From the IMG/VR virus record IMGVR_UViG_3300025736_000054, positions 1-44,227 of that record: DNA of 44,227 bases; one strand, written 5' to 3'. A program made the position numbers and the translations under genes. Positions 1 to 44,227 of this stretch are shown here, piece after piece (positions within the stretch are counted from its first letter, which is position 1; each line of letters opens with the position of its first letter). The notes beneath the pieces were generated by a model. It saw only the letters and a list, made by a program, of their open reading frames with translations, did no database searches and was not told the origin of the DNA. The stretch comes from a virus.

Positions 1-250
1 ACTTTAACTGATCTGGATGTGTTCCCATCATACATCTACTACACTTTGGACGATCCTTGATCTCTTCTGGAAACGGACTTTGTAAAATTTCATAATGTCC
101 ACATGCCATTTCGTAAACATCTACATAATTATATGGGAAAAAATCTAATCCTTCTTCGACGTAAATCTTCAATAGCTTTTGATACTCTCTCTTCTCTTCA
201 CCTTCAGTATTTCTAATTCTTCTCTGAACATTCTCTATCGATTTTCTCAT
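1..250 (-). CDS. Hypothetical protein, C-terminus outside window
   Basis: I do not recognise this gene. It runs off the low-coordinate edge, so only about 83 codons are visible. Two ATGs (256 and 250) follow an AGGAGG at 259-264. The ATG at 250 has the better spacing (8 nt), so I chose it. The visible protein is charged at the N-terminus (RKSIENVQRRIRNTEGEEKR). It then carries CGHY and CSRC about 30 residues apart, which could bind zinc. No TGA codon is seen in the visible part. It is the last gene of the window downstream of the fractured nrdJ. Confidence 0.6.
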   Translation of the reverse strand, partial: MRKSIENVQRRIRNTEGEEKREYQKLLKIYVEEGLDFFPYNYVDVYEMACGHYEILQSPFPEEIKDRPKCSRCMMGTHPDQLK

Positions 251-258
251 TTTCATAA

Positions 259-264
259 CCTCCT
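259..264 (-). promoter_or_regulatory. Strong Shine-Dalgarno AGGAGG
   Basis: AGGAGG lies 8 nt before the ATG at 250. Most genes in the window have no such perfect site, so this one stands out and decides the start of the gene that ends at the window edge. The 45 bases upstream are AT-rich (TTTTTATAAATTACC, then TATATTATG) and could hold a promoter, but I cannot assign one firmly. Confidence 0.6.
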
Positions 265-309
265 TTTATCCTACATACATAATATAAGGTAATTTATAAA
301 AATAGTAAC

Positions 310-402
310 TTAAAATTTCCCGGCGATTTTACTATCATAAACAGCCTGAGCTCAAGCTTCAATATAATCATCATATTGGTGTTTAACTTTAAATTTACAC
401 AT
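310..402 (-). CDS. Small ORF, 30 residues
   Basis: This short frame starts with an ATG that overlaps the stop of the upstream 72-residue gene (ATGTGTAA) and ends in TAA. It reads MCKFKVKHQYDDYIEAW, then AQAVYDSKIAGKF. The TGA read as Trp is its 17th codon. The start/stop overlap is the same translational-coupling style as in neighbouring genes. That supports it as a real gene, although at this length chance is possible. No function can be suggested. Confidence 0.45.
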
Positions 403-613
403 CTTGTCTATAGTATTCTTTTATTCTTTTTTGCTCTTGCATAAGTTCTTTTCTTATCTTTATAACTTTCTCTAATATTTCCTTTCCTACAACCTCTAAT
501 AATTCTGGACAATTTTCTTCAATAACTCTTTTGTATGCAACGGATTTAGTCCTTCATACTTCATTATGAAATTCTCATACTGCTTTATTGAATTCCCAAT
601 CTTCTTCATACAT
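395..613 (-). CDS. Hypothetical protein, 72 residues
   Basis: Not recognised. It is a short, highly charged, probably helical protein (begins MYEEDWEFNKAVWEF; the C-terminal half is rich in Lys, Arg and Glu). Two in-frame TGA codons fall in the repeated pattern AVWEFHNEVW, which supports reading them as Trp. It starts 22 nt after the stop of the last nrdJ piece and probably shares its transcript. The following 30-codon frame overlaps its stop. Confidence 0.6.
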
Positions 614-635
614 TTTATAGCTTTCTTCTTTTGTC

Positions 636-1616
636 TTATCCACAAGCGCTCCATCCACACTCAAGACACATTTTACATCCTTCTTGATATATGATATTTT
701 TTGTATTGCAAGCTTGACAAACTTCATTCTCTATCTTTGTTCCATCTTTAATAAACTTACTTAATAATTTTTTAACATGAAATAAAAATGATGAGAATCC
801 ATCTGGATTTTCTTCTAATATTCCTACTATTTCAAATGCTGGAACATTATGTCTTAGTGCTAATCCAATAGCTCTAGCTATCTTATTTACATTTGTTTGA
901 CCTGAATATTTACTACGTTGTCTTTCAATTAATTCTTCTTTAATACCTTTATTTCTACATAAAGATTCCATATCTTCTATTACTTTACCTGCAACTTCAG
1001 TCGACTCATAAGAGTTTGTATGTACAAACATGGCATAAGGTTTTTGATATTTGCTATCGGCGAATGCGATATTGATATACCACTTCTTCTTATTTTTATC
1101 TCTTCTTATGTATCCCTTAGAATAATATTCTTTTGGTAACTTAACATCTTCTTTAATTACATCGCCATTTGACTTAACAAACATTTCTTCAAGTTCAGAT
1201 TGATATTCATGAGTCTTTTGTTCTTCAAGTACTGCAGTCATTGTATTAGCTCTATATGTAGTTAAGCCTTTAATTTCACTTCTCCAAGCAGTTAAATAGA
1301 GCTCTTTGAAATCATCATAACTATAATGCTCAGGAATGTTTACCGTATTATGAGTTGGAACTCCATTTACTCAATATGAGTGAGACATATCATCTATTTC
1401 TAAATCACCTGTATCAACATCACTAATTAGCTCTATTTTAATAATCTTTTTTGACTCTGGCATAATTAACGAGCGCAGATTAAAAAGATGCTCGTTTGTT
1501 ACTTCATTTCAGTTTAGATGTTTTAAGTCTATTTTTATTTCATCAAGCGTTTTTATTTGTCTATAGTCTAGCGGAATCTTTTTATTGTTCTGACTAATTG
1601 ATTCTAAAATATTCAT
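636..1616 (-). CDS. nrdJ: NrdJ piece 4: intein C-half plus C-terminal part of class II ribonucleotide reductase
   Basis: 326 residues. The first ~90 residues are an intein C-half that ends SHSYWVNGVPTHN (Asn codon 1347-1349). The extein follows directly with TVNIPEHYSYDDFKELYLTAW, which continues the SSK-TVNIP motif of NrdJ. The C-terminus carries C-x2-C and C-x2-C pairs (VCQACN and CKMCLECGWSAC), the cysteine tail used in class II enzymes for re-reduction. Two TGA codons (KHLNW, SYWVN) read as Trp. The ATG at 1616 overlaps the stop of the endonuclease gene at 1594-1596. Predicted role: the last quarter of the reductase, joined in trans to the piece ending at 2827. Confidence 0.85.
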
Positions 1617-2769
1617 AAAATTTCTCCTTATTAAATATTATCTCTTCTGTTATGATAAAAAAATTACTATGTAATTCTTTTATATATCTACCTTTTTCTT
1701 CATTAAATCTTTCTAAAAATATCTTTGGCTTTATTTCTAAAATAAATTGCTCTTCACTAGTTGTTGTAAATATTATATCAGGAACATAACATTTTTTCTT
1801 TTTTTTATCTGTCTCAAAAGTCATATGATACGGCTCTGTCTCAAAGCATGTAACTTTTTCATTTAATTCTAATAATTGTAGAACTTGCAATTCGTAGCTG
1901 CTTCTATAATAAATATCTTTATTGTTTTTTTCACTGAAAAAGTATCCTGTTCTAACTGCGTGTATATTATATCCTCTGTTATATCTCTCAGGATGATTTG
2001 CAATATAATTTGCACTTCTTATACTTATATAAGCCGAATATCACATTTTTGTCTCTTGCGGAGTCATATTCTTTACATCCACTACACTAAACTCCGGAAA
2101 ACTTGACTTAATGGTGTTTCTAACTTTTAAATTAAGCATATTACTTTGTTTCCATTTTAATATATACTTTTCTTTCTCTTCTACAGACTTGAGTCTGTAG
2201 TTTGTTTTTTTAGAATATCCAGATAGCGAAATTAAATCTTGTTTTGATAACTTACTAGTATCAAGTCCTAGTTTTATTGCTATATTTTTTCCTGTGGTCG
2301 CTACTCCATCAACGTATGACAAGTGCAACAGTCTAGCATCATCATGTATTAGTGGATATTTTTTTTTTGCAATACGTATTCTTGATTTATGCGCATTAAC
2401 TATCATTGTATTAGCTAAACCAGGATCACCCTCTCACTTATCTTTTTTTTCTGTAATCATCTTGTGTGATAGACTCTTATTATATCTATTAAAAAAAGCA
2501 TAATATTCCTCTGTATTTATCTTATCAATTTCTTTTTTGTTTGCTAATCAAATTGACACCTCTCACTTATGCTTTTGCTTAGTATTAATATAATTTTGCT
2601 TTAAGAGATTTATTAGCTTCTGCTCTTGATAGAAACTTACTATGCTGTGATCTCTTTTTATAATATTTGCTAATGCTAATATTACTTGCTTATTAACACC
2701 TCTATTATATAATTGTTTTAAGTAGATATTATTATCATCACTCAATGTTTTAAATTTTCTAAATCTCAT
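1594..2769 (-). CDS. Homing endonuclease, PD-(D/E)XK type, between intein halves
   Basis: 391 residues. The C-terminal domain shows YYRSSYELQVLQLL, then CYVPDIIF and EEQFILEIKPK. This is the E...PD...ExK layout of the PD-(D/E)XK fold (TnsA/Vsr-like nucleases). The N-terminal half is basic and helical (TIIKRDHS.. to LSKQDLISLSGYSKKTNYR) and may bind DNA. At least four TGA codons read as Trp. I chose the ATG at 2769, which has GAGAGG close upstream; a TTG at 2808 is possible. It sits exactly between the two halves of intein 3, as expected for a homing endonuclease gene of a split-intein locus. The exact fold assignment is inference from motif spacing. Confidence 0.7.
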
Positions 2770-2791
2770 AAAACCTCTCTTTATCTTTATA

Positions 2792-2799
2792 TATAAATA
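2792..2799 (-). promoter_or_regulatory. Putative promoter element TATTTATA before endonuclease gene
   Basis: On the coding strand this reads CATATTTATATATAAAG, 23 nt before the ATG at 2769. The same 8-mer occurs, in the same orientation, in several other gene gaps of the window (see separate entries). Its repeated placement upstream of genes suggests a promoter, but no transcript data exist. Confidence 0.4.
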
Positions 2800-2826
2800 T
2801 GAAGACAACAGGGCTTTTACAAATAT

Positions 2827-3720
2827 TTATTTCCGTATTACTATATTTTGATCAATCTTTGTATCAATTAACTTTACTCAATGTGAGTTCTCAACAAATA
2901 TTTTATGATTTAGTGTTCCAATTATTGTCGAATTATCACTAAAACTAATCTTTATACATTTAGAATCTATCTTATTGTTATATGTAGATTTTATTTCAAC
3001 TTTATTATTAATATGATTTTTAGTATAAAGTTTATCAGACTCTATAGACTTAAATTCACCACTATTATTAAACTCAAGCTCACTTAAATACACAACCTCG
3101 TCATTTATAATAATCATACTTGAAGACTTTTCAACACACTTACTAGAATTCATGTTCGTATAGTGAGCAATTATTTTCAGCACACTTAAATGATTTTCAA
3201 CTGATAAATCAACTGTAGTTGAAAAAACATCCTCATCCTTATTTAAAAGTGTCCAGGTTATATCTTCATCAGAAAATATATTTGCTTTTACTCAACTCCA
3301 ACCATAGTCTTCAACTAAATTTGCTTTGACCAAGCCTCTACTTTTATCAACTCTATAAGATTCTCCATTAAATTCGCCTTCTAATATTTGTTCATTTGCG
3401 ATAGTTATGAATTTAAGATTTTCTGTTTCAAACCATTCACTCTTCATTACATCTGGAATTATAAATTCACTCTCTGCTAATGCTCTCTTTTCCTCGTCGG
3501 TAACAATAACTCATCTAGTATACTCTTTCATAAATACAGGTTCTATTCCACCTGACACAATGCCGGCAAATATTGAAGTGTTGTGTGAAATAATACCATT
3601 ACCTAATATATAGTGATGAGCATCTTCAACTTCTATATCATACGTATCATCTTTTATAAGCTTGATCTCTGTTACTACTTCTTCAATTAGCTCGAGTCCT
3701 TCTATATTAACTACACTCAT
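2827..3720 (-). CDS. nrdJ: NrdJ piece 3: intein C-half, central extein, intein N-half
   Basis: 297 residues in three blocks. Residues 1-47 are an intein C-half ending DIEVEDAHHYILGNGIISHN (Asn codon 3580-3582). The extein then reads TSIFAGIVSGGIEPVF, the phosphate-binding loop of NrdJ (usual NAPxGNTS...GGIEP), and runs to HYTNMNSSK. The third block is a new intein N-half starting with Cys at 3136-3138 (CVEKSSSMIIINDEVVYLSE). It contains the Hint block IIGTLNHKIF and ends in TAA. Three TGA codons read as Trp. The ATG at 3720 overlaps the endonuclease stop. Predicted: spliced in trans at both ends. Confidence 0.85.
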
Positions 3721-4711
3721 TATTTTCTCCTTCTATAAATTTTTTACATTTTATTAGCACTTTTTCTTTATTATCTCTTCATTCTTTTTCTCAGACGACT
3801 AATGTATCAAATCCGCTATTATTTGCAACCCTTAATTTATATCTATCTTTGTCTCAAAGTCTTTTTGCATCAGTTTTTAATATCGGATGTTTTCAATCTG
3901 ATTCAAATAATAGCGGATTTGCATGTCAAAAATCTCCATTAAACTCTATAATTTTTTTATTTCCTGATTTTATTAATGTAAAGTCAAAAAATAAATATGA
4001 TTTCTTGTTTCTATCATATATTCATCATTCTTTATTTTTTTTTGCATATTTTATATATTTATGAAAGTCATCATGTAACATATCTAAAAGAGAATCACAA
4101 AAACTTTGTGATACTTCTGAAACAGACGTTTTACTAGCACTAGATGATTTTTTTAATAACAGCTCTTTTCATTTTTGGGCACCGATTTCTTGTCCATATT
4201 TTTTAATTCACTTACTAAGTGTTGCTGCATGAAGCTGTTTATTTTTGTTATTTTTATGATGTTTTGATATACTAATTGATTGTTTCTTATTTTTAGAATT
4301 TCATTTTTCCATACCAATCTTTTTACCATATTTGTTAATAAAGTAATCCATATCTCGTCTTTGATAATCTGCATATTGTTTTCTTGCTAAATCATAATCT
4401 CCATCACATATCTTTAGTCAATACGCAAATGCCCTTTTTGTTGTTTCTCTTTTAGTTTGTATATATTCATCTCATCTCTTCTCGCCTGCAATTTTACCAA
4501 GTTGCATAATATATTTTTCTTTTGTATGTTTAGATTTATTTCTAAATATATCATATTTTATTATACCTTCTGGTTCACCATATCTTCTAATAAATCCATC
4601 TAAACTTTGATCAACCTTTAATAAGTATTCTTGCCACAAATTATCTGCGACTTCTTTTGAATTTTCCTCATATATTCTAGTTTTATAAGTTTTATATTTT
4701 CTTTTTGTCAT
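3707..4711 (-). CDS. Homing endonuclease, Vsr-like EDxHD type, between intein halves
   Basis: 334 residues. The catalytic region reads KKIIEFNGDFWHANPLLF, followed by W-D-K-D-R. This is the E...N/D-G-D-x-W-H pattern of the Vsr-like EDxHD endonucleases described with split inteins in 'fractured genes'. The N-terminal part holds short repeats of the form KYGxxIGxxKW, probably DNA-binding modules. About eleven TGA codons are read as Trp, including the Trp of D-F-W-H. It lies exactly between the halves of intein 2. Its SD (AGGAG) is inside the hairpin at 4714-4770. Its end overlaps the start of the next nrdJ piece (AATGAGTG). Confidence 0.85.
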
Positions 4712-4713
4712 TT

Positions 4714-4770
4714 AAAATTGCTCCTACATTACTTTATTATAAATATAAATATCAATGTAGGAGCAATTTT
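4714..4770 (-). promoter_or_regulatory. 17-bp inverted repeat hiding an RBS, with promoter-like loop
   Basis: Perfect 17-bp arms (4714-4730 and 4754-4770; AATTGCTCCTACATT pairs with AATGTAGGAGCAATT) flank a 23-nt loop. The loop contains two overlapping TATTTATA copies and a TATAAT on the coding strand. The AGGAG that serves the ATG at 4711 lies in the downstream arm. Read-through mRNA should fold and block translation. A transcript started from the loop would lack the upstream arm and free the RBS. This is the known T4 I-TevI logic; here it is inferred from sequence. Confidence 0.65.
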
Positions 4771-4776
4771 ATTTAA

Positions 4777-5613
4777 TTATTTTTTTATCAAAATCTTATC
4801 GCCAACTTTTAAATCTTGTAACTCAATTCATTTTGCTCGAGTATCACTTATCTTAACTAAAAGCTTATGTTCACTTGTGCCATCAATTTTATTGTTCATA
4901 TCTGTTTTTATTGAATATACGTTTCTATTATCATTAATATATAATCCTGTAATTCTCTTATTACCTTGTAGTGTAGGAACTTCCAAAGTTTTAATTGGAA
5001 TAAATGATTGGTTCTTTTTTTCTTTTGTAATATCTATTTTATTTTCTTTAAAAATTTGAGAAATAGACTTTACACCTTCTGCTGTTCTTATTTTTGTATT
5101 CTTTCTAACGCAATTCCCATTTGGAGCATTTGCTGAATGACAGCTATTTCTCATTGTTCCAACTGATTCAACTAACGACTTCACTTCTTCTGATATATCA
5201 ATATTCTTTCACCAATAAGTATTAAAATATTCCTTACTATCAAATAACTCAAATGAACCTTTTTCTTCACCAAGCATTGCTGAAGCGAGTAATTCCACCC
5301 CGGCTTTTATTTTGTATATGTCTCTAACCATATCTAATGACTCCGGAGAGCCATATCTAATACCCATCATATAATGTAATGATCCTAATCCCATGGTACC
5401 TAATCCAATTCGTCTCTTCTTAAGCATTGATTCTTTATATTCAGGCAATGGTACATTTGAAATATCATTAATATTATCTAGAAATCTTACAGCAGTTATA
5501 ATTGTATTAATAAACTTTGCAAAATCAAATGATCCATTATCATAAAACTTAACAAGATTTATACTTCCTAAATTGCATACGCCAGTTGACATGAGAATTT
5601 CTCCTAACCGCAA
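4777..5613 (-). CDS. nrdJ: NrdJ piece 2: extein with GEILMSTG motif plus intein N-half
   Basis: The extein reads GEILMSTGVCNLGSINL and runs to MRNSCHSANAPNGN. At Cys codon 5110-5112 an intein N-half begins (CVRKNTKIRTAEGVKSISQ), with Hint block GTSEHKLLV, and ends DLKVGDKILIKK then TAA. Two TGA codons read as Trp (YWWKN, AKWIEL). The start is uncertain. In this frame only a TTG at 5613 precedes the extein, while the ATG at 5693 that overlaps the endonuclease stop, as at the other two junctions, is in another frame and meets TAG at 5604-5606. See the leader entry. Frame upstream of 5613 is closed by TAG at about 5650. Confidence 0.75.
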
Positions 5614-5693
5614 TCGACGTTGAGTGTCGACTGCATATAATAATCCTCCTTTCTATGTGTTATTTTTGGTTTTGAAATATTATTAACTTTCAT
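5599..5693 (-). other. Leader ORF with hairpin and possible recoding site before NrdJ piece 2
   Basis: An ATG at 5693 overlaps the GIY-YIG stop and opens a 29-codon frame ending ...NVDCG then TAG (5604-5606). A second ATG at 5634 has AAAGGAGG 8 nt upstream in the same frame. An 8-bp hairpin (5611-5633, arms CAGTCGAC and GTCGATTG with one G-U, loop ACTCAAC) ends just before TGC-GGT-TAG. If peptidyl-tRNA-Gly moved from GGT (5607-5609) to GGA (5602-5604), the product would read Cys-Gly-Glu-Ile, the expected NrdJ active-site sequence. A simple -1 shift would give Cys-Gly-Leu-Gly-Glu instead. An assembly error or a decayed junction is also possible. Confidence 0.45.
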
Positions 5694-6612
5694 TTGCTTT
5701 TATTAGCTCCTTTTTAAAATTTTCAATTGTTTCAAAATTCTTCAATATTGATTTTATTGAAAATTGTATATTTTTTGCATTAAATTTTTTCTTTAAATCT
5801 AGCACTTTCTCATTATTGTTACTTTTTAATAAAGAAATAAAATAATTAATATCAATATTATTTCTTTTTATGAAATTAATTGGAATAAATTTTATTCCTT
5901 CTTTAACTGATTTTCCGTGCTCCTTTCTTTTGCTTTCTGTTCATCTCTTTTTCTGAGAGGCTGATTGTTTTTTTATATACAACTCTCAACTCTCTTTATC
6001 TTCTTTCCGACTTTTCATTGCTATCTTCGATCTCTCTGAGTGAGCATCTTTTTCTTCTTCTGTTCTATTATTATAAAATTTAATTAAAGCAAATTTAGTT
6101 TTATCTCTGTTTCTTATGCTGCTATAGTATTTCTTCATAGTAATAGAGTGTTTTGGATTTTTAACTCCAAGCTTTTTTCTTGAAAGACCTTCTCTGTTCT
6201 CGCTATTTTGAAAATATGCTATTCTAATATTGCTCATTTTTTTAATAGCTGAAGACGAGTGTTTTTTTCCATACATTCCGTTATTTTTTCCAACCCTTTC
6301 GCATTTTAAGCACCGCTCTTTATAGTCTGGCGAACTCGTAATTGTGTCACCGCCGTCCCCGCCAGCTGTAATATTATATCCGATATTGCGGTTTTGAGAA
6401 TTAAGTTTTTTAATTCAATATCTTTCTGCTTTGTTCAACTCTTTAGAGCTTAAACATTCACAAAGCGTTTCTTTTTTAAAATTTTCTATTCCGTATTTAT
6501 TGATAGCAAGATTTAATATCTTACCGGAGCCGAGGTAATTATTATTATTTTTAGAATCTTTGCCAACATAAATTTTACCATTAATTAAGTTTGTGGTTTT
6601 ATAAATTATCAT
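5683..6612 (-). CDS. GIY-YIG homing endonuclease
   Basis: 309 residues. The N-terminal GIY-YIG domain shows IIYKTTNLINGKIYVGK, then a conserved Glu region and RYWIKKLNS, followed by GYNITAGGDGGDT. This is typical of the phage Seg / I-TevI / NUMOD class. The C-terminal part is basic, with NUMOD-like repeats (NNGMYGKKHS.., ..KNPKHS) that bind DNA in relatives. Three TGA codons read as Trp, including RYWIKKL. It lies between NrdJ pieces 1 and 2, so it is the mobile partner of the first interruption. The ATG at 6612 follows AAGGAAAATTAAAT. Confidence 0.85.
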
Positions 6613-6676
6613 ATTTAATTTTCCTTAGTACACTCATTAGATATTTTAATGTCTATTGGAGCCTGTACTCTTTTAT

Positions 6677-6684
6677 TATAAATA
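6677..6684 (-). promoter_or_regulatory. Putative promoter element TATTTATA before GIY-YIG gene
   Basis: The coding strand reads CTATATTTATAATAAAAGAG, with an embedded TATAAT, 65 nt before the ATG at 6612. The element lies just after the stop of NrdJ piece 1 (6705). A partial hairpin (AGTACA...TGTACT) lies between it and the gene. It matches the elements at 2792, 4738/4744, 28620, 35103 and 42662. Confidence 0.4.
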
Positions 6685-6704
6685 TAGTAACTCAATTATT
6701 TTAT

Positions 6705-8204
6705 TTAATAAATTTCATCGTTTTCATCTAAATCTATAGCAAATTTTTGTTGTCCATTGTCAACATCTACTACATCATATATGTAAAATCTTTCTATGTT
6801 ATTTACCAAAACAGGCTCCGTGACTATATATTCGTCGCGATTTATTAAACTAAAAAAGTTATAATTTGGAACAGCTGTTAAATCATATACATCTTCCTTC
6901 TTTTCGGTCTTTTCTATTCTAACAATTGCTTTTAGTTTCCCATCAGCACCATTAACAGACGGAAGCGTTGTTGTTTTACCAGCTTTGTACTGGTCATATA
7001 TATTACCAACACACAACTCATTGAACGACTTTCCATATAGTTTATGTTTGTAGTTAGTTAGAATATATTCATTATTTTCAAAGCAAACTTTATATATTTC
7101 ATCATCCTTTTGAGTCATCCACACTCTCTTTAACTCTGAATTATACAGTTTTTTGTCTTTATCTATTGTTATAATAGTTAAATTCTTAATCTTATTTTTC
7201 TGCTTTTCTAAGTTTTTAATTTTAATTCACCCAACGTTAGTGAAGACAAGAGTATCTCCTACTACACAGGGATTTGAAGTAGCTATATTTTCACAATAGT
7301 TAACAGGATTCAACTTGTTTGCTAAATCAAGAAATAAAACTCCAGGTTCGTTTCTGGTATAAGTTGCAGTCATTATCTTATCTCAGAGATCTTTAACTTT
7401 AATTGTCTGATAATTAACTCTCGGATAACCTTTATTGATCCATTTTTGATAATCTCCCTTTCATTCTGTTTTATATTGAGGACAGGAAGTATCTGGAAAT
7501 GATAATGTTCAGAGTATCTCTCCGCGACCAGCATCGTCAATAACAGCTTTAATAAACTCTGCATTAATTCCTACCGATAAGTTAAATTTAGTTAATCTAT
7601 TAGGAGTTTGTTTAGCTTCTATAAAATCAATAATGTCAGGATGCCAGACTTCTAGAATACCCATCTGTGCTCCTTTTCTTATCTTCTTTTTTTCTTTTCC
7701 CTCATTACCATCTTTAAGTACTTTAGTCGTACCAGAAGTAATAATTTCAGAAGACTTATCTCATAGCTCCATAAATTTTAATACACCAGGAGTTCTTATT
7801 CCGGTTCCTTTAACATAAGTCCCCTCTGGACGAAGTCAGCTGAAATTCATTCCATATCCACCTTCCGATGCTAATGTTTTTGCTTGTGCTTTTAGTAGAG
7901 TATAAATTCCATTTATTGAATCTGGATCTGAAAAATTATCTAAATCTTGAGGCGAATGTGCAAAGCAATTCATTAATGTTGTCTCTTTTTTATCAGGTGC
8001 TCCAATGTTTGCCATTATTCTTCCGCCTGGCACAAAATTCCAATCTTCTAAAATATCATAAAATTTGTCTCTTCACATATCAGGCTGTGTTTCTACTGCA
8101 GAAGCGGCAGTTGCTATTCGTAATCAAGTATCTTCAATAGCATTATCTATACTAAGTTTATAATTCTGCTCTCATATTGTCTTTTGAAATTCATTTGTAA
8201 ACAT
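6705..8204 (-). CDS. nrdJ: NrdJ piece 1: N-terminal class II ribonucleotide reductase plus Hint/intein domain
   Basis: 499 residues. The extein (first ~312) has class II / NrdJ hallmarks: FVPGGRIMANIG, MNCFA, EGGYGMNFSW, RKGAQMGILEVWHPDI, ending ENIATSNP just before the catalytic Cys. The Hint domain begins at Cys codon 7266-7268 (CVVGDTLVFTNVGW). It has a block-B-like NYKHKLY and a terminal-block-like DVYDLTAVPNYNFFSL, then VLVNN and a 27-residue tail. No extein follows it. The terminal His-Asn is Asn-Asn, so how it splices to piece 2 is unclear. About nine TGA codons are read as Trp. The ATG at 8204 overlaps the helicase gene's stop region. Role: deoxyribonucleotide synthesis for phage DNA. 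Confidence 0.85.
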
Positions 8205-8211
8205 ATAAAAA

Positions 8212-9582
8212 TTACTCTTTTTCCTTTTCTTTGTTCATATTACCCAATTTCTGAGCAATCAATCTTCTTACATATTCGTTACCATTACCTTGTTTTTTCG
8301 ATTCTTCTAGATCACCTCTAGTGCCTACATCGTAAATAGATATTGCACCATTATTAGCATTAAAGCTGGCTTTAAATGTCATACCATCTGCGCCAAATCT
8401 ATTCTTAATAATATGTATTCTACTAGTACCTGCTAACTTATCTTCAATTTTTCTTGATATTGACATAACGAAATCTGCAGTCATTACTTTTTTATAAGAA
8501 TCTGCAATATTCTCTGCAACTATTACATCTTGTTCTTGTGCACTTCTATTACTTTGACTTCCAGTTCAACCAGGTTTTCCAATTAGTGTTAAGAAACCAC
8601 GCATTTCTTCATATATTCTACCACCTATATGATAACTACTTTGCATATGCTTTGATAAGGTAGTAGTTAGAAGATCGCCATAATCAATAATAATAAGATC
8701 TGGTTCAAAACCTAATGACTTTAAAAGATTATAATGAGCTTCTAATGTTGCAACAGTTGCGATAGTAGCTGGATATTGCTTAACAATTAGTAATTTCCCA
8801 TATTGATCAACCAACTCCTTTACTTCATCTTTATGATATTTTAATTCTTTAAAAGGATATCCTGATATTATACTATCATATCTCAATCCTACATAATTTT
8901 CACTAAGTTCAAGAGTATAGTGTAATACTTTCTTTCCCGCTTTTACTGCTGCCGCTCCCAGATATGCTAAGAACCATGATTTTCCAGAACCAGGACCGCC
9001 TACTATTACTCCAAGTTCACCAGCACCAATGCCGCCAGATAGTAAATCATCAATTACTGGTCAAGATGTTAGTACACATTTTCTAAGAGATTCATTATAT
9101 CTATCTTCGAAATCTTCGAAATAGTCATGACCAATATCTCTTTCTACTCCAGCATTACTAGCTTCATTAATAACGTGTCTTATTTCTTCATAATTTTCAT
9201 CTTGAAGAAGCTCTATAGAATCTAACAATGCTTTTTTGAGTACTTGATTCTTTAAAAAAGCAAGAGTTTTGCTTTTAACATAACTTAGATCGCTAGATTT
9301 AAAGTGCTTATTTATATCTTGTATATGTCTTAAGACGTCAGTTTTTAGTTCTTGAGACTCAATATTCGATAACTCCATTTTTATTACATCGAATGTTATA
9401 GTATCTTTGTACTCCGCATAATAATCAAGTGATTGATTTGCTAATCATTTAGCAGCATCTGATGTAAAATATTGAGATCGAATAATATCAGCAGTTTGCT
9501 TAATAAATGGCTTATCAGATATTAGCGTAACTAATAGCTTTATCTGAAAGTCATATCCATATGTACCTAAATTATTTGACAT
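8212..9582 (-). CDS. Replicative DNA helicase, DnaB/gp41 family
   Basis: 456 residues. A helical N-terminal domain is followed by a RecA-like SF4 core: TSWPVIDDLLSGG, Walker A VGGPGSGKSW near residue 196, HYTLELSE, Walker B DLIIIDYGDLL, and the GWTGSQSNRSA segment. This matches T4 gp41-type hexameric helicases. Three TGA codons are Trp, including the conserved T-x-W-P-V-I. It would unwind the fork ahead of the polymerase and load primase. The ATG at 9582 overlaps the stop of the exonuclease gene. No separate primase gene is seen in the window. Confidence 0.88.
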
Positions 9583-10660
9583 TCTTACCGCCTATTTCAT
9601 CATTAAAAGAAGTAGCACGATAATTAAGTCTAGAGAAACAATCATCCATCCAAGCCATTGGATTTCTAATACCAGAAGTTGCTCTATCTTCTATTAGCAT
9701 TTTTTGTATTTTAAACTTGTTTAGTTGATTAATATGAGTGCTAGTAACTAATTCTTTAATCTTTAGAGCATCTTTTTCTTCTACTCTTATTTCACCGAGA
9801 GACATTAATTTGTAATTTCTCTTTATAATACTTTCAAAGTTTTCTAAAAATTTTCCTATGTTATTTTCTACTGCATATTCATATATGTTATCCAAATTCC
9901 ATTTCACAGTTTCATCTAAAAGTATCGGAATCTTTTTAAGTATTGTTTTTATACCTCATCTTGGTACACCAGGAATATTATCAGAATTATCACCATCAAT
10001 AGCTCTAAGTAAAGATATATGATGCGCTGGCACTCCAAAGACATCTTGTACATTCTTTTTATCATATAAAATTTTCTTTATAGGAGAAAAAACCTTAATG
10101 TTATCTGTTTCGCATAATTGTAAAAAGTCTTTGTCCATAGATAATATAATATGATTAGTAGTATCATCAAAAATTTGTGTTGTAATATACCATATAATAT
10201 CATCAGCTTCATAACCATTAACCATTACTGTTGTTATAGGTAAAAAAGACAAATATTCAAATAATCTTGCTAGCTCCATTTTCATTATTTTCTCTTCCAT
10301 TTCTGCTGAACTATAATAAAACTTTCGATTATAAACATCTGCTTCTTTTCTCATTTTTCGTTGAGCTTTATAGCCCTCAAATATTTCTTTTCTTTTCTTA
10401 ATACTATCTACACCATCAGTAACAATAATAACTCGAGTAGGACTAAATCGCTTAATTACATATCCTAGAGAAGTTAACGAACCGGTAATTCCTCCAATAT
10501 GTACTCCATCATCATTAGTTGCAGGATTAGCAGCATATGCTCTAATAAATAGATTTAATAAGTCAACTACTAATATTCTAGAATTTGGACCTAACTTTAT
10601 ATCATTTGCGTGATTTTCAGATATTTTCTTTAGAATACTATTAATATTAACTAAAGACAC
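9572..10660 (-). CDS. 5'-3' exonuclease / flap endonuclease (RNase H-like)
   Basis: 362 residues, GTG start at 10660 overlapping the upstream stop. The order of motifs fits the FEN/T4 RNase H family: RILVVDLLNLFIRAY, IIVTDGVDS, GYEADDIIWYI, ILSMDKDFLQL and DGDNSDNIPGV, followed by PRWGIKTI (helix-hairpin-helix start, Trp from TGA at 9954-9956). The acidic residues that bind the two metals are all present. It removes RNA primers of Okazaki fragments and sits in the replication block between the DUF5662-like gene and the helicase. Confidence 0.88.
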
Positions 10661-11352
10661 AAATCCTCACTAACATCTTCTCACAATATACTAACCGGTC
10701 TCAACTCGTGAATTACCATAGAGATGAGTTTGATTTGTTCACTATTAAATTTCCAGCGCTTGTTAATATTTAACATTGCTCAAGTATTAATGTCTGTTTT
10801 TCTCTCAATTGATACTGCTTTCCAATCACAAACCATCTCTATTATTGCTTGATCTGTCATTTCGGTTGCATCAACTAATAACAATGGAGTATCTTTATCT
10901 AATGGATTAATTGAATTACCAGTTAAATTCTTATCCCAATATTCGGGATGATGAGAGCTATGCTTGACATGATAATCAGTCATTTCAGTCATTAATAGTT
11001 CTAATTTAGGTGATGCATGTAATTTTTTTCCATATAATCTATTAATTAAATATACTCCATTAATATATGGATATATATTAAACTCTGGACTTTTAAACTT
11101 ATCAACATCATGATTATTAATACCATCATATTGCTTTACAATATTTGTAATTTGTGCATTGGGATTAGGTCATAAATAAAACCAGCACCTTTGAACTAGG
11201 TTTATGTGCTTCTTCGTTCTTTTAATAAAATTATATAACAAAAAATAATAATTAATATCGTCTATAAATCTTATGTCGTCTATGTTATCAATATAATCAA
11301 TGTTCTCAATTCCATATTTGTTCATTCTTTCTATTTTTTCTCTATTCATCAT
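10651..11352 (-). CDS. DUF5662-like predicted metal-dependent protein
   Basis: 233 residues. The C-terminal half has EMTDYHVKHSSHHPEYWDKN, then a helix with MVCDWKAV. These are the histidine-rich, HD-like signatures I associate with DUF5662 phage proteins. The N-terminal ~70 residues have Asp/Ile-rich repeats (DYIDNIDDIRFIDDINYY). Three TGA codons read as Trp. The start overlaps the uvsX stop (ATGATGAATAG); the stop overlaps the exonuclease start. The biochemical role is unknown. Context suggests nucleotide or DNA metabolism. Confidence 0.65.
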
Positions 11353-12520
11353 CGTCACCTTCTCTACTTCCATTTAGCGGTGTAAACTCATCATCTTTCT
11401 CTTTATCAACTTCTATACTCAAGGTATCAATATCAATTCTATTATCATATATGTATTTCATTATAAAAGTTTCACAAACCAAATCATATACATAATCTCT
11501 AAGTCCAGGAATTTCATTTAACTTATCAATCCAAGTTTTAGCTTGAAATTTAATATCTGTGATTTCGCCAGTATCCTTATCAACTACTGATAGCGTATAC
11601 CATGCGCCGCCAGATTTTACGAGTCCTTTTCCTTTTAAATATAGTAACAAAGAACCTTCATTATCAATTCCTGAACTAAAGTATAGCGGAAATTCAACTG
11701 TTCTCTCACTTGGTCCAAATCTTGATTTCATAATTCTTGCTTTAATATATAATCCTATAACATCACCTTCACTATCCTTAAGCTTCTGAGCTTTTGTAAA
11801 TCTAACTCTTGTACTTGCTGCAAATCCTATTGCAAAGCCACCAGAAGTTGTTTTATCATCTCCTCACATTGCACCTAACTTTGAGCGTAATTGATTTGTC
11901 ATAATCAAAGCTACATTTTCTCTAGCAACTAAATTCGTTATCTTTCTCATTGCTTTTGAATTAATAATTGATTTAGTTGTAGATCAACCATCTTTATTAA
12001 AATCAGACTCCATTTCAACTTTAGTTGTTGCTTGACTCATTGAGTCTACAAGTATAGTAACTAACTTATTATGTCCAGATTCTTTTATTCTATTAATTAA
12101 ATTTTCAATTGTTTCATATATATCTTCAACCAAATTAAGTTGTGCATATATTAATTTATCTAAATCTACACCAATCACTTTTAAAAAGTCTGTAGAAATA
12201 GCAGATTCCGTATCTATATATATTGCTATTCCACCAAGTTTTTGTGTTGACGCTAATATATGTGCTCCAATTAGTGATTTACCTGTAGCTTCCATTCCTT
12301 GTAATTCGCAAATTCTACCAGATGCTATCCCACCATCTTTTCTATTTGATATAGCTAAATCAAGTAAAGTTGAGCCAGTTGAAATTCAATTCTTTACATT
12401 TGCAGCAACTATTTCTTTGCTAGCATCATTTAAAATATATGCTGTATCTGGGGCTTTTTTCTTTCCGTTGACGGTAGTATTTATTGTCTCCACTAATGCA
12501 TTTAGTAAGCTTTCATTCAT
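11342..12520 (-). CDS. uvsX: RecA/UvsX-like recombinase
   Basis: 392 residues. The core shows STGSTLLDLAIS, Walker A GMEATGKS (about residues 75-82), AIYIDTESA, Walker B LVTILVDSMSQ, and the DNA-binding L2-type segment NQLRSKLGAMWGDDKTTSGG. The acidic C-terminal tail (EGDDDE) is typical of RecA-like proteins. Three TGA codons (KNWIS, DGWST, AMWGD) read as Trp. It forms filaments on single-stranded DNA coated by the gp32-like protein encoded just upstream, driving recombination-dependent replication and repair. Confidence 0.9.
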
Positions 12521-12551
12521 TATTTTTTTTATAACCTTTTTCTTAGAGAAA

Positions 12552-12575
12552 GGAGGAAGAAACTAATCTCCCTCC
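12552..12575 (-). terminator. Hairpin between gp32-like and uvsX genes
   Basis: A 9-bp stem with one mismatch (GGAGGGAGA against TCTTCCTCC on the coding strand, loop TTAGTT) lies right after the gp32 stop. The downstream tract on the coding strand is only TTTCTCT, so it is a weak terminator there. On the other strand a run of T follows. It may attenuate uvsX or stabilise the gp32 mRNA end. Confidence 0.5.
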
Positions 12576-12597
12576 TACTTTTTTTTAAATTAATTAT

Positions 12598-13404
12598 TTA
12601 CTTCTTTTCAGCCTTCATCATTTCATCAAATTCAGAGAATATTTTCTCTTTATCAAATGCTGGAGCAGCTTTAATAGAAGCTTCTGTACTCGTATCAGCG
12701 GCAGTTTTTTCATCATCGCTATCTGGATTTAAATAAGCTTCTAAAACTTCTGTTAGTTTTTCATAACTAGTTTCAGGATAAATTTCAGTAAGATCTGGCT
12801 GCTCATCTAACAATTTCTCCAAAAGCTTTGGATCATTTGTTAATATGCTAGACTTTCTCTTAGGTCTAACACTAATCTTACCATATATATTTCCTACAGT
12901 TGAACCTGATTGCTTTTCAACTACTATATCAGTTCCTGTTTCCGTATGTGTAATATCACCATAGTCAGGATCGCTAATGAGTTTAAGAAGCTCTTCATAT
13001 ACAGTGCTTCCAATACCCCACATCTTTACTCCGGCATTCTCTTCACCACGTACAACTACAGGTACATATGTTCTCTGTGTTGGCATTAGTTTTCTTGATA
13101 ATTTTCAATTTTCTTTATCTCCAGCTGAAGCTAATTCATCAGCTGCTTCTACAAACGGATCTGCTTTTCCATAAGTTGCTGGTGATAAGAAATATTGGTT
13201 GCCTTTTGCTTTACCATAATGGAATTTCAATTCCGTAAATGGCATAGATGGATTGTGTTTATAAGGTAATAGTCTGATTGTTGTTGAGGAATCATCCTCT
13301 GGTCTTCATAAATAATTTTTCTTTGAGTTCTTGTTTTGTAAGCCCGCAAGCGTAGCTTTAATGGCATCTAAATCGATACCAGCAATTTGAGTTTTACTTT
13401 CCAT
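12598..13404 (-). CDS. Single-stranded DNA-binding protein, gp32-like
   Basis: 268 residues. The match to the T4 gp32 family is clear: NYLWRPEDDSSTTIRLLPYK, FHYGKAKGNQYFLSP, ENWKLSRKLMPTQRTYVPVV, VRGEENAGVKMWGIG and SDPDYGDITHTETGTDI. The usual Cys zinc site of T4 gp32 is not visible. The C-terminus is acidic and then ends EFDEMMKAEKK, the tail that in T4 contacts other replication proteins. Two TGA codons fall on conserved Trp (LWRP, NWKL). It coats single-stranded DNA and works with the helicase, UvsX and polymerase. The A-rich leader upstream may mediate autoregulation. Confidence 0.9.
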
Positions 13405-13475
13405 GCTTTTTTCGTTTTCCTTTTCTTCGTTTTTTTGTTCGTTTTTTGTTCGTTTGTCTTTTTCTTTTAATTAGA
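13405..13475 (-). promoter_or_regulatory. Unstructured A-rich repeated leader of the gp32-like gene
   Basis: On the coding strand the 60-70 bases before the ATG at 13404 are almost free of T. They consist of degenerate repeats of ACGAACAAAAAA (for example ACGAACAAAAAACGAAC). Such a leader cannot fold. T4 gp32 represses its own mRNA by binding an unstructured leader, so this may be an equivalent operator. Inference only. Confidence 0.45.
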
Positions 13476-13527
13476 CGTAACTTAATTGTTTTTATTTTAC
13501 CGCTTGTTATAGCAGATATTTAACCGG

Positions 13528-13622
13528 CAGCCCGTGAAGGATTTGAACCCTCTGGTGAAGCTTTGGACACCTCACATGATTTTGAAGACCATCCCCAGAG
13601 CCATGGCTGGGTCTAACGAGCT
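13528..13622 (-). tRNA. UGA-decoding tRNA, anticodon UCA, long variable arm
   Basis: 95 nt without encoded CCA (the sequence after G73 is CCG). Acceptor AGCTCGT pairs with ACGGGCT (one G-U). The anticodon arm is ATGGT-CTTCAAA-ATCAT with UCA at its centre. The variable region is 23 nt and forms a 6-bp arm (GTGAGG/CTTCAC). The T arm is GAGGG-TTCAAAT-CCTTC. The D arm is atypical (CCCAG/CTGGG). A1-U72 and G73 agree with tryptophan identity, while the long arm recalls tRNA-Sec or tRNA-Ser. Because in-frame TGA sits at conserved Trp positions, the charged amino acid is most likely Trp. Confidence 0.8.
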
Positions 13623-13663
13623 GTATACTTTATTCTTATATATAATATAGGTAAAAAATGAAA

Positions 13664-13687
13664 AAATGTAACATTTTTCTTACATTT
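13664..13687 (-). terminator. Rho-independent terminator upstream of the tRNA
   Basis: An 8-bp stem (AAATGTAA / TTACATTT, loop GAAAAATG) follows the stop of the 115-residue gene at 13697 by 9 nt. Coding-strand TTTCATTTTTT comes directly after it. About 20 nt further on, TATATTATATATAAGAATAAAG could be the promoter for the tRNA and gp32. Confidence 0.6.
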
Positions 13688-13696
13688 TAGCAAGAT

Positions 13697-14044
13697 TTAT
13701 TTAGGCTCCATATTTAAATCTGAAAATATTTTATATATTGCTGCCAAGTGAAATTGCTTAGTTTTAATACAATTTGGAATTGGATATGTAGCCATATGCT
13801 CTTCTATTAATTTTCTACTATTCATCAATCTAGTCAAGTATTGGAGTATCTCTAATTTCGTATGTATCCCTTTATAATAACCATGCTCTTCTGACATCTT
13901 TTTAATTGTTTCTTTATTCATATCTGCGTCAAATAACATTGCCTTGAATACTATTAATAAATCTTTTAAATTACTGGTAACTTGTTCAATTTTAAAATTA
14001 TATTCTCTTTCTTTAAAATCTATCTCTATTCGCTCTTCTGACAT
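13697..14044 (-). CDS. Hypothetical protein, 115 residues
   Basis: I do not recognise it. It is an all-helical looking, charged protein (begins MSEERIEIDFKEREYNFKIE; ends IYKIFSDLNMEPK). Its ATG overlaps the stop of the 143-residue gene, so the two are probably translationally coupled. No TGA or TGG Trp occurs. It is followed by a terminator and the tRNA. Its place next to the DNA polymerase and gp32 suggests a replication-linked accessory role, but nothing in the sequence proves it. Confidence 0.65.
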   Translation of the reverse strand: MSEERIEIDFKEREYNFKIEQVTSNLKDLLIVFKAMLFDADMNKETIKKMSEEHGYYKGIHTKLEILQYLTRLMNSRKLIEEHMATYPIPNCIKTKQFHLAAIYKIFSDLNMEPK

Positions 14045-14457
14045 TTTTTGCTATATCCTTTTTTTAAATCATATTTTATTTCTTTAAGCTTGGTTGAAAT
14101 AATATTTAGCTCTCCGTTTTTAATTAGTAATATCGTATTTTCAAAACTATCTCACGGTATCTTAAAATCCTTGCTTTCTTTACCTTTATTTAAAAAGCAT
14201 ATTAAACTATTTAAACTATTAATTGTATATAACACATTATAGTTTCTCTTACGATGGATTAATATTGTATCACTTAATCATCCTGGCGTTAGTTGTTCCA
14301 CTGCATTATATATACAATACAATTCTTGAGTATCATCTACATTTTCAATTACTAATATTTTATTATTCTTAATAAGATATATACTTCTTATTCTCTCAAT
14401 TGTCTTCTCTAAACTATTTAAGCTAGAAAATGTACATAATAGTTTATCACTATTCAT
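14026..14457 (-). CDS. Hypothetical protein, 143 residues
   Basis: Not recognised. It has alternating beta-strand-like stretches (KNNKILVIENV, ILIHRKRNYNVLYTINSLN, FENTILLIKNGELNIIS) and a basic C-terminus. Two TGA codons read as Trp: TPGWLSD and KIPWDSF. The stop is TAG at 14026-14028. It lies 35 nt after the polymerase stop and overlaps the next gene. The pattern 'IPWDSFENTILLIKNGEL' is distinctive enough for a homology search. Confidence 0.65.
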
Positions 14458-14492
14458 TTATTTTTAATAGTCGTTCACTCCTTTATATAATT

Positions 14493-15842
14493 CTAATTTA
14501 TTTTCTTTAGACTACCATAATTAATTCCATATTTAGTAGTATAAGAATAGTTTCCTTGATTAATAATTAAACCTATGTTGTCAAGTAATTCTTTTCCGTC
14601 ATCCAGATTATAATCAAACAAAAATGAATCATATGTATATAGTACCAATTTAGTTTTATATCCTTTAAGTAACTTTAATAAAGCACTGATAATTATCATA
14701 TTTCTCTCTGTTTCAAAATATTGAATAAAATAATTTAATAACTTGTTTCGTTCAATTTTACAATATTTAACTCCTTGGAAGAGATCAGTATCAAATACTA
14801 CTGACCTGACACCCTCATGGACGTTAAACTCATCCCACAACATACGCTCATAACCTTTAACTTTATTTATAAATTCTATTTCAGATGAATTATGCCCAGT
14901 ATCTTTTCCATACATTAATTGAAAAGACATTTGCTTGGCTTCTTTTATTTGCTCATCATTTGGTATATCTATATTAAAATATTGAGATGCCATATATTTA
15001 TGTGGTGATATGTCATCTGGAAATTTATAGCCTGTTAGATCCGCAATTAGTTGTAAGTGATAAGCTTCATAATCATATTCTATTAATAGTCCTCTATTAT
15101 GAAAGCTACTAATATACTTATCTCTTGTTCCATCTGATTTATTAAGTCCGGCGTAATTTATTCCATTCCATTTGTTTGAAGGCCTTCCTGTTGTAGTATG
15201 AATATTATATGAAGTATAATCAAATTTGTCTTTATCTGAATTAAATATTCCATTAGCTTCTATATTTGCCAAGGATGGTATCATAATATCATCATGGAAT
15301 TTGCTTTTCTGTTTGTAACGTTCATTGCAAAAGCAACTCAAACCAAGATTAAAAATATTTTTCACTTCTTTAAACAATATAGCTATTGAACCTAATGAGA
15401 GATAATAAGAAGATTTATACATGCGATACTCACTGTATACTAACTCATAACATATATTAATTGTAGTTACAATATCACGGCTTGGTCTTTTTATATTTAA
15501 ATCATATACTGAATCCACGTCACTATATCTCTTTATTGCATGCATTAATAGTTTCTTTTCATCAACATAGACTTCATAATCTCCATCAAACAAGACATTA
15601 TTGAATACATCTATATCTACACCTTTAACTCCATAATAATTAAAGAACACAACATATTTAAGTTCTGGATTTTCAATATCTATAATAAAACAAAACGTCA
15701 TATTATTTGATTTTTCTGCTGGATTGATTATTTTAAGATATTTTAAGATTGGAAATACATAGATTTTACGTGGATCATCTCTACTAAAAACCTCTAGAAA
15801 TGCAATTGTATCCGTTAATGAAATCGGATTATGTAAAATCAT
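14493..15842 (-). CDS. Family-A DNA polymerase-like protein, short form
   Basis: 449 residues. The C-terminal half carries family-A polymerase motifs: TTTGRPSN (216-223), motif A IEYDYEAYHLQLIA (about 254-267, first catalytic Asp), motif B EAKQMSFQLMYGK (301-313) and motif C YTYDSFLF (403-410), where the usual HDE is YDS. The N-terminal 190 residues show no clear 3'-5' exonuclease; FCFIIDIENPEL could be a degenerate remnant. It contains no TGA codon, and Trp is coded by TGG only. T4-like phages normally use a family-B polymerase, so this may replace it or be an accessory enzyme. Start at 15842, 13 nt after the preceding stop. Confidence 0.75.
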   Translation of the reverse strand: MILHNPISLTDTIAFLEVFSRDDPRKIYVFPILKYLKIINPAEKSNNMTFCFIIDIENPELKYVVFFNYYGVKGVDIDVFNNVLFDGDYEVYVDEKKLLMHAIKRYSDVDSVYDLNIKRPSRDIVTTINICYELVYSEYRMYKSSYYLSLGSIAILFKEVKNIFNLGLSCFCNERYKQKSKFHDDIMIPSLANIEANGIFNSDKDKFDYTSYNIHTTTGRPSNKWNGINYAGLNKSDGTRDKYISSFHNRGLLIEYDYEAYHLQLIADLTGYKFPDDISPHKYMASQYFNIDIPNDEQIKEAKQMSFQLMYGKDTGHNSSEIEFINKVKGYERMLWDEFNVHEGVRSVVFDTDLFQGVKYCKIERNKLLNYFIQYFETERNMIIISALLKLLKGYKTKLVLYTYDSFLFDYNLDDGKELLDNIGLIINQGNYSYTTKYGINYGSLKKIN

Positions 15843-15854
15843 AAACTACTTCCT

Positions 15855-16982
15855 TTAAATTTGTATATATTCTTTAAGTCTATTAACTGGTATTACTGGT
15901 ATTGTAAGATTAACTAAATTTTCAAGATTCTCTCAATTCTCAATATTAACTATAACGCCCGAAGCTTTGCAATGGAATATAGCATAATCATTAAAGCTAT
16001 TAAAATATATTAACTTCTTTTCAAAATCACCCAATTCATCAGTAGACAAAATGAAACAACTATATTTTTCTCCATCATAATATATACAATTAGATCCATC
16101 TCTAACTATATCAATAATTAACCGTTGAAAGTCATCTATATTATTGTTATCATATTCTATCACATACAAAGTAGCAATTCTTCCTAAATCCATTTCATGC
16201 TGAGTTCCTGTAAGAATTCCTACGTTATAATTAATATAAGGTAAATTGAATAAATCGTAACTTTTTTTTAATATATCAGCTCTATTTTTATTACTATCAT
16301 CATTGAATAGACTATATCCAGAATTTAATAAGTCATTTATTTTTGTATATCAATCTTCATTAAGTTCATTATTTGCTATAGTTGTGTTACTATATACTAC
16401 ATCATTATACTCTTGAACTAAGGAATATTGACTTAAATTTGAATATAAATACTCTAATCCGTTGAATTCAGCATTATCAATTTCTCTCTTATTCTTTGTA
16501 GTAACTCCCTCAACTACTATACTATTTATTTCCGTATCTTCTACTTCATTAATATCATCAGTAATATATCACTTTAATTCGCACTTCGTATAGTATGGAT
16601 GACGATCTAAATCTCTAAAATTAGTTTCATCTATTTCAGTAATTTTCTTTCCTTGAATATCACTATCTGGCTTTGCAAAGTATCGATTAATATATCCATT
16701 TGATATATCACTATTACTAACAATAGGTGTTGACGGTTTTAAGTCAACTCAATTATGTAATGAATAACTACTACCTAATCTATTATAAGTTAATATTTCT
16801 ATTTGCTCATCATACAAATCTGATATTGGTATTACTTTAACTAATTGTTCGGAGACATTAAAAATAAATGATTTGCCTGTAAATCAATATCCAATAAGAT
16901 CAACATGATATGGTCCTATGTATCATTCACGTGTAGATATTATCTTAAACTCATTACCAGATGTATATAGATTTTGTTTCAT
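15855..16982 (-). CDS. Hypothetical, probably baseplate or tail protein, 375 residues
   Basis: I do not recognise the family. Its ATG shares bases with the stop of the large baseplate gene (TAATG), so it is coupled to the tail cluster. It is rich in Tyr, Asp and Asn, with several beta-type stretches (EWYIGPYHVDLIGYWFTG; NCIYYDGEKYSCFIL). Six TGA codons read as Trp. No transmembrane segment or signal peptide is visible. The position at the end of the structural block favours a baseplate or fibre-attachment role. Confidence 0.6.
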
Positions 16983-19045
16983 TAATTATCTCCTAATAAA
17001 GCACCAGTATATGCATTAAAGTTTTCAACTGAGTCATCTGCTTCATATAGTATTTTAGCATTCGATATTTCTGAGCTTGCAAATTTTTTAACTATTAATT
17101 TTATTCTCATTAATCCTGTTATTTCAGTTGTTCATGAATCCTTACCAATTGAATGCTTTACATCTGTAATTTGAAAATATGTAAATAATTTAAAATCATC
17201 ATTATCGATATTATATCTAGATGGAAGATAATCAACTGTAAATATATTACCATAGTCAAACCCTGATACCCCATCCATTGTTAAAGTAAGCTCTATTGGT
17301 ATTAATCTATTATTCATTTCCTGATTATATTTTGTATGATTTTTATCATCATCGTTTTGCAATCTCTTTTTCCATTCGGAATAAAATCTTTGATTTATTT
17401 TTTTCTTAGTATTAGACTTTATATTTTTATCTACTCAATCTCTTCTTTGCTCTGTGGTTCCATCAAAAAGTCCTGCTGCAAATTTTGCCTTATTCAAAGT
17501 TTTTGTTCACCAATTCTCTTTCTTTTTAGTATATTTATTTCTATCACTTGTACTACTCTTATCACTAATATACTCATCATAGGTATCGTAATTACTACCA
17601 TAGAGCCCTTTAATAATATGTAGACCAAATTTATTATTGTCAATATTCTTTGACATCATTGCAGCTGTCTTAAAGCTATCTGGAATATTAGATGCCATAC
17701 TATAGCTCCTAACTATAGAGTTTCTTTTTAGTAATTCAAAAACATAAACTAACGATTCATCTATTTCGCCAGTTTCAGCGTCATTATGTATTTTCTTTAT
17801 ATCAATTAATTTTGTTGTATTTTTTCCCTCTGGTGTTTCATATTTTAATTCAAAGTAATTTAAACAAGAAGAGTTAATTTTTTCAAGAATATAATCTATA
17901 GCTTCAGATAGCGTTGCATTGTTTAAAATAGCATCTTTAATTACATTTGTATTAATTAATATATTTGAAACAACTCCGGTAGATAAGTTTTCTCTATTTA
18001 AAAAAAACCCTGGTATAATTATATTTTTATCAGTGGTTGATACAACATTTTGATATTCTAAAAAACCCGGTAAGATACAAATATCTGGTTGCATTGATCT
18101 TAATAGTGGATGTGATCCTACTAGAACATCTTCACTATCAAATTTGTCATAACTAAGTGTCTCGAAGAATCTTGAAATTACATTTTTCTCAAACCATCTA
18201 AGAGTTACGTATTTATCTGTTCCTCCAAGAAAAGGTATAATACTACTATCTGCAATACCAAAGACTTCCGCATCTTTATTTGCTAGCTCTCTATTTAATA
18301 AATTTGTTCAAGCTTCACTTTCCATATAATCTATAATAGATGATCTATCTATTTCATCAGTATCTTCTGTATCTTCCACTTTTTGAGCTAATATAGAATT
18401 TCCTGGTGACATTATTTCTAAAGATATATCAAATCCTAAGCTTTCATTTCCAGTTCAACTAAAATTTACAACTCTTCCAACAAAAGCATCTCAATCGCCA
18501 TTAGAATCTCTTCTCTTTTCCTTTAGCCTATCATAATTAAATATTTCTTCTCTCTCATCTTCTATTTTTACAAAACTACTCATACCATCTTCTGTTGCTC
18601 AACCTCACTGTATGACTATAGAACCCTGAACATTCATAAACAAAGCTTCTATCATCTCCAAATCACTTATAGTTCAGCACTTTAATGATATATCTGCTTT
18701 TCTAATAGAGCCAAATGTACCTTCTAACGCAACACTTAAAGAATCTATACCAGGTACCGGTCTAAATGGCTGTGCAGTATCTCTTTGAGAAAGCATATTT
18801 TCAAAGCCGCCAAGCCCTTTATTAATTGCTCCTAAGAAAAGATATTGAATCCTTGGCTCCTCATTAAATTGATCATTTCTATACTCTATACAAGAGTGCA
18901 TTGATATCCAGGGTGTTTTTGAATATAGAGATAGCATCTCAGCAGACTCTAATCTTGCTTCATTATTATTGTAATTTAGTAATCTCTTTCTTTTGTCAAG
19001 TGCAACTCTAACCTTTGTCGATACGTGTGAACCGAATATTGCCAT
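16982..19045 (-). CDS. Large baseplate structural protein, 687 residues
   Basis: The protein starts MAIFGSHVSTKVRVALDKRK. It holds DISLKCWTISDLEMIEALFM and VIQWGWATEDG, a segment common in myoviral baseplate proteins. It ends with SWTTEITGLMRIKLIV, like the last strands of hub or wedge proteins. About ten TGA codons read as Trp, two of them in Q-W-G-W. It follows the LysM-like baseplate gene by 10 nt and overlaps the next gene. It probably belongs to the baseplate hub or inner wedge; the exact T4 equivalent is not clear to me. Confidence 0.7.
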
Positions 19046-19055
19046 AATTTATCTC

Positions 19056-19337
19056 CTACAACTTTGATAATATATCAATATAATTAGCTGGGATTCTTAT
19101 TCTTAATCCCGGTTCTATAAATATAGAATCACAATTGACATACTCTTGATTTGCGCGAGCTATTATTCATCATAAATTTTGATTCTTATAGTATTTCCAA
19201 GCTAAAGAGTCAAGTCTATCTCCCTCTCTAACTACTATATAAACATCTGATTCGCTCTCTTCTATTATAGGAATATTAAATGTTGCATAACTTTTTCCAT
19301 TATTTTCTACTTTAGTATTTTTATATCTACTTATCAT
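19056..19337 (-). CDS. LysM-like baseplate wedge protein (gp53-like)
   Basis: 93 residues. The sequence has the baseplate LysM pattern VVREGDRLDSLAWKYYKNQN, then LWWIIARANQEY, and a final LRIRIPANY. In this family the double Trp of Y-W-W-V-I-A is strongly conserved, and here both are TGA (TTA-TGA-TGA-ATA). That makes the gene one of the best single proofs of the code change. T4 gp53 and related proteins join wedge subunits. Stop is TAG. Confidence 0.8.
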
Positions 19338-19346
19338 AATTCTTTT

Positions 19347-21227
19347 TTAATTTGACTCCTTCATTCATTCTTCAGTAACACCGTCGATATGTGACATTAT
19401 TGATCTTGGTATCTCGTGATATAATGGTGTAAAGTCTGCTGTGAATTCAATATGCTTTGGTAATCTTAATATATCTATTCCGGTATCTATTTCTCAAGGT
19501 GAGCCGTCTGGATATGATATTGTTAAACTAGAAAAGTATCCTGGCATATCTATTAATAAATCAGCTAAAGTGAGCTTTATTATAGGAGCAGTCATAATAC
19601 CATTTTCATAATTTGGATATTGTAGTCCCATCAAGTAATTTATCTTTGTTCAAATAGGCTTAAATTCACTCTTAGAGCCGATGTAAACGTTCCATGCTAT
19701 ATTATACGTTCTCTTTACTCCAGTATAAACAGGAAATGATTCAGGTCTTCCTATATAGCTTATATCATTCCATTCTCCAGAAATAGAATCTGTAATTGAA
19801 GTAATTGCTGCTCTAAATATAATATACATATTATTATAAATATCGTAAATTTTAAATGGAATAATATCTTTTAAATCAGTTGTAAGATCATCTTTTCCAT
19901 ATGGATGTAAAGAAATCTTATCACTGGCACCAACTCCATAGTCGGCAAATCCAAAGTTCTTTACAGCACTCTGAGAATCAGCATTTGTTTCAGTCTTATC
20001 ATGAGGCTCTGAAGTAAGTGTTCCAGCATACATTTTAGGCAAAACTATATTATCTCCATAAGCTAATTCAGCTCGAGTTCATTTTCTCGGATATACTCCT
20101 TTGTATTCTTTATCTATATATCTTATTCCAGAAGAGTCGTCTGTAGATATTCCTACCTCTCCAGTGGTAGGATTTCCAGTTTCGCTTTTAGTTGTGCCGA
20201 TGAAAGCTTCAAGTAATGAAGCATTACCCTTCTTAATATCGGTTCCTGCAGCAAATGATTTTAAAGAATCATTTGTATTATGTTTATTATAATCCTCAAT
20301 TACTCTGTCTTGATCTTTATTTGCTAAACTAGTTCTTTCAGTCTCTATTCACTTAGAATAAATACCTTCACCTGATCCTAAGCTAAATCCTAATAAACCT
20401 TCACCTGTTGTTCTTACTATATGTATTGCTGGCACAGCAGAGCCGATTGCTGAAGCTAAATTATATGCTCTAGTATTATGTCTTGTATTAAATGATTGTC
20501 ACAAAACTTGTTTTGCAACCCATAATAACCCTTTAGGACTTACTAGTCACTTTCCTACTCGTTCAATGTCTTCTATTGTTGAGCCAAAGGGAAGCATCCT
20601 ACTATCATATGCTTTAATTTTTGTAGATTCATTAGTACTTATTATATATGGATCAGACGTATCTATTGTTCAGCCAGAAAATGAATCATTTTGAGACATT
20701 TCTCTAATTTTATATTTAGAAGCAAATTTTCAATACGGCATTGAATGTCTAATATCTTCATCAGGAGTCTTTCTATTGTCATATGAATCATTAATTATAG
20801 ATATGCTATGATCATAATCTGGACCTGTATTATATGCATCCTCTCAATCTCAAAGTGACGTACCTGGCTGTGAAAACGATTCTCAAGGTTTTCCGTCAGG
20901 TAACTTATTACTCTCATGTATTGTAAGTAGTGGTGATGTCGTAGTATTATATGTTAGATGAGTATACAAATCCGTAAATGAAGGAGGAAATTCATCTTTA
21001 TAACTGTATAATCCAGCTCACTTTTTCCCTCCAGGTAGTACTCCAGACTTATAAGATGATTCAATTGGAAGTTCAAAACCGCTTGTTTTAAATCTTGGAT
21101 ATAGTTCACTAAACGTTGGAGGAAACTCTTCATTGTACTTATATATTCTTCAAGTATTAGTACTATACAAATTTAATATGCTAACTCTAGAATAATTCTT
21201 ATCTATATTTTTTTTATTTTTATTCAT
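19347..21227 (-). CDS. Large tail/baseplate structural protein, 626 residues
   Basis: The C-terminal third resembles tail proteins of marine T4-like phages: RTYNIAWNVYIGSKSEF, KINYLMGLQYPNYENG, IKLTLADLLIDMPGYFSSLT and DGSPWEIDTGIDILRLPKHI. The N-terminal region carries two related segments (YKYNEEFPPTFSELYPRF and YSYKDEFPPSFTDLYTHL), an internal duplication. About fourteen TGA codons read as Trp. The ATG at 21227 lies 6 nt after the tape-measure stop. Probably a baseplate component assembled on the hub; its precise role is not known. Confidence 0.7.
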
Positions 21228-21232
21228 CTTTT

Positions 21233-23686
21233 TTATGCCTGATTATATGATGGTATTAAATCTGCAATAGCTTTATTTATTTTCTTACCATCTATGTTTA
21301 TATTTTTAGTTTTTGAAGTTACAACGATTAGTTGTTCAAGTTTATTATTTAGGCTTTTCAATAAATCAATATTTTCTTTATTTACCACATTAGTGGATTC
21401 TTTATTACTTTGTTTTGTCGCACTTATTTTATTACTTGATATCATTTCTGGCTGTATAGCTTTTATTAGTGGAGATAAAACTGCGCCTACTGTACCTATA
21501 GCAATCGTAGATGCAGAAAGAGCTGCCAAGCTAATTGCTAAAGTTGTAAAAACAGATGACATTGTTAATAAATGTCCGAAATTAATACTCATTAATTGAC
21601 TAAGTCCATTCGCAAGCATAATTGCTCCATATCCAGCTGCTGACATTGCCGTTCCAAATATAAGTAGAGAAACACCCATTGCTGCAAATACTCCAGCACC
21701 TATAAGAATTGGTGCTCACAGCAAACTAATTCCTGCCATAAGACCAGCTAAACCAACAATTGCTACTCCTGCCAATGCTAATTGTTTTCAATCAACTTTA
21801 ACGAATTCCTGAAGTGCTTTAGCTGTAACTCATAATGCACCTGACATAATTACTAAAGCAGCTGCGCCCTTAATTAAATTCGTTGGATTCATACTCATTA
21901 ATCCACCTTTTTTACCGGCGCCCTTAGCAACATTCAATCCCATTTGAGCAGTGGTTTCTGAATTTATTGCTGCAACATTTGCACTATGTAAGGAGACTTC
22001 TGCAGCAGTAGCTGCATTTAATCCCATTTTAGCTGCAGATCACATAATAAGTTTAGCAATCATTCTAGGAATAAACGTTACAAAATCTAAAATTAAGCTT
22101 CCGCTTTTCTTAGCCATTACTGAAAAGGCGCCAAGGCCTTGAGTAACTTCTGATATGTTTCCTGCTAATGATACTCAGAATCCAATATTTTCTTTAGTAG
22201 CAAATCTCTTAATCGTTGATCCGATCCCTGTCATTATTTTTGCAGTCATATTATTTTTCTTATTATATTCACCAGTAAGATTACCTAAATTCTCTTGATT
22301 TGCAACCATAGTTTGTAATTTATCAACTGATAATCCCATTGCTCCAGCTAGAGCTTTTCGCTGAATAACATTCATACTATTAAACTCTTCAAGTGAGCCA
22401 GCTTGCTTAACCATCTCAACCATAGCTTCATCAGTTTTACCTGCAAACATTAACTCTCTCGCTTTCTGTAAATTAATCTGTTTACCAAGTAATACCGAAG
22501 CTTCAAGTTCACCTCTAATAGATGATTCTATATCTAATAAACCTTCTGTTGCTGATGCTACATCTGACATCTCTAATCCGAGTTGTCTAGCATGAACTGC
22601 AAACTTAATCATATCCTTTCCACCATCAGAAGTATATTTTGCAATAAACTCAGAATTTGCAGCAAGGTCAGCCATAACAGTTGATGGTATTACATTTGAT
22701 ATATTTGAAAACTCAATTGTAAATGCTTTTAATGATTTGACTGTTTCAGAAGTTCCATCGGAAATATTACTAAATGTCTTTAATAGCTCAACTGCTCTAT
22801 CTTCTGACATACCATAGAACTTCTGTAATTCAATAGCGTCCGTAACGAGAGACATATGCGCTGTTTTAAGACTACCAAATTGTTTACCTATCTCCTTCAT
22901 TATCTTTCAATTATCAGTTCAACTTGCGCCAAATTTTAGACCTGCTTTCCAGCCAGTTCATAATTCACCTGATAAATCAATAACGTTACCAATACTTAAG
23001 CCCATTTCTGTAAACATTTCTTTAGTAGTACCGTAAGCGCCTTCTAAATTCTTTCTTAGAGATAGAGCTGCCGTTGCTCCAAACACTAAGGGTTCAGATG
23101 CTATATCAACTATTTTTTCTTTAAGTTGTGAAAATAGTTTTGCTGTTCACTTGACTTGCTTATTTACTTCTGCTTGTTGCATTCCCTGCTCTGCAACTGC
23201 CGCTTTTACCTTATTGAGCTGCATTCCTTCATCTTTAAATAGCTGTGTTACTCTTGCAAGTGATTGCTCTTCTCGTTGTAATAATCGAAGCTTTTCATTT
23301 AAAAGTTCAATAGACTCTTCACTTCCACTATTTACAGATGAGTTAAGATTAATAATTTCTTCTTTTAAATTATTTATTCTACTTAATTGTGATTCTTCTA
23401 TAACACTAAATCTCGTATTTAAAAGCTGATTATTTAAATCTGTAGTTGCTAATCCGATTTCTTTATATGTCTTCTCTAATTCTTTTCAATGATTACTTTC
23501 ACTAGAAATTAGCTCTTGCTTCTTCTTAAGCTGTACTAATGTAAGTTTACCCAATCTATCTCGCTGAGCATTATATTGAGACTCAATTCTTTGAGCTTTT
23601 TGAAGATGCACCTTATATTGTGCAGTATAGAGCTTCTGCGCTTGCATTTGAGCTATTGAAGAAATATTTGTGTCATCTATATTCAT
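21233..23686 (-). CDS. Tail tape measure protein
   Basis: 817 residues. The N-terminal 200 residues are coiled-coil (Gln/Lys/Glu-rich, NAQRDRLGKLTLVQLKKKQE). The middle has amphipathic helices with the tape-measure pattern (LKTFSNISDGTSETVKSLKA; IRGELEASVLLGKQINLQKA). The C-terminal third holds several hydrophobic helices (LAGVAIVGLAGLMAGISLL; FTTLAISLAALSASTIAIGT). Length, layout and position after the tube and chaperone-like genes fit a tape measure that sets tail length and enters the host envelope. Ten TGA codons read as Trp, for example SLLWAPIL. Confidence 0.85.
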
Positions 23687-23730
23687 CTTTTTTTAATCGC
23701 TTTTTCTTAAATCGTATGTGTATAAAAACA

Positions 23731-23752
23731 AAAGCGGGAATGGTCCCGCTTT
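23731..23752 (-). terminator. Rho-independent terminator before tape measure gene
   Basis: A 9-bp stem AAAGCGGGA / TCCCGCTTT with a 4-nt loop, followed on the coding strand by TGTTTTTATAC. The stem is G+C-rich against a very A+T-rich background. It ends the sheath-tube-hub transcript. The other strand has TTAATTTTAG after it, so it could also act weakly in reverse. Confidence 0.75.
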
Positions 23753-23780
23753 AATTTTAGTTGTTTTTTAAACTTTTTTT

Positions 23781-24002
23781 TTATTTTCTTTTTGGGCTCT
23801 TATTTTTAGCTTTTTCAATCTCATCATTTTCTTTCTTAATTATATCTGATACTTTATGTATGTAGTATTTTCTAAGAAAAATAGGCATCTTATAGTATAC
23901 TTCACTTCAAATGAATCCACCCTTACCATGATATATTAAATAGAAAATCTCATCATGAATAACTTTTTTATAGCTCGGAGTTAGGCCAAAAAAAGGAAAC
24001 CC
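23781..24002 (-). CDS. Short hub/chaperone-like protein, probably reached by frameshift
   Basis: This frame opens after TAG (24003-24005) and reads FPFFGLTPSYKKVIHDEIF, then YHGKGGFIWSEVY and MPIFLRKYYIHKV, ending in TAA. It resembles the short protein that follows the gp26-like hub protein in other T4-like phages, but here no ATG, GTG or TTG precedes the conserved part. It overlaps the end of the gp26-like gene at a run of seven T (CCTTTTTTTGGCC). A +1 (or -2) shift on that run would fuse the two, F-F-W-P becoming F-F-G-L-T-P. One TGA is Trp. The start is therefore unknown; an assembly indel in the T-run is the plain alternative. Confidence 0.55.
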
Positions 24003-24750
24003 CTAGCGGGATTTGAACCTCCTTATCATAACTGCAATTCTCGCATTCGAACTTAAATTTTGTTATAACATCTGGTGAAATATCTGAAATATATTTTTTT
24101 AATTTTGAAGAATCTATTGCTAGCATAGTGTCTATTTTGCTATTGATTGTACTTCTATCTGTAATATCATCAATTGCAATTATTGATTTCTTTAATCTTG
24201 TTGTTCCAATATGATCTGATTTTTTATCGTATTTACTAATATTCTTTGCTGTTTGCTGAATATCTTGCTCATCTCTATGAGTCAATAATTTAAATTTTAT
24301 TACTTCCTTACTCTTTGGTAAAGTAAAAATAAATTCATTTCCATTTTGAAATAATGCATCATCAATTTCTGTATTATTTAATTTATCCAAGTCAATTGTT
24401 ACATTAGATTTATGTCCACAATTTTGACAATTATATTCTACTTCATATTCTGGACCATACGCTAAGATTCTTGATGAATACATAATTGCATTTTCATCAC
24501 CAATAAACAAATCATCTAATCTTACGCCTGGTGTTAAGATGATTGCTTCTAAAAATTTCTCAATTGTTAAGCCTTTTTGTAATAAATTTTTTGATGTTAA
24601 AATATCTTCTTCAGCCGCTGTAGGAAACTTTAATACAATTTGTCCGCTATGTAATGGATGTTCATTGTCATATAAGTATCCTTTCGACGGAAGGGCTACC
24701 ACCTCACTTAAAATACTGACATTTTCTTTGTCAATTTCATTTTTATTCAT
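23968..24750 (-). CDS. Baseplate hub subunit, gp26-like
   Basis: 260 residues. The N-terminus reads VVALPSKGYLYDNEHPLHSG. Two zinc-ribbon-like Cys pairs follow (YNCQNCGHKSN and FECENCSYDKE), and the end is VQIPLGVSFFWPNSEL. This layout is typical of the T4-like hub protein family related to gp26. No TGA is used; the Trp near the end is TGG. The start at 24750 is followed by an acidic leader. It lies downstream of the tail tube and a small tagged gene, as part of the central hub assembly set. Confidence 0.7.
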   Translation of the reverse strand: MNKNEIDKENVSILSEVVALPSKGYLYDNEHPLHSGQIVLKFPTAAEEDILTSKNLLQKGLTIEKFLEAIILTPGVRLDDLFIGDENAIMYSSRILAYGPEYEVEYNCQNCGHKSNVTIDLDKLNNTEIDDALFQNGNEFIFTLPKSKEVIKFKLLTHRDEQDIQQTAKNISKYDKKSDHIGTTRLKKSIIAIDDITDRSTINSKIDTMLAIDSSKLKKYISDISPDVITKFKFECENCSYDKEVQIPLGVSFFWPNSEL

Positions 24751-24782
24751 TTTCTGTAAACTCCTGTTTTTAACTCTTCTTT

Positions 24783-25025
24783 TTATTTAAATATTTTTGC
24801 TAGTGCTCTTGCTTGCTTTCTAAAGTATTCGAGCTCTTTAGAATCCTTTAGAAAAGTATCTCCATTTAGTAATGCTTGTAAATCTCCAACAAACATTTTT
24901 ATGAAAAGCTTTTCACCTTTATTAAGAGATTTAATTACTACAATTTCCTCATCTTCTTTCAGCAACTCTTCTCTAATTATTTTCTTTAGTTCGCTTTTTT
25001 CATTTGTTTTTAAAAATTGAGGCAA
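24783..25025 (-). CDS. Small protein with KSELKKIIREELLKE tag; start disturbed by one base
   Basis: 80 residues if started at TTG 25025. The tag KSELKKIIREELLKED is followed by a charged helical body (FIKMFVGDLQALLNGDTFLK). Sister genes start ATG-AAA-AAA-AGC with seven A. Here the run after the ATG at 25003 has six A, so that ATG is out of frame and meets TAA after five codons. Either the TTG is used, or one A was lost in the assembly or in the genome. Function unknown; the tag is discussed under findings. Confidence 0.6.
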   Translation of the reverse strand: MPQFLKTNEKSELKKIIREELLKEDEEIVVIKSLNKGEKLFIKMFVGDLQALLNGDTFLKDSKELEYFRKQARALAKIFK

Positions 25026-25064
25026 CTAATTTGCTGCCCCATTTATATAGTTCCTTTTTATAAT

Positions 25065-25553
25065 TTAGTATTGAAGTATTGCGTAATCTATTGCTAATGT
25101 AACTGCAATTTCCATTGGTTCAGCAGAACTAAAGTCCAAATCACCCATATCTACTTCTTTAGGTCATGCACCTTTCAAAGTCCACTCTTCAACAACATCT
25201 CCAATAGGACCTAAGATCTGAATAGTACAATCTTTCTTATACATATCAGCATATCCATTTCTACCTGTTACAGATTCATGTGATAATCTAAACCATTCAA
25301 ATGCTGCTTGAGCGCCTGATGGGGAAATTGGATCATATAATGTTATTGAAACATCTCCTCAAGTTGTTTTCCCTTTCAACTTTCTCTGAACATTAATGTG
25401 ATCTAATACAACTTCATCACTTGAAGGTGAAGGTCTGTTTGCTGCTTTAATCATGAATGATGGAATACCATCTATCTTGAATACGTATCTATTTTTATAT
25501 TTTGGTTCTCAGCCCTTAAACATTAATTCGTCTGTGTATATTACTTGTGCCAT
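25065..25553 (-). CDS. Tail tube protein, gp19-like
   Basis: 162 residues. It aligns along its whole length with T4-like tube proteins: ELMFKGWEPKYKNRYVFKID, TTWGDVSITLYDPISPSGAQ, AAFEWFRLSHESVTGRNGYA, DMYKKDCTIQILGPIGDVVE and the end AIDYAILQY. Three TGA codons (GWEP, TTWGD, GAWP) and two TGG codons encode Trp. The Trp of K-W-G-D is invariant in relatives. Hexameric rings of this protein form the inner tube through which DNA passes. AAGGAAAATT lies 25-30 nt upstream of the ATG. Confidence 0.92.
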
Positions 25554-25596
25554 AATTTTTTTATAATCTAATTAATTTTCCTTATATTTATTTCTT

Positions 25597-27315
25597 TTAA
25601 GCTCCGAATGTAGCTCCTGTAGGTAATACATTAAAGTCAATTACGATAAACTCTGCAGTTCTTGTAGGTTGAATGTAGATGTCGCCCTTAAGAATATTTC
25701 TATCAATTACATCAGCTGTATTATTTGTTTCGTCCATTACAACTTCAAAACGATAAAGACCTTGATTTTGTTTAACTGATTGCATATATGGATTAACTAT
25801 GTTAAGAAATCTCTTTCTTGTACTTTCTGTATTTTGTTCAAACACTAAGTATTTACTTGTTGATGCAATATACTTCTTCAAATTAATTAAGAGACGTCTT
25901 ACATTGATTCTATCTAATGCAGATGCTTTCTTTTGTAGAGTTTTTTGTCCCCAACTTACAACATTAGTATTTGGGAATGACGCTAATGAATTAATATTTG
26001 ATTCATATAGAGTATCACGATTTGAATGAGTTAGCTTTCTTGAAGTTCTAATTGCTGATTCGATTCCACCTCTATTTAATCCTGCAGGTGCAAACCATTC
26101 AAATGCTGCTTTATCATTATAAGCATATACTCCAGCCATCACTACAGAAGGCGGTACTCATCTATAATTGTTACTAGTATTATCTCTAATTTGAACTCAT
26201 GGTCAATATGTTGCTGCATAACTTGAATCATAAGCTTCTGCATCTGCGACTACTGAGCTAAGAGCTGCAGTATCTTTAACTTTTGTATCAAATATGTAAA
26301 GACAATCACCTCTCGCTTCAACCATATCAATTGTATGATCTACAAGTGTATTTGCAGTTCCTGATCCGCCAGATAATACACCTGGTGTAAATATCATATT
26401 AATATCATATTCATCTTGATTACTTAATAAGTCAACTGCCATTGTGTATTCTGTACAAGATGTTGGTATGTATCCTTGTGAATCATCTGCTGTTATATCA
26501 TCATAAAATGTCATTGGATGTTCTAAGTCGCCATCTGTTCCACCGAAAACTGAACCACTTGCTTCTATTGGAAGACTTCCTGTGGCATTAGTATCTCTAA
26601 TATTTCCTGCTTCATCTAGATAATTGATAGTATTAGTTATATTTGTAACTCTAATATATTTAGATTTATTTTCAAAACTTCCACTCATATCAATATATGG
26701 ATCACCAGCATTGTATTCATAAGTTGGTTTCATATCACCAATAATTTTAGATATATAATTAGAAGCATTTGGATCAAGTGATAGGTTGTTCCAAGTTTCA
26801 AGAACTACTTTTCTCTTTGTTGAATCATTTCCTCTTCTTACTAAAAGTGTAAATGTACCTTTATTCTCATTTAATCCTGTAATCTCTCAACGAACGTTGT
26901 CAACTGAACCACTCTCTAATATTCCATTACTATCTTCTGAACATGAGCTATTTGCAATTATACCATCTCCCATCGTATAGATATCAAATGAAGTGTTAGA
27001 TGCTGAAGAAGCCATACTTGCGCTTGCTGGTGAATATGAGCCTGAAAGAATTCTAACTACTGTAAGAACTCTTGCATTTTTTAAATATTCTTTTGCTAAA
27101 TGACTTGTCATAAACTGATATGAATTACTACCAGATTCGTATATTTCTCCAAATACTTGTATGTATTCTGAATAACTAGTTACTTGTGTTGGTACCATAG
27201 CTGGTCCTTTTACAGTTGGACCTATAACTGCAGCACCGATATCTCCAATACCGGTTGGCAAGTAACTTAAATCATTTTCCGAAGTGAATACACCCGGGCT
27301 TACTATTTTTTCCAT
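25597..27315 (-). CDS. Tail sheath protein, gp18-like
   Basis: 572 residues. The N-terminus EKIVSPGVFTSENDLSYLP and GAAVIGPTVKGPAMVPTQV is the standard sheath start. The C-terminal domain holds YWPWVQIRDNTSNNYRWVPP, then SVVMAGVYAYNDKAAFEWFA, and LNRGGIESAIRTSRKLT. The end IQPTRTAEFIVIDFNVLPTG is conserved in contractile sheaths. Four TGA codons are Trp, three of them in the Y-W-P-W...R-W-V-P-P segment. It forms the contractile sheath around the gp19-like tube encoded just downstream. Confidence 0.92.
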
Positions 27316-27350
27316 AAATTTTCTCTCTTTGTTTTATTCTTAATAATGTA

Positions 27351-28220
27351 TTATTTCATTATTTCTTCTTCTATTAACTTGTTTTTACTTATGTAATCAT
27401 CTAAATCAGATTCATATATTCTTATTAACTCATAACCAAGTTGTTTTATATTTTTATTTCTTTTACTATCTCTTTCTCATATTTCTTTAGCAGTTAATTT
27501 AATTTTAGAATGATAATAATTTGCACTAAATTTTTTAGGGTTGCAGTGTCAGTAGTCACCATCTATTTCTATTATTAAATTATACTTTGGAAGAAAAAAG
27601 TCAGTAGATATATAGCCATCGTTTACTTTTATTTGTTTTTGCTGTTTAAATAGCAACTTTTGCTTTTGTAAATATTTTTTAAACATCAATTCTAAGTTTG
27701 AATTTTTTCAATTTGGATGAGAATTTGTTCCGCCTTTAGAACAGCCTAATCTAAAAGCTATACCTTCTTTAGTGTTATTACTGATTGATTTTGATTTATA
27801 TTGTGAATAGCACTCTTTTGTGCAAAAGAACTGACTCTTATATGTCACCTTGACATGGAAAATATTTCCGCAATTCTTACAGATTTTCTCTATTAAACCT
27901 TGATTTCTTGGATTGCTTCATTTCCCGCTCTCATCGTATCTTTTTTTATAAATATCCTGTCATCATGCCTTACTCTCAATTGGCAAGATATATGCACTCT
28001 CTCTGAGTCGTGTATTATGACCTGAAATAAATTCTCTAAATTTTCCAAACGATACAAAGGTTGATTTGCCGGCGCAGCCACACTTACAAGTTGGTATTGT
28101 ATTATTATAAAAGTATTTTATTGTATATTCTCTTGATGAAATATCTTTGTGCTTCCGCGCTATATGAACTGCTAGTGCTCTTTTTGACTTAAATTCTTTA
28201 TTACAGATTTTACAAATCAC
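27351..28220 (-). CDS. Free-standing homing endonuclease, zinc finger plus Vsr-like EDxHD domain
   Basis: 289 residues, GTG start at 28220 with AGGAGA just upstream. The N-terminus is a C2H2-like finger (CKICNKEFKSKRALAVHIAR). A second Cys cluster follows (CKNCGNIF...FFCTKECYSQYK). The C-terminal nuclease has FLPKYNLIIEIDGDYWHCNP and later KEIWERDSKRNKNIKQLGY. This is the E-x-D-G-D-Y-W-H...D pattern of Vsr-like homing endonucleases. Six TGA codons are Trp, including the W of Y-W-H. It stands between neck genes and the sheath gene, where T4 has its terminase genes. Confidence 0.85.
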
Positions 28221-28253
28221 AAGCTTCTCCTAAGTGAGTTATATATATTAAAA

Positions 28254-28586
28254 TTACTTTGATGAGGTAAAAGTTCAGTTAGTCGGATTGATTTCTCCTT
28301 CTCCATACTCACTGTATATACTATCTGCGATAGTCCTTTCTTTTTCATCTAGCTCTTTTTTTCTTTCATTTAAAAGCTGTTGCTTATATATTTTTAATGC
28401 ATTTAATTTATATTCAACATCACCCAGTTCTAGTAAAAACGCTTGCATTTCCACCTGAAAGGTATGAATATCATCAATATAATTTTGCGTTAGCTTTACT
28501 CCTGGGACACTAACTTCGTTAGCGTTACTACTATTATTATCTTTTATTTCTTTTTTATTATTATTATTATTATTTTTAATAATCAT
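28254..28586 (-). CDS. Hypothetical coiled-coil protein with Asn-repeat start, 110 residues
   Basis: The first ten residues are Asn/Lys-rich (MIIKNNNNNNKKEIKDNN), encoded by an AAT repeat. A helix with coiled-coil character follows (IHTFQVEMQAFLLELGDVEY, then KIYKQQLLNERKKELDEKER). One TGA near the end is Trp (PTNWTF). It occupies the place of T4 gene 16 (small terminase) but I see no firm similarity. It ends 33 nt before the endonuclease gene. Confidence 0.6.
28557..28575 (-). repeat. AAT microsatellite
   Basis: About six copies of AAT (ATT on the plus strand) at the start of the 110-residue gene. They encode poly-Asn. Such tracts change length easily, so the number of Asn residues may vary between isolates. 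Confidence 0.7.
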
Positions 28587-28619
28587 GATTCTTAATAACC
28601 TTTTTTAAATGTATTTAAT

Positions 28620-28627
28620 TATAAATA
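28620..28627 (-). promoter_or_regulatory. Putative promoter element TATTTATA
   Basis: The coding strand reads CCATATTTATAATTAAATAC, 34 nt before the ATG at 28586. It is in a 96-nt gap after the tail-completion gene. Same 8-mer, orientation and embedded TATAAT as at the homing endonuclease genes. Confidence 0.4.
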
Positions 28628-28682
28628 TGGTCGGGAAAACTCAAAATCACTTTTTTCTTGTGGAATCATCAACTTTTTTCTT

Positions 28683-29429
28683 CTAGATACTCATGTCAAC
28701 ACTAAGTTTCTTAACAGTAGTCTTAACTTGATTTGGCAATGTTTTAGAGTAGATATCTGGAAGAATATAGCCTTTGAGTTCTATAGTACTTGTTGATTTT
28801 ATAATTCTATCAGCACCAGTTGAGATTGTGTGATCAATAGAGAAGTCTTCAATTGAAGTCATAAATTTAAAATATTCATTTCCTCAGTAATCATTATTAT
28901 GATACATTAAAGTTTCTATTAAATAATTCATTTGTTCTAAATATGTAGTTCATAAAATTATGTCATAAGATACAGTAATAAAAGTCGGCATTACAACTAC
29001 ATGCTTATCTCTAAGCTTTTCATTTTCAGCTATTTTAGCAAAAATAGAGTTATATCTATTTTTAATATTATATTTTTCCGCAACTGTATAGAAAATCTGC
29101 GGATTAGCTACACTAATTTTGTTCATAGGTAAATCAGTATTTCTTGCAATGTTGTTCTTTTTATATACCATAGCAGGAAGCATTATTTGATTATACTTGT
29201 CTCTAATAAAATTATCTTTAAGAATAGATTTTCATCTCTCAGGTGAAGCATATTTAAGTGGTACAGATATTTGATCGTCTTTTGTTAATACTACAGGTTT
29301 AATAACGGAGTCGAAGTAATATTTTAATGCAGCATCAATATTATATAAGCCTATTTTGACATCATTAAATGTGTCGTTTCTACGGCTTATTTGTTTTGCT
29401 CTTATATTATTTTCTTTAGTATTTGTCAT
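28683..29429 (-). CDS. Neck/tail completion protein, possibly gp15-like
   Basis: 248 residues. Conserved-looking blocks include YASPERWKSILKDNF, QIMLPAMVYKKN, the ITVSYDIILWTTYLEQMNYL segment, HNNDYWGNEYFKFMTSIEDF and STSTIELKGYILPDIY. This set is familiar from the T4-like gene between the neck proteins and the sheath. Gene order (after gp14-like, before sheath) matches T4 gp15, the sheath terminator, but the exact identity is inference. Three TGA codons (ERW, ILW, DYW) sit at positions where I expect Trp in relatives. Stop is TAG. Confidence 0.65.
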
Positions 29430-29467
29430 AGGTTATCTTAACTTAATCTTGCTTGTTCCTTTGTTAT

Positions 29468-29974
29468 TTAATCATAAATACTATCAACCATATCAACAGC
29501 AGAATGTTCAGTATCTATTGTTTTATTTATTTCTTCTATATCAACTCTATCTTTTTTAGTGATATGACATTTACAAAGTATTGAATGTTTTAAGCTTACT
29601 TGACCACCTAAGAACTGATTATCAACTACCTCACTAATTTCATAGTATCTATCATTGTAATCTATTATATCACCAATCTCTGGATATAAACTGATATCTT
29701 GAAGTGTTTTTCTATGAAATTTAACTATAATTGGTTGCTCCATATCTGGCCCAAAGTCTTCATCTTCAAATGACTCATCATCATGCTCTATTAGACCAGC
29801 AGCATTTACTGCAGGATAATATAATTTATCAGGCGCTTCACCATATAGATTACCTTCAGTATCGTACGCACTTGTTTTATATAGGTTGATTGTAGTATCT
29901 ATAATGTTATTTATTATTTCAACGTTTAAGCTATTGATTAGGTTAACGTCGTTTGATTTGAAGAATAGTGGCAT
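29468..29974 (-). CDS. Neck protein, gp14-like
   Basis: 168 residues starting MPLFFKSNDVNLINSLNVEI. The blocks NLYGEAPDKLYYPAVNAAGL, DFGPDMEQPIIVKFHRKTL and LYPEIGDIIDYNDRYYEISE are typical of the neck protein that follows gp13 in marine T4-like phages. No Trp is present. It would bind the portal-proximal end of the head and join it to the tail. It follows the tagged 144-residue gene by 12 nt. Confidence 0.7.
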   Translation of the reverse strand: MPLFFKSNDVNLINSLNVEIINNIIDTTINLYKTSAYDTEGNLYGEAPDKLYYPAVNAAGLIEHDDESFEDEDFGPDMEQPIIVKFHRKTLQDISLYPEIGDIIDYNDRYYEISEVVDNQFLGGQVSLKHSILCKCHITKKDRVDIEEINKTIDTEHSAVDMVDSIYD

Positions 29975-29986
29975 AGTTTATTTATT

Positions 29987-30421
29987 CTAAAGCATTTTTG
30001 TAAGAACACTTATAACAGGTACAGCTTCTTCTGGCTTTGGATTTTTAATCATTGGACTATCCATATACTGCTCTATGTTTATTGATATAATAAATCTATC
30101 ATTATACGGATTTTTATTTATCTTAAGAGAGTCAAAATGAGGTTTTGCACCAAATGCTTTAAGAAACTCTTCTGTACTTTTCCTGATAACTGGTATCACT
30201 TTTTTTTCTATATATTCAAAATCTCTTTTTGAATCTTTAAACTTAAATTTAAGATAATATCCGCGACCCGTGAGTTCGTAACTTCCTATCCTTTTGAGAG
30301 ATTTTTTTAATTCACCTGCATATTTTTTAGCTGCTTTTAAATGTATGTCAAATTGAGTACTGTCTTCCTTAAGCAGTTCTATTTCTTCTCTAATAATTTT
30401 CTTTAATTCACTTTTTTTCAT
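29987..30421 (-). CDS. Tagged small protein, 144 residues
   Basis: Starts MKKSELKKIIREEIELLKED, the shared tag, then a compact alpha/beta body (YYLKFKFKDSKRDFEYIEKK; DRFIISINIEQYMDSPMI). There is no match to a known family. It sits between gp13-like and gp14-like genes. If the tag is a capsid-targeting signal, the body would be packaged in the head and released by the gp21-like protease at LKE. No Trp codons. Confidence 0.7.
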   Translation of the reverse strand: MKKSELKKIIREEIELLKEDSTQFDIHLKAAKKYAGELKKSLKRIGSYELTGRGYYLKFKFKDSKRDFEYIEKKVIPVIRKSTEEFLKAFGAKPHFDSLKINKNPYNDRFIISINIEQYMDSPMIKNPKPEEAVPVISVLTKML

Positions 30422-30427
30422 CTGTTT

Positions 30428-31579
30428 TTATCCTATATATATTTTCAATGGAATTCTCTGAAGAGTACTTTCTAAATGTTCTGCCTCTTCAGCTTTAGCT
30501 TCCATCAATGCTTTTTTACTTGTTTGCTCTAACATTTCTCTTAATTGACTCATTAATATTTCTCTTGATGATTGACCGTTAGAGATTAAATCACCACCAT
30601 CTAATGTTATATCACCATCTGGAATTGGAATAGAAGAATATTTATTTCTTATATTTCCTAATAATTCCATTGTCAAAGCATAAGTATATGCTCTAATTCA
30701 TTGCTTACCAACATCATTAATCTTCGAATAGTTCATATTATTATATGTAACATTTGAAAAGTCTGACATTGTATTCGTTTTATAAATTCCGGTAATATCA
30801 TTAATATCACTTTTTTTATAATATTCAAAATATAATCTAAAAGATGATTTTGGTAATGGAAATATTTTTAATTTATTATTATACAAATAAAAACTATATG
30901 CGCTTCTTCTAATCGTATCATTAAACTCAATTGATTGCATTCTTAATATATCTTCAAACATTGGCATAAGAACAAATGACGCAGCAGGAGACATTCCACT
31001 AAATCCAAATTCTGATAACATATTAAAAGCCCCGGCACCGGTTCCAGCATATGGATCAAAGAATCTTACTAAAGCAGGCACTTGATAATGATGTACTTTT
31101 TGAATAACAATTCCATCTGAAGTTGGCTCATAAACATCTGTATATAGTGTTTTAATATCATAATCCTGTACGCTAGAAGATATCTCAATGGAACCAGTAT
31201 ACATAGTAATATTAGAATATAATCCTGCTTCATTTCCATATCCTTCAGCTAACTGAACAATAGAGCTCATGTTAGTAGCTATATTTGTTTGAGTTAAATT
31301 AGATCCAGTATCTACACCTCTAGCTGATAGTAAATTATCTTTAATATTAAATTGATTTACTTGAGCACTATATTCTGTAATCGCCTCTTCAAAACAAGTA
31401 AAGAAGCTACCAGATTGGAGTTCAATATCTACTATTGGATATCCAAGTTTTCTTGCGCAGTAGTTAGCTACCTTTGGCCCATCTGCTTGAAATATTACAT
31501 CGGTATCGTATAGTCCAAAAGGTGTTGAGCCTGATATTGGTCCACTGGTTCCATCTCATAAAGCGTATGTTGTTGACAT
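30428..31579 (-). CDS. Neck/head completion protein, gp13-like
   Basis: 383 residues. Blocks seen: YCARKLGYPIVDIELQSGSF, FTCFEEAITEYSAQVNQFNI, FFDPYAGTGAGAFNMLSEFG and, near the end, GKQWIRAYTYALTMELLGNI then RNKYSSIPIPDGDITLDGGD. This protein is widespread in T4-like marine phages next to gp14. Two TGA codons read as Trp, including the conserved Q-W-I-R. It likely seals the portal after DNA packaging. The label gp13 rests on gene order and general resemblance. Confidence 0.75.
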
Positions 31580-31605
31580 TTATTAGTTTGCCTTGATTTA
31601 TTTTT

Positions 31606-31851
31606 TTAATAATCGTAAGTTTCGTAGAATTCACTTAGCATATCTGTTATCTTACCAAATATTTTATTAAATTCTTTTCCTGTACTCTTATTATCCTTTT
31701 CTATTGTTTTTCGAAGCAGTATAAGTCTATCTTCAACCTGAGTTGCATACTCTCCTATTCAATACTTTAATGTGTCTTCCTTCAATGGCTTTGTAGTAAT
31801 CACTCTACCCAACTCTTCTCGTATAATTCTTTTTAATTCCGATCTTTTCAT
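31606..31851 (-). CDS. Tagged small protein, 81 residues
   Basis: Begins MKRSELKRIIREELGRVITT, then PLKEDTLKYW (Trp from TGA), and a helical body (VEDRLILLRKTIEKDNKSTG; FGKITDMLSEFYETY). Unknown function. It is the second of two tagged genes directly after the major capsid gene. LKE occurs at about residue 24 and could be a gp21-type cleavage site. Confidence 0.65.
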
Positions 31852-31873
31852 AATTTATTTAAGTTTCCTTAGT

Positions 31874-32128
31874 TTATTTAACCATAAAGTAGTAACTATA
31901 CGTAGATCTTAAATCATCAAAAGCATTGTCAATAATCTTACCATCGCCAGTTTTAATTGCCTTTATTAAATTTGATGCCACTTTACTTAGTTGTTTAATT
32001 GATGATTGTTCTGGATTTTTATAGAATTTATAATTACCCTTCTTATCTGGTTCCAGTTCGCCAAATCTATTACTCTCTTCCTTCAATAGTTCTTCTCTAA
32101 TGATTTTCTTTAATTCGCTTTTTTTCAT
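31874..32128 (-). CDS. Tagged small protein, 84 residues
   Basis: Begins MKKSELKKIIREELLKEES, the clearest copy of the tag. The body is short and basic (KKGNYKFYKNPEQSSIKQLS, then LIKAIKTGDGKIIDNAFDDL). No Trp codons. It is the first gene after the major capsid terminator. A basic body behind a capsid-targeting-like tag recalls T4 internal proteins, which is an inference. Confidence 0.65.
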   Translation of the reverse strand: MKKSELKKIIREELLKEESNRFGELEPDKKGNYKFYKNPEQSSIKQLSKVASNLIKAIKTGDGKIIDNAFDDLRSTYSYYFMVK

Positions 32129-32207
32129 CTGTTTTTAAATTCCCTAGTTTACTTCTCTTCTCTATTAATAAATATTATACAATCCATTAAAATAAGAATA
32201 AAAAAAA

Positions 32208-32238
32208 AAGGGAAGAACAAAACTAATTGTCTTCCCTT
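32208..32238 (-). terminator. Rho-independent terminator after major capsid gene
   Basis: The coding strand folds AAGGGAAGACAA against TTGTTCTTCCCTT with one bulge, followed by about ten T. It starts 20 nt after the capsid stop at 32259. It should end most capsid mRNA and limit expression of the tagged genes downstream. Confidence 0.85.
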
Positions 32239-32258
32239 GTAATCTATTCTATACTAGT

Positions 32259-33830
32259 TTATACCCAGTTTAGATGACCTACATAAATAATTCCGTAAAA
32301 TTCCGCTCTTACTATTTTCTTAGCATAACGAGTCATAACACCCTTACGAGGTACGAATGTATCTGGATCGTATACTAATGGAGTCATAATAAGTGGAATA
32401 TATGGTGAGAATACAGCACCAGTTTCTAAGAAGTTAGGACCTCTAAATCCGACAAGTATAGCATTTGTTTGCATATAAGGATTCTTGTAAACAGTCCAAC
32501 GTTTAGAAATTTGTCCAATTTTCTCAACACCCATTGCGAATTGGAATCTATCACCATCAGTATCGGCATTATAGCCAGGCATACTTTCAATAACAGTTGC
32601 AACATCAGGCCCACAGACCATAAAGTTTGCTCCACCACGCATTGTCTTAGTATGAATTTTATTACTAACTTTCTGCATTTTGGTTCCAAGCGTACGATAC
32701 CATTCAGATTTGTTAGGAATGTAGTAAGCTGAGGTATGATCTTCAAAAACAGTACCATTCCATTCGTATCCAGGTCGTGCTGACCAATATTCAGTTGTGT
32801 TAGCATTCTTAATAAGCATACCAAGAATTTCAAGGTCAATTTCCATTGCAATATGCTCTGAAAGCATTGCAGTTAATTCAGCTTCAGCGTCAATAGCATG
32901 ATAAGCGTTTAAATCCTGTGCAACTTCTGGAGTCCATACAGCTTTGAGCTTTCTGGTTTTTGCAACTATTGGAATTGAGTTCAAGTCAAGATTGATTTCT
33001 GGAATAGAACCAACACCAGTTTGTCCGTATTCAAAATCACCTCTATCGTATGCTTGAGGTTGTTCATGATAATGAAGTACGAAACTTCCAGTTTGATCAT
33101 CATCAATATCAGAACCTAATGCAGTAAATATAACACTAGAAGCACTAATATCTGTATATTCAGGTAATACAGTAATAAATACAGAATTAGAAGAAAGACC
33201 ATAAGCTTTAACACCTTCTGTATCTAAGTTCCAAGTTGATTGTGTTACAAATGATATTTTCTTGTAATTAGCATAAGTATATGCATCACTTTGATTGAAA
33301 GATGCTGAATCGTTTGCAGTAAATGATGCAGTTACTACTGCAGTGGCAGAACTTGTTCTATCATTGATAGAATATCCCCATCTACCAGCACCATAAAGAC
33401 CACCAGTTGGATCAGTATCTTTTGTATTAGTTGTACCATGAATGTTATCAGTTGCAGTATGTTGTGAATCAGTATTTCCATATTTGAAGTTAATGTAGAA
33501 TACAAGGCCGGATGGAAGGTTCATTGGTTGAACACTTACGAAATCTTTTGCAGAAATCTCTCCGAAAATTCTTCTAACAAGTGGTAAAGCTACGCCTGAC
33601 CATTCTTCTGAGCTAGCAGCAGTACCTGTTGAGGTTGCTTCTTTAATCAGCTGATTAGCTTGATTTTGTAATAGAATAGCCATTCCATTACGCTCATATT
33701 CGTTTTCTAGATCGTCTAGTAGGCCTGTAGGTTCTCAACTTTCAACAAGCTTTTTCGCTTGTTCCATTTTAATAGAATAAGGATCATGTAGATTCTTAAT
33801 TTCCATTATTTGTTTGAGCTTTTTGTTCAT
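32259..33830 (-). CDS. Major capsid protein, gp23-like
   Basis: 523 residues. The start at 33830 restores the propeptide region AKKLVESWEPTGLLDDLENE, whose Trp (TGA at 33735-33737) matches the K-W-x-P-L-L of T4-like gp23. The gp21-type cleavage site ANQLIKE^A falls after residue 64 (T4 cuts gp23 after 65). The mature part has KDFVSVQPMNLPSGLVFYIN, PEVAQDLNAYHAIDAEAELT, TMRGGANFMVCGPDVATVIE and the end AEFYGIIYVGHLNWV. All nine Trp codons of the mature protein are TGG. It forms the head lattice. A weak, A-rich leader with a seven-codon ORF (MKYLEYF) precedes the gene. Confidence 0.95.
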
Positions 33831-33898
33831 TTTTTAATTTAAAAATACTCTAGGTATTTCATAATTTTTCCTTTTTATTTTAAAATTCTTTTTGTTGT

Positions 33899-34888
33899 TT
33901 AAGTACTTCTATAATCTTTCAACTTCTTAAATCTAGCATACAAGTCATCATTTTCATTAATGATTTTTTTGTCTTTAGTTTTTCTCTTAGCAGCTGAATT
34001 ATTGTCTCTACTTAGTAATGATTCATTAAGTTTCTTTTTCTTAGAATCTTTAAATGATTCTGAAATTGTTTTAAATACAATTTTTATTTCTCTTGTAGTA
34101 TCAGCTCTATCAAAGTTTTCTACTACTCTAAGTTTTTGCTTATCTGATAAGCGGAAAGCTTTAAATAATTTATTAATATAAAGTAACTTTTCATTAACGA
34201 TTCTGATTTCATTAAGTTCAGATTTTATGATTTTATAAGCACGTTTAATTTTTTTGTTCTCAAGCTTAAGTTGTACATTTTCTTCTTCTAAGTCCTCATC
34301 TAGATCTTCATCAAGGTCGATATCGATATCTTCGTCGTCGTCATCAACATCTCCATCCATTTCAATATCAATGTCATCGTCTCCATCGTCATCTAAATCA
34401 ATGTCAAAGTCTTCTTCTAAGTCTTCGTCATCATCTTCAATGTCAATATCAATGTCGTCGTCGTCACCTATATCATCTCCATCATCTTCAATGTCAATAT
34501 CAAGATCTTCATCACTATCAATGTCTAATTCGTCATCATCCATCTCATCCATAATTTCTCCTAAATCTTCGTCATCTTCTTCATCAAAATCATCGATTTC
34601 TTCATCGTCTAAACTAACGTCATCATCACTTTCGAATGTATCTTCATCAGCTAAATCGTTTTCTAAATCAGTATCATCTTCAAATTCAGTTTCGTCTTCC
34701 ATTTCGTCGTCTTCATAATCATCTTCTTCGACTTCATTTTGAATTCTTTTTGAAATAACAGATTTAATTCTTGGAGAAAAATGTTCAATTAACGCTTTTT
34801 CGGCATTATCAATGCCCATTTGTTTAATTGCTTTTGCATCGGCAATTGCTTCTTCAACAATGTCGACTTTCTTTTTTGTTTTTGCCAT
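33899..34888 (-). CDS. Prohead scaffold protein, gp22-like
   Basis: 329 residues. Residues 55-205 are almost only Asp, Glu, Ile and Leu (repeats of DIDIEDDDED type). The C-terminal 130 residues are helical and conserved-looking: ENKKIKRAYKIIKSELNEIR, NEKLLYINKLFKAFRLSDKQ, VVENFDRADTTREIKIVFKT. This C-terminal block and the position just before the major capsid gene fit the T4 gp22 scaffold. Several L/I-x-E sites allow digestion by the gp21-like protease. No Trp codons. The long acidic stretch is unusual in length. Confidence 0.8.
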   Translation of the reverse strand: MAKTKKKVDIVEEAIADAKAIKQMGIDNAEKALIEHFSPRIKSVISKRIQNEVEEDDYEDDEMEDETEFEDDTDLENDLADEDTFESDDDVSLDDEEIDDFDEEDDEDLGEIMDEMDDDELDIDSDEDLDIDIEDDGDDIGDDDDIDIDIEDDDEDLEEDFDIDLDDDGDDDIDIEMDGDVDDDDEDIDIDLDEDLDEDLEEENVQLKLENKKIKRAYKIIKSELNEIRIVNEKLLYINKLFKAFRLSDKQKLRVVENFDRADTTREIKIVFKTISESFKDSKKKKLNESLLSRDNNSAAKRKTKDKKIINENDDLYARFKKLKDYRST

Positions 34889-35146
34889 AATTTTTAAAAT
34901 TCCTTTTGTTTGTTCTATTTCCGTAATGCTATTACTTTAAAAATATGTACTTAGTACAAATTACTTTAATCTAATTGAGTTGTAGTAATTACTACTACAT
35001 CTATGACATTTTATTTTTTTAAAAATCAATTAGAGAGCATTAATCTTTTAAATTATTCTTTTCTTCTTATAGGTACTATATTAATTATAGCACACTTGTA
35101 TATATAAATATTATCTAATTAGAAAAATAATTATATTTTTTTCAAA
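34889..35146 (-). promoter_or_regulatory. 258-nt intergenic control region before scaffold and capsid genes
   Basis: No gene fits here. On the coding strand it holds TATTTATA (35103-35110) and then TGTGCTATAATTAATATAG, a good -10-like element. A palindrome GTAGTAATTACTAC and a short inverted repeat TGTACTAAGTACA lie further on. It is by far the longest gap in the head cluster and precedes the most highly expressed genes (scaffold, capsid). I read it as a strong late promoter with operator-like repeats. Confidence 0.55.
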
Positions 35147-35437
35147 TTACTTATTTTGATACATTCTATTAGCTATCTTTACGTTGAGTTTTCTAACTTT
35201 TTCCGCAGCTCGTCTTTTATCTGTTGGTTTTGTATAAAATTTACGTTTTTTAATTTCATCTCAAAATCCAAATCTAAACATCTTTTTTCTAAAGCGTCAT
35301 AGCATTTTACCTACTGGCTCATTTTCTTCTTTTTGTACTACTGATAATCCACCCTCTTTTGAATGTCTATTATCTGCTAATGAAAATCTAACGTCTGGTG
35401 TTAAACTATCCTCTTTCGTAACCTTTCTTTCGTTCAT
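35147..35437 (-). CDS. rpsU: Phage-encoded ribosomal protein bS21
   Basis: 96 residues. After a 33-residue N-terminal extension the bS21 core reads EENEPVGKMLWRFRKKMFRF, then GFWDEIKKRKFYTKPTDKRR. This is the family pattern (E-N-E-x-x-x-x-A-L-R-R-F-K-K...E-x-x-K-R-x-F-Y-E-K-P-S-x-K-R). Two TGA codons read as Trp. It would enter the 30S subunit near the anti-Shine-Dalgarno and alter initiation on phage mRNA. It has GGAG 10 nt before its ATG, unlike most neighbours. bS21 genes are known in marine and Bacteroidota-infecting phages. Confidence 0.85.
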
Positions 35438-35469
35438 TTTTATGAACTCCTTTTTTGTTTAAATATCTA

Positions 35470-35724
35470 TTATTTTTTACCAATTTGCTTATATTTTACT
35501 TTTTCAAGTATTAATACTACTTTATTTAATGCAGCTGTAATATTTTTCGCTTCATTACTCTCTAAACCTTCATCATATTCACCGTGTGATAAGTCAAATG
35601 ATATACTTTCCTCAATTAATTCAGCATGTTCTAGAAGCTCAAGAATTGCATCTTTAATAGTGTTTCTAGTATCTTCTTTTAATATCTCTTCTCTAATTAT
35701 TTTCTTTAGTTCGCTTTTTTTCAT
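35470..35724 (-). CDS. Tagged small protein, 84 residues
   Basis: Begins MKKSELKKIIREEILKED. An acidic helical body follows (TIKDAILELLEHAELIEESI; ALNKVVLILEKVKYKQIGKK). Function unknown. It lies between the 153-residue protein and bS21 in the prohead gene block. No Trp. ILKE^D could be a protease site. Confidence 0.65.
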   Translation of the reverse strand: MKKSELKKIIREEILKEDTRNTIKDAILELLEHAELIEESISFDLSHGEYDEGLESNEAKNITAALNKVVLILEKVKYKQIGKK

Positions 35725-35731
35725 CTTAATT

Positions 35732-36193
35732 TTATTTTCTTTTTTTTCTTTTATTTGGAGAATCATCATACTCCTCGCCTAGGTCAAAATATCTATTCAA
35801 TATTAAACCAATCTCTTCATGAAGAGCTTGAAGTCTAACAGATGAGTTCTTAACTTCAGCATATGTTTTAATAAAATCAGCACCTTTTTTCTGTAATTCT
35901 TGCTCGTTCTTTTTAATTGTTACTTTATCAAACCAATCATCATCTTCCATGACCATATGATTTTTTGATTCTTTTAAAATTCCGCCCATTAAGTCACCAA
36001 TATCGCCAAACTTTTCATATATTCCTTCAAGCATTTCATCAATATGTCTATATGCTTTGGCTATATTTTGAGCACCTTCTAGAGTTCCAGATTGTCTTTC
36101 GGTTTCTTTTGAATGATATTCAGCAGCTGAATCTTCCATCTCACCTTCAAATATGCTTACGATTTCGTTTATACTTATTTTCTTATCTTTCAT
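35732..36193 (-). CDS. Hypothetical helical protein, 153 residues
   Basis: Not recognised. It is strongly helical and charged (EGEMEDSAAEYHSKETERQS; YRHIDEMLEGIYEKFGDIGD; SSVRLQALHEEIGLILNRYF), ending in a Lys/Arg tail (SPNKRKKRK). One Trp codon, TGG. Its place between protease and scaffold genes suggests a prohead core component. The next tagged gene starts 7 nt after its stop. Confidence 0.65.
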   Translation of the reverse strand: MKDKKISINEIVSIFEGEMEDSAAEYHSKETERQSGTLEGAQNIAKAYRHIDEMLEGIYEKFGDIGDLMGGILKESKNHMVMEDDDWFDKVTIKKNEQELQKKGADFIKTYAEVKNSSVRLQALHEEIGLILNRYFDLGEEYDDSPNKRKKRK

Positions 36194-36232
36194 TTTTTAA
36201 TAATTTCTTCCCTTTATGTGTATACATACATT

Positions 36233-36613
36233 TTATATATATATCATCCTAGTACCTGTTTTTGGTTTAAAGTTTTTCTTAACCATAACTGTTATAATAA
36301 TTAAATCAACAATCCCAAATTCTTTTGATTGAAGCTTACAGATTAAATTTAAGTCACTTATCTTATCATGAATTAATATATCATCTCCTATATCTAATTT
36401 ATTAAAAACTAAATATTTCGTTATCTTATCAATTGCTTTCTGTGCTGTCTTAATTATATCTTCATCAGTAATTGTTATATTAGCATGTCTATCTTGTCTA
36501 TCATCAGCGTGTTGAGTTTTATCAATTTTTATTCTTATTTCAATTTTTTCTTTGAAATTACTTATTACATTTTCAGCAAATGCTTTCTTTTTAATAATAT
36601 TTAATAAATTCAT
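36233..36613 (-). CDS. Conserved hypothetical virion-associated protein, 126 residues
   Basis: I do not know a function. It begins MNLLNIIKKKAFAENVISNF and has TITDEDIIKTAQKAIDKITK, LDIGDDILIHDKISDLNLIC and a final VMVKKNFKPKTGTRMIYI, a beta-rich compact fold. Similar-looking small proteins occur in head clusters of T4-like marine phages. No Trp codons. Neighbours are structural genes, so a virion role is likely. Confidence 0.6.
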   Translation of the reverse strand: MNLLNIIKKKAFAENVISNFKEKIEIRIKIDKTQHADDRQDRHANITITDEDIIKTAQKAIDKITKYLVFNKLDIGDDILIHDKISDLNLICKLQSKEFGIVDLIIITVMVKKNFKPKTGTRMIYI

Positions 36614-36629
36614 TTTTTAAATTAAAAAA

Positions 36630-37184
36630 TTAACCCTTTGGTGTATGTTCATATCAACTTGCATGAAATGATATAAAATTATCTGCTGCAAGAGATGTCA
36701 TTCTTCTTATATATGTTGTATTTCTTGCAAGAATGATTTCGCTCTCTCTAGTTGTACCTCCTCCTAATTTATTACTTCCTCAACTTGCTTGTGAAATTAA
36801 ACTTCCGCTATCTGTAATTAGCGGATCCATAAGTAATGTACAGTCACTTGTATTTATACTATTTCTATTATTATTAATTGGAGTAACACCTGATCCACCA
36901 GAGATCCCGCTTCCACTTTCTCAAAACTCAATAGTAACACCTTTAGTACTTGAAATATTATATAAAAGATGACATTCCTTTTCTGAATCTGGTGTTGTAA
37001 GTGCCATTGACATTGTTGCAGCACTACCAAGTTCAATATAGTTTTCTATATAATAATGTGAACCTCCATGAATTTCGTGATGGTAATATTCAATAGTCTC
37101 CATTGCATGAGTACTGCTATCGAGTCTCATCGCTCTAGTTTCAGTATCACTTATTTTACCATTAATTGTACTTATATATGTCAT
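36630..37184 (-). CDS. Small virion structural protein, 184 residues
   Basis: Begins MTYISTINGKISDTETRAMR. The body shows HEIHGGSHYYIENYIELGSA and TTRESEIILARNTTYIRRMT, and the end is FISFHASWYEHTPKG. The last motif (W-Y-E-H-T-P-K) recurs in phage virion proteins, and its Trp is TGA here. Two further TGA codons read as Trp. Beta-rich and without signal peptide; probably a decoration, fibre or head-surface protein. Confidence 0.65.
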
Positions 37185-37201
37185 TTGTTAGTTTTTCCTT
37201 C

Positions 37202-37849
37202 TTATCTTATGAATCATTCATCTACACCATTAGATTTAAGCGTTATTGCATCTCCATCACCAGAAATAACAATTGATGAAGAGTTATTTGCTTTTTGACT
37301 TCCTGACGCATTGACTGTGACATTGTATAACGATGCACTAAATGAAACATCTCCCACATTACAAGTTCATCCTGCTGGTACATCTGAAGCATCAAATAGT
37401 TGAACCGAGCAACTATTAGCTGAAGTATCAACATCAACATAATAATCTGTAGTTAACAAATCATAAGTATCAGATACTTCAGTATTGGCAAATTGATTAT
37501 TTCACTCTCAACTACCAGACTTAGAAGTTAAATCGCTTGCAGCTGATTCCCAGCTACCAGACTTAGAAGTTAAATCGCTTGCAGCTGATTCCCAGCTACC
37601 AGACTTAGAATTAACATCTGTTATTATTAATTCCCAGGAGCCTGATTTACTTGTTAAATCTGCCGCTGCATCAGTTCATGATCCTGATTTTGATGTCAAA
37701 TCAGAAGCAGTATCATCTCAACTACCTGATTTTCCTATTAAATTTGTTGCATTAATAGCACTATTATCTCAACTTTGAGATGTAGCTAATACCTTGGTTG
37801 TTATGCTATCTATTTGCGTACCCGTATGGGTTGACTTATATTGTGCCAT
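37202..37849 (-). CDS. Virion protein with 14-residue SKSGSW repeats
   Basis: 215 residues. It starts MAQYKSTHTGTQIDSITTKV, like its paralogue at 38209. A central block holds six units of the form SxxSDLTSKSGSWE. The Trp of the units is coded TGA, TGG, TGG, TGG, TGA, TGA at 37508, 37550, 37592, 37634, 37676 and 37718. The C-terminal part is a beta-type domain (CNVGDVSFSASLYNVTVNAS; SSIVISGDGDAITLKSNGVD). Seven TGA codons in all. Likely a fibre-like or decoration protein with an extensible stalk; function inferred only from location and repeats. Confidence 0.75.
37508..37730 (-). repeat. Tandem 42-nt coding repeats (14 residues each)
   Basis: Units of 42 nt. Two copies (37512-37553 and 37554-37595) are identical; the others are diverged. 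A 51-nt stretch at 37680-37730 is identical to 38660-38710 in the paralogous gene. The copies use TGA or TGG at the same Trp position. Confidence 0.9.
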
Positions 37850-37862
37850 TTATTTTTTATTC

Positions 37863-38009
37863 CTATGGTTCTACTACATTAATATCTTCACTATCAACTG
37901 TTAAACATTTCTCTAAATCAGACATATATAAGGTGTCGTATCCAACTGGTACAAGTTCAATTATCATTTTATTTAATGATATTAATCCGATTCCTAAGCT
38001 TAGTGTCAT
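37863..38009 (-). CDS. Small hypothetical protein, 48 residues
   Basis: Reads MTLSLGIGLISLNKMIIELV then PVGYDTLYMSDLEKCLTVDS and ends EDINVVEP-TAG. Its start follows the stop of the 62-residue gene by 7 nt. No Trp. Unknown function. Its place between two paralogous virion proteins and the coupled spacing support it as a gene, though it could be the remnant of a longer frame joined to its neighbour. Confidence 0.5.
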   Translation of the reverse strand: MTLSLGIGLISLNKMIIELVPVGYDTLYMSDLEKCLTVDSEDINVVEP

Positions 38010-38016
38010 TTTTAGT

Positions 38017-38205
38017 TTAAGAATTTTCCCTTAAAAATGTTCCAGCACTAACTATCTTCTTCGGTGAAATTTTATTAGGCGTATTTGTGCTAGTATATAC
38101 AGTATGTATTCATTCAACAAGATATCTTTTGCTATTTGACATTCTTAATAATAGATTACTTAATAGTTTAACTTCTTGAGAATCTGTTATTTCTTGATAA
38201 GCCAT
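38017..38205 (-). CDS. Small hypothetical protein, 62 residues
   Basis: Begins MAYQEITDSQEVKLLSNLLL and contains SNSKRYLVEWIHTVYT (Trp from TGA), ending SAGTFLRENS. The ATG is 3 nt after the stop of the virion protein at 38209. Unknown. If the TAA at 38017 were bypassed in another frame, the next small gene would follow, so an ancient single gene split by a frameshift is possible. Confidence 0.5.
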
Positions 38206-38208
38206 TTT

Positions 38209-38778
38209 TTATGATAATTCAACAAGTGTCATATTTGGCTCAAATTCTATTGTGTCCGTATCTGTAGCTATTCCAATTATTTGAACGTTTGCTCCAGTTG
38301 CTCCAGGAGCTGAACCCGAAATTGAGCCAGATGCTGAGCTAGATTCTATGTATAAGAAAGCTCCAGTTGTAAAACTAAAGCTACCTGTTTTTGCATATCC
38401 TCTTCTTAAAAACTTACCTGTTGCATCTGTAGCAATATTTTCTACTGCTAAATATAGAGCAGGAAGTTTTAACGAACTAGATGCATTTGCAAGTGAAGCA
38501 CTTCCATTTGTATCAATATAGCACAAGTCTCCAAACTCTATTGTTTCCCCTGCTGCTTTATTAATTACTGTACCACAATAACCTCCGTCTGGAAGTAAAC
38601 TGTCAGTGTATTCTATGCTTCCTGTTTTAGAGGTTATATCATTTGTTACATCTTCTCAAGATCCTGATTTTGATGTCAAATCAGAAGCAGTATCATCTCA
38701 ACTACCTGATGTAGCTAGTAATTTAGTTATAGTTGCGTCTAATTGTATACCAGTATGTGTCGAAGTATATTCAGCCAT
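38209..38778 (-). CDS. Virion protein, paralogue of the repeat protein
   Basis: 189 residues. The first 45 residues (MAEYTSTHTGIQLDATITKL, then ATSGSWDDTASDLTSKSGSW) match the repeat protein at 37202; two Trp are TGA. The rest is a glycine/serine-rich beta domain (TVINKAAGETIEFGDLCYID; LKLPALYLAVENIATDATGK; FLRRGYAKTGSFSFTTGAFL) resembling phage fibre or capsid-decoration domains with a 'G-D-L-C-Y' strand. Probably exposed on the virion. Confidence 0.7.
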
Positions 38779-38807
38779 AATTTATTTTTTAATTTTCCTT
38801 TTTGTTC

Positions 38808-39128
38808 TTAATCTACTTTAAATGCACAAATAATACCAGATGTTAAATCAATATTTGTAAAATCACCATATATTACTATTCCTGCAGGTACTCCAATTCC
38901 GCTTAATTCTGTAGCAGCCAAGTCGTGACTTGACCCTTCTTCATTATTTTCATCAATCAGTTTTGAGAATATTGTATCATTTATTATTTGTATTGCAAAA
39001 TAGTTTCCAGTCACTTCAGCGTCTCCTGAAACAATATATTTTGTACTACAATTTGAACTCATTGACATATTAAGCATTTCCGCTGTTGTTCTCATCTCTT
39101 CTCTTCCGGTCATTCTTGTTATTGACAT
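38808..39128 (-). CDS. Small virion-associated protein, 106 residues
   Basis: Begins MSITRMTGREEMRTTAEMLN. The C-terminal part is a beta-type domain: GNYFAIQIINDTIFSKLIDE, SHDLAATELSGIGVPAGIVI and YGDFTNIDLTSGIICAFKVD. Proteins of this shape with 'AGIVIYGDFTNIDLTSG' occur near head and fibre genes in related phages. No Trp codons. It starts 3 nt after the preceding stop. Confidence 0.6.
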   Translation of the reverse strand: MSITRMTGREEMRTTAEMLNMSMSSNCSTKYIVSGDAEVTGNYFAIQIINDTIFSKLIDENNEEGSSHDLAATELSGIGVPAGIVIYGDFTNIDLTSGIICAFKVD

Positions 39129-39131
39129 AGT

Positions 39132-39386
39132 TTATTTAACTTTTCCTACCTTACTATCAGATCTACCATCTCCTTTAAACACTATTCCTTTTTCATCAAT
39201 TCAATACTCTACTTCTTCATTTTTTTTAGAAATATAAAGTGGATATCCATTATCGTCATAATCATCAAATGATAATGTATTATCACCGGTAATTTTTTTT
39301 AACTGATTAGTAAATTTTGAAGGATTTTCTTCCCCTCAGTTTATTATTTCTGCAATTATTTTTTTTACTATTTTACCTAATTTCAT
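39132..39386 (-). CDS. Hypothetical protein, 84 residues
   Basis: Begins MKLGKIVKKIIAEIINWGEE, a weak variant of the shared tag, followed by an acidic beta-like part (DNTLSFDDYDDNGYPLYISK; EVEYWIDEKGIVFKGDGRSD). Both Trp residues are TGA. AAGGAAAATT lies about 15 nt upstream of the ATG. Unknown function. Confidence 0.6.
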
Positions 39387-39405
39387 TGTTTTTAATTTTC
39401 CTTGT

Positions 39406-40074
39406 TTATTTTTCTCCGTTTTGTATTCATTCACTTCAAACATTAATTGCATTTTCTAAAGAATGTCTATAGAAAACAACAGATCTTGATAAGAATGCTT
39501 CGTTTAAATTATTAATTCTACCACCTTTATAATCCTTTAAGTCTCTTAAATATTCTGATGTATATTTAGTATGACTTTTCTTAAAGAAAAACTTTACAAA
39601 TTCAGAATATCCATTTTCGTTAGCTTCACGTTTAAATGTATTAATCGAAATTTTAAGCTCTGAGTCAATAGTCTCAATTGAAGTATTATTAAATCCAATT
39701 TTTTCAATTCCAACAAAAAAATCTCTCATTGCTTTAGCTTTTATTGTTATAAAGTCATTGAAATTATTTGGTGATCAATTTACAGCTTCATTTTTAATAT
39801 TATCAAGTATATTATAATAATCTCTTCTTGATGAATATTCTTTTGTTATTGCACTATTTTCGTCAACTTTTGTTAATAGAGTCGCATGTGCTGCATTATT
39901 ACGCTTATCAAGATCATCTATCTTGTCAATAATCTTTTTACTTCCTGAACTATATTTTAGTCATAAGCTTATAGCTGCAATTAGAAATGTGCCAAGTGTA
40001 CCAATTAGGTATCAAGTATTTTTATCAAATATTAAATTTGTTATTAATTCTGGTATGCTACTAATCATTTGCAT
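39406..40074 (-). CDS. Hypothetical protein with one N-terminal membrane segment, 222 residues
   Basis: A single hydrophobic segment (WYLIGTLGTFLIAAISLWL, about residues 21-39, both Trp from TGA) follows a short N-terminus. The rest is a charged, mostly helical domain (KKIIDKIDDLDKRNNAAHAT; FKREANENGYSEFVKFFFKK). Five TGA codons in total. The layout (short N-terminus, membrane anchor, helical domain) could suit a lysis or membrane-associated protein, but location downstream of the prohead protease does not decide this. Function unknown. Confidence 0.6.
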
Positions 40075-40102
40075 GGTTTATTTCTTTTAAATTTCCTTAT
40101 TT

Positions 40103-40708
40103 TTATATTAATTTTAATATATTAACTATAGTATTGTTTATTTCTTTTAACTTGTCATCATTAGCATTTGAATGATCAACACCTTCATTAACTTTTTCAT
40201 CCATAAATGCACCATAAGTTGAAGGATTGCTTACAAAGTCTCAGCAAATGATTTCAAAATCATCTTGCACTTCAACTGAGCCTGCAGATTCTTTAACAGA
40301 ACCTAAACCTCTTGAAGATATACCTAATCTTATATTACTTTTGAAAAGCTCTTTTAATATGTTACCTGCTGGAGTACTTAATACTTCAATCTTAGCTCAT
40401 ACTTCATTATTATCTCACCACAAGTCAAGTATTTGATGTGAAGTATTTTTCAATTCAACAACTGATGTATCTGGATGATCAAGTTCACCTAAAGCTCTTC
40501 TCTCTTTAATGAAAGTTCCTTTATACTTGTCTACTTCTCTTAAGAGAACGTCTTTCGGGTATTTTCTTCCATTTTGATTTTCAGTATCAGCTTCTTGAAC
40601 TTTGCCTTTAACGATTAGTCTACCACTATTTTTTTCTAGCGATTCATTAATTTGTTCTGGTGCAATGTCGAAGGGTATAGTATCTATTAATAATTTTTTA
40701 TTTTCCAT
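40103..40708 (-). CDS. Prohead core protease, gp21-like
   Basis: 201 residues. Family motifs are clear: NGRKYPKDVLLREVDKY, ALGELDHPD with the catalytic His (residue 78), LDLWWDNNEVWAKIEVL, RLGISSRGLGS with the catalytic Ser (131 or 132), and ICWDFVSNPSTYGAFM with the likely catalytic Asp 157. Three TGA codons are Trp; one directly precedes Asp 157. I chose the ATG at 40708 because it lies after the preceding stop. This serine protease matures the prohead by cutting scaffold, capsid and internal proteins after L/I-x-E. Confidence 0.92.
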
Positions 40709-40725
40709 TATAATTGTTTCTCTTT

Positions 40726-41004
40726 CTATTTTACTATACATCAATCAAGATGTCTATGAATCATATTTTCTTTTCCAACAAAGCTTCCGTCTGATAAATA
40801 CAAAGAAGCACCACTTTGAGTCATAATATGATTTCTAAGAACATATTTTACTTTATCATATTTTAGTTTTAAACTTCCTACTATTGCTCTACCTCAGCCA
40901 TAGCATATCTTACTTCCAGTACATACATTCTTTTCGCTTATGCCGAGCTCTTTTAGAAGATGAATTTCTTCCCTAATTAATTTCTTTAGTTCAGTTCTTT
41001 TCAT
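40726..41004 (-). CDS. Tagged small protein, 92 residues
   Basis: Begins MKRTELKKLIREEIHLLKEL. The body contains a Cys-rich turn (VCTGSKICYGWGRAIVGSLK) and a basic end (ENMIHRHLDWCIVK). Two TGA codons read as Trp; stop is TAG. It precedes the gp21-like gene by 17 nt. Function unknown; a packaged prohead protein is a possibility from the tag. Confidence 0.65.
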
Positions 41005-41019
41005 TATAGTTTAATTTTT

Positions 41020-41403
41020 TTACTTAGCTTTAGTATACTTCTTTTCTAATTTAGCGTCGCCAAGTATATGATCATTAAATATTTTTTCAGCTTTAACTTT
41101 ATCATTCTTTCCTTTAGATGAACCGAATATATAGTCTAGAAAAGTATCACCACGAATCACTTGCATAGTTTTATAAAAATCAAACTGGACTTCTTCATTT
41201 ATCTTTCCATCTTTTCCACTCTCTGAGTTTGAATTTCAATTCTTATCTATATATGAAAATAGCTTTTTCTTTTTTTCATCGCTGATGTTTTCAATATTTT
41301 CAATATCAATACTAAATTTTTTACATGCAGATTTGAAGAATGTTTGATATTCTTCTTTTGCTTCTCTAATTATTTTTCTAATTGTACTTTTTTTAATTTT
41401 CAT
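41020..41403 (-). CDS. Tagged (variant) small protein, 127 residues
   Basis: Begins MKIKKSTIRKIIREAKEEYQ, a variant of the tag. The remainder is highly charged (ENIENISDEKKKKLFSYIDK; SSKGKNDKVKAEKIFNDHIL; GDAKLEKKYTKAK) with one TGA-coded Trp (DKNWNSNS). Unknown function. It is in the cluster between portal and protease genes. Confidence 0.6.
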
Positions 41404-41415
41404 TTAATTTTTTCT

Positions 41416-41712
41416 TTACATCCATGTAGTTCTTTTTTTATAAAGATCAAAGTATATTGAAGCTATCTCCATACGTATAATTTTTTTCAACTTAGCTCAA
41501 TCCTGCTCATTAATTTCTTCCTTAACAAGCAACGGATCATAATATCTTTTTTCTTTTTTCTTTTTTTTCATGTCTTTTCTCAACACGGGATTTTTCTTTT
41601 TAAATGCTCCAGGAGTATTAAACTCTTCACTACCTGCAGTGGTACCTGTAGTAGTTATCTCGATTTGTAATATTGCGTCTTTAATGATATTCTTTAATTC
41701 TTTTCTTGTCAT
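41416..41712 (-). CDS. Tagged (variant) small protein, 98 residues
   Basis: Begins MTRKELKNIIKDAILQIEIT, a variant of the tag. A Lys-rich middle follows (GAFKKKNPVLRKDMKKKKKE), then a second helix at the end (DWAKLKKIIRMEIASIYFDL, then YKKRTTWM). The first of its two Trp is TGA. I prefer the ATG at 41712 over one at 41742 because it starts with the tag and clears the previous stop at 41717. Function unknown. Confidence 0.65.
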
Positions 41713-41716
41713 AAAA

Positions 41717-42628
41717 TTATTTAATATTTTCCAGTTTGTCAACTAACTCATATAGATATAGCAGAGCGGTGAATTGTTTATCTTTTACGACGCGACCTTT
41801 CTTTAAGCTACCTAGTTGTCTATTTAATTCAGAAAGTTTTATTTTGGTTACTTCGTCATCTATTTTAGAAGAAGAGATTATACCCTTGATTTTTTTATTT
41901 ATTCTAGTTACTTCTTTATTAACATATTCTCTTAATACATCTACATTAGAAAAATTATTGATATAAATTTTTAATAAACTTTTTTGAGCATAGTTCATAT
42001 CACCATACTTACTATTAAATTTTTCTATCAATAGCTTATACGTTAACAATTGAATGTCTTTATCCTGTTTCTTGTATTTCTCTAATATTTTATTATCATT
42101 CTTCATCTTATTAATAAGAGAGCTTTTCTTTACATTATCATTCATAATAAATTCAATAATATTGTATCGAGATTGCACCATATCTATCGGACTATAACTT
42201 ATGGACTCATTAATTTCCTGCTTTACAGTTCCTTCAAATAGTTTATATGTTGATGCTAAAACTTTATAGCTATCGATTGGCATTTTAAAAAACTGATCAA
42301 TATCAAAGCGTTTTTTAATTTCGTTTATTAAAGAATACTTGCTTTTTTTGAGAATACGTTCATTAAGCTTACTCCTGTTACCTAGCACTTCATCAATATA
42401 ATAATTTATTTGATTTTCTGTTTTCTTTGCTAGGTCATCTCCACCTTTAAGTATTAGGTTATACAATTGAAGCTCTTCACTTAGTATTGAATTTTTCGCA
42501 AAATATTTCTTAAATATCGACAGCGCTGCAGACTTTTGATTTTGCATTACATCCATAGTTATTTGTCTTGTTAGAAGCTCACAAATTAACCCTGTGTTTT
42601 TAAACTTAGAATGTTTAATTTTTTTCAT
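41717..42628 (-). CDS. Conserved hypothetical protein following the portal gene, 303 residues
   Basis: Begins MKKIKHSKFKNTGLICELLT and RQITMDVMQNQKSAALSIFK, a start I associate with a T4-like protein encoded next to the portal in marine phages. The whole protein is helical and basic; the end is KGRVVKDKQFTALLYLYELV. No Trp residues. Its promoter-like element TATTTATA is 34 nt upstream. The role is unknown, but neighbours suggest head assembly. Confidence 0.65.
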   Translation of the reverse strand: MKKIKHSKFKNTGLICELLTRQITMDVMQNQKSAALSIFKKYFAKNSILSEELQLYNLILKGGDDLAKKTENQINYYIDEVLGNRSKLNERILKKSKYSLINEIKKRFDIDQFFKMPIDSYKVLASTYKLFEGTVKQEINESISYSPIDMVQSRYNIIEFIMNDNVKKSSLINKMKNDNKILEKYKKQDKDIQLLTYKLLIEKFNSKYGDMNYAQKSLLKIYINNFSNVDVLREYVNKEVTRINKKIKGIISSSKIDDEVTKIKLSELNRQLGSLKKGRVVKDKQFTALLYLYELVDKLENIK

Positions 42629-42661
42629 TTTTCTCTCTCTTATATTGTTATGTATTATATA

Positions 42662-42669
42662 TATAAATA
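42662..42669 (-). promoter_or_regulatory. Putative promoter element TATTTATA after portal gene
   Basis: The coding strand reads AGTATTTATATATATAATAC in the 50-nt gap between portal and the next gene, 34 nt before the ATG at 42628. It would give separate transcription of the prohead genes. Confidence 0.4.
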
Positions 42670-42678
42670 CTAATTTTT

Positions 42679-44227
42679 TTAATAAATTATTTGTTTATTA
42701 TTTGTCTTATTGATAAAGAATAAGTCTATTTTTTCTAAAGAAAGTGGACTATTTCCTTTATATTTATGTCTAGTCGCTGCTGTATTAAGTCCCATTCTTT
42801 CATCTTTACTAAATAGCTCATCTGCTATTGAATCTTTCTTTTTCAAATAGTCAGCAGGATTTTTATTTTCATCCTTGTCATTGTCTTGATCCTCATTTGA
42901 GTCATTATTATCTTGATGTTGACTTGGATAAGCTCCAAATTCATCTTCATCTCCAACTTCCTCTTTTACAGGATCTTCTCCGTCATTTTCAATTGTATAT
43001 AATCTATATTTTCTTTTCTTATCCATAACGAGTTTCTTGCGATTCTCTTTAACTTCATCTTCTGAAAGTCCTAATATTTTTTCATATATATAATCTTCAC
43101 AAAGCATATCAATATCTTTAAGAGATGCTACTAAACTAGCTCTTCTATCTCATATTTCAATCTTTTCTTCTTCATATACAAGTGACGGGCTAGTTAATTC
43201 TAAATCAAAGTCAACAAGTGCATCATCTGTATACCCCTGACAGTATAGATGAATAGTAGCTATTTTATATAATTCCGAGATAGTAATTTTTTGTATTCTC
43301 TCAATTGTACGAGCAAATCTTAAGTCCATCGCTGCAAGAGTTGCTTTACCTTCAATATCTTCTTCATAGTTTAAAAATGCTTTTGGTATCTTTAATCCAG
43401 CCATCATCTTATTCCTAATATATTCAATATCATCAATTGTATCAAATGTAGTTCCATTTAAAGTTTCAATTGAGGTTCCGGTATCACCGCCTCTAACTGG
43501 TAAAAAGAAATCTTCAAGCATATTTTGAAGATTAAATTTCAAATTATATTCACCAGTTGTTGGATCGATATATGGTGCCTTCTTCATCTTATTAATAACT
43601 TCATTCATATATGTATCAATATCTTTTGGAGGTATATTACCAATGTCGATTTTGAAGACTCTCTTTTCAGGTGCTCTCATAATTCTATGAACCATCATTG
43701 CGTCTTCCATAAGACTTAATTGCTTCCAAGGTTTTCTAGCTCCTTCAATCATACTTCGTCCATATGGAAAATAATTTGAATCAGTAAACATTCTAAAATG
43801 AGCAACTTGGAAATTCATTAATTTATCACGAGTATTACCTAATAATGTAAAATAATAATCTTTAGGATTGAGAGGATCTTCACCTTCAACTCTCTGAATA
43901 TCATATACAGAAACTGGTATAACGTTAACTACACCATATTCATCTTGTATATCTAATTGTAAGAAGGTGTCTCCATACTTACACATATTTCTTATTCAAG
44001 ATCAAAGGTTAAACTCTATGTTTAAAATATCATAGAAAAGATTATTTAATATTTCTTTAATATCATTATTGTCGCTTTTGATGACTAAAAGATCTCCGGT
44101 TTCGTTTTCTGTAGTGGAATTATGAGTGTATAGTTTTCCTCCATCATTTGTTTCAATAGCATAAATATGAGTTTTTCCTGCATTTACTAAATCATATGCA
44201 TCTTCAATATCAACTCTTTCAATCGAT
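42679..44227 (-). CDS. Portal vertex protein, gp20-like, N-terminus outside window
   Basis: About 515 residues are visible; the reading frame is open at the window edge. Portal blocks: MCKYGDTFLQLDIQDEYGVV, GRSMIEGARKPWKQLSLMED, RIMRAPEKRVFKIDIGNIPP and KIPKAFLNYEEDIEGKATLA. The C-terminal region EKIEIWDRRASLVASLKDID continues through TGA at 43150-43152, followed by a long acidic tail ending NKTNNKQIIY. Three TGA codons are Trp (FNLWSWIRN, EIWDRR). The dodecameric portal is the DNA entry channel and connects head and neck. Confidence 0.93.

What the first reader, a model, noticed from the sequence alone, without database searches (positions are those of the whole stretch)
636..8204. Ribonucleotide reductase fractured into four ORFs by three mobile insertions
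One class II nrdJ is broken at NP^C-GE (catalytic thiyl Cys), NAPNGN^TS (phosphate-binding loop) and NSSK^TVNIP. Each gap holds a homing endonuclease of a different fold (GIY-YIG, EDxHD, PD-(D/E)XK). Two junctions carry clear intein N- and C-halves on separate ORFs, with His-Asn followed by Thr. Single fractured genes with split inteins are known from marine metagenomes; three in one enzyme, with three nuclease folds and TGA recoding, would be exceptional.
Basis: partly seen in the sequence, partly recalled or inferred. Interest (0 to 1): 0.92.

Follow-up and report, generated by a model that had tools for sequence, protein, structure and literature searches.

The report
Phage nrdJ gene in four pieces
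A TGA-recoded, T4-like phage carries its DNA-building-block enzyme (class II ribonucleotide reductase) as four separate genes; two breaks are classic split-intein junctions that should rejoin the protein, while the third, right at the catalytic cysteine, is a different and still unexplained kind of join with a strongly conserved frame-breaking RNA-like element.

Summary
The fracture is real. On the minus strand (8204-636, TGA=Trp) one class II nrdJ lies in four ORFs with a nuclease gene in each gap. It is not an assembly error: two other contigs agree at 99.96-99.98% identity, and intact relatives show the pieces abut without lost residues.
Junctions 2 (NAPNGN|T) and 3 (NSSK|T) are clean split inteins (Cys1...; ...HN|Thr). 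Junction 2 with its EDxHD nuclease recurs in two relatives.
Junction 1 (NP|C-GE) was misread. The first piece holds a whole mini-intein with a degenerate C-junction (NN|Ile) plus an acidic tail, not an N-half. After the GIY-YIG gene the enzyme restarts as MQSTLNVD-C-G-UAG, and GEILMST follows out of frame. A 71-78%-identical relative (sites 2 and 3 intact) keeps this 90-nt element with 5 changes and no synonymous one, beside dS 1.1-1.7, so it is constrained as nucleic acid. A short ribosomal hop over UAG is my leading guess (about 0.3).
No second RNR exists in the 108 kb known, and low dN/dS argues for function. Multiple fractures are not unique: relative L041 has three plus a cis intein. 'Three folds' is really two (EDxHD/Vsr is a PD-(D/E)XK branch; recalled). 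Splicing is untested.

The parts
7269..8204 (-). P1: NrdJ N-terminal part, ends ...ENIATSNP before the catalytic Cys
   Evidence: PF00317 + PF02867; 55-61% identity to intact nrdJ
6798..7268 (-). Complete HEN-less mini-intein Int1 (CVVGDT...VYDLTAVPNYNFF...EPVLVNN) with degenerate C-junction (block F His to Tyr, penultimate His to Asn, +1 Ile)
   Evidence: NCBIfam intein_Nterm 2.1e-7; PF14890; aligns to end of NrdA intein of Salmonella phage maane / Dickeya LIMEstone1 and of L041
6705..6797 (-). 30-aa acidic tail IERFYIYDVVDVDNGQQKFAIDLDENDEIY (net charge -7) and stop of P1
5683..6612 (-). GIY-YIG homing-endonuclease-like ORF with NUMOD3, in gap 1
   Evidence: phrog_314 homing endonuclease 2.4e-33; PF01541 0.0022, PF07460 5.9e-4; 72% identical ORF at the same place in L028
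5604..5693 (-). Conserved 90-nt element of junction 1: overlaps GIY-YIG stop, SD AAGGAGG, ATG 5636, hairpin, ends TGC-GGT-TAG; codes MKVNNISKPKITHRKEDYYMQSTLNVD|CG*
   Evidence: 5 differences and 0 synonymous changes vs L028; 38-nt exact run, most conserved stretch; hairpin z = -3.8
5113..5604 (-). P2: NrdJ GEILMSTGVCNLG...NAPNGN, in a different frame from the leader (5-nt offset)
   Evidence: PF02867 3.2e-34
4777..5112 (-). Int2 N-half (CVRKNTK...KILIKK*) fused to P2
   Evidence: NCBIfam intein_Nterm 3.9e-8; 72% identical in L041/L042
3707..4711 (-). EDxHD (Vsr-like) endonuclease ORF in gap 2, 12 TGA codons
   Evidence: phrog_22677 1.3e-23; matches VSR-annotated Aeromonas phage ORFs; 55-56% identical ORF at the same site in L041/L042
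3580..3720 (-). Int2 C-half (MSVVNIE...GIISHN|T), ORF start overlaps nuclease stop
   Evidence: NCBIfam intein_Cterm 1.6e-9; 74-77% identical in L041/L042
3139..3579 (-). P3: NrdJ part TSIFAG...NMNSSK
2827..3138 (-). Int3 N-half (CVEKSSS...QNIVIRK*) fused to P3
   Evidence: NCBIfam intein_Nterm 0.004, below cut-off; PF14890
1594..2808 (-). PD-(D/E)XK-like nuclease ORF in gap 3 (PD...ExK; ATG 2769 also a possible start)
   Evidence: C-terminal domain matches phrog_218 'head closure' 8e-11; motif CYVPDIIF...LEIKPK
1347..1616 (-). Int3 C-half (MNILES...GVPTHN|T), start overlaps nuclease stop
   Evidence: aligns to Int2 C-half E=1.5e-4
636..1346 (-). P4: NrdJ C-terminal part TVNIPEH...LECGWSACG
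   Evidence: phrog_84 7.1e-12; 81% identity to L028, dN/dS 0.07

Best explanation
This is a working class II ribonucleotide reductase of a TGA=Trp, T4-like phage whose gene has been broken three times by successive homing-element insertions. At junctions 2 and 3 each half carries a matching intein half with a nuclease gene between, so the protein should be rejoined by trans-splicing (Cys1 attack, +1 Thr, cyclising Asn); this is inferred from anatomy. Junction 1 is older (shared with L028) and different: a mini-intein already sat before the catalytic Cys, a GIY-YIG gene then entered at its C-junction, the intein's C-end decayed and gained an acidic tail, and the rest of the enzyme is re-initiated from an RBS inside a conserved element that supplies Cys-Gly, meets UAG and resumes at GAA-AUU-CUN in another frame. 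The most likely way across is a short ribosomal hop (GGU over UAG; inferred, about 0.3). N- and C-parts are then either spliced in trans or held together non-covalently as in phage Aeh1 NrdA.
For: Exact colinearity with intact relatives; intein N/C signatures and HN|T at junctions 2 and 3, with junction 2 conserved in L041/L042; purifying selection between the window and L028 after the shared break (dN/dS GIY 0.16, M1 0.08, M2 0.25, C 0.07); no other RNR large or small subunit in 108 kb; three overlapping ORF starts, each with a good SD at the end of the nuclease gene; junction element conserved as nucleic acid.
Against: No splicing assay or proteomics. Int3 halves score weakly. The L028 frame offset is 4 nt, not 5, so a single fixed hop does not serve both. 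About 108 kb is not shown to be the whole genome. AlphaFold models of Int1 and the gap-3 nuclease were uninformative (pLDDT 38 and 40).
Confidence: 0.68

Rival explanations
1. Junction 1 is a programmed translational bypass: the ribosome starts at ATG 5636, stalls with Gly-tRNA on GGU and UAG in the A site, and hops to GGA, giving ...NVD-C-G-E-I-L-M.
For: 5' stem-loop directly before GGU-UAG; nucleotide-level constraint; GGU-UA-GGA restores CGEIL exactly; the only Gly tRNA found in the phage is UCC; T4 gene 60 offers a HEG-split gene with a stop in the A site and a 5' stem-loop, and short stop-hops are documented (PMC5009743); EIL codons kept in both lineages.
Against: L028 needs a 4-nt skip and has no matching landing codon; the nascent peptide is only 10-29 residues.
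Confidence: 0.3
2. Two-chain enzyme as in Aeh1: the leader-CG peptide is a by-product or regulator, the C-part starts at AUG 5592 (MSTGVC) by coupling, and P1 and the C-part assemble without splicing.
For: AUG lies 10-11 nt after UAG in both; Aeh1 NrdA, split near the same Cys by mobE with oppositely charged tails (+6/-9), is fully active (PMC2988022); P1 tail -7, P2 leader +2.
Against: It would drop Glu-Ile-Leu, including the catalytic Glu of NxCxE (established for RNRs), yet those codons are kept.
Confidence: 0.2
3. RNA splicing: Int1 and the GIY-YIG gene lie in an intron removed from mRNA, joining TGT(G) to GAGAAATT.
For: Conserved 3' flank with a stable hairpin; GIY-YIG enzymes often sit in group I introns (established).
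Against: No Rfam group I or II match even at E<=1; Int1 is an intein-coding sequence; the 3' boundary differs by 1 nt between window and L028.
Confidence: 0.12
4. The gene is decaying and the enzyme is dead.
For: Frame break at the catalytic loop; degenerate Int1; Campylobacter phage nrdA shows such decay (PMC3653736).
Against: dN/dS 0.07-0.25 with dS above 1 between two lineages sharing the break; all other frames open.
Confidence: 0.13

Closest known systems
Fractured genes with split inteins (Dassa et al. 2009, NAR; gp41, NrdA, NrdJ, IMPDH loci of marine metagenomes)
   Same: Gene split at a conserved point, N-half and C-half of an intein on separate ORFs, EDxHD nuclease in the gap (junction 2), nuclease in the gap at junction 3
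   Different: Two such fractures plus a third unlike break in one enzyme; TGA recoded; junction-3 nuclease is PD-(D/E)XK with a gp4-like domain. The paper itself was not held; known through citations and recall.
Aeromonas phage Aeh1 nrdA-a / mobE / nrdA-b 'genes-in-pieces'
   Same: HEG splits an RNR at the catalytic-Cys region; oppositely charged tails; ORF start overlapping the end of the HEG
   Different: Aeh1 breaks after NLCIEIALPT with a clean frame and an HNH enzyme; here the break is before the Cys, follows an intein and has a frame break
Phage T4 gene 60 translational bypass beside mobA
   Same: HEG-split gene, Gly codon followed by UAG, 5' stem-loop, out-of-frame resumption
   Different: Gap of 4-5 nt instead of 50; short nascent peptide; not demonstrated
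NrdA intein of Salmonella phage maane / Dickeya LIMEstone1
   Same: Same insertion point at the catalytic Cys, homologous end VYDLTVDDNHNFF...ILVHN|C
   Different: Cis intein with a long insert between its splicing blocks; window Int1 is a mini-intein with NN|I

Membership tests
Fractured gene with split intein (junctions 2 and 3) | Host protein broken at one point with no residues lost | tested here: met
   M1/M2 and M2/C abut with zero codons missing in intact relatives
Fractured gene with split intein (junctions 2 and 3) | Intein N-half with nucleophile and C-half ending in Asn before C/S/T | tested here: met
   CVRKN.../...GIISHN|T and CVEKS.../...GVPTHN|T; NCBIfam N-term 3.9e-8 and 0.004, C-term 1.6e-9 and none for Int3C
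Fractured gene with split intein (junctions 2 and 3) | Endonuclease gene between the halves | tested here: met
   phrog_22677 / Vsr-like and a PD-(D/E)XK-like ORF
Fractured gene with split intein (junctions 2 and 3) | Protein trans-splicing | not testable with these tools
   needs co-expression
Fractured gene with split intein (junction 1) | Intein divided between the two ORFs | tested here: not met
   Int1 carries blocks A, B, F and G on P1; the 27-residue P2 leader has no recognised intein match
Genes-in-pieces RNR (Aeh1 type, junction 1) | HEG insertion splits RNR at the active-site loop, pieces under selection | tested here: met
Genes-in-pieces RNR (Aeh1 type, junction 1) | Active as non-covalent complex | not testable with these tools
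   needs biochemistry
Programmed translational bypass (gene 60 type) | Gly take-off codon followed by stop, 5' stem-loop | tested here: met
   GGU-UAG; hairpin -16.3 kcal/mol, z -3.8
Programmed translational bypass (gene 60 type) | Matching landing codon | tested here: inconclusive
   GGA in the window, none in L028
Programmed translational bypass (gene 60 type) | Fused product made | not testable with these tools
   needs reporter or proteomics
Group I / II intron (junction 1) | Conserved intron core | tested here: not met
   no Rfam match at E<=1 in 1-10000
Class II RNR (NrdJ) | Barrel domain with thiyl Cys, NxCGE and redox Cys | tested here: met
   (the Cys-Gly lies on the leader side of the frame break)
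Genetic code 4 (TGA=Trp) | In-frame TGA at conserved Trp | tested here: met
   9 of 11

The most novel reading that the evidence does not exclude
Junction 1 is a second phage example of programmed translational bypassing linked to a homing-endonuclease-split gene: a conserved hairpin and Gly-UAG element makes the ribosome hop 4-5 nt, delivering the catalytic Cys-Gly in front of Glu-Ile-Leu of a ribonucleotide reductase that is elsewhere reassembled by two split inteins.
Probability: 0.28. Interest if true: 0.9.

Novelty: new variant of a known kind. Interest (0 to 1): 0.72.

Why it matters
It shows one essential phage enzyme tolerating three stacked homing-element fractures of at least two kinds, in a group whose L041/L042 members carry other combinations at other sites. 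It gives matched natural split-intein pairs for tandem trans-splicing. Junction 1, conserved at nucleotide level across two lineages, makes testable whether short-distance bypassing exists in nature, long presumed but hardly documented (PMC5009743).

Tried and rejected
Assembly or sequencing error at junction 1: rejected, identical in two further contigs and the same break in a diverged relative. Group I/II intron: no Rfam match. Clean split intein at junction 1: rejected after aligning Int1 to complete inteins. A repeated element elsewhere: the 19-nt core search found only these records plus L093, an unrelated chance match; none in genome contigs. PDB sequence searches gave only weak intein matches or none. 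AlphaFold of Int1 and the gap-3 nuclease: pLDDT 38 and 40, not used. The CUA-anticodon tRNA as a reader of the junction UAG: the frame after UAG is not nrdJ and UAG still ends 6 of 31 long ORFs of the window, so it does not explain the join. GIY-YIG relatives L120/L121 sit just downstream of an intact RNR as free-standing genes.
Full report
OBSERVATION. Read with TGA=Trp, the minus strand from 8204 to 636 holds a single class II nrdJ in four ORFs. P1 (8204-6705) carries the N-terminal and first barrel part, P2 (5636-4777) the barrel from GEILMST to NAPNGN, P3 (3720-2827) the part from TSIFAG to NSSK, P4 (1616-636) the rest. Pfam and PHROG matches confirm RNR domains. TGA=Trp is not an assumption: of 11 TGA codons in the nrdJ pieces, 9 fall in columns that are Trp in all or nearly all intact relatives.

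NOT AN ARTEFACT. Two independent IMG/VR contigs match the window over 14,014 and 10,939 nt with 5 and 2 mismatches and no gaps, with the same junction-1 sequence. Intact nrdJ relatives at 55-61% identity align with the four pieces laid end to end: one codon, the Cys, is missing between N and M1, and none at the other two junctions.

FUNCTION. Contig G001 overlaps the window by 1,904 nt at 100%, giving about 108 kb of this phage. It holds no second large subunit and no small subunit. The closest relative L028 shares the junction-1 break but has sites 2 and 3 intact. Between it and the window dS is 1.1-1.7 while dN/dS is 0.16 (GIY-YIG), 0.08 (M1), 0.25 (M2) and 0.07 (C). The C-part has therefore stayed under purifying selection while the two lineages, both with the break, diverged. 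By parsimony site 1 broke first and sites 2 and 3 came later in the window's lineage.

JUNCTIONS 2 AND 3. At NAPNGN|T the P2 ORF ends in an intein N-half (intein_Nterm 3.9e-8), a Vsr-like EDxHD ORF follows, and P3 opens with a C-half ending GIISHN|T (intein_Cterm 1.6e-9). The same triple, 72-77% identical in the halves and 55-56% in the nuclease, sits at the same point in L041 and L042. At NSSK|T the N-half CVEKSSS (intein_Nterm 0.004, below cut-off) and the C-half GVPTHN|T flank a nuclease whose end resembles phrog_218. In each case the C-half ORF starts within the end of the nuclease ORF behind a good SD. Trans-splicing is the established reading of such an arrangement; it was not tested.

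JUNCTION 1. P1 continues past SNP into CVVGDT..., but this is a whole mini-intein. Its end, DVYDLTAVPNYNFFSLINRDEYIVTEPVLVNN, matches the ends of complete inteins at the same catalytic-Cys point: L041 (...SSGIFIHN|CGEIL) and the NrdA inteins of Salmonella phage maane and Dickeya phage LIMEstone1 (...SEGILVHN|CLEI). Here the block F His, the penultimate His and the +1 Cys are replaced (Tyr, Asn, Ile), and a 30-residue tail of net charge -7 follows. Beyond the GIY-YIG gene, an ORF overlapping its stop, with a strong SD before ATG 5636, reads MQSTLNVD-C-G-UAG, and nrdJ resumes as GEILMST 5 nt out of register. In L028 the offset is 4 nt (GGT TAG C GAA).

WHY IT IS SPECIAL. Over the 90 nt from ATG 5693 to TAG the two lineages differ at 5 positions in 4 codons, all nonsynonymous, with none of 16 synonymous sites changed; at flanking divergence this has probability about 1e-4 to 1e-7 (a post hoc test). 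It is the most conserved stretch of the aligned region, with a 38-nt exact run. The nucleotides, not just a peptide, are therefore constrained. It folds as a 9-10 bp hairpin ending right before GGU-UAG (z -3.8). T4 gene 60 joins the same ingredients: a gene split by a homing endonuclease, a Gly codon before a stop (recall), a 5' stem-loop and out-of-frame resumption, and short stop-hops have been made artificially (PMC5009743). A hop from GGU to GGA would restore CGEIL exactly in the window; in L028 no Gly codon lies in register, which is the main objection. Alternatives are an Aeh1-like two-chain enzyme, RNA splicing (no Rfam support) and decay (opposed).

CONTEXT. In 33 relatives surveyed, nrdJ is an intein hotspot, with insertions near aa 81, 186, 195, 225, 312, 477 and 624. 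Standard-code relatives carry only cis inteins (L058 and L062 have three); fractured forms appeared only in TGA-recoded members (window, L028, L041, L042). The numbers are small and these may be one clade. L041 has three fractures plus a cis intein, so multiple fracture is a feature of this group, not of the window alone.

COMPARISON. Junctions 2 and 3 meet the testable features of fractured genes with split inteins. Junction 1 fails that test (intein not divided) and resembles, without proof of membership, Aeh1 genes-in-pieces and gene 60. By established knowledge EDxHD/Vsr belongs to the PD-(D/E)XK fold, so the three nucleases are two folds in three families.

VERDICT. Observation confirmed; interpretation right for two junctions and wrong in kind for the third, which is the more interesting one.

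Noticed in passing
L041 3236-4742: A further fracture of nrdJ (aa about 222-231) whose N-side tail looks like an intein fragment lacking Cys1 (KITIKLNDGSVYYVKPNEEIEVDGEVILAKDFKI), with a Vsr-like nuclease after it; no complete intein seen, like junction 1.
   Followed up: partly
L041, L042, L028 and window versus other relatives: Fractured nrdJ only in TGA-recoded phages, cis inteins in standard-code ones (small sample).
   Followed up: partly
L111 2376-2450 (minus), contig G001: Phage tRNA with anticodon CUA (UAG), among some 25 tRNAs; UAG is still used as a terminal stop in a fifth of the long ORFs of each contig.
   Followed up: partly
L110 15908-15982 (minus): The Trp tRNA found has anticodon CCA, not UCA, although TGA is read as Trp; its D-arm seems to have A24, as in the Hirsh UGA suppressor (recall). 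How TGA is decoded is open.
   Followed up: no
window versus G001: TGA outnumbers TGG in ORFs of the window (133:52) but not in the tRNA-rich contig G001 (45:75), a rough count with overlapping ORFs.
   Followed up: no
window 27351-28220: Another Vsr/EDxHD-like free-standing endonuclease with a C2H2-like finger between structural genes.
   Followed up: no
window 6612-6704: A possible hairpin (AGTACA...TGTACT) just before the GIY-YIG start, like RBS-sequestering hairpins of T4 homing genes; seen by eye only.
   Followed up: no
L120 1976-2722, L121 1960-2706: GIY-YIG relatives lie directly downstream of an intact class II-like RNR (NPCCEI), as free-standing genes.
   Followed up: partly

Follow-up and report, generated by a model that had tools for sequence, protein, structure and literature searches.

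The window, by which we mean the whole 44,227-bp stretch of viral DNA analyzed, is an IMG/VR virus record and a fragment of a genome. Nearly all its genes lie on the minus strand, and in-frame TGA codons are numerous. By gene content it is a T4-like phage, encoding a Gp23 capsid protein, sheath, tail tube, portal and prohead protease, together with gp32, a RecA-like protein, a DnaB-like helicase and ribonucleotide reductase. The best-covered named relatives of the sheath are the Flavobacterium phages immuto, at 49% identity, and a megablast search of positions 10000–34000 against phages gave no match. The gene for the large subunit of ribonucleotide reductase is in several pieces (636–8258), which are separated by an intein-like segment and by an ORF (5683–6612) for a homing endonuclease. 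Downstream of the tail genes there are five large ORFs (14493–23686) with up to 14 in-frame TGA codons each, and these have no Pfam or PHROGs match. The tRNA gene that is the subject of this study lies between the gp32-like gene (12598–13404) and a 115-codon ORF.

An earlier note on this DNA had described a tRNA with well-paired acceptor, anticodon and T arms and anticodon UCA, and such a gene is present at 13622–13528 on the minus strand, with A1 at 13622 and G73 at 13528. The acceptor stem has 7 bp including one U-G pair, its 5′ strand AGCTCGT (13616–13622) pairing with 13529–13535; the 3′ strand ACGGGCT and the discriminator G73 occupy 13528–13535. No 3′ CCA is encoded, and the genomic sequence after G73 is CCG. 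The D arm (13594–13611) is odd, with a 5-bp stem CCCAG/CUGGG and an 8-nt loop CCATGGCT placed behind a 4-nt linker TAGA, and inspection by eye of the related loci L526, L317 and L210 indicates that it is also paired there, with other letters. The first anticodon arm, ATGGT-CTTCAAA-ATCAT (13576–13592), has a 5-bp stem and the loop CUUCAAA, with the anticodon UCA at 13585–13583. The T arm, GAGGG-TTCAAAT-CCTTC (13536–13552), has a 5-bp stem. Between these two arms is a variable region of 23 nt, GTGAGGT-GTCCAAA-GCTTCAC-CA. It contains a second hairpin (13555–13575) with a stem of 6 bp, or 7 if the U-G closing pair is counted, and a 7-nt loop GUCCAAA that displays CCA at 13566–13564. The minimum-energy fold draws all five arms, the second with 7 bp and the loop GUCCAAA, so that the class II character assigned to the variable region (23 nt, 6-bp stem) is seen in both the sequence and the predicted fold. 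A better class I fold, in which the variable loop is short, would have refuted this description, but none can be fitted between the anticodon and T arms.

Taken alone, the fold is not exceptional, with a z-score of only −1.34. ARAGORN detected no tRNA in the window, and blastn with the tRNA gave short, weak matches only. The gene is not a chance structure: an identical copy exists in another viral contig (L215), a diverged copy in a further one (L526), and the searches yielded some 40 more distinct relatives.

We examined the meaning of UGA in the window by placing X at each TGA and aligning the window proteins by tblastn to 160 loci, using columns from alignments of 30–90% identity. Trp accounts for 867 of the 1251 residues at TGA columns, the remainder including Phe (164), Tyr (80), Ser (11), Gly (5) and Cys (2). 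At the TGG columns that served as control it accounts for 860 of 1369, gaps and TGA being excluded in both cases. It is the commonest residue in 18 of the 26 TGA columns that have at least three sequences. The single in-frame TGA of the major capsid protein gene (32259–33830, minus strand) corresponds to Trp in 82/82 homologous segments, and the four in the tail sheath gene (25597–27315, minus strand) are mostly opposite Trp. Because the TGA columns align with Trp, we conclude from these comparisons that UGA is Trp in this phage. The codon read by the window tRNA is then that expected of a tRNA-Trp. A tRNA-Ser would have to read a serine codon, and this is not the case; serine, cysteine and glycine were all dropped as meanings of UGA on the counts above. 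The suggestion that a class II body with UCA inserts Trp is thereby upheld, although charging itself is inferred. As a separate observation, two adjacent proteins encoded at 37202–38778 have repeated SGS-(TGA) motifs, such that a UGA-coded Trp recurs in the repeat.

The loop of the variable arm, GUCCAAA, closely resembles the anticodon loop CUCCAAA of tRNA-Trp (anticodon CCA). Of the 48 member loci scanned, 13 also have ordinary tRNA-Trp genes, always with GUCUCCAAAAC around the anticodon, and the U33-CCA-AA of tRNA-Trp is thus reproduced in the variable loop that the window tRNA carries. In the wider family, 43 variable arms contain UCCA, and their loops are GUCCAAA in 22, CUCCAAA, the exact tRNA-Trp loop, in 17 and UUCCAAA in two. 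We define a two-anticodon tRNA as one having a 7-nt variable-arm loop that shows the anticodon of the inserted amino acid, and the window tRNA conforms to this. The long variable arm is a Trp-type anticodon arm, which probably accounts for its presence and which the earlier note had overlooked.

The association was also found when the variable arm was disregarded in the search. A first pattern without a variable-arm condition matched at least 120 loci, and among the matches listed there were ten class II UCA tRNAs, all with UCCA in that arm. A complete scan of viral sequences on the same basis gave 96 stretches and 53 distinct folded UCA tRNAs, after 30 matches that do not fold as tRNAs had been left out. 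UCCA is present in the variable arm of 39 of the 40 that have a 7-bp acceptor stem and G73, and in none of the 13 of Sec type. The latter include L536, L555 and L586, classed by eye since G73 lies one base further on; our script had called them non-Sec. All 39 UCCA relatives have G73, and their first pair is A1-U72 in 31, G1-U72 in five and G1-C72 in three. There are exceptions. L568 (2932–2984) has A1-U72, G73, the 7-bp acceptor AGGGGCT and a long variable region, but lacks UCCA, and L182 has UCCA with no hairpin in that register. We also read the arms blind, taking in each case the longest-stemmed hairpin with a 7-nt loop. U33-CCA was read in 44 of 60 UCA class II tRNAs, a set in which Sec types are included, as are loci that had been retrieved by means of TCCAAA. 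The controls from these loci, 124 tRNAs for Leu, Ser or Tyr, never gave U-CCA. A cellular source was considered and set aside, since a scan of cellular contigs (at least 119 stretches) gave, among the matches listed, only the Sec-type tRNAs L399, L467 and L416. The same-species contigs from which L003 and L004 come gave no tRNA match, the pattern matching in other sequence only.

The second stem is conserved as a helix. In 41 distinct arms 93.7% of cells are paired, against 55.1% in shuffled alignments, and the covariation is 0.998 against 0.247, with none of 500 shuffles as high. Both sides vary at all five pairs, and sliding the alignment by one column reduces pairing to about half. This alignment retained 41 of 44 rows: L399 and L467 were omitted as cellular Sec tRNAs, and L182 because it has no hairpin. 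Here and in the corresponding Gln alignment discussed below, the removal of rows raises the pairing percentage. The segments in both were chosen by TCCA or T[CT]TG, and the invariance of these letters is therefore by construction. Only the stems and flanking letters constitute a test.

Could the molecule be a tRNA-Sec or a Sec-like species that inserts selenocysteine or serine at UGA? It shares the UCA anticodon, long arm and G73 with tRNA-Sec, which is also its sole match in Rfam (RF01852). The earlier note had foreseen that software might give it this name, and this is true of the relatives: in the 48 member loci ARAGORN called 45/45 UCA tRNAs 'tRNA-SeC'. Yet the Rfam covariance-model score is 35.5 bits, below the gathering score of 47. 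The acceptor and T stems are of 7 and 5 bp, rather than the 8-bp acceptor with 5-bp T stem of tRNA-Sec. The 13 true Sec tRNAs from the complete viral scan described above have no CCA arm. Sec would be expected at rare UGA sites, whereas UGA is frequent in the window and aligns with Trp, Cys and Ser being almost absent. We have therefore rejected a true tRNA-Sec, and regard this reading as scarcely tenable.

Outside the window, the pooled TGA columns of 49 other loci of the family have Trp in 94 of the 218 that show a residue, with Tyr in 22 and Phe in 11; in many of these loci, the stretch examined offers few TGA columns. In L095/L096 and L577 the tRNA is present (loop GUCCAUA) with no clear recoding of UGA in the stretch examined, and the one TGA column of L095 is not Trp.

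A similar arrangement occurs in suppressors of UAG. For class II tRNAs whose anticodon is CUA, a complete scan gave 74 stretches and 61 distinct folded tRNAs; the variable arm contains T[CT]TG in 37 of them. The second loops are mostly CUCUGAA, sometimes CUUUGAA or UUUUGAU, i.e. CUG or UUG, the anticodons of tRNA-Gln, following U33. Many of the remaining CUA tRNAs are short-armed. Counted by commonest residue, the UAG columns of loci with a Gln arm give Gln (54), Lys (27), Glu (22) and Asn (14), and CAA/CAG columns in the same comparison behave alike (Gln 337, Glu 108, Lys 107, Asn 51). One such tRNA is that of phAss-1 (L605:606–696; OQ749652 62445–62532), with the Gln loop CUCUGAA in its variable arm. 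According to the available part of the source, phAss-1 reads UAG as Gln (PMC10607447). The evidence for the second stem is weaker in the Gln branch. Pairing is 71.5% against 47.1% when shuffled (26 of 27 rows kept, L632 being omitted), the blind procedure read CTG or TTG in no more than 12 of 49, and for the phAss-1 tRNA the predicted fold favors a 4-nt loop in the variable arm.

The two arms can be dissociated in one phage. L681 (IMGVR_UViG_3300028805_000058; with G009) combines the anticodon CUA with a second arm GAGGU-GUCCAAA-GCCUC. If the amino acid is determined by the second arm, Trp is to be expected at UAG in this phage. We examined three further 20-kb stretches of it. UAG makes up 1.21% of codons in a late-gene stretch (L695), where UGG is 0.39% and CAA+CAG 3.76%. 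In an early stretch (L694) the corresponding values are 0.27%, 1.25% and 3.42%, and the third stretch (L696) is intermediate at 0.36%, 0.71% and 3.99%. UAG thus rises where UGG falls, and Gln codons hardly change. Among the 37 UAG columns of L681 and G009 the commonest residue is Trp in 16, Tyr in six, Phe in four and Gln in none, and several of these columns have Trp in phAss-1, whose own UAG is Gln. From these alignments UAG appears to be Trp in the L681 phage, and to be concentrated in late genes. Homing-nuclease searches gave no usable long alignments. Comparison of L681 with tRNAs of the phAss-1 type indicates that one decoding anticodon, CUA, can be associated with two amino acids told apart by the second arm. 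In all three combinations, UCA with CCA (Trp), CUA with CUG/UUG (Gln) and CUA with CCA (Trp), the inferred amino acid follows the second arm and not the decoding anticodon.

We must consider whether the second arm is needed for charging at all. In the available part of the source, the elements used by bacterial TrpRS are the discriminator base, the anticodon CCA and the first pair of the acceptor stem (PMC9976931), and the G73 and A1-U72 of the window tRNA match this identity. The Trp-like acceptor end proposed in the earlier note is borne out, and these elements might suffice for charging by themselves. Trp could then be attached by virtue of the acceptor end and UCA loop, with the second arm serving stability, the binding of modification enzymes or shielding from a host nuclease, for example. 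Moreover, class I tRNAs with UCA occur in other phages, 14 distinct folded ones in a separate scan, so that the second arm is not obligatory. (Those of L590–L604 have G73 or A73, and represent a single-anticodon solution to the same problem.) But if the acceptor end were the whole explanation, the U-CCA in 39/40 of the UCA tRNAs, the U-CUG/UUG in suppressors that read UAG as Gln, and the combination of CUA with CCA in a tRNA for Trp would all be left unaccounted for. We therefore consider this explanation unlikely, though it retains some plausibility.

Our preferred interpretation, in which we have considerable confidence, is that the window gene encodes a suppressor tRNA with two anticodon arms, of which one would serve the ribosome and the other the synthetase. 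The UCA arm in the normal place would read UGA on the ribosome, and the second arm would display CCA in a 7-nt loop built like that of tRNA-Trp. A change of anticodon to UCA would be expected to harm recognition of CCA, and we infer that the CCA of the second arm would restore it. Together with G73 and A1-U72, it would let the host TrpRS accept a tRNA with an altered decoding anticodon. UGA in phage genes could be translated as Trp without a new synthetase because of this acceptance by the host enzyme. The protruding arm might enter the anticodon pocket, or a conformer might place the CCA arm under the D stem. Sequence analysis shows both hairpins, the conservation and covariation of the second arm, the reading of UGA as Trp and the correspondence of amino acid and second arm in the three combinations. 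That the tRNA is expressed, that the host enzyme charges it by way of the second arm, and how the two dock are inferences; we have no aminoacylation, expression or structural data. Since the window is a genome fragment, another suppressor tRNA is possible elsewhere.

Some features are shared with known tRNAs. Phage Sup-CUA and Sup-UCA tRNAs are likewise phage-encoded, read a reassigned stop codon and are presumed to use a host synthetase. They include that of the recoded phage phAss-1 (PMC10607447) and the theta-ribozyme-linked tRNA-Sup (PMC10879173), and in the accessible portions of these sources a second anticodon arm is not mentioned for either, although the phAss-1 tRNA does have the Gln loop noted above. 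Bacterial tRNA-Trp(CCA) has the same A1-U72 and G73, and its loop CUCCAAA is copied in the second arm of the window tRNA. However, it has one anticodon arm and a variable loop of 4–5 nt, in contrast to 23 nt with a 6–7-bp stem, and the window tRNA is for the same reason not a class I tRNA-Trp(UCA). Besides its 8/5 acceptor/T arrangement, tRNA-Sec differs in its variable arm and in inserting Sec. As far as partly available accounts go, selC* tRNA-Cys and allo-tRNA have a Sec-like shape, and selC* may have UCA and A1-U72, but they have an 8/4 or 9/3 acceptor branch, U73 for Cys and no second anticodon loop described; the window tRNA is 7/5 with G73. A tRNA-Trp(CCA) with a 4-bp anticodon stem also reads UGA as Trp, but by means of the shortened stem and with one anticodon arm, on what is accessible of PMC13092985. 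No natural tRNA with a synthetase anticodon in the variable arm was found in the full-text literature searched, which was available in part and covers subscription journals and preprints sparsely (PMC7609411, PMC10607447, PMC10879173, PMC9976931). An earlier report elsewhere is possible, and we propose the two-anticodon suppressor tRNAs as a family.

The simplest origin of the second arm would be a tandem duplication, within a tRNA-Trp, of its anticodon arm, an inference confined to one subgroup in which 3–4 nt separate the second arm from the T stem, the spacing that follows a class I anticodon arm. In a blastn search with L267, the 3′ portion that begins with the second arm matches ordinary tRNA-Trp(CCA) genes of phages, those of Proteus and Aeromonas among them. 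L681 has an ordinary tRNA-Trp 8 nt upstream of it, which shares its T arm and the unusual G1-U72 end and has a near-identical acceptor stem. The spacing in the subgroup, and the minimum-energy fold of L267 in which both arms appear, would also be compatible with two decoding modes, alternative folds placing either arm under the D stem such that UCA reads UGA and CCA reads UGG. We think this very improbable, given that U34 of a UCA anticodon should already wobble to UGG, and that an ordinary tRNA-Trp(CCA) is also encoded in those 13/48 member loci, mostly short stretches. The two-anticodon tRNAs as a whole may have more than one source. The same kind of second arm is joined to D arms of very different sequence, and two stop codons, two synthetases and several tRNA bodies are involved; this suggests that they arose repeatedly, though we have no tree.

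In the tRNAs known so far, the codon is read by a single anticodon, which many synthetases also take as the mark of the amino acid. The coupling of decoding and charging in a single anticodon limits the reassignment of codons. In the tRNAs described here the two functions appear to be physically separated on one molecule. It is probable, though less secure than the assignment of the window gene itself, that this reflects a general principle, in which phages split the decoding and charging anticodons over two arms and the second arm assigns a stop codon to Trp or Gln. If so, it would explain how stop codons can be reassigned despite host synthetases that demand the original anticodon, and the inserted amino acid could be read from the variable arm. 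Mis-annotations as tRNA-Sec and tRNA-Pyl would be corrected, and the phages would provide a natural design for engineering the genetic code.
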